A stretch of DNA of 64,000 bases, from contig NZ_ML214297.1 of the NCBI RefSeq assembly GCF_004698125.1, positions 1,834,891 to 1,898,890 on the forward strand. The letters run 5' to 3'. Position 1 is the stretch's first letter. Each line of letters begins with the position of its first letter. Shown here piece by piece: positions 1 to 64,000 of the stretch. Under the pieces are notes generated by a model. The model was not told the origin of the DNA, did no database searches, and saw only the letters and a list, made by a program, of their open reading frames with translations. Position numbers and translations under genes: made by a program. Origin of the DNA: Halosimplex halophilum. Its GTDB lineage: Archaea > Halobacteriota > Halobacteria > Halobacteriales > Haloarculaceae.

Positions 1-179
1 GCCCGCCCTGCCAGTTGCGCGACCGTCTGTCGCGGGTAGTACCGGGCGCCACACGACGGACACTCGGCGACGCGGACGCTCCCGCGCCAACCGGTCTCGA
101 CGGGGAGGTCCGCCGCGAACACGACGCGTTCGGCGAGTTCTGTGCCACACTCGGAACAGGGGAGGTCGATCTCTCTCAT
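1..179 (-). CDS. Zinc-ribbon protein, 3' end cut by window edge
   Basis: The gene starts with ATG at 179 and runs leftward off the window, so only the first 59 residues are visible. Two CxxC pairs (C8/C11 and C40/C43, the latter as CPSCG) make a typical zinc ribbon that should bind one zinc ion. The frame stays open to the edge. This is one of several small zinc-ribbon proteins in the window, a class abundant in haloarchaea and mostly without known function. A nucleic-acid or protein-binding role is only a family-level guess. Full length and domain content are unknown because of truncation. Confidence 0.75.
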   Translation of the reverse strand, partial: MREIDLPCSECGTELAERVVFAADLPVETGWRGSVRVAECPSCGARYYPRQTVAQLAGR

Positions 180-504
180 GGTGGGTGCGTACTCGGTCCC
201 GTCGGGGAGACCCAGCGTCACCACCACAGGTCGACATCCGGCACGGCGCATCTCAGAGCAGTGCCATCGAAGGACGCCTCCCGTGGGGCGGCGAACCGAT
301 GGGCGAACGGAGAAAGACGGGACGAGGCCGTCAGTACGAGTCCGCTACACCGGGTCGAGACAAATACGTTTCGCTCGACCGCCCGGAGCGGACCGCTCTG
401 CGATCCCACGGGCCCGGAGCCGAGAGCAGCGGCGATCTGGTCAGCAATCAAATACCTTCCCAAACCACTAAGCGACCCGAGCGAGAAGCGACGGTCGTCA
501 CGAG

Positions 505-700
505 CCCGCCCAGTCGAGGGACTGTGTATCGGCCCGGGCAGCGGTGCCCGATGAAGCCATCCGGCCGAGGGCGTGCACAGCTGCCTTCCAACCCCAGTCT
601 CCCTGCGACTGGTCTACGGTGGGCCCCACGCGAGCCATACGTGGGAACGACTGCCTGCGAGGTCCCACTGGGCATCTGCGGCCCGGACCTCGACCTGCTT
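505..700 (+). ncRNA. Candidate structured RNA in a 526-bp gene-free gap
   Basis: The stretch 180-705 has no convincing protein gene. Inside it, 505-700 holds a dense series of perfect inverted repeats: CAGTC/GACTG at 511-515 and 520-524; CGGGCA/TGCCCG at 535-540 and 545-550 around a GCGG loop, nested in TCGGCC/GGCCGA (529-534, 563-568) and CTGTG/CACAG (522-526, 576-580); CCAGTC/GACTGG (594-599, 607-612); CCCACG/CGTGGG (625-630, 640-645); and CGAGGTCC/GGACCTCG (658-665, 685-692) with an inner GGGC/GCCC. The end segments GTCGAGG (513-519) and CCTCGAC (688-694) could also pair and close the structure. An AT-richer patch (caaata, about 448-453) could be a promoter for the plus strand. I found no diagnostic SRP or RNase P motif, so identity and strand are open. 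At 180-504 I see only one other hairpin (353-359 with 374-380). Confidence 0.3.
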
Positions 701-705
701 CGATT

Positions 706-1290
706 TCAGTCCAGTATCGATACCTCCACCTCGGGGACGCAGGTCGCCGACCGACAGGCGAGCAGCGTCGTCCAGGCCGCCGACCGGATCCCGTCCTCGA
801 ACAGCCCGACCTGGGTGGCCGAGTCGTTGCAGTCGAAGACGGGGCAGGGCACCCGGAGCGTCTGTTCGACGCCCGCGTCGGGGACGCGGACGGTGACGAG
901 ATACGGCGCCGGCTCCAGCAGCGACACCCGCACCGCGGCGCCCTCGGGGACCGCGAACGTCCGGTCGAGCGGCCGCGTCTCCGTCGTGTAGTCGACGACC
1001 TCGACGCCCGTCTCGGGGTAGCCGGCGGCGTTCCAGACGGCCACGTCGTGGGGCTGGAAGTCCTCGTGGACGCCCTCGCGGCTCCCGACCTCGACCCGCC
1101 GGTGGGTTTCCCTCGGCGCGAACCCCCCGAGGTCGCCGGTGCTGACCGGGTACTCGCCGGGCGTCTCGGGCAGGTCGGCGACCGGGTCGCCGGACGCGCG
1201 TTCGGCGTCGCCGACCAGGCCCGAGAGACAGCCGGCGGTCGCGGCGGAGACGGCGGTTCCGAGCCCGGCGAGGACCTGGCGACGGTTCAC
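706..1290 (-). CDS. Tat-exported lipoprotein of unknown function
   Basis: The 194-residue product begins with a twin-arginine signal (NRRQVLAG) and a lipobox ending in C near residue 18 (TAGCLSG), so it should be folded in the cytoplasm, exported by Tat and lipid-anchored outside the membrane. The GTG start at 1290 is chosen because it places the RR motif 3 residues in; an upstream open frame exists but lacks a signal. The mature part has several cysteines in the C-terminal half (CPVFDC, LLAC, ATC) that could bind metal or form disulfides. No family was recognised. It is divergent from the truncated hemoglobin gene at 1468, with about 180 bp between them. Confidence 0.75.
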   Translation of the reverse strand: MNRRQVLAGLGTAVSAATAGCLSGLVGDAERASGDPVADLPETPGEYPVSTGDLGGFAPRETHRRVEVGSREGVHEDFQPHDVAVWNAAGYPETGVEVVDYTTETRPLDRTFAVPEGAAVRVSLLEPAPYLVTVRVPDAGVEQTLRVPCPVFDCNDSATQVGLFEDGIRSAAWTTLLACRSATCVPEVEVSILD

Positions 1291-1467
1291 GGGCGTCGGC
1301 TCGTCGCCCGACGGGAAGTGCTTTTCCCGGCGAGCGTTCGCCCGGCGGCGCAGGTGGTGGCCCCGGACGGGACCGGGCGCGGCGGGTGGGGACGGTCCGC
1401 CGGCGGTAGTTGCCATCCGCTGGGAACGAGCGGGAGGTACAAACCCGTCGGCTGCGGTCGTACGCTC

Positions 1468-1845
1468 ATGACCGGAGAGACGCTCTACGACCGGCTGGGC
1501 GGACGCGAGGGGATCGAGGCCGTCGTCGACGAGTTCTACGACCGGCTGGTCGCCGACGACGAACTCGGGCCCTTCTTCGAGGATTCGGACCTGGAGATGC
1601 TCCGGCGGACGCAGACGGACTTCCTCTGCGAGGCCGCGGGCGGCCCGGAGACGTACGACGCGGCGCCGGTCCGGGAGGCCCACCTCCACGTCCCGTTCAC
1701 CGAGGACCACATCCTGCGAGCGATCGACATCCTGGAGGCGACGCTCGCGGCGTTCGACGTTCCGGAGGAGGACGCCGACAGGGTCGTCCAGGCGGTCGCG
1801 GCCTACGAGGCGGACCTGCTGGCGACGCCGGCCGACGAGGAGTGA
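1468..1845 (+). CDS. Truncated (2/2) hemoglobin, group I-like
   Basis: A 125-residue cytosolic heme protein. Y24 in the DEFYDRL motif corresponds to the distal B10 tyrosine, FF at 36-37 and Q49 (RRTQTDFL) fit the CD/E region, and H72 in REAHLHV fits the proximal F8 heme ligand. The length matches the roughly 120-130 residues of group I truncated hemoglobins, which bind O2 or NO and often act in NO detoxification or oxygen handling. The ATG at 1468 gives the canonical N-terminus; a longer open frame upstream is not protein-like. It stands alone between a lipoprotein gene and a small zinc-finger gene. Its physiological partner is not shown by the context. Confidence 0.9.
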   Translation: MTGETLYDRLGGREGIEAVVDEFYDRLVADDELGPFFEDSDLEMLRRTQTDFLCEAAGGPETYDAAPVREAHLHVPFTEDHILRAIDILEATLAAFDVPEEDADRVVQAVAAYEADLLATPADEE

Positions 1846-1860
1846 GTCGGCCGCGACGGA

Positions 1861-2070
1861 TCAGTCCCCGGGCCGACGAGCGAGTCGCGTCTCGGTCGCC
1901 CGGACCGGACGGATCGCGGTCTCGTCGGGGTCGGGCCGTCGGATGGCCGTCGAAGTCTGCCGGGCCGGTAGCGGGACCCCGCGCAGCCGGTGGTCGGCGG
2001 CCGCGTGGCGGGAGCGGTCGTCCGGATCGATGCGCCGGTCGCAGTCGAGACAGTACCAGTTGTCGGTCAT
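1861..2070 (-). CDS. Small C2H2-type zinc-finger protein
   Basis: A 69-residue basic protein with C7-x2-C10 followed by H22-x4-H27, a spacing compatible with one zinc finger, and an Arg/Pro-rich tail that looks unstructured. It lies 86 bp downstream of the SdhC-like gene on the same strand and could be the last gene of the fix operon. No function is recognised. The conserved finger spacing supports a real gene, but the low-complexity tail and its position opposite no other gene leave some doubt. Confidence 0.55.
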   Translation of the reverse strand: MTDNWYCLDCDRRIDPDDRSRHAAADHRLRGVPLPARQTSTAIRRPDPDETAIRPVRATETRLARRPGD

Positions 2071-2155
2071 GGGTGTACGGTCGGGTGGTAGTCCGGTCGT
2101 CCGGTGGTAGTCGGCCGAGCGCGCCGGGTTCGACGAGGGTCGGGTCCGAGTGTGG

Positions 2156-2548
2156 TCACACCCCCGCGAGGTACGTCGGGACGCTCGCGACCGTGATCGC
2201 GGCGGTCACGACGAGCGTGACGTAGAACGTCGTCGCCTGGCGGTCCAGCCCGACCCCCAGATCGACGAACAGCAGGCGGACGCCGTTGAGCATGTGGAAG
2301 ACGGCGACCGCGAGCAGGCCGATCTCCAGCAGGCGGACGACGAGCAGCGCCTCCAGCGCCCGGAGCGTCTCGGTGTAGACCGCCGGGTCCGCGGCGGTCG
2401 CGGTGCTCAACACCGCGATGTGGGTGAACAGGTAGCCGACGAGCAGCCAGCCGGTGAACTTGTGGAGGATCCACGCCCACATGCCCGCGCTGAACTCCCG
2501 CCACCGGCCGAAGTCCTCGACGACCCCCCGGTCGTAGGTGTCGGTCAT
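2156..2548 (-). CDS. SdhC-like cytochrome b membrane subunit
   Basis: A 130-residue integral membrane protein with about three hydrophobic helices. It carries the succinate dehydrogenase cytochrome b signature: H29 in ILHKFTG (quinone-site region) and H85-x2-N-G-x-R91-x4-D96 ([12 protein letters not shown]), with H85 the expected heme b ligand and H43 a possible second one. In the usual arrangement this protein sits with SdhD, SdhB and SdhA; here those are absent and it follows fixX by 23 bp. Start ATG at 2548. I infer either a displaced SDH anchor or a membrane heme subunit that links the FixABCX flavoprotein system to quinone. The fold is well supported; the partner is inference. Confidence 0.85.
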
Positions 2549-2571
2549 CGGTGTGACTCGTGGCCCGGGGT

Positions 2572-2886
2572 TCACCCGTGTTTGTACGTGACCCCGGCGC
2601 CGGTGTCGGGGTAGGTCCACTCGACGTTGCCGTGGGGGCAGGCCCACCGGCAGCTGCCACATTCGAGGCAGTTCTCGTAGGCGATCTCCGGGACGCCGTC
2701 CTCGCCCACGCGCCAGACGCCGGCGGGACAGACGGCGGCGCAGTCGTCGGTGCGGCACTTCTCGGCGCAGATCCCGGGGATCGTCACGTCGAGGTGGGAC
2801 TCGCCGGGGTCCTCGTACTTGACGGTGTAGAGGCGGTCTTCGAGCGATTCGTTGTCGACGTTCGGGACGCCTGGTTGGACACTCAT
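2572..2886 (-). CDS. fixX: FixX-like ferredoxin
   Basis: A 104-residue ferredoxin-like protein. Cysteines C73-x2-C76-x2-C79-x3-C83-P form a classic 4Fe-4S motif; a second set, C40-x3-C44-x4-C49-x3-C53-P, is degenerate in spacing, as is usual for FixX. It is expected to pair with FixC as the iron-sulfur part of an electron-transfer flavoprotein:quinone oxidoreductase. The ATG at 2886 overlaps the TGA of fixC (ATGA), indicating translational coupling. Transcription continues leftward into the SdhC-like gene. Confidence 0.92.
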
Positions 2887-4277
2887 AGCAGGTTTCGGTA
2901 ACGGACCGCGAGCTTCGCGGCCCCGGTGTAGCCGCCGACGGCCTGCAGGAGTTCCCGCTTGGCCGTCGCGGCGTGGTCGTCTTTGGGCGCTCTGTCCATC
3001 CGGAAGTACTCGCTGCCGGCGTCGGCGACCGCCCGCGGCAGCTCCTCGAACAGCAGCTGGCGGTCCTCCTGCACGCGCTCGATCAGCCACTCGTAGCGGT
3101 CGAGATTCCGGACGACGAACGACGATTCGAGGGCCTCGCGGTAGCCCGCGAGCGCGTCGGCGTCCGTGCGACCCCGCTGGACGGCGTCGGCGACCGCCTT
3201 GCCGGCGTGATAGCCGCTCTCGACGGCCATGTTCGTGCCTTCGAGGTGGAGGCCGTTGTTGAGGACCAGTCCCGCGGTATCACCGACGAGGACCGCGCCA
3301 TCGTGGACGAGCTGGGGGATCGCCTCGGCGCCGCCCTCGGGGATGGTCTTGGCGGTGTACTCGACGGTGCGGGCGCCCCGAAGCAGGGGCGCGACCGCCG
3401 GGTGGGTCTTGAAGCCGTCCAGCGTCGCCTCGGGGTCGGGCTGGCCGGTGGCGGCGTCCGAGAGGCGGTAGGCCAGCCCGACACTGACGGTGTCCTCGTT
3501 GGTGTAGACGAAGCCGCCGCCGAAGGCGTCGCCGACCGCGCCCTCGCCGAAGTAGTGATAGGAGGCGCCCGCGTCGCCGCTCACCCTGAAGCGGTCCGCG
3601 ATCGCGTGCTCGCGGTCGGGGAACTCAAGGACTTCCTTGACGCCGACGGCGACGTTCTCGCGGCGCTCCGGCGCTTTCAGGTCGGCCCGCTCGCTCACCA
3701 GCGAGTTGCCGCCCTCCGCGAGGACGACGTAGGGGGCTCGCACGGTCCCGTCCGGACGGTCGGTCTCGACGCCGACGACCCGACCGTCCTCCCGGAGCAG
3801 ATCGGTGACCGTCGTCCGGCAGACCAGCGTCGCGCCGGCCCCGACCGCCTGCTCGGCGAGCCACTCGTCGAATTCGCCCCGGCGGACGGTGTAGGAGTCG
3901 TTGTGCGGCGGCTCGTGCCACTCGCCGGGGCTGAGCGAGACGGCCGTCTCGTCGTCGTCGGTGAGCATCCCGAAGCGGCGCTCGGCGATGTATCGCTCCA
4001 GGGGCGCCGACTCGATGTCGACGAGCTCACGCAGCGTCGGGGTGTAGAGCACGCCGCCGAAGACGTTCTTCGCGCCGGGGAACCGGCCTCGCTCGACCAT
4101 CAGCACGTCGAGCCCGTTCTCGGCCATCGTCAGCGCGGCGGTGCTGCCGGCCAGCCCCGCGCCGACGACGACGGCGTCGAAGGCGCCGTCGTAGTCCGGC
4201 GTCGCCGTCTCCCGGCTGTCCAGGTCGATACGGTCGGCTCCTGCGTCGGTGTCTGCGTCGATTTCGGCGTCGCTCAT
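2883..4277 (-). CDS. fixC: FixC, ETF:quinone oxidoreductase flavoprotein
   Basis: A 464-residue FAD enzyme. The Rossmann dinucleotide motif GAGLAG is at residues 39-44, after a 30-residue acidic extension typical of halophiles, and is followed by the VERG segment that contacts ribose. A second FAD-contact region ([12 protein letters not shown]) lies in the C-terminal third. FixC takes electrons from FixA/FixB and, with FixX, passes them to quinone at the membrane. It overlaps fixB upstream and fixX downstream by 4 bp each. Length is slightly above the bacterial FixC (about 430) because of the acidic N-terminus. Confidence 0.93.
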
Positions 4278-5320
4278 GGTTTGGCCTCCGGTTCTGCGTC
4301 GGCGTCGACGAGTCCGTCCTCGCGGAGCCGCTCGGCCAGCGCCGGACAGACCTCGAAGAGGTCGCCGACGACGCCGTAGTCGGCGTGCTCGAAGATCGGC
4401 GCGTTGGGGTCGTCGTTGACGGCGACGACGACCTCGCTGTCGTTCATCCCCTCGACGTGCTGGACGGCGCCGGAGATACCGACGGCGACGTACAGCTCCG
4501 GCCGGACGGTCTTGCCGGTCTGGCCGACCTGGCGGGAGCCGTCGACCCAGCCCTCGTCGACGGCCTTCCGGCTGGCCGCAAGCTCCGCGTCGAGCGCGTC
4601 GGCGAGCTCCTCGGCCGGGGCGAGGTCGCCGTCGCAGCCGCCGCCGACGGCGACGATCCGGTCGGCCTCCGTGATGTCGGCCGTGTCGCCGACGACCCGT
4701 TCTCGGACCTCGCTCAGGGTGTCGCGCTCGTCGACGACCACGTCCACCTGTTCGGTCTCGCCGTCGCGGTCGGGGTCGCGGTCGGCCGCCGCGAAGACGC
4801 CGGGGCGGACGGTCGCCATCTGCGGGCGGTGGTCCTCGCAGACGATGGTCGCGAGGACGTTCCCGCCGAACGCCGGCCGGCGGGCCTCCAGCAGGCCGTC
4901 GTCGTCGACGCCCAGCTCCGTGCAGTCGGCGGTCAGCCCGGCGTGGGCCGGCACGGCGACCCGGCCGGCGAAGTCCCGGCCGGTGTGGGTGCCGCCGATG
5001 AGGACGACCGCGGGGTGGCGGTCCTCGACGAGCGCGCGGAACTGCTCGCCGTACGGGTCCGCGCGGTAGGGCTCGAAGACGGGGTCGTCGGCGACCAGCG
5101 CGCGGTCGGCACCGCGCTCGACGGCCTCGCGGGCCACCTCGTCCACGTCTTCGCCGATCACGAGCGCGACCAGGTCCTCGCCGAGGTCGTCGGCCAGCCC
5201 GCGGGCCTCGCCGAGCAGTTCCCACGAGACGGTCATCACGTCGCCGGCGTGCTCCTCGACGAACACCCACACGTCGCTGTAGGCGTCGGGGTCGACGGCG
5301 CCGGCCTTCTCGCCGCTCAT
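4274..5320 (-). CDS. fixB: FixB, electron transfer flavoprotein alpha subunit
   Basis: A 348-residue ETF alpha subunit. The C-terminal FAD-binding signature is clear (SRQVGQTGKTVRPELY followed by VAVGISGAVQH), and the N-terminal half has the alpha/beta fold expected for the interface with the beta subunit. With FixA it forms the soluble heterodimer that collects electrons from acyl-CoA or other dehydrogenases. The start ATG at 5320 overlaps the fixA stop. Whether this pair bifurcates electrons (two FADs, low-potential product) as proposed for some FixABCX systems cannot be decided by eye. Confidence 0.93.
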   Translation of the reverse strand: MSGEKAGAVDPDAYSDVWVFVEEHAGDVMTVSWELLGEARGLADDLGEDLVALVIGEDVDEVAREAVERGADRALVADDPVFEPYRADPYGEQFRALVEDRHPAVVLIGGTHTGRDFAGRVAVPAHAGLTADCTELGVDDDGLLEARRPAFGGNVLATIVCEDHRPQMATVRPGVFAAADRDPDRDGETEQVDVVVDERDTLSEVRERVVGDTADITEADRIVAVGGGCDGDLAPAEELADALDAELAASRKAVDEGWVDGSRQVGQTGKTVRPELYVAVGISGAVQHVEGMNDSEVVVAVNDDPNAPIFEHADYGVVGDLFEVCPALAERLREDGLVDADAEPEAKP

Positions 5321-6108
5321 CCGACCACCCCCGCGTCGGCCAGCGCGTCGGCCAGCTCCGCGGCGTCCTCGACGGTCTCGCGCTCGCGCTCGACGGGCTC
5401 GACCGTCTCCATGCCGCCGACCTCCGTCGGCGAGGCGCCGATACCGACCTCGCCGTCGTCGAGCCCGATGTCCTCGGCCGACAGCTCCAGCGGCTCGAAC
5501 TCGGTCTCGGCGTAGAGCTTGCGGTGCAGGCCCGCGGGCCGGGGCTCGAACTCGCCGTAGGCGACGGCGACGACGACCGGGAGGTCGGCGGCGACGATCT
5601 CGTAGCCGCCCTCGACGTCGCGGCGGGCGACGAGGCGGCCGTCGTCGAACTCCGGTTCGAGCGCCTCGGCGTAGGTCACCTGCGCCCACCCGAGGTGGGC
5701 GGCGATCCCCGGCGGGACCTGGCCGGTCGAGGAGTCGGTGGTCTCCTCGCCGCAGACGAACACGTCGGCGCCGAGCGACTCGGCGGCCGCGGCCAGCGTC
5801 AGGCTCGTCGGCCAGGTGTCGCTGCCGGCGAACGCGCGGTCGGTGATCAGCGCGGCGTCGTCACAGCCCATCGCGACCGCTTCTTCGAGCACGTCCGTCG
5901 CCGTCGGCGGCCCCATCGTCACGGCGACGACGGTCCCGCCCGCCGCGTCGCGCAGGGAAAGCGCCGCTTCGAGCGCGTCGCGGTCCGGCGGGTTCAACAC
6001 CGCCGGCGCGCTCGCCCTGTCGAGGTGTCCCGTGTCGGGGTCGATCCGTACTTCGTCGTCGTCGGGCACCTGCTTGACGCCGACGACGATCGTTGGGTCC
6101 GTTGTCAT
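5317..6108 (-). CDS. fixA: FixA, electron transfer flavoprotein beta subunit
   Basis: A 263-residue ETF beta subunit. The N-terminus (IVVGVKQVPDDDEVRID) and the segment NPPDRDALEAALSLRD match the family, which binds AMP or a second FAD and partners FixB. It lies 13 bp downstream of a small Cys-containing gene and 4 bp overlapping fixB, so it is probably co-transcribed with the HTH regulator gene at 6307-6666. The ATG at 6108 is the first in frame that gives the conserved N-terminus. Confidence 0.93.
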   Translation of the reverse strand: MTTDPTIVVGVKQVPDDDEVRIDPDTGHLDRASAPAVLNPPDRDALEAALSLRDAAGGTVVAVTMGPPTATDVLEEAVAMGCDDAALITDRAFAGSDTWPTSLTLAAAAESLGADVFVCGEETTDSSTGQVPPGIAAHLGWAQVTYAEALEPEFDDGRLVARRDVEGGYEIVAADLPVVVAVAYGEFEPRPAGLHRKLYAETEFEPLELSAEDIGLDDGEVGIGASPTEVGGMETVEPVERERETVEDAAELADALADAGVVG

Positions 6109-6121
6109 GTGGTGGTCTCCG

Positions 6122-6298
6122 TCAGTAGTCGTGTCTCGCGGTCGGTCGCTCCCGGGTGTCGACGCAGCGCTCGATGGTCACCCGGTGTTCGACGCCCTGG
6201 TCGCGTTTGTGTGCCCGCTCGGCGGACAGCGCCTCGGCGACCGAGCCCGCCTCAGTGGCGAACGAGCACGTGTCACAGTCGACGCTGAACCGCGCCAT
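6122..6298 (-). CDS. Small Cys-containing protein in fix operon
   Basis: A 58-residue protein with a CDTC pair (C8/C11), a third cysteine at C45 and histidines H30 and H38, so a small metal-binding fold is possible. It sits 8 bp after the HTH regulator and 13 bp before fixA, all on the same strand, which makes it part of the same transcript. The ATG at 6298 and in-frame TGA at 6122 define it cleanly. No named family is recognised; the tight spacing is the main support. Confidence 0.65.
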   Translation of the reverse strand: MARFSVDCDTCSFATEAGSVAEALSAERAHKRDQGVEHRVTIERCVDTRERPTARHDY

Positions 6299-6306
6299 CG
6301 TCCCGG

Positions 6307-6666
6307 TCAGTCGCTCCCGACCGGCGAGGGCGGCCGGTCGCCCGGCGAGACGGGGGTGGTCGGGTCGGGTGATTCGTCGACGAACTCGACGGCGAAGCCC
6401 TCCTCGCCCATCCGGACCACGGCGCCGTCGAAGTTCAGTTCGTAGACGTTCTTCGGCCGGCAGTCCTCCGGCAGCCGGTTTTTCTCCGCCACGAGGTCGG
6501 CCTCCTGGAGCCGGTTGACCTTCCGGTAGGCCGTCGACAGCGGGATGTCACACTCCTCGGACAGCTCCGGGATGGTCCTGGCCTCCTCGCGCACCGCGTC
6601 GAGGATCGTCGTGCAGTCCTCGTCACCCACCGCGTCGAGGAACGCCCGGTCTCTGGTTGCGCCCAT
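6307..6666 (-). CDS. Winged-helix transcription regulator
   Basis: A 119-residue regulator. Residues 15-60 form a winged HTH (TILDAVREEARTIPELSE, then IPLSTAYRKVNRLQEADLV), the pattern of haloarchaeal ArsR/TrmB-like regulators, and a short C-terminal beta region follows (NVYELNFDGAVVRM). No metal-binding cysteine cluster is visible, so the signal is unknown. It is the first gene of the leftward fix transcript and is a good candidate for controlling it and itself. An inverted repeat lies upstream at 6714-6757. Confidence 0.82.
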   Translation of the reverse strand: MGATRDRAFLDAVGDEDCTTILDAVREEARTIPELSEECDIPLSTAYRKVNRLQEADLVAEKNRLPEDCRPKNVYELNFDGAVVRMGEEGFAVEFVDESPDPTTPVSPGDRPPSPVGSD

Positions 6667-6713
6667 CTGTACGCGAACGTTCTCCCCCCGCGTCCATAGC
6701 CGACGGAGCTATC

Positions 6714-6757
6714 TGACTAGTGAGTGGGATCTGAATAATTCGCCGAAATGCTAGTCA
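6714..6757. promoter_or_regulatory. Inverted repeat TGACTAG/CTAGTCA upstream of HTH gene
   Basis: TGACTAG (6714-6720) and CTAGTCA (6751-6757) are perfect inverted arms separated by 30 bp of AT-rich sequence. The pair lies between the stop region of the Bat-like gene (ends 6759) and the HTH start (6666). It could be an operator for the fix-operon promoter or the stem of a terminator for the Bat-like gene. Both genes are leftward, so either role is possible. Confidence 0.35.
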
Positions 6758-6758
6758 A

Positions 6759-9700
6759 CTAGCCTTCGACGCGTGTCACGTCCGCCAGTGGCGCGTCCTC
6801 GGCCTCGACGAGGAGTTCGAGGACCTTCCTGGTGGCCTCGCGGACGTGGCGGTAGAAGGTGGGCGAGGCGATCCCGAGCACGTCGGCCAGTTCCTCGCCG
6901 GTGGAGTTGCGGGGGGAGGCGAAGTAGCCGGCGTGGTAGGCCAGCGCGAGCGCCTCGCGCTGGCGGTCGGTCAGCCGCTCGGCGACGGCGCTGCGGGTCA
7001 GCTCGACGGTCCGCACGTCGCGGTCGCGGGTCCGCTTGGCGACGAAGACGGTGTCCTCGCCGGCGGCCTCGACGGCGGTGATCAGCGCCTCCACGTCCGA
7101 GCGGGGCGCCGTCTCGCAGCGGACCGTCGCCGCCTCGCCGGTCGTCTCGAACTCGCGGACGGTCGCGCCGCGCTCGACCAGCGCGGCCACGGGGTCGGCG
7201 CCGCCGGTCACCTCGACGACGCCGGTCTCGCCGTGAGCCTCGACCACCCGGGCCCCGCCCACGCCGTCGCGGTCGGCGAGCGCCTCCGCGACCGCCTCCG
7301 GCCGGGCACCGTCGACGGCGACGTAGGCCACGTACGACCCCGCCGCGGCGGGCGCGACGCCGTTCAGCGAGAGCCGACAGCCCAGCTCGCCCGCGACGCT
7401 CGCGGCCGGCGAGTCGCGGGCGCCGACCTCGAACTCCAGCTCGACGACGGTGTCGGTGTGGAGCAGCTGCCGGTTCTCGGCGGCGTTGATGGCGTGGCCG
7501 ACCCGCTCGCCGAGTTCGCCCAGGAGCCCCCGCTCGTACTCGTCGAAGGCGTCGGGCCGCGCCGAGTAGACGGTGACGACCCCGAGCACGGACTCCCCGT
7601 AGACGGCGGGGATCACCGCCTGGGACTGGAACCCGTGGGCCAGGGCGCGCTCGCGGCGCGGGCCCGCCTCGGGCGCCGTCGTCAGGTCCCGGACCGCCTG
7701 CACCTCGCCGTCGGCGACCGCGCGGCGGTAGAGGCTGTCCGCGGCTCCCGCTCCCTCACCGCCGCGCCCGTCGTCGCCGAGCCCGGGGTCGAGTCCTTCC
7801 ACGAACGCGTCGTCGACGCCGGCCCACTCGCGGGGGGCGACCTCGTCGGCGGCCGTGTTGTACTCGCCGACCCACGCCGCGAGGTACGCCTCCGAGGCGG
7901 CCAGCTGCTCGCAGACCCCCCGGTCGACCGCCTCCCGGGTGTCGGCCCGCGCCAGCTCGCGGTTGATCGGCCGCAGGCTCTCGATGATCTGCTTGATCCG
8001 CCGCAGGGAGTTGCGCTGGCTCCGAAGCTCGCGTTCGCGGCGCTTCTGGTCGGTGATCTCGTCGTTGACGGCGACGAACCGCTCGATGTCCCCCGAGCCG
8101 TCGGCGATGGGGGCGATGGTCTGGTTGACGACGTAGGGCTCGCCGGACTTGCGGCGGTTGCGCACCTCGCCGGTCCACACCTCGCCGTCGCGGATCGTCT
8201 CCCAGAGGTCGGCGAAGAAGTCGGGGTCGTGCTCGCCGGAGTTGAGGATCGAGGGGTCGGCGCCGACCGCCTCCTCGGCGCTGTAGCCGGTCACCCGCTC
8301 GAAGGTGGGGTTGACGTACTCGATGGTGCCGTCGGTGTCGGTGACGTAGACGGAGTGGCCCGCGTGCTCGACGGCCTTCCGGAAGGTGCGCAGCTCCTCC
8401 TCGGCGCGCTTGCGGGCCACCAGCGCCCCGAGGTCGGCGGCAACGTCGGTGACGGCCTCGACCAGCTCCTCGTCGGCGGCCCGCCGCTCCCGGAGGAAGA
8501 AGGTCAGCACCGCGACGACGCCGTCGTCGGTCTCGATCGGGACGCCCAGCGCCGCCTGGAGACCGACTTCCTCGGCGGCCCCCGTCCGGTGGAACGTCGA
8601 CTCGGGCACCGCCGAGGCGTCCGGGATCCACTCGGCCGCTTCGCTCGCCCAGACCCGTCCCGGCAACCCCTCGTCGGCGTCGAAGGTCACGCCGCGGCTG
8701 GCCGCCAGGAACGGCTCCAGCCGCTCGGACGCGGCGTGGCCGACGAGGTGTTCGAGACGGTCGCCGTCGTCGGACGGGACCCACGCCTCGCCGTAGGCCC
8801 ACTGGGTGCGCGCACAGACCGCTTCGAGGGTCGTCTCGACGCCCTCGCGGAACCCGTCGGCGCCGGCGATGGCGTGGTTGACCGTCGCCAGCAGCTCGCG
8901 CTCGTCGGCCAGCCGCTTGCGGTCGGTCCGGTCGCGCAGCCGCAGGTCGAACCCCCGGACGCGCCCGTCACCGTCCCGCCGGGCCGCGACCGCGACGCGC
9001 GCCCAGAAGTCGGTCCCGTCGCGTCGCAGTCGCCACCCCTCGGTCTCGACCGCGCCCTCGGCGCGCGCACGGGCGAGGGTCTCCGCGGGGTCGGCGTCGG
9101 CGTCCTCGGGGTACAAAAGCGACAGGTCCGCGCCGACCGCCTCGGCGGCCGACCAGCCGGTCAGCGCCTCGGCCCCGCCGCTCCAGGCGGTGATCCGCCC
9201 GTCGGCGTCGAGTTCGATGCGAGCGGTATCGTCGTCCAGCGCGCCGCGGGCGGTGTCGTCCGCGGACGGGTCGTCCCCCGGTGCGTCGTCCCCGGCGTCC
9301 TCCGCCGACGCGCCGCGTGTGGCGTCGCCGTCCGAGGCGGCCGGCACAGCCCGCTCGCCCCGCGTGAGCGTCACGACGACCCGCCCGCCGTCGGCGGGGC
9401 TGACCGTCGCGGCGACGCCGCCCTCCGCCGCACCGACGGCCGCGTCCGGGCCTCTGCCTCTGTCCGCGCCGGCGTTCGCGTCCGCCCCGGCGTCTCCGTC
9501 CGGCCCGCGCCGGTCGACTCGCCGCTCCGCGCCGCCGTCGGCGACCGCCGCGACCGCGTCGACCGCGCGGTCGGGCAGGACCGACTCGACGGCGCTCCCG
9601 GCCAGGTCCGCCGGTTCGCGCCCGAGGTACCGCCCGGCGCGGTCGTTGGCGAACGCGACCCGCCCGCCGTCGACGACGAGGACGCCGGCCGCGGCCGCGC

Positions 9701-9800
9701 CGGCGACGGCTTCGAGTGTCGCCCCCGTGTCCGCGCCGTCGACCGCGTACCCGCGCTGGTCCCGTTCACCCGTCTCCGGCCGCGATCCGTTGCCCGTCAC
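6759..9800 (-). CDS. Bat-like multi-PAS/GAF regulator with HTH_10
   Basis: A 1013-residue cytosolic sensor-regulator. From the N-terminus: a degenerate PAS (about 25-80), a low-complexity Asp/Ala linker, a PAS (about 190-305), a GAF (about 310-460), a typical PAS/PAC (about 465-590, with YVTDTDGTIEYVNPTFERVT), a second GAF (about 610-770), a bacterio-opsin-activator domain and a C-terminal HTH_10 (LTDRQREALALAYHAGYF onwards). Members such as Bat of Halobacterium sense light or redox and activate transcription. No histidine kinase or receiver domain is present, so sensing and DNA binding are in one chain. The GTG at 9800 is chosen because sequence upstream is not protein-like. The ligand is unknown. 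Confidence 0.88.
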   Translation of the reverse strand: MTGNGSRPETGERDQRGYAVDGADTGATLEAVAGAAAAGVLVVDGGRVAFANDRAGRYLGREPADLAGSAVESVLPDRAVDAVAAVADGGAERRVDRRGPDGDAGADANAGADRGRGPDAAVGAAEGGVAATVSPADGGRVVVTLTRGERAVPAASDGDATRGASAEDAGDDAPGDDPSADDTARGALDDDTARIELDADGRITAWSGGAEALTGWSAAEAVGADLSLLYPEDADADPAETLARARAEGAVETEGWRLRRDGTDFWARVAVAARRDGDGRVRGFDLRLRDRTDRKRLADERELLATVNHAIAGADGFREGVETTLEAVCARTQWAYGEAWVPSDDGDRLEHLVGHAASERLEPFLAASRGVTFDADEGLPGRVWASEAAEWIPDASAVPESTFHRTGAAEEVGLQAALGVPIETDDGVVAVLTFFLRERRAADEELVEAVTDVAADLGALVARKRAEEELRTFRKAVEHAGHSVYVTDTDGTIEYVNPTFERVTGYSAEEAVGADPSILNSGEHDPDFFADLWETIRDGEVWTGEVRNRRKSGEPYVVNQTIAPIADGSGDIERFVAVNDEITDQKRRERELRSQRNSLRRIKQIIESLRPINRELARADTREAVDRGVCEQLAASEAYLAAWVGEYNTAADEVAPREWAGVDDAFVEGLDPGLGDDGRGGEGAGAADSLYRRAVADGEVQAVRDLTTAPEAGPRRERALAHGFQSQAVIPAVYGESVLGVVTVYSARPDAFDEYERGLLGELGERVGHAINAAENRQLLHTDTVVELEFEVGARDSPAASVAGELGCRLSLNGVAPAAAGSYVAYVAVDGARPEAVAEALADRDGVGGARVVEAHGETGVVEVTGGADPVAALVERGATVREFETTGEAATVRCETAPRSDVEALITAVEAAGEDTVFVAKRTRDRDVRTVELTRSAVAERLTDRQREALALAYHAGYFASPRNSTGEELADVLGIASPTFYRHVREATRKVLELLVEAEDAPLADVTRVEG

Positions 9801-9965
9801 GCCGGGAACTACGTCGCGAGCGCGCAAAAGCGTATTCCACGGGGCGGGGCGCCCGTCCCGTGAGTTCCGCCGACCGGCCCGCGCGCCGGCCGGCGTTCTC
9901 AGCGAGCTGTAACTACCGAAACGCAGGTACGCCGGTGTGGGGTAGCATCCAACGAGGCGAGTCCG

Positions 9966-10274
9966 ATGACACACCATCCCGACCACGAGATCGAGCTGTA
10001 CCGCGACGACGGGATCTACCGGGTCTTCGTCGACCTGCAGGGGTTCGATCCGGCGGACATCGACGTGACGTGGGTCAACAACCGGCTGACGGTCTCGGCG
10101 CGGCGAACGGGCGGGCCGGGGAGCTCGCGGGTGTTCGACCACCAGGTGAACGTCCCGCGGGCCGTCGACGCCGACGGCATCACCGCGACCTACCGGGACG
10201 GCGTCCTCGACGTGGAACTCCCGGTCGCCCCCGAGGACGACCCGCCCGGCCGGGCGATCGAGATCGAGGAGTAG
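9966..10274 (+). CDS. Hsp20 / alpha-crystallin small heat shock protein
   Basis: A 102-residue protein that consists almost entirely of an alpha-crystallin domain: strand-rich YRVFVDLQGFDPADIDVTW, the basic NNRLTVSARR segment and the C-terminal ATYRDGVLDVELPV motif, which matches the conserved GVL signature. It should act as an ATP-independent holdase chaperone. N- and C-terminal arms are short and the IxI motif is weak (IEIEE at the end). It is divergent from the Bat-like gene and separated from the next, convergent gene by a strong hairpin. Confidence 0.9.
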   Translation: MTHHPDHEIELYRDDGIYRVFVDLQGFDPADIDVTWVNNRLTVSARRTGGPGSSRVFDHQVNVPRAVDADGITATYRDGVLDVELPVAPEDDPPGRAIEIEE

Positions 10275-10311
10275 CGGCGGTCGACCGGGCGGGGGTGGGC
10301 ACCGAAAGGCC

Positions 10312-10341
10312 GGGGGCAGCGGGACGCACCCCGCTGCCCCC
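10312..10341. terminator. Perfect 12-bp hairpin between convergent genes
   Basis: GGGGGCAGCGGG (10312-10323) and CCCGCTGCCCCC (10330-10341) are exact inverted arms with a 6-base loop. It sits midway between the ends of the convergent hsp20 and lipoprotein genes, which suggests a bidirectional terminator or transcript-end stabiliser. No U-tract follows, so archaeal intrinsic termination is not proven. Confidence 0.5.
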
Positions 10342-10421
10342 GTCGGACGGTCGTGGCACCCGTCGTCGCGGACCCGTGGTCCCGCGCGCCGCTATCGGTA
10401 CACGGCCGCGGCCCGCGCGGG

Positions 10422-11108
10422 TCAGACCACGGTGAACTGGTCGGCGACCTTCGTCTCGACGGACTCGTCCTCCGCTTCGACGGTGACCTCGTAGCGGTAG
10501 GTCCCGCGTTCGGTCTCGGGGCTGGTGGCGATCTTCGACCCCCAGGTGTCGGCGTCGTAGGCCTCGTGGTCGCCCTCCCAGTTCAGCTCCAGCGGGCCGT
10601 ACTCGGCGTCGGGGAACTCGACGCGGACGGCGTCGACGGCGTCGTCGTCAAGCGGCTCCCCCGTCTCGGGGTCGTAGAGCGCGACGTGGAGGCCGACCTC
10701 CATCCCGGCGGCGAACCGGCCGAGGCTGGCACAGGCGGTGGTCGTCGGCGGCGGCGTCGGGGTCGGCGTGGGGGTCGGCGTCGGGGTCTCCTCGGAGCCC
10801 CCGTCGGGGTCGTCGGTCCCGTTGCCGTCGCCGGGGTCCGACGGGGTGGCCGGGCCGACGGGCTCGTCGGTGGTGGTCGTCTCGGTCGTGACCGTCGGCG
10901 TGTCGGTGTCGTCGTCGCCCGTCCCGGGGTCGGTGATGTACTGACAGCCGGAGACACTCGCCGTGGCCCAGGTCGCCGCGCCCGCCGCCATGAGTCGCCG
11001 TCTCGTCACTCGCCCGTCGCTCGACCCCGACCGTTCGTCCTCGCCAGGCGGTTCGCCCTGTTCGCCCGCGCGGTCGTCGCGGTCGACGCCGGAGGTGTCG
11101 TCAGCCAT
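10422..11108 (-). CDS. Tat lipoprotein, paralog of the divergent neighbour
   Basis: A 228-residue exported lipoprotein. A 30-residue acidic leader precedes a Tat motif (TRRRLMAAG) and lipobox (VSGC); a Thr/Asp-rich linker with a TP repeat run follows; the last 110 residues form a beta-rich domain (RFAAGMEVGLHVALYDPETGEPL to the YEVTVEAEDES end). The same domain occurs twice in the divergent neighbour at 11214, sharing the YDPETG and GTY-Y-V-V patterns and a Cys just before it. It is likely displayed on the cell surface; no ligand or enzyme function is recognised. Its TATA-like gttttac (complement of 11136-11141) is about 30 bases from the start. Confidence 0.8.
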   Translation of the reverse strand: MADDTSGVDRDDRAGEQGEPPGEDERSGSSDGRVTRRRLMAAGAATWATASVSGCQYITDPGTGDDDTDTPTVTTETTTTDEPVGPATPSDPGDGNGTDDPDGGSEETPTPTPTPTPTPPPTTTACASLGRFAAGMEVGLHVALYDPETGEPLDDDAVDAVRVEFPDAEYGPLELNWEGDHEAYDADTWGSKIATSPETERGTYRYEVTVEAEDESVETKVADQFTVV

Positions 11109-11213
11109 CTCGCTAGGGTCTTCGGCTGGTTTCGGGTAAAACGGCGGGCGTATCTCCCAGCGAGTAGGAACTACGGGGAGGGTTTAGTCGACACCTCCGG
11201 GAGTTGTGTGTGT
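11109..11213. promoter_or_regulatory. Divergent promoter for two paralogous lipoprotein genes
   Basis: The 105-bp gap contains TATA-like boxes for both directions: tttag at 11183-11187 for the rightward gene (ATG 11214) and the complement of gtaaaa at 11136-11141 for the leftward gene (ATG 11108). Each is 27-30 bases from its start codon, as expected for leaderless haloarchaeal transcripts. The shared region suggests joint control of the pair. Confidence 0.55.
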
Positions 11214-12230
11214 ATGAGCCGCGACAGCAGCTACTCGACCGAGGAGGAATCGCTCGCCGGACCCGACGACGGCGACGGCGGAGCGACCCGCCGGCGCGTG
11301 CTCGCCGGCGGCGCCGCCAGCTGGGCCACCGTCGCGCTCGCGGGCTGTCCCGGCGGCGAGGCCGACACCGCCACCCCCGAGCCGGCGGCCACCGACACGG
11401 AGACGCCGACCGACACGCCGACCGCGACGCCCGAGCCCGAGCCGGAGAACTACGTCGTGACCGCCGAGACCGGGACCGGCGAGGTCCCCGAGGGCGCCGC
11501 GTTCGCCTCGGCGTGTTCGGCGACCCGGCGGTTCGTCCCCGGGATGCTGGCGGTCTTCTACGTCGGCATCTACGACCCCGAGACGGGCGACCAGCTCACG
11601 GACGAGGACCTCGACAGCGTCGTGGTCAACGTCGACGGCGGCGAGACGGTCGAACTCGCGTGGGCCGGCGACGACGAGGAGAACCCCGCCGACGAGTGGA
11701 GCGGCTCCTGGCAGCTCCCCGACGATATCTCGACGGGTACCTACACCTACACCGTCGAGGTCACCGACGGCGACGCGAACTTCCGGGCCGTGGGCATCCT
11801 CGAGGACGCCATCGAGGTCATCGAGTACTCCAACCCGACGAACTACGTCGTCACGACCGAGACGTTCTGGAACGGCGCGCCCGTCGAGGCCGCGAGCGGC
11901 TTCGTCGGCGGCTGCGTCCCCGAGCGGCAGTTCAGCCTGGAGATGGACGTGACCTTCTCGGTCGGCATCTACGACGGCTCTAGCGGGGATCTGGTCGGCG
12001 GCGACGCGCTCGACTCCGTGACGGTGGAATCGACCGACGGCGCCTTCGACCCCGTCGAGCTGTCCTGGCAGGAGGGCGGCGAGGAGTCGACCGCCCAGTG
12101 GACCGGCACGCTGGAGACCGAGACGCTCGACCCCGGCAGCTACGGCTACGAGGTGGTCGTCACCGACGGCGAGGCGAACTTCTACAACGTGGGGATCGCC
12201 TCGAACCAGTTCACGATCATCGAGGTGTAG
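11214..12230 (+). CDS. Tat lipoprotein with duplicated beta domain
   Basis: A 338-residue exported lipoprotein: Tat motif (TRRRVLAGG), lipobox (LAGC), a Thr/Pro/Glu linker (TPTDTPTATPEPEPE) and then two tandem copies of a roughly 120-residue beta-sandwich-like domain, each opening with NYVVT-ET and containing a Cys, a GIYD segment and a final TYTYTVEVTDGDANF or SYGYEVVVTDGEANF. Both copies resemble the single domain of the divergent paralog at 10422. The CoxG-like gene follows 24 bp later and is probably co-transcribed. Start ATG at 11214 fits a leaderless promoter. Function unknown; surface binding or scaffolding is a guess. Confidence 0.82.
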   Translation: MSRDSSYSTEEESLAGPDDGDGGATRRRVLAGGAASWATVALAGCPGGEADTATPEPAATDTETPTDTPTATPEPEPENYVVTAETGTGEVPEGAAFASACSATRRFVPGMLAVFYVGIYDPETGDQLTDEDLDSVVVNVDGGETVELAWAGDDEENPADEWSGSWQLPDDISTGTYTYTVEVTDGDANFRAVGILEDAIEVIEYSNPTNYVVTTETFWNGAPVEAASGFVGGCVPERQFSLEMDVTFSVGIYDGSSGDLVGGDALDSVTVESTDGAFDPVELSWQEGGEESTAQWTGTLETETLDPGSYGYEVVVTDGEANFYNVGIASNQFTIIEV

Positions 12231-12254
12231 CGACCCCTCTCCCCCCGCACATCA

Positions 12255-12791
12255 ATGAGCCACCCAGACGACACGCGACCCGAGGAACCGACCGGCGACG
12301 ACCCCGAGGAGTCCGCGGTCGACGACGGCGTCGAGCGCCTGGAGTTCGCCGACGCCGTCTACATCGACGCCGAGCCCGAGGCGCTGTGGGCGTGTCTGTC
12401 GGACCCGGAGACGCTCACGGAGTGCGTGCCCGGGGCCGACGCCATCGAGCGGCTCTCGGAGCGGCGCTACTCGGTGGAGATCACGCGGGGGGTGAGCCGC
12501 CTCACCGTCTCGCTGTCCGGCGAGGCCGAGTTCGTCGAGATGGACCCGCCGGACCACGTCGTCACGAGCGCGAGCGCCTTCGACTCGACGACCGGCAGCG
12601 AGTTCGACGTGCTCGCCGCCATGGAGATCCAGGACGGCGACCGCCACGCCTCGAAGCTGGCCTACAGGGCCGAGGTGACCTACAGCGGCGGCGCCGCCAC
12701 GCTCAACCCGTCGGTGTTGCGCCCCATCGTCGAACGCGACATCGACACCTACTTCGCGAACCTCACGGCGGCCATAGAGAGCGACGACTGA
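12255..12791 (+). CDS. CoxG-like SRPBCC protein (copy 1)
   Basis: A 178-residue protein with a 30-residue acidic leader followed by a CoxG/SRPBCC fold: the opening EPEALWACLSDPETLTECVPG matches the family hallmark 'vw..l.Dp..l..c.PG', and the C-terminal IVERDIDTYFANL helix closes the lipid-like pocket. In carbon monoxide dehydrogenase systems CoxG anchors or matures the molybdenum enzyme. A second CoxG (22881-23330) is encoded inside the molybdenum hydroxylase operon 10 kb away, so this copy may have another partner, perhaps the upstream lipoprotein. Cytosolic or membrane-associated; no transmembrane helix. Confidence 0.82.
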   Translation: MSHPDDTRPEEPTGDDPEESAVDDGVERLEFADAVYIDAEPEALWACLSDPETLTECVPGADAIERLSERRYSVEITRGVSRLTVSLSGEAEFVEMDPPDHVVTSASAFDSTTGSEFDVLAAMEIQDGDRHASKLAYRAEVTYSGGAATLNPSVLRPIVERDIDTYFANLTAAIESDD

Positions 12792-12822
12792 GCGGGGGCG
12801 CCCGCCGTCGTCGCGGCCCGGG

Positions 12823-13395
12823 TCACCACAGTCCTCTGTGGCTCGTGAGCACGAACCCCGGCGGGTCCTCCGGGTCGCCGTCGCCGAACAGCTCCGCAAG
12901 GAACGACAGCGAGTAGGTGTGGCCGGCGATCTCGACCGGCCGCCGCTCGGGCGGCTCGTCGAAGCGCTCGGCGTACCGTTCGACCGTGTCGCGGTTGACC
13001 TGGAGGCCGTACCGGCGCCGCAGCAGCCGCTCGCAGGCGGTCGGCGACCGCTCGGCCGCGTGGAAGCGACACAGGTCGACGACGGGCTTGGCGTAGTCAC
13101 AGTCCGGGTAGAACAGCCCCGAGAGGTCGCCCTGGTAGGAGCGCCCGCAGGCCGTACACTCGTACTGCTGGACGGCGACGCCCACGTCCTCGATCCCCTC
13201 GTCGGTGACCAGCCGCGCGACCGTCTTGGGCTCGCGCTGGGAGCCGTTCTTCCGGCGCTCGGTCGACCCGCAGCCGGGACACGGCCGCGGGTCGCCGGCC
13301 CGCTCGCCCGCGTAGCTCCGTAGCTCCTCGTGGATCGCGCTGACGAACAGCGGCGAGACGACCGGGTCCGGCGCCTTCTCCGTCGGGCCGCGCAT
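12823..13395 (-). CDS. Zinc-ribbon plus HTH protein, transposase-derived or regulator
   Basis: A 190-residue protein. C39/C42 (CPGCG) and C80/C83 (CTACG) form a zinc ribbon like that at the N-terminus of many transposases; residues about 105-150 look helical and HTH-like (SPTACERLLRRRYGLQVNRDTVERYAERF). No DDE catalytic domain follows, and the length stops at 190, so it is not an active transposase. I favour a DNA-binding regulator. ATG 13395 is preferred over an upstream TTG. It is divergent from the ABC importer operon, and direct repeats lie in the shared promoter region, which fits a local regulator. Confidence 0.65.
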   Translation of the reverse strand: MRGPTEKAPDPVVSPLFVSAIHEELRSYAGERAGDPRPCPGCGSTERRKNGSQREPKTVARLVTDEGIEDVGVAVQQYECTACGRSYQGDLSGLFYPDCDYAKPVVDLCRFHAAERSPTACERLLRRRYGLQVNRDTVERYAERFDEPPERRPVEIAGHTYSLSFLAELFGDGDPEDPPGFVLTSHRGLW

Positions 13396-13427
13396 GGGCA
13401 GTCGTTCGTCGTGCCCGCACAAGAATC

Positions 13428-13506
13428 TTCACGTCAACGTTCGACCGCCAATATCACGTTATCATTCTGATCTACCGACCCCGTATTTCACGTTAACGTT
13501 CGACCG
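13428..13506. promoter_or_regulatory. Two 20-bp direct repeats plus a half copy in divergent promoter
   Basis: TTCACGTCAACGTTCGACCG at 13428-13447 recurs at 13487-13506 as TTCACGTTAACGTTCGACCG (one mismatch, 59 bp offset). The second copy contains the perfect palindrome ACGTTAACGT. A shorter TCACGTTA lies between them at 13454-13461. The region is markedly AT-richer than its surroundings and lies between the zinc-ribbon/HTH gene and the ABC importer, so it is a strong operator candidate for one or both promoters. Confidence 0.6.
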
Positions 13507-13520
13507 ATGTCTTCCCAGCA

Positions 13521-13547
13521 GATAGCAATCTGCGCTATCCGTTTATC
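13521..13547 (+). promoter_or_regulatory. Inverted repeat and TATA box of the ABC importer operon
   Basis: GATAGC (13521-13526) and GCTATC (13534-13539) are inverted arms with a 7-base centre, directly before a TATA-like TTTATC (13542-13547). The box is 25-30 bases before the ATG at 13572, which predicts a leaderless mRNA. A protein bound to the inverted repeat would cover the BRE/TFB site and should repress. Confidence 0.6.
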
Positions 13548-13571
13548 CGTACGCGGGGTAGCAACGGGTGT

Positions 13572-14864
13572 ATGACGGACCAGCGTTCAGCCGACGCCGA
13601 GCGGCCACACGAGGACCGACGGCGCCGGACCGGTTCGCCCTCGCGCCGGGCGTTTCTCGCGACGGGCGCGGCGGTCTCGGCGGCGTCGCTCGTGGGCTGT
13701 CTCGGGTCGGGTTCGACGGCGACCTCGACGCCCGACGCGGGCGGGGAGGCGACGAGCGGCGGGGGCGGATCGACGGCCGGCGCGAGCGCGACGGCGGCCG
13801 GCGAGCCCGAGCCGCCGTGGACGACGGATCAGCTCGCCGACTACGTCGACGACGGGGCGGAGGTCACCATCTACGCGGGGACGGGCGACTCCCAGCAGTG
13901 GTACGACCTCGTCGACGTGATCAACGACGAGTTCGGCACGAGCGTCGAGGCGACGGTGTTCGCCAGCGACGGCGCCGCGGTCTCCCAGCGGCTCCTCCAG
14001 GAGCGCCAGGCCGGCGAGGACAAGGCCGACGTGATCAGCGTCGCGTCGAACCTCCGGGACCGGATCAAACAGAAGGGCCGCGAGGAGGGGACCGCCTACG
14101 CGAAGGAGTGGTTCGAGTGGGGGATCGACGAGAACTTCTGGTTCACCGACGCCCTGCCCGACAAGCGGGTCCTCCCGTTCCTGGTGTCGGGGTTCAACGG
14201 CGGGGCCGGCGTCGTCCTCCCGGTGAGCACGGGGACCTTCGACGAGCGGGGGCTGGACTACCCCGAGACGTACAACGATCTGTTCGACGACCAGTACGAG
14301 GGGCTGGAGGTGGCCTTCTCCGGGTACGTCAGCTCCGGGATGATCGGCTGGATCACCCGCTACCACGCCGCGCAGACGGACATGGGCGAGATGGAGTGGA
14401 TCCGGAGCCTGATGGACCGCTTCGAGGTGGTCGGGGTCGACTCCCACTCGGCCGGGATGCGCGAGGTCGGGAAGGGCAACGCCGCGATGATGCTGTACAA
14501 CTGGCCGTGGGCCGCCGCCCCGTTCGTCAGGAACGAGGACCTGACGGTGGAGGGCATCTTCACCGACCCCGCCAAGCGCAACGCCACGGAGGGCGGCCTG
14601 AGCATCAACCGGAACGCGCCCCACCCGTGGGTCGCCCGCTACTTCGTCAGCGCGATGCTGGAGAAGCCGGTCCAGCGCCGCATCCTGACCGACGTGACCG
14701 ACCAGGTGCCCGTCCGGACCGACCTGGATCTGTCCGGCATCGACGTCGACCCCTACACGGAGCGGCGGCTGAACGCGAACCTCTTCCCCATCGGATTCTG
14801 GGAGTCCGCCGAGTACTCCACGCTCGGCCAGAAGGTCGTCGACACCGGGATGTTCGAGCCGTAG
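13572..14864 (+). CDS. ABC importer substrate-binding lipoprotein
   Basis: A 430-residue Tat lipoprotein: RR motif in PSRRAFLATG, lipobox VGC near residue 43, a Gly/Ala/Ser linker, then a family 1 solute-binding fold starting at EVTIYAGTGDSQQWYDLVDVIN, the layout of Fe(III)/putrescine/thiamine-type binding proteins. The C-terminal part (GLSINRNAPHPWVARYFVSAMLEKPVQRRIL) is the usual hinge-to-end region. It should capture a small ligand outside and deliver it to the permease encoded next. The ligand is not evident. The convergent oxidative gene cluster downstream suggests an organic acid, but iron cannot be excluded. Confidence 0.87.
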   Translation: MTDQRSADAERPHEDRRRRTGSPSRRAFLATGAAVSAASLVGCLGSGSTATSTPDAGGEATSGGGGSTAGASATAAGEPEPPWTTDQLADYVDDGAEVTIYAGTGDSQQWYDLVDVINDEFGTSVEATVFASDGAAVSQRLLQERQAGEDKADVISVASNLRDRIKQKGREEGTAYAKEWFEWGIDENFWFTDALPDKRVLPFLVSGFNGGAGVVLPVSTGTFDERGLDYPETYNDLFDDQYEGLEVAFSGYVSSGMIGWITRYHAAQTDMGEMEWIRSLMDRFEVVGVDSHSAGMREVGKGNAAMMLYNWPWAAAPFVRNEDLTVEGIFTDPAKRNATEGGLSINRNAPHPWVARYFVSAMLEKPVQRRILTDVTDQVPVRTDLDLSGIDVDPYTERRLNANLFPIGFWESAEYSTLGQKVVDTGMFEP

Positions 14865-14994
14865 CCGACGGTCGCGGCCGGCCGGGAGGCGCAGGCCGCC
14901 CCGGCGAACGAAGCGACCGACGGGACACCCCGACGGCGGTTTCCACTCACAGCATGGACAGCACTGACCCCACGAACGCGTGCGGAGGCGAACG

Positions 14995-16767
14995 ATGAGC
15001 GTCCGCAACGAGGTGGTCGCCGCGTTCAGGGACGGCATCGGCGGGCTCGCGGACCGCCAGTTTTCGGCCAAACGGTTCGTCCTCGGGACGGTGGTCGTCG
15101 CCGTCGCCGTCCTGACGCTGGTGCCGCTGGGCTTCCTGCTGTGGACGAGCGTCTGGTCGGGCTACCCCGGCGAGCTCGGCGGCGCGTTCACGCTCGCCCA
15201 CTTCGTCGAGGTGTACCGCGAGGGTTTCTTCGACGTGCCGACGCTGCTGGCCAACACCCTGATCGTCGCGGTGGGGATGACGGTCACCGGTATCGCGCTC
15301 GGGCTCACCCTGGCGTGGCTGTTCGTGCGGACGAACCTCCCGACGAAGGGCGGGCTGGAGCTGGTCCTGCTGTCCGGACAGGCGATCCCGGGGTACGTCT
15401 TCGGGATCATGTACGTCACCGCCTACGGGCCGCAGAACGGGCTCGTCTCGGTCGCCGTCGCCGACGCCGTCGGCGTGGAGTCGCTCTCGGTCGGCCTGTT
15501 CACCCCGTGGGGGGTCGCGTTCGTCGCCGGGGTCAACGTCGTCTCGACGGCGTACCTCCTGACGGTGCCCGCGCTGCAGGACATGGACGCGTCGTTCGAG
15601 GAGGTGAGCCGGATCCACGGGGCGAGCGTCGCCGAGACGCTCCGGTCGGTCACGCTCCCGCTGGTGAAGCCGGCCGTCCTCTCGGCGGTGATCACGGTCT
15701 TCCTCTACGGGATGGGCGAGTTCGCCATCGTCTCGGTGCTCGGCTCGCGCCACGGGTTCGACGTGTACTCGACCGTGATCGGGTCGGCGATCAACTCCCG
15801 GTTCCCGCCCGCCTACGGCGAGGCCGCGGCGCTCGCCTGTAGCCTGCTGCTCGTGACGGGCGTGCTCGTCTACTACTACCGGCGGGTGACCGCCCGGAAG
15901 CGCGACTTCATGACGCTGACCGGGCGGAGCGGGCGACGGCGGACCTGGGACCTGGGTCGGTGGCGGTGGCCGGTGGCCGCCGGGCTGTGGGTCGTCGTCG
16001 GCCTCGTGTGGCTCCTGCCGATCCTCGCGCTGGCGCTCACGTCGCTGCACTCGACGTGGACCGGACAGGTCCAGCCGGCCCAGCTATCGGTCGAACACTA
16101 CGTCACGGCGGTCACGAGCCCGGCGCTGCGCGAGGTGTTCGCCAACAGCGTCGTCGTCGCGGTCGGCGCGGCGACGCTCGGGACGGTCCTCGTCGTCGGG
16201 GCGGCCTACTACACCGAGCGGACCGACGGGCGCTTCCGCGGCGCGGTGGACTTCCTGACGCTCACGCCGCTTGCGGTGCCGGGGATCATCACCGGCGCCG
16301 GTCTCATCTTCCTGAGCCTCTGGCTCGGCAAGCTCCCCGGCGTGACGCTGTACGGGACGCTCGCCATCATCGCCCTCGGCTCTGTGATCGTCTTCCTCCC
16401 CGTCTCCTCGCGGATCGCGGTCGGGAACGTCGTCCAGATCCACTCGGTGCTGGAGGAGGCCGCCCGGGTCGCCGGCGCCTCCTGGCTCCGGCAGCTGCAC
16501 GAGGTCTTCCTGCCGCTGTTCCGCAACACGGCGGTCGTCCTCTGGTTCTTCCTGGCGGTCCACGTGTTCCAGCTGTTGTCGATCCCGTGGATGACCTACT
16601 CCTCGGATACGGTGGTGATCCCCGTCGAGCTGTTCCAGCTGTACATGTACGAGCCGGCGCTGTCGCTGGTCGCCGCCATCTCGACGGTGTTCATCGGCCT
16701 CACCGTCCTCGTGGTGCTCGCGATGCGTGTCTGCGGGATCACCTTCTACGAACTCGGACAGCACTAG
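14995..16767 (+). CDS. ABC importer permease, fused double domain
   Basis: A 590-residue membrane protein with about 12 transmembrane helices in two homologous halves, each carrying a BPD_transp_1 EAA loop: EEVSRIHGASVAETLRSVTLPL near residue 205 and EEAARVAGASWLRQLHEVFLPL near 490. This fusion of two permease domains is typical of Fe(III)/thiamine-type importers. It lies 130 bp after the binding protein on the same strand. The ATG at 14995 precedes the first helix (FVLGTVVVAVAVLTLVPLGF) by about 30 residues. Confidence 0.9.
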   Translation: MSVRNEVVAAFRDGIGGLADRQFSAKRFVLGTVVVAVAVLTLVPLGFLLWTSVWSGYPGELGGAFTLAHFVEVYREGFFDVPTLLANTLIVAVGMTVTGIALGLTLAWLFVRTNLPTKGGLELVLLSGQAIPGYVFGIMYVTAYGPQNGLVSVAVADAVGVESLSVGLFTPWGVAFVAGVNVVSTAYLLTVPALQDMDASFEEVSRIHGASVAETLRSVTLPLVKPAVLSAVITVFLYGMGEFAIVSVLGSRHGFDVYSTVIGSAINSRFPPAYGEAAALACSLLLVTGVLVYYYRRVTARKRDFMTLTGRSGRRRTWDLGRWRWPVAAGLWVVVGLVWLLPILALALTSLHSTWTGQVQPAQLSVEHYVTAVTSPALREVFANSVVVAVGAATLGTVLVVGAAYYTERTDGRFRGAVDFLTLTPLAVPGIITGAGLIFLSLWLGKLPGVTLYGTLAIIALGSVIVFLPVSSRIAVGNVVQIHSVLEEAARVAGASWLRQLHEVFLPLFRNTAVVLWFFLAVHVFQLLSIPWMTYSSDTVVIPVELFQLYMYEPALSLVAAISTVFIGLTVLVVLAMRVCGITFYELGQH

Positions 16768-16834
16768 GCGTCGGTCGCCCCGGCTCTCCGGTCGGTTCGC
16801 CCCCGAGTTCCCGCGCCCCGCGCTCCGGGACGTT

Positions 16835-16860
16835 CCCACCGCGTAGAAATCCGCGGTGGG
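16835..16860 (+). other. 9-bp stem-loop between permease and ATPase genes
   Basis: CCCACCGCG (16835-16843) and CGCGGTGGG (16852-16860) pair perfectly around an 8-base loop, 68 bp after the permease stop. A TATA-like ggttaatg follows directly at 16861-16868. The hairpin may end or stabilise the upstream mRNA, with an internal promoter restarting transcription for the ATPase gene. Confidence 0.45.
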
Positions 16861-16957
16861 GGTTAATGCGTGGGCGCGGTACCGACACGTGAGCGCGGCG
16901 GGCCGTCGCCGAACCGGGACGACCGGCTCGTCGGCCCGCCGGGAGACCACCACAGCT

Positions 16958-18067
16958 ATGGACACGGACACGCGGCTGACGGTACGGGACCTGGAGAAGG
17001 GGTTCGGCGGCGAGTTCCGGCTCTCGGGCGTCGACGTGACGGTCCGACCCGACGAGATCGTGGCCCTGCTCGGCCCGAGCGGCTGCGGCAAGACGACGGT
17101 CCTCCGCTGTGTCGCCGGCGTCGAGACCCCCGACGGCGGCGAGATCGCCGTCGACGGCGAACCGGTCTTCGACGGGGACAGGTCGCTGCCGCCCGAGCGC
17201 CGGGACCTGGGGATGGTCTACCAGAACTACGCGATCTGGCCCCACAAGACCGTCTACGAGAACGTCGTCTTCCCGCTCGAACACGCGACGGACGTGCCGA
17301 GCGACGAGTACGATCGGCGGGTCGCGGAGGTGCTCGAACTGATGGAGATCGGCGACCTCGCCGAGTCGCCGGCGACCGACCTCAGCGGCGGCCAGCAACA
17401 GCGGACGGCGCTCGCCCGCGCCATCGTCCACGACCCCGGACTCCTGTTGCTGGACGAGCCGCTGAGCAACCTCGACAAGGAGCTGCGCGAGCAGATGCGC
17501 TACGAGCTCCAGCGGCTGCAACACGAACTCGGGCTCAGCGTGCTGTACGTGACCCACGACCAGCAGGAGGCCTTCTACCTGGCCGACCGGGTGCTCGTGA
17601 TGAACGACGGCGAGGTCGTCGAGCGCGGCGACCCGGAGACGCTGTACCGGCGGCCCGAGTCGCCGTTCACCCGGCAGTTCGTCGGCGTCCGCAACCGGTT
17701 CACCGGGACGACCGAGCGCGACGGCGACGGCGAGCGGGTCGTCCGGACGGGGTTCGTCGACTTCCCGCTGGGCAACGTCGACTACGTGGGCAACGGCGGC
17801 GAGACCGACGAGGTGGCGTGTTTCCTCCGCCCCGACGACATCAACGTCGGCCAGTTCGCCGGCGAGACCGACGGGCGCATCGAGCTGTCGGGGACCGTCG
17901 TCGCCGAGGGGATCATCGGCGACCGCTACGAGCTGACGGTCCGGGTCGACGACACCGACGCGACGCTGGTCGTCCACACCGACAGCTACCGGCAGTTCGA
18001 CCGCGGCGACGGGATCAACCTCCAGTTCCAGCCGAAGGTCCTGCAGGTCTACGAGGCCGAGGCCTGA
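16958..18067 (+). CDS. ABC importer ATP-binding protein
   Basis: A 369-residue cytosolic ATPase. Walker A GPSGCGKTT near residue 40, a Q-loop YQNY, signature LSGGQQQR, Walker B LLLLDEPLSNLD and switch His in THDQQEA are all intact; a C-terminal TOBE-like domain (from about 240) suits the Fe/spermidine/thiamine class. ATG 16958 gives the standard N-terminus. An in-frame GTG at 16889, about 25 bases after a TATA-like sequence, could give a 23-residue longer leaderless product. It ends 60 bp from the convergent decarboxylase-like gene. Confidence 0.92.
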   Translation: MDTDTRLTVRDLEKGFGGEFRLSGVDVTVRPDEIVALLGPSGCGKTTVLRCVAGVETPDGGEIAVDGEPVFDGDRSLPPERRDLGMVYQNYAIWPHKTVYENVVFPLEHATDVPSDEYDRRVAEVLELMEIGDLAESPATDLSGGQQQRTALARAIVHDPGLLLLDEPLSNLDKELREQMRYELQRLQHELGLSVLYVTHDQQEAFYLADRVLVMNDGEVVERGDPETLYRRPESPFTRQFVGVRNRFTGTTERDGDGERVVRTGFVDFPLGNVDYVGNGGETDEVACFLRPDDINVGQFAGETDGRIELSGTVVAEGIIGDRYELTVRVDDTDATLVVHTDSYRQFDRGDGINLQFQPKVLQVYEAEA

Positions 18068-18127
18068 CCGGCGCCGGAACCGGACCGGCCCCGACGGCGG
18101 TCGCGGGCTGGCCTCCGGTCGCTCGTT

Positions 18128-19126
18128 TCAGGTGCGCGCGACCGAGCAGTCGACGAACAGCTCGTCGAGGTCGTACGGCTCGGGGATCAGCCCCTGGCGG
18201 TCGGCGTACTCCTGGAACTTCTCCAGTTCGGGGACGGTCCGGTCGGTCAGTCCGTACTCCCAGGCGTCCTCGCCGAGGACCCGGTCCTGTTCGACGAGGT
18301 GCAGGTGCGCCCAGGTGTTGGTCGTGTGAGTGCTGGGGCTGAGGTTGGCTTCGAGGGCGTCGTCGCGGGCCTCGCGGAACGCGTCGAACAGCGAGACGGC
18401 GAGCCACGGGTGGTCGTCGAGGAGTTCGTCGCGGACGGCGACGGTGTGCATGATCGGGTGGATCCCGGTGTCGCGGTAGTACTCGCGTTCGGTCTCGACC
18501 GGGTCGTCGAACATGAGCGCGGCCTCGTCGGACTCGACGACGCTGTGGAACATGGCGTTGGCCGGCTCCATGGCGGCGACCAGGTCGCTGTCGAAGAACA
18601 TCGCCCGCAGGTCGTCGGGGTCGACCATCGCCTCGCCGCCCTGCTCGCCCGGCACCGTCCGGATGTCGAAGCGGTCGGGGATCGAGACCGGCACGTCGTC
18701 CTCCTTGCGCCGGTACCAGGTCACGTCCGACAGGTCGAGGCCGTACCGTTCCCGGGCGATGCCGCGCATCCACACGTCCCGGGTCGTCTGCCAGGACTGG
18801 ACGCCCACCCGCTCGCCCGCCAGGTCCGACGGGTCCTCGATGCCGGCGTCGGTCCGCCGGTAGCAGAACGACTGGGGGAACTTCTTGCACGGGAAGACGG
18901 GGATCGCGGTGAAGGGGTACTCCCCGGGGCGCTCCCGCGAGGAGAGGTACGACGCCAGCGACACCTCGCACACGTCGAACTCGCCCCGCTCGAAGAAGCG
19001 ACGGTGGCGCCGCGGCGGGTACTCGGCGATGACGGTCGGGTCGACGCCGTCGGGTTCGACCGCGCCCGTCAGCAGCGACCGCGTCAGGTCGCGCGTCCAG
19101 CAGGCGATCGAAAGATCCAGTGCCAT
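18128..19126 (-). CDS. 4,5-dihydroxyphthalate decarboxylase-like protein (copy b)
   Basis: A 332-residue protein of the family annotated as 4,5-dihydroxyphthalate decarboxylase, which has the periplasmic-binding-protein (NMT1-like) fold. It starts MALDLSIACW with no signal peptide, so it should be cytosolic and not a classical transport receptor. Shared with copy a (23443-24414) are VEPDGVD/VEPEGID, EFDVCE-S-YL, PFTAIPVFPCKKF, TGIHPIMH and WEYGLT. It lies 95 bp after the 2Fe-2S subunit gene and is the last gene of the molybdenum hydroxylase set. Decarboxylation of a dihydroxylated aromatic acid is the family-based hypothesis; ligand binding without catalysis is the alternative. Confidence 0.78.
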   Translation of the reverse strand: MALDLSIACWTRDLTRSLLTGAVEPDGVDPTVIAEYPPRRHRRFFERGEFDVCEVSLASYLSSRERPGEYPFTAIPVFPCKKFPQSFCYRRTDAGIEDPSDLAGERVGVQSWQTTRDVWMRGIARERYGLDLSDVTWYRRKEDDVPVSIPDRFDIRTVPGEQGGEAMVDPDDLRAMFFDSDLVAAMEPANAMFHSVVESDEAALMFDDPVETEREYYRDTGIHPIMHTVAVRDELLDDHPWLAVSLFDAFREARDDALEANLSPSTHTTNTWAHLHLVEQDRVLGEDAWEYGLTDRTVPELEKFQEYADRQGLIPEPYDLDELFVDCSVART

Positions 19127-19221
19127 ACCTCGACTTCCCGCGTCGCGGCCGTAAGCCCGGTCGAAAAGCCCGCTCGACGGGAGGCGACGCAACGCTTAAC
19201 CGGACGAATCCGGGACCGCGG

Positions 19222-19692
19222 TCACTCCGCTTCGCCCCGGCGCTCCGCGACCGCCTCGACGGCGTCGAGGATCTTCTCGTAGCCGGTACACCGACAGACG
19301 TTACCCGACAGGGCCGACCGGAGCGTCTCGCGGTCGGCGTCGGGATGGTCGTCGAGGGAGGCCAGCGCCGACAGCACGAACCCCGGCGTGCAGTAGCCAC
19401 ACTGCAGGGCGCTGTGGTCCTCGAAGGCGTCCTGCACCTCGCGGCCGAGGGTCCCGTCGGCGACGCCCTCGACGGTCGTGACCGAGCGGCCGTCGACCTT
19501 CGCGGCCATGACCAGACAGGCCTTCACCGCCTCGCCGTCGAGCAGGACGGTGCAGGCGCCGCAGCGGCCGCCGTCGCAGCCCGCCTTGACGCTCAGGGCG
19601 TCGCAGTCCTCCCGGAGCAGTTCGCGCAGCGAGCGGTCGGGGGCCGTTTCGACGGTCCGCTCCTCGCCGTCGAGGTCGAAGGAGACTCTCAC
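19222..19692 (-). CDS. Molybdenum hydroxylase 2Fe-2S subunit (CoxS-like)
   Basis: A 156-residue subunit with two 2Fe-2S clusters. The plant-type N-terminal cluster uses C39, C44, C47 and C59 (GCDGGRCGACTVL); the C-terminal cluster uses C98, C101, C133 and C135 (QCGYCTPG and CRCTGY). It carries electrons from the molybdenum site in the large subunit to FAD in the medium subunit. The GTG start at 19692 overlaps the TGA of the medium-subunit gene (GTGA), which both selects this start and shows coupling. All eight cluster cysteines are intact. Confidence 0.93.
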   Translation of the reverse strand: MRVSFDLDGEERTVETAPDRSLRELLREDCDALSVKAGCDGGRCGACTVLLDGEAVKACLVMAAKVDGRSVTTVEGVADGTLGREVQDAFEDHSALQCGYCTPGFVLSALASLDDHPDADRETLRSALSGNVCRCTGYEKILDAVEAVAERRGEAE

Positions 19693-20585
19693 GGCGATCC
19701 CCCCGCTCGGCGGACCGCGCTCAGCAGGCTCCGCTCGACGAGCGTCGCGGCGAGCCGGCGCTTGTAGGCGGCCGACCCCGCCTCGTCGTCGATCGGGTCG
19801 ATGTCCTCGGGGGCGCGCTCGCTCGCGGTCGCGACGGCGGCGTCGGTCGCCGGGCCACCCACGAGGTCGTTCTCGACCGCGTGCGCGCGGACGGGCGTGT
19901 CCGCGACCGCCGAGCACGCGACGCGGACGCGTTCGACCGCGCCGTCGGCGAGGGTCACCACGGCGGCGGCGCCGGCGGTCGCCCGCCCCGACTCGACGGC
20001 GGCGTGGCGCTCGTAGGCCGTGCCCGCCCGCTCGGGGTCGAGCCGGTCGAAGGTCACGCCGGTCACGAGTTCGTTCTCGCGTCGGTCCGTGCGGAGGTGG
20101 CCGACCAGAAACTCCCCCAGCGGGACGCGCCGGCGGCCGTCCGGGTCGGCCAGTTCCACCGAGGCCGCCAGCGCGCACAGCGGCGCGAGCAGGTCGAACG
20201 TCGGGTCGCCGTGCGCGACGGCCCCGCCGACGGTCCCGAGAGCCCTGACCTGTCGGTCGGCGACCACCGAGCAGGCGTCGCCCAGCGCGGCGGCGCGGTC
20301 GCTCAGGTCGTGGCGGGCCAGCTCTGCGTAGGTCGTCGTCGCGCCGATACTCGTCCGGTCGTCGGCGACCGCGACGCCCGACAGTTCCGGAATCGCACTC
20401 ACGTCGACGAACGCGTCGGCGTCGACCAGCCCCTGGCGGACTAGCGGCATCAGCGTCTGCCCGCCGGCGACCACGCGGGCGCGGCCGTCGGCCTCGTGCA
20501 GGCGCCGACACGCCGCCGCGACCGTCTCCGGCCGGTAGTAGTCGGCCTCCGTCCCGCCGGTCGCGTCCGCACGACCGTCAGTCAC
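19689..20585 (-). CDS. Molybdenum hydroxylase FAD subunit (CoxM-like)
   Basis: A 298-residue FAD-binding subunit of the xanthine dehydrogenase/CO dehydrogenase family. FAD pyrophosphate motifs are visible: VVAGGQTLMPLVRQG (about 35-50) and the second TVGGAVAHGDP segment, close to the canonical 'TiGGnla'. It passes electrons from the 2Fe-2S subunit to the final acceptor. I place the start at GTG 20585, which overlaps the large-subunit stop by 8 bp; ATG codons at about 20612 and 20630 are possible but add a repetitive N-terminus overlapping the upstream gene. Confidence 0.88.
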   Translation of the reverse strand: MTDGRADATGGTEADYYRPETVAAACRRLHEADGRARVVAGGQTLMPLVRQGLVDADAFVDVSAIPELSGVAVADDRTSIGATTTYAELARHDLSDRAAALGDACSVVADRQVRALGTVGGAVAHGDPTFDLLAPLCALAASVELADPDGRRRVPLGEFLVGHLRTDRRENELVTGVTFDRLDPERAGTAYERHAAVESGRATAGAAAVVTLADGAVERVRVACSAVADTPVRAHAVENDLVGGPATDAAVATASERAPEDIDPIDDEAGSAAYKRRLAATLVERSLLSAVRRAGGSP

Positions 20586-22884
20586 CGTCCGCACCCCCGT
20601 CACCGCCTGCATCCTCATCACCGTCCGCACCGCCGTCGAGCGCGAAGCACACGTCCTCGTCGCGGACGGGCGCCGCAGTGAACCGCTCGCCGACGGCGTC
20701 GCGGACCGCGTTGGTGACCGCGGGCGCGACGGGCGTGATCGACGGCGTGCCGACGCCCTTCGCGCCGTACGGGCCAGACGCCTCCTCGGACTCGACGATC
20801 TCGCAGGCCAGTCGGTCGGGCATCTCGGCGGGCGAACTCACCGGGTAGTCGGCGAGCGTCGCGTTGGTCGGGACACCGTTTTCGAGCCGCAGCTCCGAGG
20901 TGAGCGCGAACTCCACCCCGTGCTGGACGGCGCCCTCGATCTGCCCCTCGACGAGCGTCGGGTTGATCGCGTAGCCCACGTCCTGGGCGGCGACGTAGGC
21001 GGTCACGTCGACGGCCCCGGTCCCGGTGTCGACGGCGACCTCGGCGAAGTGGACGCCGTAGGCCAGCGGCGCCGTGTCGGTCTCCGCCCGGCCGGTGACC
21101 GCGAGGGGGGCGTCGACGAGCGCGCCGAGCGGAACGGCGCTCCCGTCGGGCGCTTCGACGCGTCCCTCCCGGACGGTGAGGTCCTCGGACGGCGCGCCGA
21201 GGCGGTCGGCCGCGCGGGAGCGCAGGCGCCCACCGAGCGTGTCGGCGCCGTCGCGGATCGCCGCGCCGACCAGGTACGTCGTCCGGTTGGCGACCGAGCC
21301 GTACTTGTCGTCGACGGCGTCGTCGGGGTCGTACCCCTGGACGGCCACCCGGTCGAGGGGCAGTCCGGTCGCCTCGGCGGCGATCTGGGCGAGGGCGGTC
21401 GCGGCGCCCTGGCCCACGTCGATGGCGCCCGTGCGGACGACCAGCGAGCCGTCGGGCGCCAGGGTCAGCCGCGCCTCGGCGTAGTCGTCGTTCTTCCCGG
21501 CCGCCGGGGTCGTGATCTGTCCGCCCGCGGCGACGCCCCGGCCGTAGACGGTATCCTCGTCCCGCTCGTCGCCGGATTCGACGTCCGTCCGCAACTCGGC
21601 GAACCGCTCGCGGCCGCGGTCGAGACACGCCCGGAGGCCGCAACTGCCGACCGGCGTGTCGGCGTGGGGTCGCTCGTCGCCCTCGGCGACCCAGTTGCGC
21701 CGGCGGAAGGCGACCGGGTCGAACCCGGCACGGCGGGCGAGTTCGTCGAGGTGCGACTCCAGCGCCCAGGTGACCTGCGTGACGCCGATGCCGCGGTACT
21801 CGCCGGCCGGCGGGTTGTTCGTGAACGCGGAGACCCCCTCGAAGCGGTAGTTGTCGACTCTGTAGGCGTCCAGCGGTCGGCCGCGACAGGCGCTCAGGAC
21901 GACGTGGCCGACGCCGTTGGGGTACGGGCCGGTGTCGGCGACGGCGTCGACCGCGAGCGCGGTGAGCCGGCCGTCGTCGGTCGCCCCCGCCTTCAGGTCG
22001 AGGTGAGTCGCGTGGCGCGACTCGGCGGCCGAGAACTCCGTCTCGCGGTCGAATTCGAGGCGGACCGGCCGTCCGGCCTCCCGCGCGAGCGCGGCGGCGA
22101 CCGGTTCGAGGGTGAGCTTCGCCAGCGAGCGGCCGCCGAAGCTCGACCCCGCGGTCGGGGGGCGCTCGATCGCGACCTCGCAGTCATCGAACAGCCGTTC
22201 GAGGGTCTCCTCGGCGTGGCCCCGATTACCCATCGTCGCGGTCACGCGGAGCCGGTCGCCGTCCCAGTCGGCGACCGCGCAGTGGCGGTCGAGGTTGCAG
22301 TGGGTGACCCGCGGCGTCCGGTAGCTCGCCTCGTGGACGTGGTCGGCGGCCGCGAACGCGGCGTCGGGGTCGCCCACTTCGAGCGCGTGATAGTCGTCGA
22401 CGTTCCGGACGTACTCCGGGTTGTCGACGTCCAGGGGGTGGCGGTCGGGCTGGCCGAACGCGGGGTCGGACTGGACGACCGGGGCGTCGGCGCGGACGCT
22501 CTCGCGGGGGTCGTGGACCGACTCCAGCGGGTCGAGGTCGAACTCGACGGCGTCCAGCGCCGCCTCGACGGCTGCGGAGGTCTCGGCGGCGACGGCCGCG
22601 ACGGCGTCCCCGTAGTGGCGGACGCGGTCGTCGAACCCCCCCGGGAGGTCCCACCGCGGGAGCACGGCGGCCACGTCGTCCATCGCGGCGGCCGCGTCGG
22701 TGTCCAGCCCCGCGACCTCGGCGTGGGGGACCGGCGACCGGACGACGCCCCCGACGAGTGCGTCGGGGTGCTCCATGTCGGTCGCGTAGCGGGCCCGGCC
22801 GCGGACCTTCGCCCGGGCGTCCTTGCGCGGGGACGACTTCCCGACGGCGGACTTCGGTCCGGGGCCGGACCGCTCGCGGCTCAC
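20578..22884 (-). CDS. Molybdenum hydroxylase large subunit (CoxL/xanthine dehydrogenase family)
   Basis: A 768-residue molybdopterin-binding subunit. Family landmarks include the aldehyde-oxidase a/b hammerhead start (KVRGRARYATDME), TAGSSFGGRSLA in place of GGGFGGK, GEYRGIGVTQ corresponding to the AYRGAGR loop of non-CO enzymes, and AIDVGQGAATALAQIAAE. It lacks the AYxCSFR motif of true CO dehydrogenases, so CO oxidation is unlikely. In the C-terminal active-site motif GAKGVGxP, residue 713 is Thr where the catalytic base Glu is expected. GTG 22884 overlaps the CoxG stop (GTGA). A reaction on a non-CO aromatic or heterocyclic substrate, or altered chemistry, is inferred. Confidence 0.9.
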   Translation of the reverse strand: MSRERSGPGPKSAVGKSSPRKDARAKVRGRARYATDMEHPDALVGGVVRSPVPHAEVAGLDTDAAAAMDDVAAVLPRWDLPGGFDDRVRHYGDAVAAVAAETSAAVEAALDAVEFDLDPLESVHDPRESVRADAPVVQSDPAFGQPDRHPLDVDNPEYVRNVDDYHALEVGDPDAAFAAADHVHEASYRTPRVTHCNLDRHCAVADWDGDRLRVTATMGNRGHAEETLERLFDDCEVAIERPPTAGSSFGGRSLAKLTLEPVAAALAREAGRPVRLEFDRETEFSAAESRHATHLDLKAGATDDGRLTALAVDAVADTGPYPNGVGHVVLSACRGRPLDAYRVDNYRFEGVSAFTNNPPAGEYRGIGVTQVTWALESHLDELARRAGFDPVAFRRRNWVAEGDERPHADTPVGSCGLRACLDRGRERFAELRTDVESGDERDEDTVYGRGVAAGGQITTPAAGKNDDYAEARLTLAPDGSLVVRTGAIDVGQGAATALAQIAAEATGLPLDRVAVQGYDPDDAVDDKYGSVANRTTYLVGAAIRDGADTLGGRLRSRAADRLGAPSEDLTVREGRVEAPDGSAVPLGALVDAPLAVTGRAETDTAPLAYGVHFAEVAVDTGTGAVDVTAYVAAQDVGYAINPTLVEGQIEGAVQHGVEFALTSELRLENGVPTNATLADYPVSSPAEMPDRLACEIVESEEASGPYGAKGVGTPSITPVAPAVTNAVRDAVGERFTAAPVRDEDVCFALDGGADGDEDAGGDGGADGD

Positions 22885-23330
22885 GCCCGGGCCCCCACGC
22901 GGTCGACGAGGTTCTCGAAGTAGGTCTCGACGTTGGCGCGGACCTGCCGGCGGAGGACCCGCGACCCCATCGTCGCCAGTCGCCCGGTGAACGTCACGTC
23001 CACGTCGTAGGCCAGCTCCGTCGCCGCTCCCTCCCCGGTCAGCGTCACCGTCACGTCGGCGTCCATGCGGCTCCCGGTCCGCGAGTCCGTCCCGGTTCCG
23101 GTGAAGCGGAGCCACTCGGGTCGCTCGCGCTCCTCGATACGGACCTCGCCGTCCAGCGCCACGTCGATCCCCGTGATCCGCTGGCGGATCACCCCCTCGT
23201 AGCGGTCCTCGGAGGCCCGCGAGATCTCCTCGGCGCCCATGACGCAGGCGGTCAACACGGCCGGGTCGGTCACCAGGTCCCAGGCCGCCGACCGCTCGAC
23301 CGGGACCGTCTCCGTTCCCTCGAACTCCAT
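22881..23330 (-). CDS. CoxG-like SRPBCC protein (copy 2)
   Basis: A 149-residue SRPBCC protein of the CoxG family: MEFEGTETVPVERSAAWDLVTDPAVLTACVMG opening and the closing RQVRANVETYFENLVDRV helix. It is directly upstream of, and GTGA-coupled to, the molybdenum large subunit, which is the normal setting for a CoxG that helps bind the enzyme to the membrane. It is shorter than copy 1 because it lacks the acidic leader. It begins 112 bp after the decarboxylase-like gene copy a. Confidence 0.9.
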   Translation of the reverse strand: MEFEGTETVPVERSAAWDLVTDPAVLTACVMGAEEISRASEDRYEGVIRQRITGIDVALDGEVRIEERERPEWLRFTGTGTDSRTGSRMDADVTVTLTGEGAATELAYDVDVTFTGRLATMGSRVLRRQVRANVETYFENLVDRVGARA

Positions 23331-23442
23331 ACGGGAGCGTCGGGACGACCGACATAAACACCCGACGGCGAATCCCGCCGAGTGGGAGCGCCAGCGGTCC
23401 CGTCCGGCGTCCCGGTTCCAGGCCCCGACCGCGTCGGGCGGT

Positions 23443-24414
23443 TCAGGCGTAGTAGTCGGTGTCGAGGTGGTCGGTCGCGAACAGTTCGCCCGCGTCGTAG
23501 CGCTCGGCGGCGACCCCCTGGTCGTGGGCGTACCCGGCGAGCGTCTCGACGGCGGCCACGTTGTCCTCGGTGAGCCCGTACTCCCACGGGTCGTCGCCCA
23601 GCACCGACCGCTGTTCGTCGGCGTACACGTCCGCCCACACGAGCGGGAGTTCGCGGGGCCGCTCCAGCGCGCCGAGCCCGATCTCCTTGGCGCGCTCGAA
23701 AGCGTCGTACAGCGGCTGGACGACCCACGGGTGCTCGTCGAGAATCTCGTCGCGGACGACGATGGCGTGCATGATCGGGAAGATCCCCGTCTCGCGGTAG
23801 TAGGTCTGTTCGACGGCCTTCGCGTCGTCGAACAGCCGGCGGGCGTTCGAGACGCCGGCGTCGACCGGGTGGAAGACGCCGTCGATCTCGCCCCGCTCGA
23901 TCATGTCCTCCAGCAGGCCGATCGTCGACCCCTGGTGGCCGACGTACTCCAGGTCGATCCGGTCGGGCACGTCCACGTCGACGATCTCCGAGCCGCCGGC
24001 GACCCACTCGACGGCGCCCAGGTCGAGCCCGTGGCGGTCGGCGAGGGTGCCGCGCTGCCAGACCCCCGTCGTCGTCTGCCAGTTGACGATGCCGACGCGA
24101 CGGCCCGCCAGATCCGCGACCGAATCGATCCCGGCGCCCTCCCGGACGTACATGTACGCGTGGCGGAACTTCCGGAAGGGGAAGGCCGGGATCGCCGTGA
24201 ACGGGAAGCGGTCGGCGTCGCGGCGGGTGGCGAGGTAGGTCCCCATCGACAGCTCGCAGGCGTCGAACTCCAGGTCCCGGACCATCCGGGAGAACCGGAC
24301 CGGGTTGGGGTAGTTCACCGCCGACAGGTCGATCCCCTCGGGTTCGACGCGGCCGTCGCGGAGCGGTTGCGTCCAGGCGTACGGGTGGACCGCGAGCGAC
24401 AGGTCCAGCGCCAT
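23443..24414 (-). CDS. 4,5-dihydroxyphthalate decarboxylase-like protein (copy a)
   Basis: A 323-residue cytosolic protein of the NMT1-like, binding-protein fold, beginning MALDLSLAVHPYAW without a signal peptide. Family features include VEPEGIDL, FDACELSMGTYL, FPFTAIPAFPFRKFRHAYMY, GRRVGIVNWQTT and TGIFPIMHAIVVRDE. Its ATG (24414) overlaps the stop of the IPT/TIG-like gene (ATGA), so the two are probably made in equal amounts and may form a complex. With copy b it flanks the molybdenum hydroxylase genes, which supports a pathway in which ring hydroxylation and decarboxylation follow each other. Confidence 0.8.
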   Translation of the reverse strand: MALDLSLAVHPYAWTQPLRDGRVEPEGIDLSAVNYPNPVRFSRMVRDLEFDACELSMGTYLATRRDADRFPFTAIPAFPFRKFRHAYMYVREGAGIDSVADLAGRRVGIVNWQTTTGVWQRGTLADRHGLDLGAVEWVAGGSEIVDVDVPDRIDLEYVGHQGSTIGLLEDMIERGEIDGVFHPVDAGVSNARRLFDDAKAVEQTYYRETGIFPIMHAIVVRDEILDEHPWVVQPLYDAFERAKEIGLGALERPRELPLVWADVYADEQRSVLGDDPWEYGLTEDNVAAVETLAGYAHDQGVAAERYDAGELFATDHLDTDYYA

Positions 24415-25859
24415 CACTCGGTGACCTCGAAGGCCATGTGCAGGGCGGGCAGCGGCCGGACGGGGTGGTTGTCGAGATACGAGAGGTGCGGCCGCACCTC
24501 GAAGACCGGCTTCTCCTCCTGCATGTCGAAGAGGCTGGGGTAGATATCGACGAAGTGCCAGCCGGGCTCGCCGGCCGCGCGGAGCCGCGCGTGGACGGTG
24601 CCCTCCTTGTCGTCGCCGGCGGTGCCGCAGACGTAGCCCAGCGGCGTGTTGTCGTAGACGAAGAAGGGCGCGTTCTCGTAGATGGTCCAGCCGATCCCCG
24701 ACAGCTCGATGTCGATCTCCGTCCCGACGGGGCCGCGGACGGGCGCGAACGTCTCGATCGAGGGCTGCATCATAAAGCCCGTCACCGCCACCTCGCGGCC
24801 GTCGACGGCGGCGGTGATCGGCCGGGTCGACCCCTCGGCGCGGGGGATGGCGATCTCGGTCTGGAAGCTGCCCTCCGAGTCGGTCTCGACGGTCGGGAGC
24901 ACGTCGGGCTTGGGCTCGGGCGTGATCGGGATGCCCTTGACGCGGTGGCCCTCGTGGCGGTACCAGATCAGGTCGACCTCGGTCTCGGCGGGGAAGTTCC
25001 GGCCGGTGAGCACGGCGGTCGTCCCGGCCTGGCCGGAGGGCGGGGAGATCTCCAGTTCGGCCTCGCTGTCGGCGTCGATCTCGGGGTAGTGGACGCTCAT
25101 CGGCTGCTCGTCGAGCAGCGGGTCGACCCAGGCGGTCCGGGGGTCGTCGTCGGGTTCGGTCACCTCGACGGTCCAGACCGACTGGCGGCCGCCGGCGACC
25201 GGGCCGTAGGGCGACTGGGTGTTGTTCTGGAGGTAGGGCACGCCCTTGTAGTTGCGCCACACCTGGATGACGTGCTCGCCGGGCGGGCCGACCGCGCGGA
25301 TCTCCGCGGTGGCGGTCCCGCGGTTCATCACGCCGGTCATAAAGCCGACGTTGCCGTTGTCCCAGGACACCTGATAGTTGTTCGTGACGACGTTCGGCCC
25401 GATCCCGTGGCCGGTGATCGTAAACGCCTCGCCCAGCGGCGCCGCGGTGCGGTCGATCTCGAAGTGGGGCGTGACCGAGAACTCGTCGCGGGCGACGACG
25501 TTGCCGTCGCCGTTCGTGACCTGGATCCGGTGGGCGCCGCCGTAGTCCTCGGGGATCGTCCACGTCTCGTCGAAGGCGCCGTCGGCGTCGGTCCGGACGG
25601 TCCCGATGCGGTCGGTCCGGGGCTGGTACTGCGGGCCGACGACCTCGTTGCCCTCCAGGACCCCCCACCGGCCCTCCGTCGAGTTCCACAGCAACTCGTA
25701 CTTCTCGTCGGCCGGGAAGTTGCGCCCCTTCAGCGTGATCTCGTCGCCAACGTACCCCTCCTCGTCGCTCAGCACCAGCGTCCCGTCCGAGCCGCTGCCG
25801 CGGCGGTGGCGCTGGAGCGTCTCCTTCAGGTCGCTGGACACTCCGGATTCGTCGTCCAT
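24414..25859 (-). CDS. IPT/TIG-like beta-repeat protein without signal peptide
   Basis: A 481-residue protein built of four or so beta-sandwich units. Two begin almost alike: GYVGDEITLKGRNFPADEKYEL (about 33) and SGQAGTTAVLTGRNFPAETEVDL (about 285); two further units begin with APLGEAFTITGHGIGP and GPVGTEIDIELSGIGW. These 'P.G...i.itG.nF' openings are the IPT/TIG pattern, normally extracellular. Here the N-terminus (MDDESGVSSDLKETLQRHRR) has no Sec or Tat signal, so a cytosolic location is predicted. It is coupled to the decarboxylase-like copy a and precedes the molybdenum hydroxylase genes. Function unknown; scaffold for the pathway is inference. Confidence 0.75.
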   Translation of the reverse strand: MDDESGVSSDLKETLQRHRRGSGSDGTLVLSDEEGYVGDEITLKGRNFPADEKYELLWNSTEGRWGVLEGNEVVGPQYQPRTDRIGTVRTDADGAFDETWTIPEDYGGAHRIQVTNGDGNVVARDEFSVTPHFEIDRTAAPLGEAFTITGHGIGPNVVTNNYQVSWDNGNVGFMTGVMNRGTATAEIRAVGPPGEHVIQVWRNYKGVPYLQNNTQSPYGPVAGGRQSVWTVEVTEPDDDPRTAWVDPLLDEQPMSVHYPEIDADSEAELEISPPSGQAGTTAVLTGRNFPAETEVDLIWYRHEGHRVKGIPITPEPKPDVLPTVETDSEGSFQTEIAIPRAEGSTRPITAAVDGREVAVTGFMMQPSIETFAPVRGPVGTEIDIELSGIGWTIYENAPFFVYDNTPLGYVCGTAGDDKEGTVHARLRAAGEPGWHFVDIYPSLFDMQEEKPVFEVRPHLSYLDNHPVRPLPALHMAFEVTE

Positions 25860-26016
25860 GTGTGTCCGTTCGCGGCTCCCTCGAATACGTCTGTGCCACC
25901 TTCCACGCTGGCGGTGGACACGGCAAGAGTTAAGGGGTGAGCGGCGGCCGCGGTCGCCGTTCGCGACCGCGGCGGAAACCGAGAAGGGGACTGCCGGAGC
26001 GGCCGACGGGACCGAC

Positions 26017-26547
26017 TTACCCGAGGAACAGCCGGAGCTGTGGGTAGTCTTTGACGATGTCGAGTTCCTCGATGCGGGCGTCGAGGCCGAGGATCCGGCC
26101 GGCGCCGAACGCGCCGAGGCCGAACAGGAGGAACACGTACACCATGTGGTAGTCGATGAGCAGGGCGTTGTCGAAGGGGTAGGAGGCCAGCCAGTAGAAC
26201 AGCATCATGGTGGCCCCCCAGAACGCGCTGAACCGGACGAGCACGCCGAGGATCAGCGCGAGTCCGACCAGCGTCAGGCCGAGCTGGTTCAGCGGCGTCA
26301 GCAGCCACGCCCACTCGTTGCCCATCGTCGTCCACAGGCCGGTCAGCGGGTTGCCGTCGGGGATCCCGTACAGCAGGAACCCGCGGACGCTCCACTCGGG
26401 GTTGACGACCTTCGTGATCCCGGCGTAGAAGAACGTCCAGCCCATGATGACCCGAAGCGCGAACAGCGCGTAGCCGATCCACGTCTCGGAGTAGGTGAAC
26501 TGCACGTCCCAGCCGAACACCTTGGATTCGAGTTCTCGCGTCGCCAT
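26017..26547 (-). CDS. DoxX/DoxD-like membrane protein
   Basis: A 176-residue protein with four predicted transmembrane helices (about 25-45, 85-105, 110-130 and 135-155) and the DoxX/DoxD family start FALRVIMGWTFFYAGITKVVNPEWS. DoxD is the larger subunit of thiosulfate:quinone oxidoreductase in Acidianus; most DoxX relatives are uncharacterised. It lies 157 bp upstream of the IPT/TIG-like gene on the same strand, with a TATA-like ttatcc about 28 bases before its own start. A role in passing electrons from the molybdenum hydroxylase to quinone is speculative. Confidence 0.78.
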   Translation of the reverse strand: MATRELESKVFGWDVQFTYSETWIGYALFALRVIMGWTFFYAGITKVVNPEWSVRGFLLYGIPDGNPLTGLWTTMGNEWAWLLTPLNQLGLTLVGLALILGVLVRFSAFWGATMMLFYWLASYPFDNALLIDYHMVYVFLLFGLGAFGAGRILGLDARIEELDIVKDYPQLRLFLG

Positions 26548-26862
26548 ACGCCCACGTTCTCCCAGAACGCGGATAAGCCGTGTCGTGATTCCCAGCCGCT
26601 GGGACCCGGTCGAGCGGCGCCGGCGCCCCGAGACCCGGAAAACCGCCGGAACGCGCCCGAATCAGCGGCGTGTGCCGACCCGGCCGCGGACGGCCCCGTG
26701 CCCACCCGTTCCCGGGCGGTAAGAAGCCCGTCCCGGCTTGAAGGAGGCTGCCGTGGAAGCTTCTCACACGGCCGGGGACACCGGTCGCGGTCCGAGTGTC
26801 GTCGCCGCTCGCCGCGGATCCGACGGCCGGGACGGCGAACCGCTCCCCGACGGTGATCCACC
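26548..26862. other. 315-bp divergent intergenic region
   Basis: It separates the leftward DoxX-like gene and the rightward small membrane gene. I see the DoxX promoter (complement of cggataag near 26570) and short palindromes such as CCCAG/CTGGG near 26603-26615, but no coding frame with protein-like composition. Confidence 0.4.
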
Positions 26863-27165
26863 ATGTCGACCCACACCACGCTGACGGTCGCGACGCTCGT
26901 CGTGACGACGGTCGCCGTCGTCTTCGGCGTGCTCGTCGCCTCGCTCGCACACAGGGCGGCCAACCGAACGTCGTCGCGCTCGCTGTCGCTGCTCAGCTAC
27001 GGCCTCGGCGCCGTCGCGCTCGGCCCGCTGGTCGGGGCGGTCGGCGCCGTCACGCTCGGCCTCGACGCCGAGTCGACCCTGCTCGTCCAGGGGCTGCTCG
27101 TCGCACCGGGGTTCGCGCTGCTCGTGCGGTCGCTGTATCCCGCCGGGCGACCCGTCCGGGCGTGA
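26863..27165 (+). CDS. DUF7521-like small membrane protein
   Basis: A 100-residue hydrophobic protein with three transmembrane segments (about 5-28, 42-64 and 70-92) and short basic loops (AHRAANRTSSRS). It resembles the haloarchaeal DUF7521 membrane proteins, which usually sit beside a winged-helix gene, as the homologue at 51069-51407 does. Here no HTH neighbour is present. Function unknown. Confidence 0.65.
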   Translation: MSTHTTLTVATLVVTTVAVVFGVLVASLAHRAANRTSSRSLSLLSYGLGAVALGPLVGAVGAVTLGLDAESTLLVQGLLVAPGFALLVRSLYPAGRPVRA

Positions 27166-27232
27166 ACCCCGACCGCGCCCGGAACCCGACCCGTCGTCGC
27201 CGGTCCAGCCCGGCGACCCCGGTGTCGCGCCC

Positions 27233-28180
27233 TCACCGGTTGCGGCTCACCGGGAACTTCACGCGGTCGGGATGTTCGTTGAACTCGGCCAGGATCCGCT
27301 CGTAGAGCTCGTTCTTCGTCCGCTGGCCGCGCCGCGGGTCGACGACGTACCGCAGCCGGAGCTTCACCCACGAGGCCTCCTGGGTGACGTTGACGGTCGG
27401 CTGGGACTGGACATCCAGTTCCACGGGTGTCTCGGCCAGCCGCTCGCGGTAGCGTTCGATGTCGCGTTCCATCTCCTCGCCGACGACCGCCTCGGCGACC
27501 GCGACCATCCGCTCGCGGGCGAACGCGAGGTCCGTCTCGTAGGCCACCTCGACGGCCACCTCGTTCCAGACGAACGGGAACGACTCCCCCGTGAAGTTCG
27601 TGACGTGCGAGGAGAGCACCACGGAGTTCGGGACGGTGATCGTCCGCCCCGACGGCTGGTTCGAGGCCACCAGCTCGCCGTCGACCTCCCACAGCGTCGT
27701 CACGAGGAAGTCCACCGCCACCACGTCGCCCTTCGACCCCTCGATGGCGACGCGGTCGCCGACCTGATACGGGCGGTTGACCATGATGTACACCCAGCCG
27801 ATGAGCGAGAACAGCGGCTGCTGCAGCGCGAAGGTGACGGCGAAGCCGACGACGCCCAGCGAGAACAGGACGCCGACCCACTGCTCGGTGACGACGCCGG
27901 CGAGCCCGACGGTCCCGACGAGCCCGAACGCGAGTCGGAGGACGTTCCGCAGGTCGTGGCGGCGCCGCTTGCTGGGCGCGCGGTCGGCGAGCCAGCCGCC
28001 GACCAGCCGGTAGGCGCCGTAGGTCGCGAGGACGACCGCGACGGCCAGCAGCCCGGTGACCGCCAGCCGCTCCGCGAGGGCGCCCCGCGGCCCGTCGAAC
28101 GCGACCGTCGCGGCCGCGACCCGGCTCGCGACCGCGGCGACCGCCGCCGCGACCACCGAGAGGTACCCGACCCGTCGCAT
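27233..28180 (-). CDS. MscS-type mechanosensitive ion channel
   Basis: A 315-residue membrane protein. Three transmembrane helices precede the pore helix and the MscS beta domain: LGVVGFAVTFALQQPLFSLIGWVYIMVNRPYQVGDRV, then VDFLVTTLWEVDGELVASNQPSGRTITVPNSVVLSS. The C-terminal alpha/beta vestibule follows. Such channels release solutes on hypo-osmotic shock, important for halophiles. ATG 28180 (MRRVGYLSVV) is preferred to a GTG nine codons upstream because it directly precedes the first helix. Confidence 0.9.
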   Translation of the reverse strand: MRRVGYLSVVAAAVAAVASRVAAATVAFDGPRGALAERLAVTGLLAVAVVLATYGAYRLVGGWLADRAPSKRRRHDLRNVLRLAFGLVGTVGLAGVVTEQWVGVLFSLGVVGFAVTFALQQPLFSLIGWVYIMVNRPYQVGDRVAIEGSKGDVVAVDFLVTTLWEVDGELVASNQPSGRTITVPNSVVLSSHVTNFTGESFPFVWNEVAVEVAYETDLAFARERMVAVAEAVVGEEMERDIERYRERLAETPVELDVQSQPTVNVTQEASWVKLRLRYVVDPRRGQRTKNELYERILAEFNEHPDRVKFPVSRNR

Positions 28181-28311
28181 CTGCCAGTCCGCTCGCGGCC
28201 GGCCCACTAAGTTCCCGGGGGTGCCCTCCCTGGCGGCTCCGACCGGGCCACAGCAGTCCGGAGCCGCCCGGGTGTCGCCCCGCCCGATCGGCGCTCGAAA
28301 CCTGTTCGGTA

Positions 28312-28347
28312 GGTGTTTTATTCCGTCGGGGCCCTAACCGTCGGGTG
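28312..28347 (+). promoter_or_regulatory. Promoter of the peroxiredoxin gene
   Basis: A TATA-like tgttttatt (about 28314-28322) lies 26-34 bases before the ATG at 28348, predicting a leaderless transcript in the divergent gap to the MscS gene. Confidence 0.5.
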
Positions 28348-28821
28348 ATGGTTTCCACAGGCGACTCCGCACCCACGTTCACGGCGACGCTCGGCACGAG
28401 TGACCACGAGGACTTCGATCTGGCCGACCACCTCGGCGACGGCCCGGTCGTCCTCGCCTTCTTCCCCGGCGCGTTCACGCCGCCCTGCACCAACGAGATG
28501 GTCGCCTTCCAGGAGCGGCTCGACGAGTTCGAGGACGCCGGCGCGACCATCTTCGGCGTCAGCGCCGACTCGCCGTTCTCCCAGGGCGCGTTCCGCGAGG
28601 AGCACGGCATCGAGTTCGACCTCGTCAGCGACATGGACGGCGACACCATCGAGGCGTACGGCCTGACCATGGACATCCCCGATCTGGGCCTGTACGGCAA
28701 CGCCAACCGCGCCGTCTTCGTCGTCGACGACGAGGGCACCGTCGTCTACGACTGGGTCGCCGACGACCCGACCAACGAACCCGACTACGACGCGGTACTC
28801 GACGCCGTCGAGTCGGCCTGA
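28348..28821 (+). CDS. Peroxiredoxin (AhpC/TSA-BCP family), single-Cys
   Basis: A 157-residue thioredoxin-fold peroxidase. The active-site motif FFPGAFTPPCTNEM carries the peroxidatic C47 with the conserved Pro and Thr. No other cysteine occurs in the chain, so it must be regenerated as a one-Cys enzyme by an external thiol. In haloarchaea that thiol may be gamma-glutamylcysteine, and a GCS2-type ligase is encoded at 45104 in this window; the link is inference. It should reduce hydrogen or organic peroxides in the cytosol. Confidence 0.92.
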   Translation: MVSTGDSAPTFTATLGTSDHEDFDLADHLGDGPVVLAFFPGAFTPPCTNEMVAFQERLDEFEDAGATIFGVSADSPFSQGAFREEHGIEFDLVSDMDGDTIEAYGLTMDIPDLGLYGNANRAVFVVDDEGTVVYDWVADDPTNEPDYDAVLDAVESA

Positions 28822-28866
28822 CGCGGCGACACAACCCTTTTCAGGTCGCTTCGAGAAGGTCCCCGG

Positions 28867-29502
28867 GTGCCTACCCGATTCTCACGTCGATCGTTGCTCC
28901 GTAGCGGCGCGCTACTGACCGGCGCCGCCGTCGCCGGCTGCGCCAGCGCGCCGGGGACCGACCCGCTGTTCGCCGAGGGGTTCGAGGAGAGCGACGAGCG
29001 CTGGACCCGACACGGCCACATCGGTCCCGAGGAGTCCCAGGACGCCTTCGAGTGGGACATCTCGCTCAGCGAGGAACGGGCCGCGGCGGGCGAGTGGAGC
29101 CTCGCTGTGTTCACCGAGGGCGACCACGACGACGGGGTCGCCTGGGTGACGGCCGAGCTCCCGACCCCCGAGGACCCGTCGACGTTCTCGGTGTCGTTCC
29201 GGGCCTGGAGCGAGTCGGAGAGCTTCAACGTCCTCCGGAACGCCGTCGCCTACCTCGGGCCCGAGGAGCCGACCGAGGAGGGCGACTTCCCCGACCCGGG
29301 CGCCAACTCCTCGGCCGTCCCGGACGCCCCCTACGGCGGCCTGCGCGAACCGCTGCACCTCGCCGAGGGCTGGCGCGAGTACGCCTTCGACTGGGACCCC
29401 GACGAGGCGCCCGAGCGGCTGTTCCTCTCCGTCGGCGTCGCCGTCGTCTGGGAGGCCGACGCGACCCACTACGTCGACGACATCGAAGTGACCGCGGAGT
29501 AG
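28867..29502 (+). CDS. Tat lipoprotein, possible carbohydrate-binding-like domain
   Basis: A 211-residue exported lipoprotein with an RR motif (FSRRSLLRSG) and lipobox AGC at about residue 22. The mature part begins LFAEGFEESDERWTRHGHIGPE and is beta-rich and aromatic, ending VVWEADATHYVDDIEVTAE; the 'GFE..d..W' opening and 'yvDDIev' ending are typical of jelly-roll carbohydrate- or ligand-binding domains. GTG 28867 is the first codon before the signal. It follows the peroxiredoxin gene by 45 bp on the same strand. Function not established. Confidence 0.75.
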   Translation: MPTRFSRRSLLRSGALLTGAAVAGCASAPGTDPLFAEGFEESDERWTRHGHIGPEESQDAFEWDISLSEERAAAGEWSLAVFTEGDHDDGVAWVTAELPTPEDPSTFSVSFRAWSESESFNVLRNAVAYLGPEEPTEEGDFPDPGANSSAVPDAPYGGLREPLHLAEGWREYAFDWDPDEAPERLFLSVGVAVVWEADATHYVDDIEVTAE

Positions 29503-29599
29503 GTCGGCGACTGTTCCGCTCCGTTCGGCGTCGAGACGAGCCGACCGTCAGAGGCGGTACTGTGCGACGAGCGGCGAAAAAACGGGTGTCGGCGTCCGG

Positions 29600-31135
29600 T
29601 CAGCCGAACAGGACGGACGCGGCGTCGAAGGCGCTCGGCGAGAGGAGGCCGAACGCGGGCAGCAGCGCGAAGGTGACGACGGCGGCGATGACGACGGCGG
29701 CGTACAGCGAACTCGGGTAGCCGCCCAGGTCGAAGTCGCCGTCGGGTTCCTCGAGCCACATCGCCCGGACGACCCGGCTGTAGTAGTACAGCGACAGCGC
29801 GCTGTTGACGATGAGCGAGATCGCCAGCAGCCAGGTGCCGGTCTGCGCGGTCGCGGCCAGCAGGTAGAGCTTCGAGATGAAGCCGCCGCCGACCGGCAGG
29901 CCCGCGAGGCTGAACAGGAAGACCGTCATCGCGGCGCAGGCCAGCGGCGCCTGCTTCGAGAGGCCGTTGAAGTCCTGGAAGGTGCGGCCGATGCCCCAGT
30001 ACTCGGTCAGGGCGACGAACAGGAACGCGCCGGTGTTCATGAACCCGTAGACGAGCAGGTGCATCATGCTCGCGCCGAGGACGAACCCGTTGTCGACGCC
30101 CGGCGAGAGCGCGGCCAGCCCGATGAGGACGTAGCCGGCGTGGCCGACCGACGAGTAGGCGAGCATCCGCTTGACCTTCTCCTGGGTGGCGGCCGCGAAG
30201 TTCCCGACGGTCATCGTGACGACCGCGAGGACGGTGACGGCGGTGACCCAGTCGACCGTCGGTGCGGCGCCGGTCAGCCCGCCGACCTCGGGGAAGGCGG
30301 TGAGGAACACGCGGAAGGCGACGACGAACCCGGCGGCCTTCGAGGCCGAGGAGAGGAACGCCGAGACGGGCCCGGGCGCGCCCTCGTAGGCCTCGGGCGC
30401 CCAGAAGTGGAACGGGACGCTCGCGGTCTTGTAGGCGAACCCGAGCAGCATCATGACGATGCCGACGCCGAGGATCCCGACCGGGATCTCCGAGCCGCCG
30501 GCCAGCGCCTCCGCGACGGCCTCCAGCTGGAGACTGCCCGTCGCGGCGTAGACGAGGCTGATCCCGTAGGCGAGCACCGACGACGACAGCGCGCCGACGA
30601 GGAAGTACTTCAGGCCGCCCTCGACGCTGCCCTGGTTGTCCTTGAGGAACGCGACCAGCGCGAACGACGGGAGGCTCGCGAGTTCGAGGCTGACGAACAC
30701 CGTCGCGAGGCTGTTGGCCGAGGCCATCAGCGACATGCCCGTCGCGGCCATGATGACCAGCCCGTAGTACTCGGCCTGGTACTCCTCGCCGGCGAGGTAG
30801 TCGTAGGACGCGAGCGTCACCAGCGCGGTCACGCTCGCGACGATGACCACGAAGAACAGGCTCATCCCGTCGACGACCAGCGCGTCGCCGAACAGGTCGA
30901 CGGCGCCTGTCCCACGCGGTTGGCCGACGCCGAGCACGAGGAAGTACCCGGCGACGAGGAACGCCGCGAGCGCGCCGACCGTCGACACGCCCGCGAGGAC
31001 CGCGTTGGAACTCGTCCCCGGCTGGGGCTCGATGCTGTCCACGATGAACAGCAGCATGGCGGTCACGCCGAAGAGGATCGCCGGCGTGAGCGCGACCCAG
31101 TCGGCGACCTGGAAGCCCGCGATGTCGACTACCAC
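29600..31135 (-). CDS. nuoN: NADH-quinone oxidoreductase subunit N
   Basis: A 511-residue antiporter-like membrane subunit of complex I with about 14 transmembrane helices. The proton-translocation core is recognisable (YFLVGALSSSVLAYGISLVYAATG, FHFWAPEAYEGAPGPVSAFLSS with the helix-breaking Pro, and KVKRMLAYSSVGHAGY). It is the last gene of the leftward nuo set and overlaps nuoM by 7 bp. In haloarchaea this enzyme lacks the NADH-oxidising NuoEFG module, so the electron donor is uncertain. Confidence 0.95.
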   Translation of the reverse strand: MVVDIAGFQVADWVALTPAILFGVTAMLLFIVDSIEPQPGTSSNAVLAGVSTVGALAAFLVAGYFLVLGVGQPRGTGAVDLFGDALVVDGMSLFFVVIVASVTALVTLASYDYLAGEEYQAEYYGLVIMAATGMSLMASANSLATVFVSLELASLPSFALVAFLKDNQGSVEGGLKYFLVGALSSSVLAYGISLVYAATGSLQLEAVAEALAGGSEIPVGILGVGIVMMLLGFAYKTASVPFHFWAPEAYEGAPGPVSAFLSSASKAAGFVVAFRVFLTAFPEVGGLTGAAPTVDWVTAVTVLAVVTMTVGNFAAATQEKVKRMLAYSSVGHAGYVLIGLAALSPGVDNGFVLGASMMHLLVYGFMNTGAFLFVALTEYWGIGRTFQDFNGLSKQAPLACAAMTVFLFSLAGLPVGGGFISKLYLLAATAQTGTWLLAISLIVNSALSLYYYSRVVRAMWLEEPDGDFDLGGYPSSLYAAVVIAAVVTFALLPAFGLLSPSAFDAASVLFG

Positions 31136-32742
31136 GGCGCGACACCTCCGTTGGCCAGCGCGGCGGCAGCGTCACCGACCGCCCCGGACGGGACGATGGC
31201 GGCCGAACCCGGCGGCAACAGCGGGTTGACCGCGTCCTGGATCATCTGGTACACCAGGCCCGGGTCGACGCCCAGGGCGATGACCAGCGCCAGGAGCACC
31301 ACCAGCGGCGCCACGTCGTGGACCGGGGCCCGGGACACGTCGTAGTCGGTGGCCAGCGAGTACTCACCGAACAGCGTCCGCTGCATCGCCCACAGCAGGT
31401 AGCCGGCGACGATGACGATGCCGAACATCCCGGCGGCGGTCACCAGCGGCGCCGCGGGGATGTACGGCGAGGCGAACGCGCCCTGGAAGATGAGGTACTC
31501 GGCGGCGAACCCGGCCATCAGCGGCAGGCCCATGTAGCCGAACGCGGCCGCGACGAGGATGCCGACGGTCCAGGGCATCCGGTCGGCGATCCCGGAGATG
31601 TCGCCGACCATCCGGGTGTGGGTCTCGTTGTAGATGACGCCGACCGTCATGAACATCAGCCCCGAGATGAGGCCGTGGGCGACCATCTGGAAGGTCGCGC
31701 CGCCGAAGCCGAGCGGCGTGAACGCGACCAGTCCCAGGATGACGTAGCCCATCGACGAGATCGACGAGTAGGCGACGATGCGTTTGAGGTCCTGCTGTGC
31801 CAGCGCGAGCATCGCGCCGTAGATGATGCTGAGGACGCCGAACGCGACGATGATGCCGGCGTTGGCCCGCGCCACGTCCTGCAGCATCGTGAAGTTGAAC
31901 CGCAGCAGGGCGTAGGTCCCCATCTTCAGGAGGACGCCCGCCAGCATCACGGAGACGGGCGTCGGCGCCTCGACGTGGGCGTCGGGCAGCCACGTGTGGA
32001 CCGGGAAGACGGGCACCTTCACCGCGAACCCGGCGAACATCAGCGTGAACGCGACCACCCGGAGCGTCTCGGGCGCGATGCCCGCGACGCTCCCCAGGTT
32101 GCCGTCGGCGGCCAGCGCCTGCGCGATGGCGGGCAGGTCGAACGTCGATATCGAGTCGCCCAGGCCGAACACGAGGGCCATGAAGCCGACGAACATGACC
32201 AGCGTCGCCACGTTCGTGTAGACGAAGAACTTGATGGCGGCGTACTTCCGGCGCGGGCCCCCCCAGACGCCGATGAGGAAGTACATCGGGACGAGCACGG
32301 CCTCCCAGAAGACCAGCCACAGCAGGAAGTCCAGCGCGGTGAACACGCCGATGAGGCTGGCCTCCATCAGCAGCATCAGGCCGTAGAACTGCGACTGCCG
32401 TTCGTCGATGGGCGTCCACGAGCTGACCAGCGCCAGCGTCGTCAGCACGGTCGCCAGCACGAGCAGCGGCAGGCTGACGCCGTCGAGGCCGACGTGCCAG
32501 GCCAGGTCGTAGCGGCCGAGGCTGACCCAGCCGAGCGTCGACTCGAAGGCGATATCGCCGTCGGCCAGCAGCGCGTTGCCGACGCCGTCGAAGGCGGTGT
32601 ACATCCACAGCGAGATGCCGACGGGGACGAGGCTCACCGCGGCGGCGAGCTTGCCCGCCCACTCGTCGGGCGCGAGGAAGACCAGCAGCGCGCCGACGAG
32701 CGTGACGCCCAGCAGGGCCTCGACCGGCCCGGCGATAGGCAT
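31129..32742 (-). CDS. nuoM: NADH-quinone oxidoreductase subunit M
   Basis: A 537-residue antiporter-like subunit with about 14 transmembrane helices. Signature stretches include FWEAVLVPMYFLIG, VPVFPVHTWLPDAHVEAPTPVS and LKRIVAYSSISSMGYVILG, with the conserved Glu and Lys of the proton channel. It shares its ATG with the end of nuoL (1-bp overlap at 32742) and overlaps nuoN by 7 bp. It forms one of the distal proton-pumping modules of complex I. Confidence 0.95.
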   Translation of the reverse strand: MPIAGPVEALLGVTLVGALLVFLAPDEWAGKLAAAVSLVPVGISLWMYTAFDGVGNALLADGDIAFESTLGWVSLGRYDLAWHVGLDGVSLPLLVLATVLTTLALVSSWTPIDERQSQFYGLMLLMEASLIGVFTALDFLLWLVFWEAVLVPMYFLIGVWGGPRRKYAAIKFFVYTNVATLVMFVGFMALVFGLGDSISTFDLPAIAQALAADGNLGSVAGIAPETLRVVAFTLMFAGFAVKVPVFPVHTWLPDAHVEAPTPVSVMLAGVLLKMGTYALLRFNFTMLQDVARANAGIIVAFGVLSIIYGAMLALAQQDLKRIVAYSSISSMGYVILGLVAFTPLGFGGATFQMVAHGLISGLMFMTVGVIYNETHTRMVGDISGIADRMPWTVGILVAAAFGYMGLPLMAGFAAEYLIFQGAFASPYIPAAPLVTAAGMFGIVIVAGYLLWAMQRTLFGEYSLATDYDVSRAPVHDVAPLVVLLALVIALGVDPGLVYQMIQDAVNPLLPPGSAAIVPSGAVGDAAAALANGGVAPW

Positions 32743-34859
32743 CAGGCACCACCTCCCAGCACGACGAAGACGACCAGCAACAGCGCGAGCGACAGCGTCA
32801 TCAGCGCCGCGTAGTTCGAGACGACGCCCGACTGGATGCGGCGGAACCGCGAGCCGGTGAACAGGCTCACGCTACTGACGCCGTTGACGACGCCGTCGAC
32901 GACGCCCTGGTCGAACTTGTCCGCGGCCCGCGCGATCGGGACCGTCACGCCCTGTGCCAGCCACACCTGGTACTCGTCCTGGTAGTAGTTGTGCATGAGC
33001 AGCGTCTTCGCACCTCCCAGCTTGTCCGTGTGCTCGACCGGCTCGTCGACGCCGTAGAGGCTCCGCGCGACGAGGACGCCCGCGATCGCCAGCCCCAGCG
33101 ACACCGCCGCCGAGGCCAGCAGCGTCGGCACCTCGCCGCCGAGCGGGTAGCTCGCGGTGACGTGAGCGGCGTCGTGCAGCAGCGTCTCGTAGGTGGCCAG
33201 GTCCGTCGACAGCGCCGCGGGCCAGCCGCCCTCGTCGGCGCCGTGGACCCACTTGTGCAGGAAGTCGATCTCCTGGCCGGTCAGGACCGCGACCGGCTTC
33301 ATGTTGATGAGCCCGACCGTCGCGGCGCCGATACCGAGCACGGCCAGCGGCGCCTTCACGTTCCAGCGCACCGGTTCGGGGTCGCGAGCCGTGTCGGTGC
33401 GGGCGTCGCCGTGGAAGGTCAGGTAGACCATCCGGAACGTGTAGAAGCCCGTGAAGAACACGGCCAGCAGCCCCATCGCGTACGCGAGGAGATAGAGGAC
33501 GCCGAGCGTGCTCGCCTCGCCGCCGAGCGTCCCGAACCCGTGGATGAGCGCCTCGTAGAGCACCTCGTCCTTCGACCAGAAGCCCGCGAACGGGACGATG
33601 CCCGCGAGCGCGAGCGAGCCCGAGAGGAACGTCCAGTAGGTGACGGGCATCTTGTCCTTCAGCCCGCCCATGTCCCACATGTTCTCGTTGTGGTGCATCG
33701 CGATGATGACCGACCCGGCGCCGAGGAACAGCAGCGCCTTGAACACGGCGTGGGTGGTCAGGTGGAAGACGGCGGCGACGTAGCCGCCCGACCCCAGCGC
33801 GAGCATCATGTAGCCGTACTGGCTGATGGTCGAGTAGGCGAGCACCTGCTTGAGCTCCTGCTTGACGACGCCCATCGTCGCCGCGAACAGCGCGGTGAAG
33901 CCGCCGACCAGCGCGATGACGCCCAGCGCCGTCGGCGAGAGCAGGTAGAAGCCGTACATCCGGGCGACGAGGTAGACGCCGGCCGCGACCATCGTCGCCG
34001 CGTGGATGAGCGCCGAGACCGGCGTCGGGCCCTCCATCGCGTCGGGCAGCCAGGTGTGCAGCGGGAACTGCGCGGACTTGCCGATGACGCCGCCGAGCAC
34101 GAGCAGCCCGAGGACGGTGAACCACGTCTGGGCCCCGTAGCCGGCGGTGTAGATCCCCTCGGCGCCGTCGGTCAGCGCCTGTTCGGCGAGCCGGGGGAAG
34201 CTCTCGGCGGCCACCGAACCGCCCTCGGTGATCGGCGCGAACAGGCCCGTGCCGAACGTGGCGAAGATGCCGACCACGCCGATGAGGAAGAAGTAGTCAC
34301 CGAAGCGGGTGACCAGGAACGCCTTCTTCGCGGCCGACGGCGGGCCGTCCTCGCGGAACCAGAAGCCGATCAGCAGGTACGAGCAGAGGCCGACCAGCTC
34401 GAAGAACATGAACGCCATCAGGATGTTGTTCGAGAAGACGAAGGCGAGCATGCTCGCCGTGAACAGGCCGAGTCCGGCGTAGTACCGCGGGAGACCGGTC
34501 TCGCCCTCGTCGTTCATGTAGCCCAGCGAGAAGACGTGGACGAGCAGGGCGATCAGCGAGACGATGACGAGCATCAGCGCCGTCAGCGGGTCGACCAGGA
34601 TGCCGAACCGCAGCGTGAGCGCGCCGTCGCCCAGACCCGCAACCCACGTGTAGAGGTTCTCGTTGTAGTAGGTCGCCGTGCCGGTGATCCCGGCGACGGT
34701 CAGCGCGGTCCAGACCGACAGGGCCAGCGACCCGGCGGTCGCGATGATGCCGGCCTCGGCGCCGCGCTTCGGCATGTACTGCCCGGCGAACAGGGAGACG
34801 ACGAACGCCAGGAACGGGAGCGCTGCGATCGCGGGAACGAAGTCGAATGCACCTGCCAT
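32742..34859 (-). CDS. nuoL: NADH-quinone oxidoreductase subunit L
   Basis: A 705-residue subunit with about 16 transmembrane helices and a long C-terminal part that should include the lateral amphipathic helix spanning NuoM and NuoN. Landmarks: FFELVGLCSYLLIGFWF, QFPLHTWLPDAMEGPTPVSA and LKQVLAYSTISQYGYMML. Length is in the usual range (600-720). It follows nuoK after 1 bp and is translationally linked with nuoM. Confidence 0.95.
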   Translation of the reverse strand: MAGAFDFVPAIAALPFLAFVVSLFAGQYMPKRGAEAGIIATAGSLALSVWTALTVAGITGTATYYNENLYTWVAGLGDGALTLRFGILVDPLTALMLVIVSLIALLVHVFSLGYMNDEGETGLPRYYAGLGLFTASMLAFVFSNNILMAFMFFELVGLCSYLLIGFWFREDGPPSAAKKAFLVTRFGDYFFLIGVVGIFATFGTGLFAPITEGGSVAAESFPRLAEQALTDGAEGIYTAGYGAQTWFTVLGLLVLGGVIGKSAQFPLHTWLPDAMEGPTPVSALIHAATMVAAGVYLVARMYGFYLLSPTALGVIALVGGFTALFAATMGVVKQELKQVLAYSTISQYGYMMLALGSGGYVAAVFHLTTHAVFKALLFLGAGSVIIAMHHNENMWDMGGLKDKMPVTYWTFLSGSLALAGIVPFAGFWSKDEVLYEALIHGFGTLGGEASTLGVLYLLAYAMGLLAVFFTGFYTFRMVYLTFHGDARTDTARDPEPVRWNVKAPLAVLGIGAATVGLINMKPVAVLTGQEIDFLHKWVHGADEGGWPAALSTDLATYETLLHDAAHVTASYPLGGEVPTLLASAAVSLGLAIAGVLVARSLYGVDEPVEHTDKLGGAKTLLMHNYYQDEYQVWLAQGVTVPIARAADKFDQGVVDGVVNGVSSVSLFTGSRFRRIQSGVVSNYAALMTLSLALLLVVFVVLGGGA

Positions 34860-34860
34860 C

Positions 34861-35166
34861 TTACCACCTCATCGTAGCCGCTTTCGTCACGTCCACGTCC
34901 TCGAAGTTGCGGTACAGTACGAGGATGATGCCGATGCCGACCGCCACCTCGGCGGCCGCCAGCGCCATCACGAACAGCGAGAACACCTGCCCCGTGAGGT
35001 TCCCGTGGTGAAACGAGAAGGCGACGAGGTTGATGTTCGCCGCGTTGAGCATCAGCTCGACGGACATCAGGAAGATCAGGGCGTTGCGCCGCGTCAGCAC
35101 GCCGTAGACCCCGATGCAGAACACCGCCGCCGACAGCAGCAGGTAGTACTGGCTCGCGATGGCCAT
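34861..35166 (-). CDS. nuoK: NADH-quinone oxidoreductase subunit K
   Basis: A 101-residue subunit with three transmembrane helices. The conserved intramembrane glutamates are present in [17 protein letters not shown] (helix 2) and in [16 protein letters not shown] (helix 3). It overlaps nuoJ2 by 1 bp and precedes nuoL. It contributes to the central proton path of complex I. Confidence 0.95.
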
Positions 35167-35558
35167 CAGTCCTCACCCCCCTCGGAGCCGCTCGCGCCGC
35201 CGGCATCGTGGTCGTCGGCCGTCCGGCCGGGGATCCGGCGTCCCCCGTCCGTGAGCGCGGTGACGACGCTCTCGTCGTCCTCGCGGCGGGCGAGCATCAC
35301 GGCCCCGTCCAGCGCCGCGTCGAGGACCAGCGCGATGAGGATGAACGCGACCAGGAAGCTCTCCGCGGGGATCGCGGCCTGGTCGACCATGTTGAACATC
35401 GCGTAGCCGATGCTCGCGACGACGCTGCCGTCGGCGAAGCCGGTCGGGTTCGTGAGTTCGCTCGTCAGGAACACGTAGGCCATGACGGCGAACAGCGCCA
35501 GCGCGGCCAGGCCGTTGACGTAGTTCACGTCGGTCGCCAGCCGCGGCCGGGAGGTCAT
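35166..35558 (-). CDS. nuoJ2: NADH-quinone oxidoreductase subunit J, C-terminal half (NuoJ2)
   Basis: A 130-residue protein with two or three hydrophobic helices ([19 protein letters not shown] and [24 protein letters not shown]) and an acidic soluble tail. It represents the C-terminal half of NuoJ, which is split into two genes in haloarchaea. It overlaps nuoJ1 by 4 bp and nuoK by 1 bp. Confidence 0.88.
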
Positions 35559-35824
35559 GTTGCCACCTCGTCGGGCTGGGTGTCTCTCTCGGTGAGCATG
35601 ATGGCGAACGTGATGAGGATGAGCACCCCACCGACGTACACCAGTATCTGCATCGCGGCGATGAACTCGGCGCGGAGCATGACGTAGTACACTGCCACCG
35701 ACAGCAGCGAGACGCCGAGCATCAGCGCCGAGTGCCAGACGTCGCGCACTAACACGACGCCCAGGCTGCTCCCCAGTGTGACTGTGGCGAACAGCGCAAA
35801 CGCGATTGACTCGAGCAATGCCAT
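35555..35824 (-). CDS. nuoJ1: NADH-quinone oxidoreductase subunit J, N-terminal half (NuoJ1)
   Basis: An 89-residue protein with three transmembrane helices, corresponding to the N-terminal half of NuoJ; the family motif AEFIAAMQILVYVGGVLILITFAIML is clear. It is the first nuo gene here. Upstream (35825-36152) no nuoA, B, CD, H or I is found, although these normally precede nuoJ1 in one haloarchaeal operon. A TATA-like tcttcaaag lies about 35 bases before the start. Confidence 0.92.
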   Translation of the reverse strand: MALLESIAFALFATVTLGSSLGVVLVRDVWHSALMLGVSLLSVAVYYVMLRAEFIAAMQILVYVGGVLILITFAIMLTERDTQPDEVAT

Positions 35825-36084
35825 CGTTGTCCCGAATCTCCTACCGCACGCCCTTTGAAGATTTCTGTATCGTCCCGCGCGTGGCCGCTCACGCGCCCGA
35901 AACCGTTACAGATTCGACGCGTGCCCGTCGACCACCCCGCGTCGACCCCCCGGTCGGCACCTGACGTGTTCGGCTCGCGGCGCTCTCGGGGTCACGCGGC
36001 CGCCCGATGCGCGTCTCGCGCACCGCGGTCGGACACCGCGCCGCTCGCGCGCGCCCGACGGCCGTCCGACGCGAGACCGTCCCG

Positions 36085-36124
36085 GCCGCCCCCGACCTGA
36101 GGTCGGCTCCCGGTCGGGGGCGGC
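36085..36124. repeat. Perfect 13-bp inverted repeat in a 328-bp gap
   Basis: GCCGCCCCCGACC (36085-36097) and GGTCGGGGGCGGC (36112-36124) pair exactly around a 14-base loop, ending 28 bp from the stop of the DUF7520-like gene, so it may be its terminator. The rest of the gap 35825-36152 holds the nuoJ1 promoter and a smaller GCGCGTG/CACGCGC hairpin near 35879-35898; no gene is evident. Confidence 0.5.
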
Positions 36125-36152
36125 GGACGGTCCGCGACCGCCGGGCGTCCGC

Positions 36153-36437
36153 CTACTCGACCCGGTCGTCGTCGTACCGGGAGACGTACCGGACCGCCAG
36201 CAGGAGCACGCCCAGGCCGACGCCGACGGTCACGACGCCGAACGTCGCCATCCCGAGCGGCGTCGCCGGGAGGTCGACGACGAAAAACAGGGTCGGATTC
36301 ATGCCGTCGGGGTTGACGTACCCCAGCAGGGCACCCATCGTGCCCGCGACGCCCAGCACGGCCAGGTACACCGCGAGGACGACGCGCGAGCCCGCGACCC
36401 GCCCGCCGAGCGCCAGTCGGTCGGTGTTGGCTGTCAC
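36153..36437 (-). CDS. Cox-cluster membrane protein, DUF7520-like
   Basis: A 94-residue protein with two transmembrane helices (LAVYLAVLGVAGTMGALLGYV and MATFGVVTVGVGLGVLLLAV) joined by a short loop. It resembles the small membrane proteins that accompany cytochrome oxidase genes in haloarchaea (DUF7520, from memory). GTG 36437 is chosen because sequence upstream is charged and non-hydrophobic. It is divergent from a 38-residue gene at 36497; its role in oxidase assembly is only suggested by synteny. Confidence 0.72.
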   Translation of the reverse strand: MTANTDRLALGGRVAGSRVVLAVYLAVLGVAGTMGALLGYVNPDGMNPTLFFVVDLPATPLGMATFGVVTVGVGLGVLLLAVRYVSRYDDDRVE

Positions 36438-36496
36438 GGCCGACCGTTGGGACCGCGGGTGGTTAGCCTTTTCACATCGCGGCCGCAAGGTCGGGT

Positions 36497-36613
36497 ATGA
36501 GCGACTTCGACGACGACTCCCGGTTCTCGGAGAAGGAACTCCTGCTGTTCGTCCTCACCGCCATCGCGGTGCTGATGGGCGTCTCCACGTTCGTCCTCGT
36601 CCTGAGCGGCTGA
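36497..36613 (+). CDS. 38-residue single-pass membrane protein
   Basis: ATG 36497 to TGA 36613 encodes an acidic head (MSDFDDDSRFSEKE) followed by one transmembrane helix (LLLFVLTAIAVLMGVSTFVL). A TATA-like ccttttcac lies about 28 bases before the ATG, so it has its own leaderless promoter in the divergent gap with the DUF7520-like gene. Its place in the cox cluster suggests a small accessory subunit of the oxidase or of its assembly. No family recognised. Confidence 0.68.
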   Translation: MSDFDDDSRFSEKELLLFVLTAIAVLMGVSTFVLVLSG

Positions 36614-36772
36614 GCCGGCTCGCTCCGCTCCCGGCGTCACGGCCCCGCGTGACTCGCGCGACTGCGACACGGGCAGCGACCGCTCCCGGTCGGTCCCGCC
36701 GGTCCCGGCAGGCGACACGAAACATCGGCGAAAACGTTCGAGACCGCGGAAAACGGATCGGAGCCGCGAGCG

Positions 36773-38569
36773 TCAGTCGTCCGCGTCGGCAGCGGCGTCG
36801 TCGTCGACGACCTCGCCACCGTCGGTGACGGCCTCCTCCTCGCCGCCGTCGGCCAGCGCGGTCGTGATACGGCGCTCGTGCCACTGGAACTCGCGGCCGT
36901 GCTGGTCGGTCTCCTTGAGGTCCCACGGGTCGGGGTCCTCCAGCTGGGGGCCTTCCAGCCAGGACTGGACGAGGTTCCAGACGAAGATGATCTGGCCGAG
37001 CAGCAGGATGATGGCGCCGACGGAGGCGGCCTGATGGGCCAGCGTCACCATGTCCAGCGGGGCGATGGCGTTGTTGAAGTCGTAGGTCGCGTACCGCCGG
37101 GGCATGCCGAGGTAGCCGAGGAACAGCATCGCGAAGAACGTGATGTTGGTCCCGACCATCGACAGCCAGAAGTGGGCCTTGCCGAGGGTGCGCTGGTACA
37201 TCCGGCCGGTGAAGATGGGGAACCAGTAGTAGATGCCCGCGAACCCGGCGAAGGCGATGGCGCCCATCACGATGTAGTGGAAGTGCCCGACGACGTAGTA
37301 GGTGTCGTGGAGGATCTGGTCGACGGGGACCGAGGCGAGGAAGACGCCGGTCACGCCGCCGATGATGAAGTTCGAGACGAAGCCGATGCAGAACAGCATC
37401 GGCGTCGTCAGCCGCAGGCGGCCGTTCCACATCGTCGTGATCCAGTTGAACGTCTTGACCGCGGAGGGTATCGCGATGGCGAGCGAGACGGCCATGAACG
37501 AGGCCCGCAGGCGCGGGTCGATACCCGTCGTGAACATGTGGTGGGCCCAGACGCCGAAGCTCAGGACGCCGATGGCCAGCGTGGAGTAGACGACGAACTT
37601 GAAGCCGAACAGCTTGCGGCCGGAGAACTTCGGCAGCACGTAGCTGACGATCCCCATCGGCGGGAGCACGAGGATGTACACCTCGGGGTGGCCGAAGAAC
37701 CAGAACAGGTGCTGCCAGAGGATGGGGCCGCCGCCCTCGCCGACCGCGTAGAACGTCGTCGCGAGGTTGCGGTCGAGCAGCAGCATGACGATGGCCGACC
37801 CCAGCAGCGGGAACGCGAAGAGGATGAGCGCCGACTGGGTGAGGATGGTCCACGAGAAGATGTCGAGGTTCGCCCAGTTGACGTCGTCGTCGCGCTCGGT
37901 GAAGATGGTCGCGATGAAGTTGATCGCCCCCATCGTCGCCGAGACCCCCGTCAGGTGCAGCCCGAGCAGCATGAGGTCGACGCCGGGGTTGGCCTGTTCG
38001 ACCGACAGCGGCGTATACATCGTCCAGGCCGTCTGGGCGCCGGTCATCCCGGGCAGGAAGAAGCCGCCCCAGACCAGCAGGGCGCCGGGCGGGAGCAGCC
38101 AGAAGGCGATGGCGTTGATCCGCGGGAACGCCATGTCGTCGGCGCCGATCAGGAGGGGCACGAAGTAGTTCGCGAACGCCGCGATGATGGGCGTCCCGAA
38201 CAGGAACAGCATCGTGATCCCGTGACTCGTCAGGATGGCGTTGTAGAAGCCGTTCTCGAAGACGGCGCCCGTCGGCGCGATGAGCTGGACGCGGATGCCG
38301 AACGCCATCAGGCCGCCGACCGCGAACGCGATGACGGCGTAGGTGCCGTAGAGGATACCGATGTCCTTGTGGTCGACCGTGGTCAGCCAGCGGGTGATAC
38401 CGGCCGGCTTCTCGCGGTGGACGGTGGCTCCGGCGTCGCCGTAGCCGCCGCCACCACCGCTCACCAGCGGGGTGTACGAGCGCCAGTCCTCGACCCGTGA
38501 GAGAAAGGCCGCGATGCCGACGAGGAAGACCCCCATCAGCACCGTCAGCACGAGCTGCCCTGATGCCAT
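36773..38569 (-). CDS. coxA: Heme-copper terminal oxidase subunit I (cytochrome c oxidase type)
   Basis: A 598-residue membrane protein with 12 or more helices. Heme-copper ligands are visible: the low-spin heme His in ILTSHGITMLFLF, the Cu(B) His with cross-linked Tyr in WFFGHPEVYILVLPPMG (type A), the HH pair in GVWAHHMFTTG and the heme His pair in YYVVGHFHYIVMG. It reduces O2 to water and pumps protons. Subunit II is not in this window, although it normally neighbours subunit I. An extra N-terminal helix (MASGQLVLTVLMGVFLVGIAAF) and an acidic C-terminal tail are haloarchaeal features. Promoter: TATA-like ttcatatg about 25 bases upstream. Confidence 0.95.
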   Translation of the reverse strand: MASGQLVLTVLMGVFLVGIAAFLSRVEDWRSYTPLVSGGGGGYGDAGATVHREKPAGITRWLTTVDHKDIGILYGTYAVIAFAVGGLMAFGIRVQLIAPTGAVFENGFYNAILTSHGITMLFLFGTPIIAAFANYFVPLLIGADDMAFPRINAIAFWLLPPGALLVWGGFFLPGMTGAQTAWTMYTPLSVEQANPGVDLMLLGLHLTGVSATMGAINFIATIFTERDDDVNWANLDIFSWTILTQSALILFAFPLLGSAIVMLLLDRNLATTFYAVGEGGGPILWQHLFWFFGHPEVYILVLPPMGIVSYVLPKFSGRKLFGFKFVVYSTLAIGVLSFGVWAHHMFTTGIDPRLRASFMAVSLAIAIPSAVKTFNWITTMWNGRLRLTTPMLFCIGFVSNFIIGGVTGVFLASVPVDQILHDTYYVVGHFHYIVMGAIAFAGFAGIYYWFPIFTGRMYQRTLGKAHFWLSMVGTNITFFAMLFLGYLGMPRRYATYDFNNAIAPLDMVTLAHQAASVGAIILLLGQIIFVWNLVQSWLEGPQLEDPDPWDLKETDQHGREFQWHERRITTALADGGEEEAVTDGGEVVDDDAAADADD

Positions 38570-38801
38570 GCACGGAACTCGGGACTGGTGCCATATGAAT
38601 GGTTAGGAAACCCTTCCGCCGAACTCGTTCGCGTGCGGCGGTCTCGCATGGAAAACCGTGACGTTCAGCTGGCGGCAGGACGCGGCGTTCACGACGTGAG
38701 CGCGCGGACTGGTCGCGGGTGGCCGCAGCGAGAACTGGAGGGTCGCGGGAGAGAGAGGACCGACGAGGTCCGCGGCGTGGACACGGGACCCGGGGGAGTC
38801 G

Positions 38802-39047
38802 CTACTCGCCGTCGGCTTCCATCTCGTTTTCGGCCTTCGAGACGGCCTTGCCGGCGTAGTAGGTCAGGATTACGAGCAGCAGCGCGGTCACGCCGACGAT
38901 GGCGAACTGCAGCCCGGAGACGAGCGGGTCGACGCCCCACGGCGGGAACAGCGCGAACGCACCGATGAAGAAGACCAGGATGCCCAGCGGGATGAAGTTG
39001 ACCGTCAGGTCCAGGAGCGTTTCGCGGTCGAAGACCTTCTCTGACAT
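38802..39047 (-). CDS. Cox-cluster membrane protein, DUF6684-like
   Basis: An 81-residue protein beginning MSEKVFDRETLLDLTVNFIPLGILVFF, with two transmembrane helices and a charged C-terminus. The start matches the DUF6684 family found beside oxidase genes in haloarchaea (from memory). It lies 232 bp upstream of coxA on the same strand; that gap shows only the coxA promoter. Likely an oxidase accessory protein. Confidence 0.8.
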   Translation of the reverse strand: MSEKVFDRETLLDLTVNFIPLGILVFFIGAFALFPPWGVDPLVSGLQFAIVGVTALLLVILTYYAGKAVSKAENEMEADGE

Positions 39048-39165
39048 ACCGCGGGCTTGGGTCAGGCGGCTAAATATAGTGTCGGTTCGCGCCGGGGAGC
39101 GACCGAGGCGACGGCGAATCCGTTCGGCCCGGTCGACGGCCGGACGGGATCACCGGGCGTTCCGA

Positions 39166-39573
39166 TCAGATGCCCTGCCCGGTGCGCCCGACGGCCTGGC
39201 TGACGACGCCCGCGGCGACGAGCATGACCCCGGCGACGGCGACGGCGAGCCCGCGGCCGACGACGCCGTTGGGGTCGGCGACCGTCTCGAAGAGAGTCAC
39301 CGACGACCCGGGCACCTGCGTCGCGACGAGGGCGCCGCCCAGCACGGCGAACCCGGCGCCCAGCAGCGCGAGCGTCCGCCAGGGGCGGCGAGCGTAGCCC
39401 GACTCGCCGAGGATGCCCGCGACGCTCCCCCCGAGCAGCAACACCCCGCCGACGGCGATCGGGAACAGGCCGAGGAAGACGCCGACCTCCGTCAGGGCGA
39501 AGCCGACCGCCACGAGGAGCGGCCACGGACTGGCCGTCCGATACTGGTCCGACAGTCCCGGTTGCTCTTCCAT
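39166..39573 (-). CDS. Cox-cluster membrane protein, DUF7541-like
   Basis: A 135-residue protein starting MEEQPGLSDQYRTASPWPLLVA with four transmembrane helices. It matches the DUF7541 cox-cluster family by memory. ATG 39573 is chosen for that N-terminus; an in-frame ATG nine codons upstream (39600) is also possible. It precedes the DUF6684-like gene by 118 bp on the same strand, completing a coxA-DUF6684-DUF7541 neighbourhood. Confidence 0.75.
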   Translation of the reverse strand: MEEQPGLSDQYRTASPWPLLVAVGFALTEVGVFLGLFPIAVGGVLLLGGSVAGILGESGYARRPWRTLALLGAGFAVLGGALVATQVPGSSVTLFETVADPNGVVGRGLAVAVAGVMLVAAGVVSQAVGRTGQGI

Positions 39574-39629
39574 ACCCCGCCGTTGGGACCGGTCCGTCAT
39601 AGGTACACCGGACTCCCGCGCGCGACGAC

Positions 39630-39664
39630 CCGAATATGGTCGGGCCGGTCCGAATATGGTCGGG
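39630..39664. repeat. Two identical 15-bp repeats spaced 20 bp
   Basis: CCGAATATGGTCGGG occurs at 39630-39644 and again at 39650-39664. In copy 1, with the preceding C, CCCGA/TCGGG arms make a partial palindrome. The pair lies about 150 bp before the DUF7527-type gene and 55 bp before the DUF7541-like start, so it could serve either promoter as an operator. Confidence 0.5.
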
Positions 39665-39817
39665 TCCGGCCCGTTCGGGGTCGGTCCGACCCGATCCGTC
39701 GGCGTCCGATCCGGCCCGGTGCCGTCGCTTCGCGTCGGTCACCACCGGCCACGGGCGGCGGTCGCGCGTCGGACGTGGGCGCAAAGTATTTGGTCCGCAT
39801 GGGGCTTGTCCAACACA

Positions 39818-42769
39818 ATGACCACGCGCGCTGTGGAGCAGTTCGACGAGTGGGAGTCGTCGCCGTTCCGCGACGGCCATCGCGGCCTGCACGAGTTGGC
39901 CGACTCCGAGTTCTCCGGGGTCGTGGAGGCCGGCGGCGCCAGGCTCTGTATGCTCAACGGGACGGTCGTCGGCATCCTCGACGGTGACATCGACGACTTC
40001 GAGGGGGCGTCGGGGACCGCCTACGAGGCGCCCTCGCCCGCGCTTCCGTTGCTCGCGCTCATGCAGGAACGCAACGACGAGGTCCGCGCGAAGTACTACT
40101 CCGAGGACACGCCGCTCTCGGAGGTCGACGACACGCTCTCGGAGGGGGGGTTCACCGGGTTCATCGAGCTGTCGGAGAACGTCCTCAGCGGCGACTACTA
40201 CGTCGTCTACCACCGCGGCCGCTCGATGGCCGTCGCCTGGGTGGGCAACAGCGGCCAGCTGCTCACCGACGACGAGGCCTTCGAACGGGCCGACGACGAG
40301 GTCGGCATCTTCCAGGTCCGCCCCGCCGAGATCGAGCCCGTCGAGATCCCCGAGGTCGACGACGGCAACGACGCCGCGGCCGGGGCCGACGACGGCGACG
40401 GGGGGACGGCCGCCTCGGGGGGCGCCGCTGCGGGGAGCGCCGCCGCGTCCGACGACACCGAGTCCGACCCGGCCGCCGGGAGCGAGGACGCGGTCGCCGA
40501 GGAGCCGGCGGCGGAGAGCGAGCCGGACGACGGGGGCGGGGCCGCGGAGCCCGACTCCACCGAGACCGACCCGGCCGACCCTGACCCGGCCGCCGACTCC
40601 GGCTCGACCGCGGAACCCGGGACGGCCGCGGACCCGGAACCGGACGAGGGGTCGGCCGTCCGGGACGAGACGACGGCGGAGGCCGGCGGGAGCGGCGGCG
40701 GAGCGGGGGGCGACACGCCGTCCGCCGGTTCGTCGGAGCCGGCCGACCAGTCGAGGGACCGGCGGGAGGCGACCGGCCGACGCGACCGCGGCGACGGTTC
40801 GGCGGCGGACCGGCGAGCGGAGTCGACCGGCACCGGCCGGACGGGGGGAGCCGACACGTCGACGGCAGACGCCGGCGGGGCCGACGCGTCGACCGACGAC
40901 GACCGCGCGGGCGACTCCGGCGGGCGCGCGGCCGGTCGGGACGAGACCGGTGACGCGTCCGATCGTGACGCCGGCCGGCGGGACCGGACCGGTCGCTCCG
41001 GGGGTCGCGGCGACCGCGCCGACCGGAGCGGCGCGGCGGACGACCGGGCCCCGGAGCGCGACTCCGCCTCCCGGGACGCCGGCGCGCGGACGGACAGGGA
41101 CCGCGATTCCGGGGGAACCGGAGGTCGCGATCCGGACTCGCCCGCCGACCGCGGGTCCCGCGCGAGTTCCGGCCGCGCGGGGTCGCCGGATCGTCGGCAG
41201 GGCGAGTCGACGGAGCCGCGGACGACGGACGCGCGGTCGAGCGATCCGGACCGCGACGCGGTCCGCGACCGGTCCGCCGGCGCGGCCGACTCGCCGGGGC
41301 GGACCGCCGACCGGGGCGCTCCGGCCGACGAGCCCCAGGGGGCCGGCCGGGCCACCGACGCCGGGAACGCGGCGGGCGCCGCCACCAGCCCGGACCAGCT
41401 GGAGACCCACTCGATCCCGTCGCTGGACCCCTCGCGGACGACCAGCCGGGAGTCCGACGACGGGGCCGCCGCGGCGGCGCCGACGCCCGACGACGCGGCC
41501 GCGACGGGCTCGCCGGAACCAGCCGCCACGTCGGCGGTCGAGGACCGCGCCGACGGGTCCGCCTCCCGGGCGGGCGAGGCGAGCGACCGGGGCGGCCGGA
41601 CCGAGCCCCGCGACCAGGGGACCGCGAACGCGTCGGAGACGCGCCCCGAACCCCCGTCGAACGAGCCGCCGACCGGGAACGGCCCGCCGGCGGAGTCGCG
41701 GGCGAGCGAGCCCGAGCCCCGGAGTCAGGGGGCCGACGAGCGGGTCGCGGAGCTCGAAGACGAGCTGGCCGACCGCGAGCGCGAGATCGAACAGCTGGAG
41801 GCGGATCTCGCGGCCGCCGAGGACGAGCGCGACGACCTCCGGTCGCAGCTGGAGGACGTCCGCGCCGAGCGCGACGACCTGCAGTCACGCATCGAGCGCG
41901 TCGAGTCCGAGCGCGACGACCTGGAGCGCGAACGCGACGAACTGGAGTCGGAGGTCGCGGGTCTGGAGTCGGAGGTCGAGCGGCTGGAGGGCCAGCTCGC
42001 CGATATCGAGGAGGAGTTCGGCGCGGCGGTCGACGCCGAACAGCGGCTGAGCCCGGGCGAGGCGCTCGACCAGACGAACCTCTTCGTCCGCTACGAGTCG
42101 AAGGGCAAGCCGACGCTGGAGACGGCTCACGCCGGCGAGGCGGGCCGCCAGGAGGTCTCCGAGAACCTCGGGCTGGAGTACCACACCCAGTTCGACAGCG
42201 ACTCGGTCTCCGTCGGCGGCCGCCCGTTCGACGAGTTCCTCCGCGACACGATGCAGTTCCGCTTCGTCACCTGGGTCATCAACGACCTGCTCTACGAGAT
42301 CCGCGACACCGGCAAGGTGTCGGCGCTGCAGGACCTGTACGACGCGATCCCGAAGATCGACCGCGCCGAACTCAACGGCTCGGTCACCACCGAGTACACC
42401 GAGGACGGCCAGGAGCGCCGGAGCCAGGAGTCGTTCGACGTGGTCATGCGCGACCGGATGGGCAACGCCCTGCTGACCGCGAACATGAACGACTCCCGGC
42501 AGGCCGCCTCCGAGAGCATGATGTCCTCGCTGGTGACGGCCTCCTCGCACGTCGGCGAGTCCACCGAGTCGCTGGGCGCGTCGTTCCTCGTCACGTCGAG
42601 CTTCTTCGAGCCGGAGGCGCTGGAGACGGCCGCCGAGGCGACCAGCGGCGGGCTGCTCAGCCGCGACAAGCGCGAGAGCTTCGTGAAGCTGACCCGCAAA
42701 CAGGGGTACCACCTCTGTCTCGTCGAGGCGCGAGAGGAGAAGTTCCACCTGGCGGTCCCGGAACTCTGA
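39818..42769 (+). CDS. DUF7527-type protein with long disordered middle
   Basis: A 983-residue protein. Residues 1-170 form a compact N-terminal domain (FDEWESSPFRDGHRGLHELADSEF start); about 175-640 is extremely Asp/Glu/Arg/Ser/Gly/Ala-rich and predicted disordered; about 645-740 is a heptad-patterned coiled coil (ELEDELADREREIEQLEADL); the last 240 residues are a second folded domain (YESKGKPTLETAHAGEAGRQ to the HLAVPEL end). N- and C-terminal domains resemble the haloarchaeal DUF7527 family (from memory). A TATA-like aagtattt sits about 28 bases before the ATG. No signal peptide or membrane helix, so cytosolic, possibly a structural or condensate-forming protein. Function unknown. Confidence 0.8.
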   Translation: MTTRAVEQFDEWESSPFRDGHRGLHELADSEFSGVVEAGGARLCMLNGTVVGILDGDIDDFEGASGTAYEAPSPALPLLALMQERNDEVRAKYYSEDTPLSEVDDTLSEGGFTGFIELSENVLSGDYYVVYHRGRSMAVAWVGNSGQLLTDDEAFERADDEVGIFQVRPAEIEPVEIPEVDDGNDAAAGADDGDGGTAASGGAAAGSAAASDDTESDPAAGSEDAVAEEPAAESEPDDGGGAAEPDSTETDPADPDPAADSGSTAEPGTAADPEPDEGSAVRDETTAEAGGSGGGAGGDTPSAGSSEPADQSRDRREATGRRDRGDGSAADRRAESTGTGRTGGADTSTADAGGADASTDDDRAGDSGGRAAGRDETGDASDRDAGRRDRTGRSGGRGDRADRSGAADDRAPERDSASRDAGARTDRDRDSGGTGGRDPDSPADRGSRASSGRAGSPDRRQGESTEPRTTDARSSDPDRDAVRDRSAGAADSPGRTADRGAPADEPQGAGRATDAGNAAGAATSPDQLETHSIPSLDPSRTTSRESDDGAAAAAPTPDDAAATGSPEPAATSAVEDRADGSASRAGEASDRGGRTEPRDQGTANASETRPEPPSNEPPTGNGPPAESRASEPEPRSQGADERVAELEDELADREREIEQLEADLAAAEDERDDLRSQLEDVRAERDDLQSRIERVESERDDLERERDELESEVAGLESEVERLEGQLADIEEEFGAAVDAEQRLSPGEALDQTNLFVRYESKGKPTLETAHAGEAGRQEVSENLGLEYHTQFDSDSVSVGGRPFDEFLRDTMQFRFVTWVINDLLYEIRDTGKVSALQDLYDAIPKIDRAELNGSVTTEYTEDGQERRSQESFDVVMRDRMGNALLTANMNDSRQAASESMMSSLVTASSHVGESTESLGASFLVTSSFFEPEALETAAEATSGGLLSRDKRESFVKLTRKQGYHLCLVEAREEKFHLAVPEL

Positions 42770-42811
42770 GACGGTCCCGAAAGCGCGGTGCTCGACTGCG
42801 GATCCGAAAAC

Positions 42812-43117
42812 TCAGTTCTCGACTTCGGCCGCTTCCTCGATCTTCATGCCCTCGAGCTTCTCGATGATGTGGTCGATCTTGTCGTCCAGGTCCTCGACGA
42901 ACTCCCCCGTCTGTTCGGTCGTGATGGCCCCCTGGCTCGACGGCTCGATGAGGTTCTCCTCCTCGAGGACGCGCAGCGAGTAGCGAACCTTGTGGTGGGG
43001 GTAGCCCGTCTCGTTGGACATCTTCACGATCCCGATCGGCTCGTTCTGGATCACCATCCGCAGAACCTGCAGATGACGCTCCAGCATATCTACTTCCTTC
43101 TCAAGCCTGTCTATCAT
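42812..43117 (-). CDS. Winged-helix regulator with coiled N-terminus
   Basis: A 101-residue protein: a helical lead (MIDRLEKEVDMLERHLQVLRMV), a winged HTH (EPIGIVKMSNETGYPHHKVRYSLRVLEEENLIEPSSQGAI) and a coiled C-terminal helix (FVEDLDDKIDHIIEKLEGMK). It resembles small, highly conserved haloarchaeal transcription regulators of unknown target. ATG 43117 has a TATA-like tttaaaac about 30 bases upstream, predicting a leaderless mRNA. It is convergent with the DUF7527-type gene, 42 bp apart. Confidence 0.83.
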   Translation of the reverse strand: MIDRLEKEVDMLERHLQVLRMVIQNEPIGIVKMSNETGYPHHKVRYSLRVLEEENLIEPSSQGAITTEQTGEFVEDLDDKIDHIIEKLEGMKIEEAAEVEN

Positions 43118-43446
43118 GGCAATTGTTAACTTGTGTTTGAGGGTTTTAAAGGTTGCTGTCGCCCCGGGAATCGACGGAGGGCGAGCGGCCCCGACCGCCG
43201 CGTTCTTGCCGAGGGGGCCGCGCGGCCGGCTAACACTTTCGGACTTCCCCGTGGTACCAGTTAACGATTCCGGTCGGGCGGGCGGCCGGGCGGGAAGCGA
43301 CTCGGCGGTTGACCGGGGCGGACCGCCGGGGGACGGCACGCGGTTCGTCGCCGGACAGCGGGCGAAGCGCCGCCCCGACCGGGCACCCGGCCGGGGCGCG
43401 CGCCGGACCGTAATCTGTTTACACCGGCCAGCGGAATCTCGGGTAT
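43118..43446. promoter_or_regulatory. Divergent 329-bp region with promoters of HTH gene and purA
   Basis: At the left end, gggttttaaagg (43141-43152) is the TATA region of the leftward HTH gene. At the right end, tgtttacacc (about 43415-43424) is the TATA region of purA, 25-30 bases before its ATG. The middle is GC-rich and shows no coding frame. Confidence 0.5.
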
Positions 43447-44832
43447 ATGACCGTCACCATCGTCGGTTCGCAGCTCGGCGACGAGGGGAAGGGTGGCATC
43501 GTCGACGTCTACGGCGAGGCGGCCGACGTCGTCGTTCGCTACCAGGGCGGCGACAACGCCGGCCACACCGTCGTCCACGAGGGCGAGGAGTACAAGCTCT
43601 CGCTCGTGCCGAGCGGCGCGATCCGCGGCAAGGTCAACGTGCTCGGCAACGGCTGCGTCGTCAACCCCCGCACGCTGTTCGACGAACTCGACGCCCTCCG
43701 CGAGCGCGGCCTCGACCCCGACGTGCGCGTCGCCCGCCGCGCCCACGTCATCCTCCCGTACCACCGCCTCCTCGACGGCATCGAGGAGGAAGTCAAGAGC
43801 GAGGACGACGACGAGATCGGCACCACCGGCCGCGGTATCGGCCCCACCTACGAGGACAAGGCCGGCCGCCGCGGCGTCCGCGTCGGCGACCTGCTCGACC
43901 CCGAGGTCCTCCGTGACCGCCTGGAGTACGCCGTCCCGCAGAAGCGGGCCCTCGTCGAGGACGTGTTCGGTCTCGACGTCGACGACCTGGACGACCCCGA
44001 GGCGCTGGATATCGAAGCCCTCTACGACGAGTTCGCCGGCTACGGCGAGCGGCTCGCAGAGGAGGACATGACCGTCAACGCCGGCGACTTCCTTGCCGAC
44101 CGGCTGGCCGCCGGCGACAACGTGATGTTCGAGGGCGCGCAGGGCACGATCCTCGACATCGACCACGGCAACTACCCGTTCGTCACCTCCTCGACCCCGA
44201 CGGCGGGCGGCGCCGCGGTCGGCTCCGGCGTCGCCCCGAGCGCCGTCGGCGGCGGCGAGGTCGTCGGCATCGTCAAGGCCTACCTCTCGCGGGTCGGCAG
44301 CGGCCCGATGCCGACGGAACTCGGCGGCGTCCCCGGCGACACCCCGGGCTACGACGGCGACCCCGAGAACCCCGAAACGGAACGCGAGGAACTCGCGACC
44401 TACATCCGCGAGGAGGGCGGCGAGTACGGCACCGTCACCGGCCGCCCGCGGCGGGTCGGCTGGCTCGACGTGCCGATGCTGCGCCACGCCGCCCGCGTCA
44501 ACGGGTTCACCGGCCTGGCCGTCAACCACATCGACACCCTCGCCGGGCTCGACGAGGTGAAGGTCGGCCACGCCTACCGGCTCGACGGCGAGGAGCTGCA
44601 CACCATGCCCGCCACGACCGAGCGGTGGGCCGACTGCGAGGCCGAGTTCCGCACGTTCGACGGCTGGGAGGACTGCGACTGGGCCGAGGTCGCCGAGGAA
44701 GGCTACGACGCGCTGCCCGGGAACGCGAAGACCTACCTCGCGTACCTCGAGGACGAACTCGACGCCGACGTGTACGCCGTCGGCGTCGGCCCCGGCCGCT
44801 CGGAGACCGTCGTCCGCGAGTACCCCTTCTGA
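43447..44832 (+). CDS. purA: Adenylosuccinate synthase
   Basis: A 461-residue enzyme that joins IMP and aspartate with GTP to form adenylosuccinate, the first step from IMP to AMP. The GTP-binding P-loop GSQLGDEGKGGIVDVYG, the IMP/Asp region DNAGHTVV, TTGRGIGPTYEDKAGRRGVR and VTGRPRRVGWLDVP are all present. It is slightly longer than bacterial PurA (about 430) because of acidic insertions. It stands alone with its own promoter. The stop codon lies inside the first unit of a 23-bp tandem repeat. Confidence 0.96.
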   Translation: MTVTIVGSQLGDEGKGGIVDVYGEAADVVVRYQGGDNAGHTVVHEGEEYKLSLVPSGAIRGKVNVLGNGCVVNPRTLFDELDALRERGLDPDVRVARRAHVILPYHRLLDGIEEEVKSEDDDEIGTTGRGIGPTYEDKAGRRGVRVGDLLDPEVLRDRLEYAVPQKRALVEDVFGLDVDDLDDPEALDIEALYDEFAGYGERLAEEDMTVNAGDFLADRLAAGDNVMFEGAQGTILDIDHGNYPFVTSSTPTAGGAAVGSGVAPSAVGGGEVVGIVKAYLSRVGSGPMPTELGGVPGDTPGYDGDPENPETEREELATYIREEGGEYGTVTGRPRRVGWLDVPMLRHAARVNGFTGLAVNHIDTLAGLDEVKVGHAYRLDGEELHTMPATTERWADCEAEFRTFDGWEDCDWAEVAEEGYDALPGNAKTYLAYLEDELDADVYAVGVGPGRSETVVREYPF

Positions 44833-44904
44833 ATCGCCGCGATATCCCCTTCTGAATCGCCGCGATATCCCCTTCTGAATCGCCGCGATATCCCTTTCTG
44901 AACC
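44823..44904. repeat. 23-bp tandem repeat overlapping the purA stop
   Basis: A 23-bp unit (starting ccccttctgaatcg and ending gcgatat) is repeated exactly at 44823-44845, 44846-44868 and 44869-44891, with a partial, diverged fourth copy to about 44904. The first unit contains the last codons and stop of purA. Identity of the copies points to recent slippage or duplication. Confidence 0.9.
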
Positions 44905-45103
44905 GGGCTGTCCGGTCGTTTCCGCCGTCGGACACCGGCTCGTGCCCTCCAGCCGCGGCCGTGTCCGGTGCAATATTTTCCGCCGCGCGAAAGCTACTTG
45001 TCCCGGTGCCCGTGTATGAGTGTGTGTAGCAAACACACGCGAAGTCCGGTTGCGGTGGTGGGCGTCCGGCCAGTGGCGAACCACGGGGTCACACGAGGAC
45101 ACA

Positions 45104-46213
45104 GTGCCAGCACACGACTCACCGATACGGCGGAGCGTCGAGGTCGAGTACTGGGTGATAGACGAACGGGGGCGGCTGACGGAACCGGGGACGCTGGTCG
45201 ACGCGTCGCCCGGCGCCGAGCGGGAGTTCGTCGAGCCGCTGCTGGAGGTCAAGACGACACCGTGCGAGACGACGGCGGCGCTACGCGGCGAACTCACCGA
45301 GCGCGTGGCGGCGGTCCTCGACCGCGCCGACGAGGTCGACAAGCGGCTCGTCCCGCTCGCGACGCCGGTCCACGCCGAGGAGGTCGCCGAACTCCCGTCG
45401 GCTCGCACGCGCGTCCAGAACGAGGTCGTCGGGTCGGACTTCGAGTACGTCCGCCACTGCGCGGGCACGCACGTCCACGTCGAGCAACAGCCCGGGGTCG
45501 CGGTCGACCAGCACAACGCCTTCGTCGCGCTCGACCCGGCGCTGGCGCTGGTCAACGCCTCGCCGTACTTCCGGGGCCAGCGCCTCGCCGCGGGCGCCCG
45601 CTCGAAGCTCTACCGCTGGATGGCCTACGACGACATCCCCCACCAGGGGCGGCTGTGGCCGTACGTCGACGACCGCGAGGAGTACACCCGGCGGCTGGAG
45701 CGGCGCTACGAGGACTTCGAGACGGCGGCCATGGACGCGGGCGTCGCCCGCCGGGCGGTCGCGAAACACTTCGACCCCGAGAGCGCCGTCTGGACGCCGG
45801 TCCAGTTCCGCGAGGCGTTCTCGACCGTCGAGTGGCGCTCGCCCGACGCCGCGCTCCCGAGCGACGCGGTCCGGCTCGCCGACCGCCTCGCCGCGCTGGT
45901 CGGCCGGCTGGACGAGGTCGAGGTCCGGATCGAGGGCGACCGCGGCCGGATCGGTCACGACGAGGTCGTCCTCCCGGAGTTCGACGCCGTCATCGGCTAC
46001 GTCAACGACGCGATCCGGGACGGGCTGGCCTCCTCGTCGGTCCGGTCGTACCTCGACCGGATGGGCTTCGACGTGTCCGCCTACGACCCCGTGTCCCACG
46101 AGATCGACGGCCGGGCGACCGTCTCCCCCGCCGAGGCCCGCGACATCCGGCTGGAGCACGCCGACCGGCTCGCCGCCGACGTTCGCCGCGCCGGACCGCT
46201 CGTCGGCGACTGA
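45104..46213 (+). CDS. Glutamate-cysteine ligase family (GCS2) protein
   Basis: A 369-residue protein of the carboxylate-amine ligase/GCS2 type. Near the N-terminus SVEVEYWVIDERGRL corresponds to the Mg-ATP binding 'GvEeEf.ld' segment, GTHVHVEQ matches the catalytic 'G.HvHv' motif, and SPYFRGQRLAAGARSKLYRW resembles the substrate region. It could make gamma-glutamylcysteine, the main haloarchaeal thiol, but the first motif is altered (EVEY instead of EEEF), so another amine acceptor is possible. The start is uncertain: GTG 45104 is used; GTG 45020 would add 28 residues. Confidence 0.8.
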   Translation: MPAHDSPIRRSVEVEYWVIDERGRLTEPGTLVDASPGAEREFVEPLLEVKTTPCETTAALRGELTERVAAVLDRADEVDKRLVPLATPVHAEEVAELPSARTRVQNEVVGSDFEYVRHCAGTHVHVEQQPGVAVDQHNAFVALDPALALVNASPYFRGQRLAAGARSKLYRWMAYDDIPHQGRLWPYVDDREEYTRRLERRYEDFETAAMDAGVARRAVAKHFDPESAVWTPVQFREAFSTVEWRSPDAALPSDAVRLADRLAALVGRLDEVEVRIEGDRGRIGHDEVVLPEFDAVIGYVNDAIRDGLASSSVRSYLDRMGFDVSAYDPVSHEIDGRATVSPAEARDIRLEHADRLAADVRRAGPLVGD

Positions 46214-46261
46214 CCGCGCCGGGCCGCTCGGCGGGACTGACCGCGCCGCCGCCAGGGCCGC

Positions 46262-46441
46262 CTACGAGTGATGGTGGACCCAGTCGGCGAACTCGACGAA
46301 CGACGAGGCGCCACAGCCGCCGCAGGCGTCCGGCGGTTCGAAGCTGTGGCTCCCGCCGGACTCGCGGATCGGGACCCCGGCGTGGACGACCAGACACCGC
46401 TCGCAGACGTACCGCTTGGGCTCTTCGGGCGTGTGCGCCAT
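46262..46441 (-). CDS. Small zinc-ribbon protein, 59 residues
   Basis: Two CxxC pairs, C13/C16 (CERC) and C40/C43 (CGGC), with about 23 residues between them, make a minimal zinc ribbon. Start ATG 46441 and stop TAG 46262. The C-terminus is WVHHHS, adding His that may help bind metal. It is convergent with the GCS2-type gene, 48 bp apart. Function unknown. Confidence 0.72.
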   Translation of the reverse strand: MAHTPEEPKRYVCERCLVVHAGVPIRESGGSHSFEPPDACGGCGASSFVEFADWVHHHS

Positions 46442-46648
46442 GGGGGCGCTACCGGCGCGTGCGCGGTAGCGCTGTTGCCGGCGCCTCCCGGGTGGTCAGT
46501 CGCCGGCGTCTCCGGGCGGCCGCCCGGCGGCGGGGCCGCGGGTCGCGCCCGAGGGACCGGCTCGCGTGCCGTTCCCGCCGTCGCGCGGTTCGACGGGGAT
46601 CCGCACCCGTCCGGCACGCTTTTTTGCTCGCCGTCCGGAGACCCGGGC

Positions 46649-46843
46649 ATGAAGGAGGACCTGCTGGACATCGTCTGCTGTCCGCTGGACAAACACGACC
46701 TCGAGCTCGACGCGACCGAGCGCGAGGACGGCGAGATCATCTCGGGGACGCTCACCTGCACCGACTGCGGCGAGGTCTACCCCATCGAGGACGGCATCCC
46801 GAACCTGCTGCCGCCGGACATGCGCGAGGAGGCGCCGGCCTGA
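46649..46843 (+). CDS. Trm112-like zinc protein
   Basis: A 64-residue protein: MKEDLLDIVCCPLDKHDLEL start, C37/C40 (CTDC) and a VYPIEDGIPNLLP ending, the layout of the Trm112/UPF0434 family. Archaeal Trm112 activates several methyltransferases acting on tRNA, rRNA and release factor by forming heterodimers. The cttttttgc TATA-like element lies about 27 bases before ATG 46649. The longer upstream open frame is rejected as non-protein-like. Confidence 0.88.
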   Translation: MKEDLLDIVCCPLDKHDLELDATEREDGEIISGTLTCTDCGEVYPIEDGIPNLLPPDMREEAPA

Positions 46844-46893
46844 GCGGCGGACGGCCCTGAACCTTTTTCTACCGGCCGCGCCGACTCGGAGAC

Positions 46894-47469
46894 GTGCCAG
46901 GCGATACGCTGCCCGTCCACGTCAACCGGGACTCGCTCCACGCGCTGGAGGTGCCCGACGCCTTCGAGACGGACGGGTCGTTCGACATCGGCGTGGTCAA
47001 CCACGGCGGGTCGGTCCACGTCCACCTCCACCTCGACGACGACCTCTCGGAGATCGCGACCGTCGAGGCCAGCAACCACTTCGTCGACGGGGAGAGTCAG
47101 CGGGCGGTCCACGTCAGCGTCGAGGGGGCCGGCGAGGCGACCGGGACGCTGAAGATCGCCTCCGCCTACGGCGCCGAGACCCGCTACGTCACCGTCCGGA
47201 TCACCGAACCCGAGGAGGAGGAGTCCACCGTCGAGGTCGACGAGTCCCTCTCGGAACCCCAGCCCCGCGAGCCCGACGACGGCGGCGACGGCGGGTCCGC
47301 GACCGTCGCCGCCAGCCCGCAGCTGGTCGTCGTCGGCCTCGGCGTCGCCGCGCTGGCCGTCGCCGCGGCGCTGGTCGTGTTCGTCGACGACGTCGTCGTC
47401 CTCGCCGGCGCGGTCGTCGTGCTGGTCGGCGTCCTCGTCGCCGGCTACATCGCGCTGGCCGGCGAGTGA
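46894..47469 (+). CDS. DUF7524-like protein with C-terminal membrane hairpin
   Basis: A 191-residue protein: a beta-rich N-terminal domain (about 1-110) with HVHLHLDD, an acidic linker (EPEEEESTVEVDESLSEPQP) and two C-terminal transmembrane helices (LVVVGLGVAALAVAAALVVFV and VVVLAGAVVVLVGVLVAGYIAL). GTG 46894 is supported by a TATA-like cctttttct about 28 bases upstream. It resembles a haloarchaeal DUF7524 family by memory. Function unknown. Confidence 0.7.
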   Translation: MPGDTLPVHVNRDSLHALEVPDAFETDGSFDIGVVNHGGSVHVHLHLDDDLSEIATVEASNHFVDGESQRAVHVSVEGAGEATGTLKIASAYGAETRYVTVRITEPEEEESTVEVDESLSEPQPREPDDGGDGGSATVAASPQLVVVGLGVAALAVAAALVVFVDDVVVLAGAVVVLVGVLVAGYIALAGE

Positions 47470-47498
47470 CCCGGTGACCCGGGGCGCCCAGCCCAGGT

Positions 47499-48689
47499 CT
47501 ACTCGCTCGCTTCCTCGTCTTCCTCCCGCTCGTCGGCCGACTCCGCCCCGTCACCGCTTTCGGCGTCGGCGTTCGCGTCTTCTGCCTCTTCCTCGTCAGG
47601 CCCGGTCGGGGTACCCGAGAGGTTGCCCTCGTCGTCGAAGCGCTTGGCGCGGAGGAATCGCGCGCGGTAGCGGTTGGCGTCGTCGCGCACGTCGGCCTCG
47701 CGGATCTCGTCGGCGCGGCCGTCCGCGACCGCGTCGATTATCGCCTCGACCTGCTCCTTCTCGCTGGGCGTGAGCTCGAACTCGTAGGTGCGGGACTGCT
47801 CGCCCTCCAGTTTCGTCCACCGCCGGGCGGCGGAGATGACGAGCGAGCAGGGCTCGCGGCAGGGGAACTCGCCGTCGCCGCCGTCCACGTCGAGGTCGGT
47901 CTCCTCGTCGTACTGCCACTCCCGGCGCTTGAGACACTGCGAGTCGACGCAGCAGGCCTCGGCGACCCACTCGACGTGCTCGTGGCCCTCCCCGCGGTCC
48001 CAGGTGCTGACGACGCCGTAGATGCCGGTCTGGCGGTCGACCGTCTCGCGCCAGTGGGACACGTCGAGGTCGCCCGCCCGTTCGCGGTGCCAGTTGGCGA
48101 CCGTCGCGGGGTAGAAGTACTCGACGGCGGTGACCAGGTCGGCCGCGTCCAGGTCGGGAAAGTGCCAGCCCGTCCGCAGCGTGGGCGCGGTCTTGAGCGG
48201 TCGGTAGCGCTCGCGGTCGTCGTGTTTCGCCAGGTCGCGGGCGTCCAGCGGGTCGTCGTGGTCGTCGAGGTCGGCGGGGTCGGCGTCGGCGTCGTCGACG
48301 TGCCGGAGGTCGTAGCGGCGGGTGCCTGTCTCGTCGACGGCCGCGGTGATCCGCAGCTGGCCCCACTCGCGGGTGAGGCCCGCGTCGAGCGCGTCGTAGC
48401 GGTCGGGGACCCGCTCGTCGTCGGCGCGTTCGAGCCAGCGGAGGAAGGCCCACCGCTCGTCGGCCTGCGGGGCCTCGGCGTGCCAGAAGTACCAGTTGGT
48501 GACGTGGGCGGCGTAGTCGGCGGCGGCGTCGGCCAGGTCCTCGTCGTGGACGACCCGCTTCGACCCCTCGTCGGTGGCGAGGACGTACCCCTCGCCCTCC
48601 CGCTCGGCCGCGAACCCGTCGAACTCGATGCCGTCCGCGGCGGCCTCGGCGACCGCCGCCACCTGCGCCGGGTCCACCTGCGCGTTCAT
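47499..48689 (-). CDS. DR2241-family Fe-S protein
   Basis: A 396-residue protein of the DR2241 family, seen near cobalamin/sirohydrochlorin chelatase genes in haloarchaea. The cysteine group CC-x4-C (ACCVDSQCLKRREW) and C-x3-C (FPCREPCSLV) could bind a 4Fe-4S cluster, and the C-terminal 60 residues are acidic and disordered. ATG 48689 is chosen; a longer frame upstream lacks protein character. The CbiX gene lies 3.4 kb away with unrelated genes between, so a shared role in tetrapyrrole metabolism is plausible but unproven. Confidence 0.75.
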   Translation of the reverse strand: MNAQVDPAQVAAVAEAAADGIEFDGFAAEREGEGYVLATDEGSKRVVHDEDLADAAADYAAHVTNWYFWHAEAPQADERWAFLRWLERADDERVPDRYDALDAGLTREWGQLRITAAVDETGTRRYDLRHVDDADADPADLDDHDDPLDARDLAKHDDRERYRPLKTAPTLRTGWHFPDLDAADLVTAVEYFYPATVANWHRERAGDLDVSHWRETVDRQTGIYGVVSTWDRGEGHEHVEWVAEACCVDSQCLKRREWQYDEETDLDVDGGDGEFPCREPCSLVISAARRWTKLEGEQSRTYEFELTPSEKEQVEAIIDAVADGRADEIREADVRDDANRYRARFLRAKRFDDEGNLSGTPTGPDEEEAEDANADAESGDGAESADEREEDEEASE

Positions 48690-48916
48690 ACCCGAGGCGA
48701 GGGACCGCGCCCGAATAAAGCCCTCCGTCTGCGCCGACTGGCCGGGGTCGCCCCCCTGGTCGGCTCCCGGTCGACACGCCGGCGCGGCGACCGCCCAGCG
48801 ACCCCCCACCGGAAAACGTATGCCGACCTCGGTCCGATCGGTCGAGATATGCCACACCGCCCTCCCCGACGCGCCGGACGCGTCCCTCCACGCGCCGTTC
48901 GACGACGCCGGACGAG

Positions 48917-49951
48917 GTGATCCCCGTGGAGTGGGAACCCGACCGCGGACTCCGCGCCCGGATGGCCCTCGGGCTGGCCCTCGTGGCCGTCCTGCCCGTC
49001 GCCTTCGTCTACGCGTTCGTCTTCGCGGCCAACACCGTCGGCGTCGAACTGCTCGCCTGGGCGACCGACGACCCGTGGAACGGCCGCTTCTACGTGAACC
49101 CCGTCCTGGTCGTCGGGGCCGTCGCCGTCGGCTTCGCCGCGCAGTTCGCCTTCGGGGACTCGGTGGCGCTGCGCTCGGTCGACGCCCGCCGCGTCGACCG
49201 CGAGGACTACCCCGATCTAGTCGCCCGCGTCGACCGCCTCGCGCAGGTTGCCGGGGCGCCTGCGCCCGACGTGGCGGTGAGCCGCTCCGCCGTCCCCAAC
49301 GCCTTCGCGATCGGCGCCCGCCCCTCGAAGGCGACAGTCGTCGTCACCGAGGGCCTGCTCGACGCGCTGGACGACGACGAACTGGACGCCGTGCTGGCCC
49401 ACGAGATCGCCCACGTCCGCAACCGCGACGTGGCCGTGATGTCCCTCTCGTATTTCCTCCCGTCGCTGACCTACCTCGTCGCTATCGCCGCGTTCTACGT
49501 GCTCAAGGGCGTCTTCTACGTCGGCGGCGGCCTCGACGACGTGGACGGCGACGGCGCGAAGGGCGTGCTCGTCGTCGTCGTCGTGCTGGTCGTCAGCGCC
49601 CTGGTGACGCTGACCGTCTCGGCGCTGTTCTGGCTGGCGAGTTTCCTCCTGTTCCGCGTGCTCTCGCAGTACCGCGAGCACGCCGCCGACCGCGGCGCGG
49701 CGGCGATCACCGGCGACCCCGCGGCACTGGCCTCGGCGCTCCGTGTCGTCGACGACGAGATGAGCGACGCGCCGGACCGGGACCTCCGCGAGATCGACGG
49801 CGGGCTCGAAGCCCTCTACGTCGCCCCGGTCGACACCTACCAGTTCGGCGACGACCGGGAACTGCTCTCCAGCGACCTCTTCCCCGCCACGCATCCCGCC
49901 ACCGAGGAGCGGATCGAGCGGCTGGGGGAGATGGTGGAGGAGCGAGCGTGA
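48917..49951 (+). CDS. HtpX-like M48 membrane metalloprotease
   Basis: A 344-residue membrane protease. Two N-terminal transmembrane helices precede the zinc site HEIAHVRNRD, and two further helices (LTYLVAIAAFYVLKG and VLVVVVVLVVSALVTLTVSALFWLA) follow, with the third zinc ligand Glu expected in YREHAADRGAAAI. HtpX-type enzymes degrade misfolded membrane proteins. GTG 48917 is used; GTG 48926 is also possible. Its stop overlaps the GTG of the next gene (GTGA). Confidence 0.9.
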   Translation: MIPVEWEPDRGLRARMALGLALVAVLPVAFVYAFVFAANTVGVELLAWATDDPWNGRFYVNPVLVVGAVAVGFAAQFAFGDSVALRSVDARRVDREDYPDLVARVDRLAQVAGAPAPDVAVSRSAVPNAFAIGARPSKATVVVTEGLLDALDDDELDAVLAHEIAHVRNRDVAVMSLSYFLPSLTYLVAIAAFYVLKGVFYVGGGLDDVDGDGAKGVLVVVVVLVVSALVTLTVSALFWLASFLLFRVLSQYREHAADRGAAAITGDPAALASALRVVDDEMSDAPDRDLREIDGGLEALYVAPVDTYQFGDDRELLSSDLFPATHPATEERIERLGEMVEERA

Positions 49952-51048
49952 CCTCGCGGCGACGCTTTCTCCGGGACGCCGGCGTGACGGCCGCGCTCGG
50001 CCTCGGTGGAGCCCTCGCGGGCTGTGGCTACCGACCGGGCGGCGGGGACATCCGGTGGCGTGAGGACTTCCGAACCGGGTTCTACGGGGACGACCCGGTC
50101 GGCGTCGCCGGCGGCGTCCTCTACGGGGTCACGCCGTCGTCCAGGACCTACGACTTCGAAGCGGAAGAGTGGGTGACCCGCAGCAGCGTCACCGGGTACG
50201 ATACCGCCGACGGAAGCCGACGGTTGAACCGGGAGTTCGACCCCGACATCACGGCGTCCGCGCTCGGCGACGGGACGCTAGCGGTCGCGTTCGCCGACGG
50301 GAGCGTCGCGAGCCTCGCGGCGGAGGGGGTACAGTGGCGGGGTCCCGTCGACGGCCAGGTCCGCGCGGTGGCGGGCGCTCCGGGCCGGGTCTACGCGGTG
50401 ACGGCCGACGGGCGCCTCGTCGCCACCGCCGGCGGGTCGCGCGAGTGGACGGTCGACCTTCCGGGCGCGGACGGCGAAACCGACAGCGACGGGGACCGTC
50501 GACCGGCCACCTTCGTCGCTGCCAGCGAGGACCACGTCCTCGCCGCGACCGGGAACGGGGCGGCGGGTTTCGCCCCCGACGGTCGCCGGCTGTGGCGACG
50601 ACGGGACCTGGAACCGCCGGAGGGGGCGGCCTTCGTCGACGGGCGGGTACACGTCTGGTGGAGTCTGGATCTGGTCGCCCTCGATCCGTCGACGGGCGAC
50701 CCCCGCTGGACGCTCCCGGGGCTGGTCGAGTCAGTGGCCATCGCGGGGAGCGGCGGGTATCGGGTCGGTCACGGCGAGCTCGTCGCGTTCGACGCCGACG
50801 GCGAGCGCCGCTGGACCCGCGACAGCGACACCCGGTACGAGGACCGCTACGGCGGCGGGGTCGCTGCCGACGCCGACGGCGTGTACGCGACGCGCGACGG
50901 CGACCTCGTCGCCCACGACCCCGCGGACGGGAGCGTCCGCTGGGTCGTCGAGGCGGAGGTCGAACACGGGCCCTACCTCGTCGACGGCGGCGTTCTCGTC
51001 GCCGTCGACGGGGAACTCGTCTGTCACCATCGGGCGTCGACCGCCTGA
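49948..51048 (+). CDS. Tat lipoprotein with PQQ-like beta-propeller
   Basis: A 366-residue exported lipoprotein: RR motif (SRRRFLRDAG), lipobox LAGC at about residue 26, and repeated beta-propeller blades of the PQQ/WD40-like type, each with a Gly-Tyr or Val-Ala core followed by DG-W segments such as ALDPSTGDPRWTLPG and AHDPADGSVRWVVEA. No PQQ cofactor ligands can be assigned, so it is more likely a BamB-like scaffold than a dehydrogenase. The GTGA overlap with htpX suggests coordinated synthesis for envelope protein quality control. Confidence 0.85.
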   Translation: MTSRRRFLRDAGVTAALGLGGALAGCGYRPGGGDIRWREDFRTGFYGDDPVGVAGGVLYGVTPSSRTYDFEAEEWVTRSSVTGYDTADGSRRLNREFDPDITASALGDGTLAVAFADGSVASLAAEGVQWRGPVDGQVRAVAGAPGRVYAVTADGRLVATAGGSREWTVDLPGADGETDSDGDRRPATFVAASEDHVLAATGNGAAGFAPDGRRLWRRRDLEPPEGAAFVDGRVHVWWSLDLVALDPSTGDPRWTLPGLVESVAIAGSGGYRVGHGELVAFDADGERRWTRDSDTRYEDRYGGGVAADADGVYATRDGDLVAHDPADGSVRWVVEAEVEHGPYLVDGGVLVAVDGELVCHHRASTA

Positions 51049-51068
51049 AGCGACTGCCCCGTCCGCCG

Positions 51069-51407
51069 TCACCGGCGGGGGGTCCACAGCCCGTAGAGGA
51101 TACAGCAGAGGCCGACGATGGTCGCCAGGTCGGCCGCCAGCGCGAACGCGGTGCGGACCGTCGACCGCAGCCCGGGGGCGAACGTCGCGGCCGAATCGAG
51201 GACGGCGAACCCGCCGAACAGGACGCCGGGCGTCCAGAACGCGACGAGAAAGCCCGCGGCGACGAACAGCATCGGGAGGCTCTCGTTGCGGCGGTACCCG
51301 CGGTAGGCGACGTAGCCGACGGCGAATCCCAGGACGGCGATCAGGGCGGTCGTGATCCCCGGGATCAGACCGCTCGCCGTCGTCGCGAAGTGCAGCGGTG
51401 CGGTCAT
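51069..51407 (-). CDS. DUF7521 family membrane protein
   Basis: A 112-residue protein with three transmembrane helices (GLIPGITTALIAVLGFAVGYVA, LPMLFVAAGFLVAFWTPGVLF and AADLATIVGLCCILYGL). Its ATG overlaps the stop of the winged-helix gene (ATGA), the standard HTH-DUF7521 pairing in haloarchaea. It may sense a membrane signal for that regulator. A relative without an HTH partner lies at 26863. Confidence 0.78.
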   Translation of the reverse strand: MTAPLHFATTASGLIPGITTALIAVLGFAVGYVAYRGYRRNESLPMLFVAAGFLVAFWTPGVLFGGFAVLDSAATFAPGLRSTVRTAFALAADLATIVGLCCILYGLWTPRR

Positions 51408-51796
51408 CCTATGTCCTCCACGAACTCGGTGAAGCGGTCGGCCATCCGTCCGGTGCGGCTGAGCCGTATCTCGAAGCCCTCGTCGGTGAGGTCGACGACG
51501 GCGCGGTCGAGCGTCGCGGTGTACACCTTGTAGTGGTGGCCGTCGTCGTCGACGCGGGTCCGTTCGGCGACCAGGTCCTGCTCGCGCAGCGTCTCCAGCC
51601 GGCGGTAGACGGTCGGCCCGGACACCGAGCAGCGCTCGGCGAGCTCCGCCGCCGAGAGCGGTTCGGCGGCCGTGGCCTCGAGGATCGTCCGCGCGCAGTC
51701 GTCGCCGAGCAGCGAAGCCACGGTGTCGATGTCGGTGTCCTCATCCACACGTGTCCACCGTCCTCCCGGAGTGTCAAGCCAGTGGCTCGACTTCAT
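51404..51796 (-). CDS. Winged-helix (ArsR-like) regulator paired with DUF7521
   Basis: A 130-residue regulator. The core from about residue 22 (DIDTVASLLGDDCARTILEATAAEPLSAAELAE, then VSGPTVYRRLETLREQDLVAERTR) is a clear winged HTH, followed by a beta wing and a C-terminal helix. ATG 51796 fits a TATA-like ttaagg about 28 bases upstream; GTG 51748 would remove 16 residues. It is coupled to the DUF7521 gene and is divergent from a small membrane gene. Confidence 0.83.
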   Translation of the reverse strand: MKSSHWLDTPGGRWTRVDEDTDIDTVASLLGDDCARTILEATAAEPLSAAELAERCSVSGPTVYRRLETLREQDLVAERTRVDDDGHHYKVYTATLDRAVVDLTDEGFEIRLSRTGRMADRFTEFVEDIG

Positions 51797-51851
51797 CCAG
51801 TGAAGCCGTGGCTACCACCTTAACTGGTTCGGCGCGGTAGGGCCGAGTGCA
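51797..51851. promoter_or_regulatory. Compact bidirectional promoter
   Basis: Only 55 bp separate two divergent starts (51796 leftward, 51852 rightward). The sequence ccttaactgg (about 51818-51827) contains a TTAA core that lies 25-30 bases from both start codons, so a single element could serve both directions. Confidence 0.5.
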
Positions 51852-52007
51852 ATGGTCGCAATCGACGAAACCACGCTCGGCCTCGCGTTCGCCGTCCTCG
51901 GCGTCGTGTTCTCGATCGCGTGGCTCGCGCTCGGGCTGTACGGTATCAACTCCCTCCGGGAGATCCGCGCGGCGCTCGCCGACGACGACGCCGAGGCCGA
52001 CGGTTAG
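51852..52007 (+). CDS. 51-residue single-pass membrane protein
   Basis: ATG 51852 to TAG 52007 encodes a short acidic lead, one transmembrane helix (LGLAFAVLGVVFSIAWLALGL) and a charged acidic tail (LREIRAALADDDAEADG). The promoter position and composition support a real gene. It is divergent from the HTH/DUF7521 pair and convergent with cbiX. No family recognised. Confidence 0.68.
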   Translation: MVAIDETTLGLAFAVLGVVFSIAWLALGLYGINSLREIRAALADDDAEADG

Positions 52008-52085
52008 TAGCCGCCCCGGACGCATCGCCCTCCAGCCACCGCCCCGCCGGCGGTCACCCGCCGGGCAGTCCGACGGTCGGCGACA

Positions 52086-52961
52086 TCAGTCGTCGGCAGG
52101 CTCGGCGCTGCCGGTCTCGGCCCGCACGCGCTCGACGGCGTCGGCCACGTCGGCGCCGGCGTCGGCGGCCCGTTCGAGCACCACGTCGGCCATCAGCGGC
52201 TCGGTCCCCACGGCCCCGGAGTACCAGATCCGGTGGCCGTCCACCTCGGCGGGGGTGTCCCAGCCCTCGCGGTAGTCGTCGGTCAGCCCCATGTCCTCGG
52301 GGATGTCCTCCTGAGTGTGGTAGCCGTCCGCGATGAACAGCGGGACGACCACGATGTCGTCGCTGTCGAAGAAGTCCGTCACGTCGTCGACCTCGGGGTC
52401 CTCGTCCATGAACAGCGCCTCCACCTCGTCGAAGCGGTCCATCTCCGCGATGCGGTCGGCGTGGTACTCGATGGCCTTCGCGGAGTTCTCGTTGCGCTCG
52501 GTGCCGTGGCCGACGACGGCGAGGCCGAAGCCCTCGCCCACGTCGGGGTCGCCGGTCACCGACTCCGCGCGGCGGACGATCACGTCGCTCATCGCCTCGT
52601 GGGTGCCGACCGGGCCGCAGTAGTGGACCGTCTTGTCCACGTCCGCCGCTTCGAGCGTCGCGTGCGTGGCGCTGGTGCCGTCCGAGTCCCAGGCCTCGGG
52701 GTCCCAGTCGTCGAGGCGCAGTTCGCGGGGGATGACCTCCTCGGTGAAGTAGCCCTCCGAGACGAACAGGGGGACGACGTACACCTCGTCGCTCTCGACG
52801 GTCCGCAGGACCTCGCGGAAGGACGGTTCCTCCTTCCAGAAGCCCTCCCGGACCTCGTCGAAGGCGGCGGTCGCGCGGATCGTGTCGGCGTGGTCGAACG
52901 TCGGGGTGCTCGAATCCGCGTTCAGGTGCGACCCGTGGGCGACGATGACGAGCGCTTCCAT
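52086..52961 (-). CDS. cbiX: Sirohydrochlorin chelatase CbiX, two-domain form
   Basis: A 291-residue type II chelatase made of two CbiX units. The first starts IVAHGSHLN with metal-binding His9 and VPLFVSEGYFTEEVIP; the second has VVGHGTERN and VPLFIADGYHTQEDIP. It inserts Co2+ (cobalamin pathway) or Fe2+ (siroheme) into sirohydrochlorin in the cytosol. ATG 52961 gives the canonical MEALVIVAHGS start. Acidic insertions account for the extra length over other long-form enzymes. Confidence 0.93.
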   Translation of the reverse strand: MEALVIVAHGSHLNADSSTPTFDHADTIRATAAFDEVREGFWKEEPSFREVLRTVESDEVYVVPLFVSEGYFTEEVIPRELRLDDWDPEAWDSDGTSATHATLEAADVDKTVHYCGPVGTHEAMSDVIVRRAESVTGDPDVGEGFGLAVVGHGTERNENSAKAIEYHADRIAEMDRFDEVEALFMDEDPEVDDVTDFFDSDDIVVVPLFIADGYHTQEDIPEDMGLTDDYREGWDTPAEVDGHRIWYSGAVGTEPLMADVVLERAADAGADVADAVERVRAETGSAEPADD

Positions 52962-53082
52962 GCCCACCGGTACGGACGAATCCCCCAAAGGGGTGTCGTT
53001 GGCCGTCGCCGACGGCCCCGCCGGAGCGGCGGGTCTCGACCCCACCCAGGGATTTTTCGCGCCCGGCGTCCATCCGGCGGGT

Positions 53083-53556
53083 ATGACACTCGCCGCGGAC
53101 ACCCGCGAGGCCGTCCGGCGCCACCCGTTCCTGTACGACGCGCTCCGGGCCGGCGTGGTCAACTACACCGCCGCCGCCCGCTTTCTGGATGTCGAGGGCG
53201 AGACCGACGCGGTGGTCGCCGCGCTCCGCCGGTTCGCCGACGACCTCCCCGACTACGGGCGTCCGGGGGACGCCCCGCCGGTGAGCATGGAGAGCGGCCT
53301 CGGCGAGGGCGACCCCGCCGACGCCGTCCTCGCGGTGGGCGACCTCGCTCTAGTCCCCGACGAAGGGCCGCTCACGGCGATCACCGCCGGCGGCGCGGCC
53401 GACGCCGAGGCGCTCCGGCAGGTGCTCGGTCGGCTGGCGACCGCCGGGGTGGCCGTGGAGGCGGCCGCCGTCGGCGGCGGGTCGCTGGTCGTGGTCGTCG
53501 GCCGCCGCGACGGCGCGGACGCGGTGCGGGCGGTCGAGGACGCGCTGGCGGCGTAG
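53083..53556 (+). CDS. DUF7523-like protein
   Basis: A 157-residue protein: an N-terminal helical part (TREAVRRHPFLYDALRAGVVNYTAAARFL) like a short HTH, then an alpha/beta domain ending LVVVVGRRDGADAVRAVEDAL that resembles an ACT-type fold. It resembles the haloarchaeal DUF7523 family by memory. A TATA-like gattttt lies about 28 bases before ATG 53083. A regulatory amino-acid sensing role is only suggested by the fold. Confidence 0.72.
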   Translation: MTLAADTREAVRRHPFLYDALRAGVVNYTAAARFLDVEGETDAVVAALRRFADDLPDYGRPGDAPPVSMESGLGEGDPADAVLAVGDLALVPDEGPLTAITAGGAADAEALRQVLGRLATAGVAVEAAAVGGGSLVVVVGRRDGADAVRAVEDALAA

Positions 53557-53619
53557 GACCGTGCCACCGTTCGACGCCCATCCGCCACCTTGAAACGCCG
53601 GGCCGCGTAGACTCGGGTA

Positions 53620-55104
53620 ATGACGCTCCAGCTCTCGAACACGCTCACGGGCGAGCGGGAGGACTTCGAGCCGGTCGACGACGACGCGGTCACCCTCTAT
53701 CTCTGCGGCCTGACGACCTCGGACCCGGCCCACGTCGGCCACGCCCGGACGTGGACCCACACCGACGTGGTCCACCGGTGGCTGGAGTACCTGGGCTACG
53801 ACGTGCGCCACGTCGAGAACTTCACCGACGTCAACGAGAAGATCGTCGCCCGCGTCGGCGAAGTGGGGGAGGACGAAGCCGAGGTCGCCCGCCACTACAC
53901 CGAGTCGTTCATCGAGGACATGCGGGCGCTCAACCTCAAGCGCGCCGACGTGTACCCCCGCGTCTCCGAGCACATCGACGAGATCGTCGCGATGGTCGAG
54001 ACGCTGGTCGAGGAGGGATACGCCTACGAGTCCAACGGGTCGGTCTACTTCGACGTGACCGCCGACGACGACTACGGGAAGCTCTCGAACCAGGACCTCG
54101 ACGAGTCCGAGGTCCAGGGCGACGAGGACGAACTCGCCGAGAAGCGCAACCCCGCCGACTTCGCGCTGTGGAAGGCCGGCGGCGTCGACCCCGCGGAGAT
54201 AGCGGAGCACCAGCACGAGGGCGCGGCGCCCGCCGAGGAGGCCGCCCAGCAGGCACAGACGTGGGACTCGCCGTGGGGCGAGGGCCGGCCGGGCTGGCAC
54301 ATCGAGTGCTCGGCGATGTCGACGACCCACCTCGGCGAGACCTTCGACATCCACGTCGCGGGGTCGGATCTGGTCTTCCCGCACAACGAAAACGAGATCG
54401 CACAGAGCGAGTGCGCGACGGGCCAGGAGTTCTCGAAGTACTGGCTGCACACCGGGATGGTCCAGGTGGCCGACGAGAAGATGTCCTCGAGCCTGCAGAA
54501 CTTCACGACCGCGCGGGCGGCCATCGAGGAGTTCGGCGTCGACGTACTCCGGACGTTCTTCGTCTCGACCGTCTATTCGGCGGACCCGACCTTCTCCGAG
54601 GAGACGCTGGCCGAGGCCGAGGAACGGTGGGAACGGCTCGAACGCGGCTACGAGCGGGCCGTCGAGGCGGCCGACAGCGTCGACGCCTACGCCAACGCCG
54701 CCGACCCGGCCCTGCGGGAGGCCGTCGAGTCGGCCCGCGCCGACTTCGAGTCGGCGATGAACGACGACCTCAACACCCGCGAGGCGATGGCCGCCCTGCT
54801 CGAGCTGGCCTCGGCGGTCAACGCCCACGTCGACGACCGCGACCGTTACGACTTCCCGGGCCTCAAGCGGGCCATCGACGCCTTCGAGGAGCTCGGCGGC
54901 GACGTGTTCGGCCTCTCGTTCGGCGGGTCCGACGGCGGCGAGGTGCGGGTCGCCGAGGACCTGGTCGAACTCGTGCTCGACCTGCGCGAGCGGGAACGCG
55001 AGGCGGGCAACTACGAGCGCGCCGACGAACTGCGCGACCGGCTCGACGACATCGGCGTCGCGGTCGAAGACGGCGACGACGGGCCGACCTACCGCTTCGA
55101 GTGA
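53620..55104 (+). CDS. cysS: Cysteinyl-tRNA synthetase
   Basis: A 494-residue class I synthetase that charges tRNA-Cys. The HIGH motif is AHVGHART, the KMSKS motif is EKMSSSLQN, and zinc-ligand cysteines lie in LYLCGLTTSD and WHIECSAMS with HNEN downstream. The family's first motif is usually CGPTVYD; here it is CGLTTSD, a modest divergence. The C-terminal DALR-like helical region and anticodon-binding part complete the usual length. It lies 63 bp downstream of the DUF7523-like gene. Confidence 0.96.
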   Translation: MTLQLSNTLTGEREDFEPVDDDAVTLYLCGLTTSDPAHVGHARTWTHTDVVHRWLEYLGYDVRHVENFTDVNEKIVARVGEVGEDEAEVARHYTESFIEDMRALNLKRADVYPRVSEHIDEIVAMVETLVEEGYAYESNGSVYFDVTADDDYGKLSNQDLDESEVQGDEDELAEKRNPADFALWKAGGVDPAEIAEHQHEGAAPAEEAAQQAQTWDSPWGEGRPGWHIECSAMSTTHLGETFDIHVAGSDLVFPHNENEIAQSECATGQEFSKYWLHTGMVQVADEKMSSSLQNFTTARAAIEEFGVDVLRTFFVSTVYSADPTFSEETLAEAEERWERLERGYERAVEAADSVDAYANAADPALREAVESARADFESAMNDDLNTREAMAALLELASAVNAHVDDRDRYDFPGLKRAIDAFEELGGDVFGLSFGGSDGGEVRVAEDLVELVLDLREREREAGNYERADELRDRLDDIGVAVEDGDDGPTYRFE

Positions 55105-55182
55105 CACGGGCGTCGGCCGCGGTCGGGCGCTGGCGCGGGCCGCGCCGGCGGGTTTATCCCTCGTCGCGATAACGTCGGTGAC

Positions 55183-55830
55183 ATGATACGGTCACGCGAG
55201 GCGGGTATCGGCGTCGCGCTCGTCGTCCTGCTGGCGACGGCCGGCTGCATCGGCTTTCTCACCGGGAGCGAACCGCTCGGGTTCGCCGCGAACGCGACGG
55301 AGGTCGACGACGCGACGCTGGAGGAGACGGGCTACCAGCTGGCGGCCAGCGGCTCGCCCAACAGCACGCACAACGTCTCGGCCGCGGGCCAGACCAGACA
55401 GGTGGTCGTCTCCAGCGAACTCCGGCGGTACAACCGCACCGTCGAGCTGGCCGAGGGCGTCGAGGGCGACTTCGCGCGGGTGACCGTCTTCACCTCGCCC
55501 GCCGCGTCGGTCGCGGGCACGTCGGTCAACCCCATCGGCTCGCTCTCGAACGAACGGCTCGTCCGCCGGTTCGTGGGCGCCTCGTCCGGACTGTCGGACG
55601 TGCAGTTCCAGTCCAACCGGTCGGTCGAGTTCCTCGGCGAGTCGCGGACGGTCTCCGAGTACACCGCCACCCAGCGGATGGGCGGCGTGGAGACGAACGC
55701 GACGATCCACCTCGCGACGGTCGAACACGACGGCGACTTCGTGACCGTCGTGGCCGTCCACCCGGAGGCGGTCGACGAGCGCTCGCGGGTCGACACGCTG
55801 CTGGCCGGACTCCGCCATCCGCCGGCCTGA
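55183..55830 (+). CDS. DUF6517-like lipoprotein
   Basis: A 215-residue lipoprotein with a Sec-type signal (VALVVLLATAGC, lipobox cysteine at about 22), unlike the Tat lipoproteins elsewhere in the window. The mature domain starts GFAANATEVDDATLEETGYQLA and is beta-rich, ending HPEAVDERSRVDTLLAGLRHP; this pattern matches the haloarchaeal DUF6517 family (from memory). Several N-x-S/T sites may be glycosylated. Function unknown. Confidence 0.8.
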   Translation: MIRSREAGIGVALVVLLATAGCIGFLTGSEPLGFAANATEVDDATLEETGYQLAASGSPNSTHNVSAAGQTRQVVVSSELRRYNRTVELAEGVEGDFARVTVFTSPAASVAGTSVNPIGSLSNERLVRRFVGASSGLSDVQFQSNRSVEFLGESRTVSEYTATQRMGGVETNATIHLATVEHDGDFVTVVAVHPEAVDERSRVDTLLAGLRHPPA

Positions 55831-55868
55831 CCGCCGACCCGGCGGGCCGCTCGTCCGCGCGGGCCCGC

Positions 55869-56042
55869 CTATCCGCCGCCGCCGGCGACGCCGCTGCCGA
55901 TCGCGGCGCCGCAGTCGGCGCAGCCGACCACGTAGAACCGCTTGGAGGAGCGGAATATCCCGGCCATCTTCGCGTCCATGTCGACGAACTCCACGTCCTC
56001 CTTGTCGGCGAGTTCCGTCTCGCATTCGGGGCAGTGGACCAT
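55869..56042 (-). CDS. Small zinc-ribbon protein, 57 residues
   Basis: C4/C7 (CPEC) and C41/C44 (CADC) form a zinc ribbon around a central segment VEFVDMDAKMAGIFRSSKRFYVVG; the C-terminus is Gly-rich. ATG 56042 gives the MVHCPECE start common to haloarchaeal microproteins. It is convergent with the lipoprotein gene (38 bp). Function unknown. Confidence 0.75.
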   Translation of the reverse strand: MVHCPECETELADKEDVEFVDMDAKMAGIFRSSKRFYVVGCADCGAAIGSGVAGGGG

Positions 56043-56188
56043 GCGCACCCCGACTCCCGGTGCCGGTAAGTGTCTTGTCCCGCCGGAGAGGTCCCCCGCG
56101 GTCGCACCCGGCATCGCGGGCGACTGACGGCGAACGGGCGCCCGCGGTCGGCATACGCTTTTGTCGCTCGCGGCCATCGGAGAGGGAC

Positions 56189-56359
56189 ATGAGAGCGGCG
56201 CTCCCGATCGGACTCGCGCTCACCGCGGTCGGGACCGTCGGGTACGCGGTGGGGGTCGCCGCGCCCTACCCCGGGCGGTCGCTGTCGGTGACCGCCGTGA
56301 TGGTGGGCGTCACGCTCGCGGCCATCGGCCGGTCGAAGCCGCCGGAGGGGGAGCCGTGA
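56189..56359 (+). CDS. 56-residue membrane protein upstream of corA
   Basis: Two transmembrane helices (ALPIGLALTAVGTVGYAVGVA and LSVTAVMVGVTLAAIG) and a short tail. Its TGA overlaps the GTG of corA (GTGA), so the two are co-translated; a TATA-like cgcttttgt is about 28 bases before ATG 56189. It may be an accessory to the CorA transporter or just a leader gene. Confidence 0.7.
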   Translation: MRAALPIGLALTAVGTVGYAVGVAAPYPGRSLSVTAVMVGVTLAAIGRSKPPEGEP

Positions 56360-57333
56360 CGGCCGCGCTCGTCTACCGCGCCGACGAGGTCACGGAGTAC
56401 GACGACCTCGCCGCGGCCCGCGCCGCCGACGGGACGACCTGGGTCCACGCCGCGGGCGCCGACCGCGCCGAGATGGACCGGGTCGCCGAGGCCTTCGACA
56501 TCCACCCGCTGTCCGTTGAGGACGTGTGCAAGGGCGTCCGGCCCAAGACCGAGGAGTACGACGACTACACGCTCGTCGTCGTCAAGCGCGCCACCCTCCG
56601 CGGCGGCGAGACCACCTTCGACGAGGAGATCCGGGACGTGCCCGTCGGCGTCTTCGTCGGCGACGACTGGCTGGTCACGCTCTCCCCCGGCCCGGTCGAT
56701 CCGGTCGACAGGGTTCGGCAGGCCGTCCGCTCGGGCGACGAACGGCTCCTCCACCGGGGGGCCGACTTCACGGCCTACCGCGTCGTCGACGTGGTCGTCG
56801 ACGAGTACTTCGAACTGCTCGACGAGATCGAGGACGACATCGAGGCCGTCGAGGAGGCCGTCACCACCTCGACCGACATCGAGACGCTCGAAGCCATCAA
56901 CAGCGTCCGCCGGGAACTGCTCTCCTTTCGCAAGCTCGCCTGGCCCACCCGCGAGGCCGTCGGCGTCCTCGCCCGGGGCGACCCCGCCCAGGTCGACGAG
57001 GAGACGGAGAAGTACTTCCGGGACGTGTACGACCACCTCGTCCAGCTAGTCGACCTGACCGAGACCTACCGCGACCTGGCCTCCGGCGCGCGGGACATCT
57101 ACCTCAACACCCTCTCCCAGTCCACCAACGAGGTGATGAAGGTGCTCACGGTCGTCGCGACCATCTTCATCCCGCTCACCTTCGTCGTCGGCGTCTACGG
57201 CATGAACTTCGCCGACAGCCCCTACAACATGCCCGAGCTCGCCTGGCCCTACGCCTACCCCGCCGTCATGGTCGGAATGCTGCTGGTCGCCCTCGTCATG
57301 CTCTCCTATTTCCGCGGCCAGGATTACATCTGA
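56356..57333 (+). CDS. corA: CorA-family magnesium/cobalt transporter
   Basis: A 325-residue divalent-cation channel. The soluble N-terminal domain includes IHPLSVEDVCKG, a long helix follows, and the C-terminus has two transmembrane helices with the signature YGMNF loop between them (VVGVYGMNFADSPYNMPELAW). It forms a pentameric Mg2+ (or Co2+) channel. GTG 56356 is fixed by the overlap with the small upstream gene. Confidence 0.93.
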   Translation: MTAALVYRADEVTEYDDLAAARAADGTTWVHAAGADRAEMDRVAEAFDIHPLSVEDVCKGVRPKTEEYDDYTLVVVKRATLRGGETTFDEEIRDVPVGVFVGDDWLVTLSPGPVDPVDRVRQAVRSGDERLLHRGADFTAYRVVDVVVDEYFELLDEIEDDIEAVEEAVTTSTDIETLEAINSVRRELLSFRKLAWPTREAVGVLARGDPAQVDEETEKYFRDVYDHLVQLVDLTETYRDLASGARDIYLNTLSQSTNEVMKVLTVVATIFIPLTFVVGVYGMNFADSPYNMPELAWPYAYPAVMVGMLLVALVMLSYFRGQDYI

Positions 57334-57740
57334 GCCTTTGCGACGGTCCGCCGTGGCGCGCGCTATCGCGCGCTCTCGTGCGCGCGACCGTAGCCGCGCG
57401 AGGTCTTCGTGAACTGTGTGAACGAAGGCTCGTCGGAGCGTGCTCCGACGGTGGATTCGCGACTCGCGTGTCGCGAATCGGCTGGGGAGGCTCGTGGCCG
57501 TCTGCGGTGCTGTGCGGGGCGGTCTGCGGTGCGGTCCTGGCGGACTGAAAGGGCGAGGCGCGCTCGCGCCGGGAGTCGGCTGAGCGACCCCTACCCGAAG
57601 CGGCCGCGAGGCCGCGAGGGTATGTCGCTCAGCGACCGCGAGCGGGCCGAGGGCTTTCACCGCTTGCTGTCGGCTCTGATAGCGATCACTGCTGGAGAGC
57701 GAACGGCGCGCTCACCCCCGTATGATCACGAATCACCCAC
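57334..57740. repeat. 407-bp gene-free region rich in perfect palindromes
   Basis: Between corA and the TctA-type gene I find no protein-like frame but at least six exact inverted repeats: CTTCGT/ACGAAG (57405-57410, 57422-57427); CGTCGGAGC/GCTCCGACG (57431-57439, 57442-57450); GATTCGCGA/TCGCGAATC (57454-57462, 57471-57479); GGCGCG/CGCGCC (57557-57562, 57565-57570); and GCTGAGCGAC/GTCGCTCAGC (57579-57588, 57624-57633) enclosing GCGGCC/GGCCGC with a GCGA loop (57600-57615). Tandem terminators, REP-like elements or a structured RNA are possible. Confidence 0.7.
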
Positions 57741-59009
57741 TCAAACACCCAGAATCAACGGAACCAACAACACACCCATCAGCGAGGCTCGGCGAGCGCC
57801 GAACTTCACGGGGACCAGGCCGACGACCGTCGACGCCGCGAACACGCCGACGCCGAGCGGGCCGGTCAACACGGCGATCACGACCACGACGAGACACAGC
57901 ACGCTCACAGAGAGCCGCGTGTAGTCGGCCTGACCCACGAGTCGCAGATACCCGTCACCCAGCGTCACCACGAGGACGAACCCGCAGGCCGCGGCAGCGA
58001 GGACGCTCCCGAGCAACAGCGGCAGGTCCAGCGGCACGCCGGCCTCGTCCATCGCGACCATGACGCCGGTCCGGGGCGTCCCGAGGGCGATCAGCGCCAG
58101 CAGTGCGAAAATAGTATTCGCGGTGTTCACGCCGCTGGTCGTGACGATAAACCCGCGCGCACCGTCGGGTTCGCGCTCCGCGCCGATCCCGCCACCGCCG
58201 GGAACGGCGAGCAACGCGACCGTCGCGGCGATGGCGCTGGACACGCCCGGGACGTACCCGACCACCGCGCCGGAGAGGGTCCCCGCGAGCGCGAACCCCG
58301 CGACAGTACGGGGAGCGGTCGTCACCGCGGGGTCGTCCTGCGGGGGGACGCCCTCGCCGGTCAGCGCGTCCAGCAGGACCGGCGCGCCGAACAGCCCGGT
58401 GAAGATGGGCGCGAGCATCCCGCCGGAGTCGACGAGCCCGCCCGGGGGCAGGTCCAGCGCGACCGCGCCGAGCCCGCCGCTGGCCGCGACCGACAGCGCC
58501 GCACCCACTCGCCCGAGGTTCGTCGACTCCGTGGCGACCAGCAGCACGACGACACCGGCCAGCAGGAGCGAGAGGTGCGCCCGCAGCGTCGGGTAGGCCG
58601 CGGTCATCGCCCGGGTCATCGGGATCGCGAGGGGGACCGCGAGCACGACCGCGCCGGCGCTCCCCAGCGCGGACAGCCGGAGCGCCTCGCGACCCCGGCC
58701 GGCCAGGACCAGTCGATGGCCGGGCAGCGCCGAGCTGGCCATCGCCGGGTCCGGCACGCCCAGCGCGAGCGCCGGCACCACGTCGAGGAACGTGTGGACG
58801 GTTCCGGCGGCCAGCATCGCCGCGCCGACGTACCGGACCGGCCCCGGAACCGCGGGCGCGACCCCGGCGAGCAGCAGCGCGAACGTGTTGGCGTGGATCC
58901 CCGGCGTCAGCCCGCTGACGGTCCCCAGGGCGACCCCGCCGGCCACGAACCCGCAGAACAGCAGCGTCGCCGACGGGTCGACGGCCAGCCCGGGGCCCAG
59001 TTGGTCCAT
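57741..59009 (-). CDS. TctA-family (DUF112) permease
   Basis: A 422-residue membrane protein with about 11 transmembrane helices in two halves, with the family motifs GLTPGIHANTFALLLAG (N-terminal) and GYVPGVSSAIAATVALL plus TTSGVNTANTIFALLALIALG (C-terminal). TctA is the large permease of tripartite tricarboxylate transporters; the TctB and TctC partners are not nearby, as is common for the archaeal family, so the substrate is unknown. ATG 59009 precedes the first helix. Confidence 0.85.
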   Translation of the reverse strand: MDQLGPGLAVDPSATLLFCGFVAGGVALGTVSGLTPGIHANTFALLLAGVAPAVPGPVRYVGAAMLAAGTVHTFLDVVPALALGVPDPAMASSALPGHRLVLAGRGREALRLSALGSAGAVVLAVPLAIPMTRAMTAAYPTLRAHLSLLLAGVVVLLVATESTNLGRVGAALSVAASGGLGAVALDLPPGGLVDSGGMLAPIFTGLFGAPVLLDALTGEGVPPQDDPAVTTAPRTVAGFALAGTLSGAVVGYVPGVSSAIAATVALLAVPGGGGIGAEREPDGARGFIVTTSGVNTANTIFALLALIALGTPRTGVMVAMDEAGVPLDLPLLLGSVLAAAACGFVLVVTLGDGYLRLVGQADYTRLSVSVLCLVVVVIAVLTGPLGVGVFAASTVVGLVPVKFGARRASLMGVLLVPLILGV

Positions 59010-59164
59010 CGCGCCGGAGTGGTCCCGGGATGGCAGATAAACTCTGGGTGGCCGGGTCGGTCGCCCCTCGTCTTCGCCGGTATCGAACCTCACCGACCGC
59101 CCCGGAACCGAACCCCACCGGCCGGTCCGGAGGTTTATGTCGGAGAGCGGGACCAGCGACTCGC

Positions 59165-60829
59165 GTGTCCAGAGTAGCCCGGCTCGCGGCGGTCTGTCTG
59201 CTGGTCGCGGGAGCGGTCGGTCCGGCGGTCGGTGCGGTCGCCGACCCCGGAACGCCGTCGAACGTGACGGACGCGACCCGGCCGACGGAGCCGCGGATCG
59301 CGGCGGTCTACCCGAACCCCGTCGCCGACGGCGACCGCGGCGAGTTCGTCGTGATCGACGCCCCAAACGGGACGGATATCGGCGATTACCGGCTCTCCGA
59401 CGGCGACGGCGAACTCGTCCTCCCGAACCGGACAGTCGGCGGTCGCGTCGCCGTCACGACCGCCCCCCGGGCGGTCCGGAACCTCACCCGTCGCCCGGTC
59501 GTCGCGGCGAACGGGAGCGTCGCGCTGGCCAACGGCGGGGAGCGACTCCGGCTCCGGCGCGGCAACGCGACCGTCGCGCGTGCCCGATACCGCGAGGCGC
59601 CCGAGGGGAAGATCGCCCGGTTCGACGACCGCGGCGCGGTCGCGTGGCGACCGCTCGGACGGACGGACCGGTCGGTCGTCACCGCGACCGGAGGAACCGC
59701 GCGGGCGTTCACGCTCCCCGACGCGCCGGGCGTCCCGCTCGACGTGCTTCGCAGTGCCAACAGCCGGATCCTGCTGGCGGGCTACACGTTCACCTCCGGG
59801 CGCGTCGCGCGGGCGCTCGAACGGGCGGCCCGTCGCGGCGTCGACGTGCGCGTCCTCCTCGACGCCGAGCCGGTCGACGGGATCACCGGCCGACAGGCCC
59901 GGCTGCTCGACTCGCTCGCCGACGCCGGCGCCACCGTCGAACTCCTCGGCGGTCCCCACGGCCGCTACGCGTTCCACCACCCGAAGTACGCCGTCGCGGA
60001 CGGCCGCGCGGTCGTGCTGACGGAGAATTGGAAACCAGCGGGGACCGGCGGCCACGCCAGCCGCGGCTGGGGCGCGGTCGTCTCACAGCCCCGGATCGTC
60101 GAGGGGCTCGCCGAGACCTTCCGCGCCGACGCCGACTGGCGGGGCGCCCGCCCGTGGTCGCAGGTCCGGCGCGGCCGCTCGTTCGACCGGGCGGGGGTCG
60201 CGAACGGTTCGTATCCCAGCCACCGCTCGCCCGAGACGGTGCCCGTGAATCGCACCCGGTTGTTCGTCGCCCCGGACAACGCGGGCCCGGCGGTCACCGC
60301 CGCGCTCGCCGGCGCCGACGGGTCCATCGACGTGATCCAGATGAGCGTCGACGGGCGAGACCAGCGCTTCCTCCGCGAGACGCTCCGGGCCGCCCGCCGC
60401 GGCGTCGACGTGCGAATCCTGCTGAGCGGCGCGTGGTACGTCGAGGAAGAGAACCGCCGGCTGGTCGAACACCTCCGCGGCGTGGCCGAGCGCGAGGGCC
60501 TGCCCCTCGCCGCGAAGCTCGCCGAACCCGGGGGCGACTTCGAGAAGATCCACGCGAAGGGGGTCGTGATCGACGGCGACCAGGTGCTCGTCGGCAGCCT
60601 CAACTGGAACGGCGAGTCGGTCCGGAGCAACCGGGAGGTCGTCCTCTCGCTCGAAGGCGAGGCGGTCGGCGAGTACTACCAGGCGGCCTTCGCCGCCGAC
60701 TGGGACGGCGGAGGGAGCGGGCCGTCGCTCCCGGTCGGGATCGCCGCGGGCGTCGGCGGCTGCGCGCTGCTCGCGATACTGGTCGCCCGCCGGATCGACT
60801 TCGGGGAGAACGTGGGCGTCGGCGGCTGA
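59165..60829 (+). CDS. Exported phospholipase D-like protein with lamin-tail-type domain
   Basis: A 554-residue protein: Sec signal (VARLAAVCLLVAGAVGPAVGAV), a beta domain of the lamin-tail type (RIAAVYPNPVADGDRGEFVVID), two PLD catalytic motifs, HHPKYAVADGRAV with N in LTENW (about 275-300) and HAKGVVIDGDQVLVGSLNWNGES (about 460-485), and a C-terminal helix (LPVGIAAGVGGCALLAILVA) with a short basic tail. Both HxKx4D motifs are intact, so nuclease or phospholipase activity at the cell surface is expected. GTG 59165 is supported by a TATA-like gtttatg about 28 bases upstream. Confidence 0.87.
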   Translation: MSRVARLAAVCLLVAGAVGPAVGAVADPGTPSNVTDATRPTEPRIAAVYPNPVADGDRGEFVVIDAPNGTDIGDYRLSDGDGELVLPNRTVGGRVAVTTAPRAVRNLTRRPVVAANGSVALANGGERLRLRRGNATVARARYREAPEGKIARFDDRGAVAWRPLGRTDRSVVTATGGTARAFTLPDAPGVPLDVLRSANSRILLAGYTFTSGRVARALERAARRGVDVRVLLDAEPVDGITGRQARLLDSLADAGATVELLGGPHGRYAFHHPKYAVADGRAVVLTENWKPAGTGGHASRGWGAVVSQPRIVEGLAETFRADADWRGARPWSQVRRGRSFDRAGVANGSYPSHRSPETVPVNRTRLFVAPDNAGPAVTAALAGADGSIDVIQMSVDGRDQRFLRETLRAARRGVDVRILLSGAWYVEEENRRLVEHLRGVAEREGLPLAAKLAEPGGDFEKIHAKGVVIDGDQVLVGSLNWNGESVRSNREVVLSLEGEAVGEYYQAAFAADWDGGGSGPSLPVGIAAGVGGCALLAILVARRIDFGENVGVGG

Positions 60830-60841
60830 CGAAACGGGAAC

Positions 60842-62752
60842 TCAGTCCTCGGCGAACGCGGCGGAACTGCCGAGTTCCTCGTCGATCTCGGCGTCGGCCA
60901 TCTTCTCGACCAGCGCGTCGATGACGGTCTCGCGCATGCCGCGGACGAACTTGATCGAGCCGACGACGAGGTGGCCGCCGCCGCTGACGCCGCCGCCGTC
61001 GACCTCGGCTTTCAGCTCCTCGACCATCGTCGGGATGTCCAGCCGGACGCCGTCGGAACGGAGGACGGCGAAATCCGGACCGTAACCGATGGTGATGACG
61101 GGGTCGCCCGTCTCGGCGACCTTTGAGTCGTGGATCTTGCCGGTCGTCTTCCCGGGCGCGGGGTAGGTGAACCGGTGGGCGTGGTTCTCCACGTCGATGC
61201 GGTAGAGGTGGGCGTCGTTGTCGAGCCGCTCGTGTTCCACGTGGGGCATCGCGGCGTCGAGCTGGCGCTCCACGTCGCGCTCGGCCCGCGTCGCGAGGAA
61301 CGAGACGAGCTCGCGGTGGCGCTCCTCGTCGTCGCAGTCGACGTTGAGCGCGTCGGTGACGAGCTGGCCGCCGTCGTCGTACTTGAGCCAGAAGGTGGCG
61401 TAGTCCAGCGCCTCGCCAACGTCGCGGAGCTCGACCTCGTCGTAGCCCTGCTCGCGGGCGAGTTCGAGGTAGTCGTCCATCGCCTCGGCCTCCGAACGGT
61501 CCGAGAGGCCGGCGACCGCGGGGACGTGTCGGAGGTCGTCCGTGATCGACGGGTCGATCATCCGCGCGAGTTCGACGCACATCATGCCCGTCGTGATCCG
61601 GTAGTCCTCGTCGTGGAGGTAGGGGTTGACGTGCTCGTCGAGCAGGTCGCCGACGGCGTCGGGGTCGGGGTGGTGGTGGTCGACGACGACGATGGGCACG
61701 TCGTAGTGGGCGAGGTTGCGGTAGGCCGGGGTGTCTTCCTCGGTCGACCCGTTGTCGAGCATCAGCAGGAGCGGGAGCCGCTGGCCGTGGCGTTCGCGGT
61801 CCTCCAGGGCGAAGTTCAGGTCGCGGGTCACGTCCTCCATCTCGTAGTAGGGCGCCTTGCTCGGCAGGCGCTTGAGGAGGTGCTGGGCGGCGTCGGGGTC
61901 CTCGTAGGTGTCCGCGATGAACCGCTCCAGGGCCACCTGCATCGGGACGCTCGCGCAGATGCCGTCGCCGTCGGCGTGGTGGCGCATCCGGATGGGACGG
62001 CCCTCCAGAATCTCCCGGCGGAGCCGCTCGGCGACCGCGCGCAGGTCGTCGCGCAGTTTCTCGAAGGCGTCCCACTCGACGAGCGGCTCGGGGTCGTGGG
62101 GTTCGGCGAGGTCGTCCAGTTCGGCGTCCTGTTCGGCGCGGACGCTCTCGGCGTCGTCGCCGTCGAGCACCTGCAGGTCGTCGATCTCGACCTGGACGGC
62201 ACCCTCGCGGGTCTCGACGTAGCCGTCGACGCGGACCACGTCGTCCAGTCGCACGTCCTCGTAGGCGCGGACACCGGCCTCCTCGAAGGCCGTGCAGGGG
62301 GCGATGCCGGTCGCGTCGCGGACCTGGAAGACGGTCGGGCCGCCGGTCTGTTTGATCTGGACGACGACGCCCTCCAGCGTGACCGACTCGCCGACGACAT
62401 CGCCGAGGTCGGCGACGGCGTGGCTGTCGCGGGTGATCTCTTCGACCTCGTAGTCGGGCAGGTCGACCTCGTCGAAGGCCAGGTCGCCGTTCTCCCGCAC
62501 TTCTTCGAGTTCGACGACGAGTTCGTCGCCGACCTCGTACGTCCCGAGGAGGTTCGAGGCGTGGACCAGCCCGGACACGTCGTCCGAGAGGTCGACGAAG
62601 ACGCCGTACTCGACGACGCCGTTGACTTCAGCGAGGTACAGCTCGCCCTCGGAGACGTACTCGAAGTCGCAGTTCGAATCGAGGTCGTAGACGGTCGTCC
62701 CACCGTCGGGGACGGCGACGCCGGAATCCCCGGCGTCAGGTACAGGAGTCAT
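60842..62752 (-). CDS. RecJ-like DHH phosphoesterase with S1 and OB domains
   Basis: A 636-residue protein. An N-terminal S1 RNA-binding domain (about 35-95, YVSEGELYLAEVNGVVEYGVFV), an OB-fold (about 115-180, GVVVQIKQTGGPTVFQVRDATG) and a DHH nuclease core follow: motif I RMRHHADGDGI, motif III DHHHPDPD, and the DHHA1 glycine motif SGGGHLVVGSIKF near the C-terminus. Archaeal RecJ-like enzymes act in DNA repair, replication (GINS-associated) or RNA turnover. ATG 62752 lies about 28 bases from a TATA-like gtttaacc on the complement. The specific role is not shown. Confidence 0.87.
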   Translation of the reverse strand: MTPVPDAGDSGVAVPDGGTTVYDLDSNCDFEYVSEGELYLAEVNGVVEYGVFVDLSDDVSGLVHASNLLGTYEVGDELVVELEEVRENGDLAFDEVDLPDYEVEEITRDSHAVADLGDVVGESVTLEGVVVQIKQTGGPTVFQVRDATGIAPCTAFEEAGVRAYEDVRLDDVVRVDGYVETREGAVQVEIDDLQVLDGDDAESVRAEQDAELDDLAEPHDPEPLVEWDAFEKLRDDLRAVAERLRREILEGRPIRMRHHADGDGICASVPMQVALERFIADTYEDPDAAQHLLKRLPSKAPYYEMEDVTRDLNFALEDRERHGQRLPLLLMLDNGSTEEDTPAYRNLAHYDVPIVVVDHHHPDPDAVGDLLDEHVNPYLHDEDYRITTGMMCVELARMIDPSITDDLRHVPAVAGLSDRSEAEAMDDYLELAREQGYDEVELRDVGEALDYATFWLKYDDGGQLVTDALNVDCDDEERHRELVSFLATRAERDVERQLDAAMPHVEHERLDNDAHLYRIDVENHAHRFTYPAPGKTTGKIHDSKVAETGDPVITIGYGPDFAVLRSDGVRLDIPTMVEELKAEVDGGGVSGGGHLVVGSIKFVRGMRETVIDALVEKMADAEIDEELGSSAAFAED

Positions 62753-62979
62753 TTGTACTCGATACCGCTCCGCCCGCAGTTTAACCTTCGGAAACACATC
62801 GGCGCCCATCTTTCCCCTTGGGGGTACCTACAGGTGCGCTTCGCGCGTCGAGGACACTCCCGATCGAAAACAGAGGAAAAAGCGGGACGTGAATATAGAC
62901 CGTCACGAAACAGGTCACGAAGCGGTTGATTTCAGGTTCACTGGGAACGAATCATCTGCTGAGTAGACGTGCGAAGTGA

Positions 62980-63267
62980 CTACTCGATTTCCAGTTTGCC
63001 ACTTCCGCTAGCCTCCCCATCGGCGTTCTCGTCCCATTCGAGTTCGAACTCGACACTTAATTCAGTCATATTGCCAGCCGGGCCTTCGCGTTCAGCTTTG
63101 ACCTCGAAGGTTGGTCGGGCAGGGGGAGTCAGTGTGACAGACTCGGAGCCCGCTTTTAGGCTGATCGCGTTCCCGCTGTCGAGATTATCCGCAACTTTCC
63201 GAAGGTACGCTGCAATCTCTTCTCGACTCTGGTTGCCTTCCGATTTGAACAGGACTTCTTCAGGCAT
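62980..63267 (-). CDS. amphi-Trp domain protein
   Basis: A 95-residue protein: an N-terminal helical half (MPEEVLFKSEGNQSREEIAAYLRKVADNL) and a beta half ending VEFELEWDENADG, which contains the single conserved Trp of the amphi-Trp domain. Function is unknown in the family. Codon use and GC content are clearly lower than in the rest of the window. A TATA-like cttatcgg lies about 28 bases before the ATG. The gap 62753-62979 shows a GTCACGAA direct repeat (near 62909 and 62922) but no gene. Confidence 0.78.
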   Translation of the reverse strand: MPEEVLFKSEGNQSREEIAAYLRKVADNLDSGNAISLKAGSESVTLTPPARPTFEVKAEREGPAGNMTELSVEFELEWDENADGEASGSGKLEIE

Positions 63268-63339
63268 ACTGTACGATACGCTACCTGCACCGATAAGTGA
63301 ATCCCCATATTACTCGTTCAACCCCGGTGGAGTCAACGT

Positions 63340-64000
63340 CTAGACTGAACGACGTTCATTCACAATGTGATCAACGTAGGTGTCAACCACGTTCTGAATG
63401 ATGGTTTCGCCGGCTTCAGCGGTTGCCTCAGCCGGATCGCCAAGCACACCGTTTCGGGTGATCGTTTTGAACCCCTCGCTCAGAAGGCGAGCGGTAGAAA
63501 TCTCTCCTTCAGGGCCGGATTCGATGTTCTCCAGCCTGACGAGATTCTCATTCACCGCTAACACCACTGCCGTCTCGGCTGCGCCAGCGTGAATCACATC
63601 TTGATCGTAGTCGATTCCCGCCTCGCTGAGGCCATCATTCAGTAACTGCATATGCTCGTCGAGATCAGCGAGGGGAATCACGGTGGCATCGATTTCTCGG
63701 GCGACATCAGGTGCAACAGCCCTGATCGGGCCGAAATTCCCTCCGTGTGTCGGGACTAAGACGATATGTTCGAAGCCGTGTTCATCGAGCGAGCGACAGT
63801 ATCCCCGAACTACATTCATCAGTGTTTCGGGCGGGACAGTAATCGTTCCCGGGAACTCCATATGATGCCCCGAGCAGCCGGGCCGGATCGTTGGCGCAGC
63901 AAGGGCATCCCCCAGATTCTCTGCGATTCGCCGCGAGAGCTCATCACCGTCGAGTGTGTCCATGTTCAACGGGAGATGTGGGCCATGCTGTTCGATCGAA
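63340..64000 (-). CDS. Creatininase-family amidohydrolase, 5' end cut by window edge
   Basis: The frame is open to the right edge; the first visible residues are SIEQHGPHLPLNMDT, the metal-site motif (E-x-H and a later D) of the creatininase/MftE family, so the true start lies outside the window. Further ligands fit GCSGHHMEFPGT and HGGNFG. The visible 220 residues cover most of a roughly 240-250-residue enzyme. Family members hydrolyse cyclic amides or formamides (creatininase, F420/mycofactocin-related). Codon use is AT-richer than upstream genes, as for the neighbouring amphi-Trp gene. Confidence 0.85.
   Translation of the reverse strand, partial: SIEQHGPHLPLNMDTLDGDELSRRIAENLGDALAAPTIRPGCSGHHMEFPGTITVPPETLMNVVRGYCRSLDEHGFEHIVLVPTHGGNFGPIRAVAPDVAREIDATVIPLADLDEHMQLLNDGLSEAGIDYDQDVIHAGAAETAVVLAVNENLVRLENIESGPEGEISTARLLSEGFKTITRNGVLGDPAEATAEAGETIIQNVVDTYVDHIVNERRSV

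Follow-up and report, generated by a model that had tools for sequence, protein, structure and literature searches.

The 64,000-nucleotide stretch of the Halosimplex halophilum genome analysed here (the window) carries eight minus-strand genes at the positions given in the original prediction and of the types given there, which Pfam and PDB matches confirm: a DoxX-family membrane protein, an IPT/TIG-like protein (TIG), two Pht5-like proteins (a and b), a CoxG-family protein and the three subunits of a molybdenum hydroxylase (Table 1). The convergent ABC importer is present as well, and a Pfam search at E 0.01 assigned its binding protein to no family. Purifying selection acts on every gene, with dN/dS values of 0.09-0.38. 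Four junctions had been described as coupled through ATGA or GTGA; four overlaps do exist, but only two are exact GTGA overlaps (CoxG/large subunit and FAD/2Fe-2S) and ATGA is found at none, the TIG/a junction being TGATG and the large/FAD overlap measuring 8 nt.

Table 1. Genes and operator-like sites of the locus (window coordinates).
Feature	Position	Strand	Evidence or remark
Second C3-family secreted protein	10422..11108	-	Divergent from first
Operator-like palindrome	11154..11170	.	Between divergent C3 genes, 52 and 54 bp from starts
Lipoprotein-like secreted protein, recurring family C3	11214..12230	+	Pfam: none above cut-off
Second CoxG-family protein	12255..12791	+	COXG 1.5e-21; in conserved shell
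Operator-like palindrome, 2 mismatches	13512..13528	.	Centre 52 bp before binding protein
Importer binding protein	13572..14864	+	Tat-like leader and lipobox by eye; position conserved
Fused ABC permease	14980..16767	+	Best NCBIfam PhnU2, far below cut-off; 12 TM-like segments
Palindrome	16833..16849		Upstream of ABC ATPase
ABC ATPase	16958..18067	+	Best NCBIfam PhnT2, below cut-off
Pht5-like protein b	18128..19126	-	PDB 9jp7 match 1e-43; 42% identity to a
Operator-like palindrome TCCC-N7-GGG, partly conserved	19168..19182	.	Before b; then TATA-like CTTACG
Mo hydroxylase 2Fe-2S subunit	19222..19692	-	Fer2_2 8.7e-28, Fer2 2.8e-7; cysteines of both clusters present
Mo hydroxylase FAD subunit	19689..20585	-	FAD_binding_5 3.9e-42, CO_deh_flav_C 3.2e-19
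Mo hydroxylase large subunit	20578..22884	-	MoCoBD_1/2 ~1e-57/1e-55; Thr713 at catalytic-Glu position
CoxG-family SRPBCC protein	22881..23330	-	Pfam COXG (PF06240) 2.3e-21, member of the family; no TM segment
Operator-like palindrome, 3 mismatches	23372..23388	.	Centre 50 bp before CoxG ATG; TATA-like TTTATG between
Pht5-like protein a	23443..24414	-	PDB 9jp7 match 8e-51
IPT/TIG-like protein	24414..25859	-	Pfam TIG 5.8e-7; no signal peptide or TM segment seen
DoxX/DoxD-family membrane protein	26017..26547	-	Pfam DoxX 3.5e-9
Operator-like palindrome, 1 mismatch	26589..26605	.	Centre 50 bp before DoxX ATG

The full gene order, on whose conservation elsewhere the original prediction depended, was found in three other Halosimplex genomes, where the whole block and the convergent importer are kept at 80-97% identity. 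One other genus carries a reduced form of the block, and a search of plasmids for close DNA relatives returned none. Genome G165 holds CoxG, the hydroxylase, b, TIG and DoxX together, with XdhC and MocA-type Moco maturation genes inside the locus; XdhC is also present in the H. halophilum genome. A single eight-gene operon was rejected because three gaps interrupt the series (157 nt between DoxX and TIG, 112 nt between a and CoxG, 95 nt between the 2Fe-2S subunit and b), conserved TATA-like boxes precede DoxX, CoxG and b, and the modules are separable: in one Halosimplex genome (G275) CoxG through most of b has been lost in one stretch with the remainder intact, and two genomes of another family (G160 and G313) have a hydroxylase of the same clade with no Pht5-like genes nearby. 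The block consists of four or more transcription units arranged as a mosaic, in which the hydroxylase (CoxG and the large, FAD and 2Fe-2S subunits) is a detachable insert, and the wider shell of TIG, DoxX, Pht5-like and importer genes also occurs without it. In its original form the proposal of one module is thus unsupported, the genes being neither one operon nor inseparable.

DoxX, CoxG, the importer binding protein and two flanking lipoprotein genes each have a palindrome, TTCCCA-N5-TGGGAA, some 50 bp ahead of the start codon. Upstream of DoxX, where the promoter is also conserved, its core TCCCAGCGGCTGGGA is identical across five Halosimplex genomes; the CoxG site is kept in L030, L054 and L055 and has a similar form in L036. 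The TIG genes of five genomes (G050, G153, G194, G284 and G232) show the palindrome at 50-52 bp, and it is absent upstream of the hydroxylase in G160 and G313. Five of the 16 palindrome sites in the window fall 45-56 bp before starts, with a nominal P of 6e-7 that is optimistic because the pattern was noticed after the fact. A truncated globin at 1468-1845 was dropped as a candidate member, its palindrome being only half conserved in G161. These shared sites, which link DoxX, CoxG, b, the C3 genes and the importer binding protein, suggest a single regulon, and they support the joint use of importer and oxidase that had been proposed.

The hydroxylase carries the domains of the xanthine oxidase family (MoCoBD_1/2, FAD_binding_5/CO_deh_flav_C and Fer2/Fer2_2), all above Pfam cut-offs and spread over three subunits. 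The catalytic-base glutamate of this family, Glu1261 in bovine xanthine dehydrogenase (XDH) and Glu726 in 4-hydroxybenzoyl-CoA reductase (4-HBCR), is missing from the large subunit. Threonine occupies the position in all seven clade members (from two families), and glutamate is kept in 32 of 32 other sampled homologues and in four of four further bacterial ones. Sequencing error or decay was ruled out by the fixation of Thr713 in seven members and by the dN/dS of the large subunit (~0.26). The alignments thus identify the hydroxylase as a distinct clade in which Thr713 replaced the base glutamate, and no natural family members without this residue were found in the literature covered, which was largely that available without subscription. 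In mouse AOX1, the E1265Q exchange abolished activity (PMC2671166). Ordinary hydroxylation, as originally predicted, is therefore at odds with the large subunit, in which the glutamate needed by the standard mechanism (PMC2671166) is absent, a point that had been missed. Judged by sequence, family membership by descent stands, but the standard mechanism does not follow from it. If the enzyme does hydroxylate, the replacement by Thr713 means that another residue or the carboxylate of the substrate would have to activate the Mo-OH group.

Chemistry other than base-assisted hydroxylation, such as alcohol- or dihydrodiol-like dehydrogenation, reductive removal of a substituent or hydroxylation assisted by the substrate carboxylate, would fit an enzyme in which three changes (Thr for Glu713, Asp for Glu199 and Ser-Ser for Gly-Gly at 247-248) became fixed jointly on a long stem with full support, and which is still under purifying selection. 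We nevertheless regard it as unlikely, as the usual pocket retains Gln492, Phe249 and Arg364 (Arg364 in seven of seven members, with the next glycine varying in one). The positions of these three residues, the subunit set and the cofactor domains are shared with 4-HBCR (1rm6), nicotinate dehydrogenase (3hrd) and PaoABC (5g5g), whereas Thr713, the Asp for Glu199, inserts near 242-254 and the CoxG and Pht5-like partners set the locus enzyme apart from them.

Three specific identities were rejected. For 4-HBCR, whose beta subunit carries an extra 4Fe-4S insert, the NCBIfam scores were 383/995 bits (alpha) and 85/405 bits (beta), the latter a partial match of a 298 aa protein. For XDH, Ser253 aligns with the substrate-binding glutamate (bovine 802) and XdhA scored 411/780 bits. 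Aerobic CO dehydrogenase has large, FAD and 2Fe-2S subunits and a CoxG-family partner in common with the locus, but YRGIG replaces the Cu-binding CSFR loop, leaving no Cys, and the NCBIfam CODH models are far below cut-off (CoxL equivalog 168/991 bits).

A bacterial molybdenum hydroxylase with a proposed CoxG membrane anchor is alike in both these features. Membrane anchoring is documented for other CoxG proteins, and this archaeal and bacterial work fits a role of CoxG in linking the enzyme to the membrane (PMC11962113). The glycerol-3-phosphate dehydrogenase of S. acidocaldarius, which has a CoxG anchor, is likewise a cytoplasmic archaeal enzyme with a cognate CoxG, but its catalytic subunit is unrelated (PMC11962113). 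DoxX and TIG recur together (12 loci in all), and perhaps hold the enzymes at the membrane. TIG homologues, 57-97% identical, occur in 19 of 292 haloarchaeal genomes (its own included), a homologue is found in Deinococcus (29.5%), and many residues are invariant in an alignment of 20 sequences. The protein is predicted, at low confidence, to be all-beta; its model (pLDDT 47, shallow alignment) is too poor to use, and the TIG profile gave only chance-level matches in the PDB. A thiosulfate:quinone oxidoreductase of the DoxD/DoxX type was rejected (NCBIfam TQO large subunit 22/300 bits), DoxX being assigned to its superfamily only.

Proteins a and b are 36% (aligned part) and 32% identical, respectively, to 9jp7, named 4,5-dihydroxyphthalate decarboxylase, with full-length homology to Pht5 and a common T-G-I-x-P-I-M-H block; they sit in clades apart from 9jp7, and the predicted model of a (pLDDT 32, shallow alignment) is too poor to use. 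Pht5-like and TIG genes co-occur in 10 genomes against ~0.9 expected (P 8e-11). In two haloarchaeal genera the neighbours of related genes are UbiD, UbiX, a VOC protein, a hydrolase of the isochorismatase family and the same kind of ABC importer, and in a bacterium one adjoins a Rieske dioxygenase and a Gfo/Idh/MocA oxidoreductase, which agrees with the aromatic-degradation setting put forward originally. Pht5-like proteins also share sequence with solute-binding proteins of the NMT1 family, so that decarboxylation is not certain. A cytoplasmic ligand-binding or sensing partnership of non-enzymatic a and b with the importer would account for their matches to NMT1/THI5 and phosphonate-binding profiles, for the Pht5-like genes among or beside importer genes in G050 and G178, and for the annotation of bacterial homologues as substrate-binding proteins; it is quite unlikely, however, given that the solved structure nearest to them bears the name of a decarboxylase, that an export signal is absent, and that neighbours elsewhere include UbiD/UbiX and ring-oxidation genes. 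The bacterial phthalate 4,5-pathway has Pht5-like proteins in common with the locus, but the latter contains no Rieske oxygenase or dihydrodiol dehydrogenase, and the molybdenum enzyme stands in that place. In the literature covered (largely outside subscription), no haloarchaeal system of such make-up was found.

The locus may be a modular haloarchaeal catabolic regulon through which a ring acid is imported, oxidised and decarboxylated, an explanation that we prefer tentatively. The ABC importer would take up a small ring compound bearing a carboxylate, either aromatic or N-heterocyclic, and the cytoplasmic three-subunit molybdenum enzyme would oxidise it, with electrons passing through the 2Fe-2S clusters and FAD. 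By analogy with CoxG studies, CoxG would tether the enzyme to the membrane for the reduction of quinone there; homology and context suggest that a and b would then decarboxylate the ring.

The canonical version of this scheme, in which an aromatic acid, once imported, is hydroxylated by an ordinary molybdenum hydroxylase and decarboxylated by Pht5-type enzymes within an inseparable module, suits the gene types and the nearest solved relatives, which are 4-HBCR and nicotinate dehydrogenase, but it is improbable in view of the threonine throughout the clade, the separable modules and the failure to find any of the tested ring-cleavage families in the host. The host genome yielded no LigB-type dioxygenase, intradiol dioxygenase or UbiD, and gentisate dioxygenase gave sub-threshold matches only, so that growth on aromatic acids would proceed without an evident ring-opening step. 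The original reading is supported in part, and the uptake of a ring acid followed by its oxidation and decarboxylation is plausible.

Within the regulon explanation preferred here, a pyridine- or pyrimidine-like N-heterocycle is a possible, though not probable, substrate class in place of an aromatic carbocycle. In G160 the hydroxylase clade occurs with an F420-type LLM oxidoreductase, an isochorismatase-family hydrolase nearest RutB, an M20 deacylase, a urea-amidolyase-associated protein and an NMT1-type importer, and the Pht5-like loci of G153 and G245 contain related isochorismatases (41-42%); the Halosimplex locus, however, has no amidase, and the only isochorismatase of the genome is elsewhere and distant.

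It is conceivable, albeit rather unlikely, that this branch of the xanthine-oxidase family dispensed with its catalytic glutamate in favour of another reaction, or of the same one assisted differently, and works with Pht5-like decarboxylases, TIG and DoxX in an oxygenase-free haloarchaeal ring-acid pathway. The base glutamate has hitherto been regarded as essential for catalysis in the family, and a clade that lacks it yet remains under purifying selection is a natural test of its role. For the haloarchaea, the locus is a testable candidate for a route that needs no Rieske oxygenase to use carboxylated ring compounds, and it gives a defined metabolic context to a conserved and unstudied IPT/TIG protein.

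The window is haloarchaeal, with a GC content of 71%; among named organisms, its genome is most closely related to Halosimplex carlsbadense and H. pelagicum. All eight genes of the original prediction were found on the minus strand, with the expected domains in every encoded protein, as was the convergent ABC importer, whose permease and ATPase show a 2-aminoethylphosphonate-type likeness below the cut-off. The two Pht5-like proteins, a and b, are 42% identical to each other and are full-length homologues of chain 9jp7 (36% and 32% identity, respectively), deposited as 4,5-dihydroxyphthalate decarboxylase.

Coordinates of the features discussed in the window
Feature	Position	Strand	Remark
Truncated globin	1468-1845	+	
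PAS/GAF/BAT/HTH_10 protein	6759-9800	-	
C3-family secreted lipoprotein-like protein	10422-11108	-	no Pfam family above cut-off
C3-family secreted lipoprotein-like protein	11214-12230	+	no Pfam family above cut-off
Zinc-ribbon protein	12823-13395	-	weak ISL3-transposase-like N-terminus
ABC importer	13572-18067		
DoxX, TIG, a, CoxG, large, FAD, 2Fe-2S, b	18128-26547	-	

The eight-gene order recurs in genome G161, H. carlsbadense and H. pelagicum at about 80-97% protein identity, and there it also takes in the importer and a further CoxG gene. All genes are under purifying selection (dN/dS 0.09-0.38), and their grouping goes beyond chance. The zinc-ribbon gene is missing from the other Halosimplex loci, its product being 68-71% identical to those of similarly placed genes in G153 and G194. 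The arrangement in G165, from a different genus, runs b, 2Fe-2S, FAD, large, CoxG, followed by TIG and DoxX; in place of a, this locus carries XdhC and MocA-type Moco maturation genes.

The single module originally proposed was not borne out: the locus is a mosaic of separable cassettes. The hydroxylase is carried by four of the eight Halosimplex genomes. G275, also a Halosimplex, has an intact importer and intact DoxX, TIG and a genes, having lost in one stretch everything from CoxG through most of b, of which a frameshifted remnant is left; G160 and G313 (another family) carry the hydroxylase clade with neither Pht5-like nor TIG genes nearby. Among 292 sampled haloarchaeal genomes, TIG occurs in 19 (57-97% identity) and Pht5-like genes in 14, and they co-occur in ten against about 0.9 expected (P 8e-11, kinship ignored). 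In G153 and G245, UbiD, UbiX, an isochorismatase-family hydrolase and a VOC protein stand where the hydroxylase would be, the UbiD/UbiX group adjoining Pht5-like genes as well as an importer of the same type.

Six loci of other haloarchaea (L043-L046, L050, L051) combine TIG with CoxG2, an NMT1-type importer, HTH_10 regulators, an NrfD-like protein, a 4Fe-4S protein and a secreted tandem 2Fe-2S ferredoxin, which suggests a different redox enzyme system within the same shell. The divergent C3 genes belong to one family, whose relatives recur in 18 loci, mostly adjoining a CoxG gene and ABC importers. A bacterial TIG homologue (29.5% identity) on a Deinococcus sp. D7000 plasmid (L151, 11935-13362) adjoins AzlC/AzlD genes, and the Thr-type hydroxylase of G160 (L093) likewise has AzlC/AzlD-like genes in its vicinity. 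In G289 (L147), a Pht5-like gene shares a cluster with genes recognised by eye only as class II aldolase-like, aminomethyltransferase-like, amidohydrolase-like and tripartite transporter genes; the cluster resembles a haloarchaeal lignin-aromatic one.

Comparison of upstream regions across Halosimplex revealed a TATA-like box in front of each of DoxX, CoxG and b, with TCCC-N7-GGG ahead of every box; the 64-kb window contains three copies of this composite pattern, exactly those at these genes. A longer form of the motif, the palindrome TTCCCA-N5-TGGGAA (≤3 mismatches allowed), has 16 sites in the window against 8.2 expected, a count reached in 0 of 100 shuffles. Five lie 45-56 bp upstream of start codons (DoxX, CoxG, the binding protein, the C3 pair and the globin; nominal P = 6e-7, an optimistic value as the motif was noticed post hoc), the C3 site lying ahead of both divergent genes. 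The globin copy, 50 bp upstream, is near-perfect, and only half of it is conserved in G161. As the palindrome is conserved across genera, standing 50-52 bp upstream of TIG in G153, G194, G284, G232 and G050, these sequences support a regulon. HTH_10-type proteins, encoded near TIG in several other loci, are a candidate regulator class, and the window's own PAS/GAF/BAT/HTH_10 protein may read the palindrome.

The large subunit belongs firmly to the molybdenum hydroxylase family by descent. In alignments with solved structures its Thr713 matches Glu726 of 4-hydroxybenzoyl-CoA reductase and the equivalent Glu of PaoC and CoxL. Thr713 is present in all seven clade members, from two haloarchaeal families (support 100/100, long stem), and Glu in 32/32 other aligned homologues and four further bacterial ones. 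Also fixed in the clade are Asp for Glu199 (Glu in 31/32 others) and Ser-Ser for Gly-Gly at 247-248, while Gln492, Phe249 and Arg364 are kept. Since Thr713 replaces the catalytic Glu, and changing the equivalent residue in mouse AOX1 (E1265Q) gives an inactive enzyme (PMC2671166), the textbook hydroxylase mechanism cannot be assumed.

Each of the component types has precedents: molybdenum hydroxylases with CoxG, Pht5-like decarboxylases, and ABC importers. Our literature search, within the papers accessible to it, found no description of the gene combination, for which the original prediction likewise knew of no characterised archaeal counterpart, of separable cassettes or of a conserved clade lacking the Glu; the combination, the cassette organisation and, above all, this clade thus appear undescribed.

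Regarding the substrate, the neighbours of the G160 hydroxylase (RutB-like hydrolase, LLM oxidoreductase, M20 deacylase and urea-amidolyase-associated protein) lean towards an N-heterocycle, and the Pht5/UbiD and Rieske/Gfo-Idh contexts towards an aromatic acid. In the host genome, LigB, intradiol dioxygenase and UbiD genes were not found, nor any gentisate dioxygenase above the cut-off, which counts against a complete aromatic route through the families searched. What the analysis demonstrates is confined to the identity, order and conservation of the genes and to their promoter elements. In the most likely working route, for which we infer substrate, reaction and electron acceptor, a carboxylated ring compound would be imported and oxidised by the molybdenum enzyme, whose electrons would leave via FeS and FAD; CoxG would dock the enzyme at the membrane, a role demonstrated for other members of its family (PMC11962113), and a and b would carry out decarboxylation.
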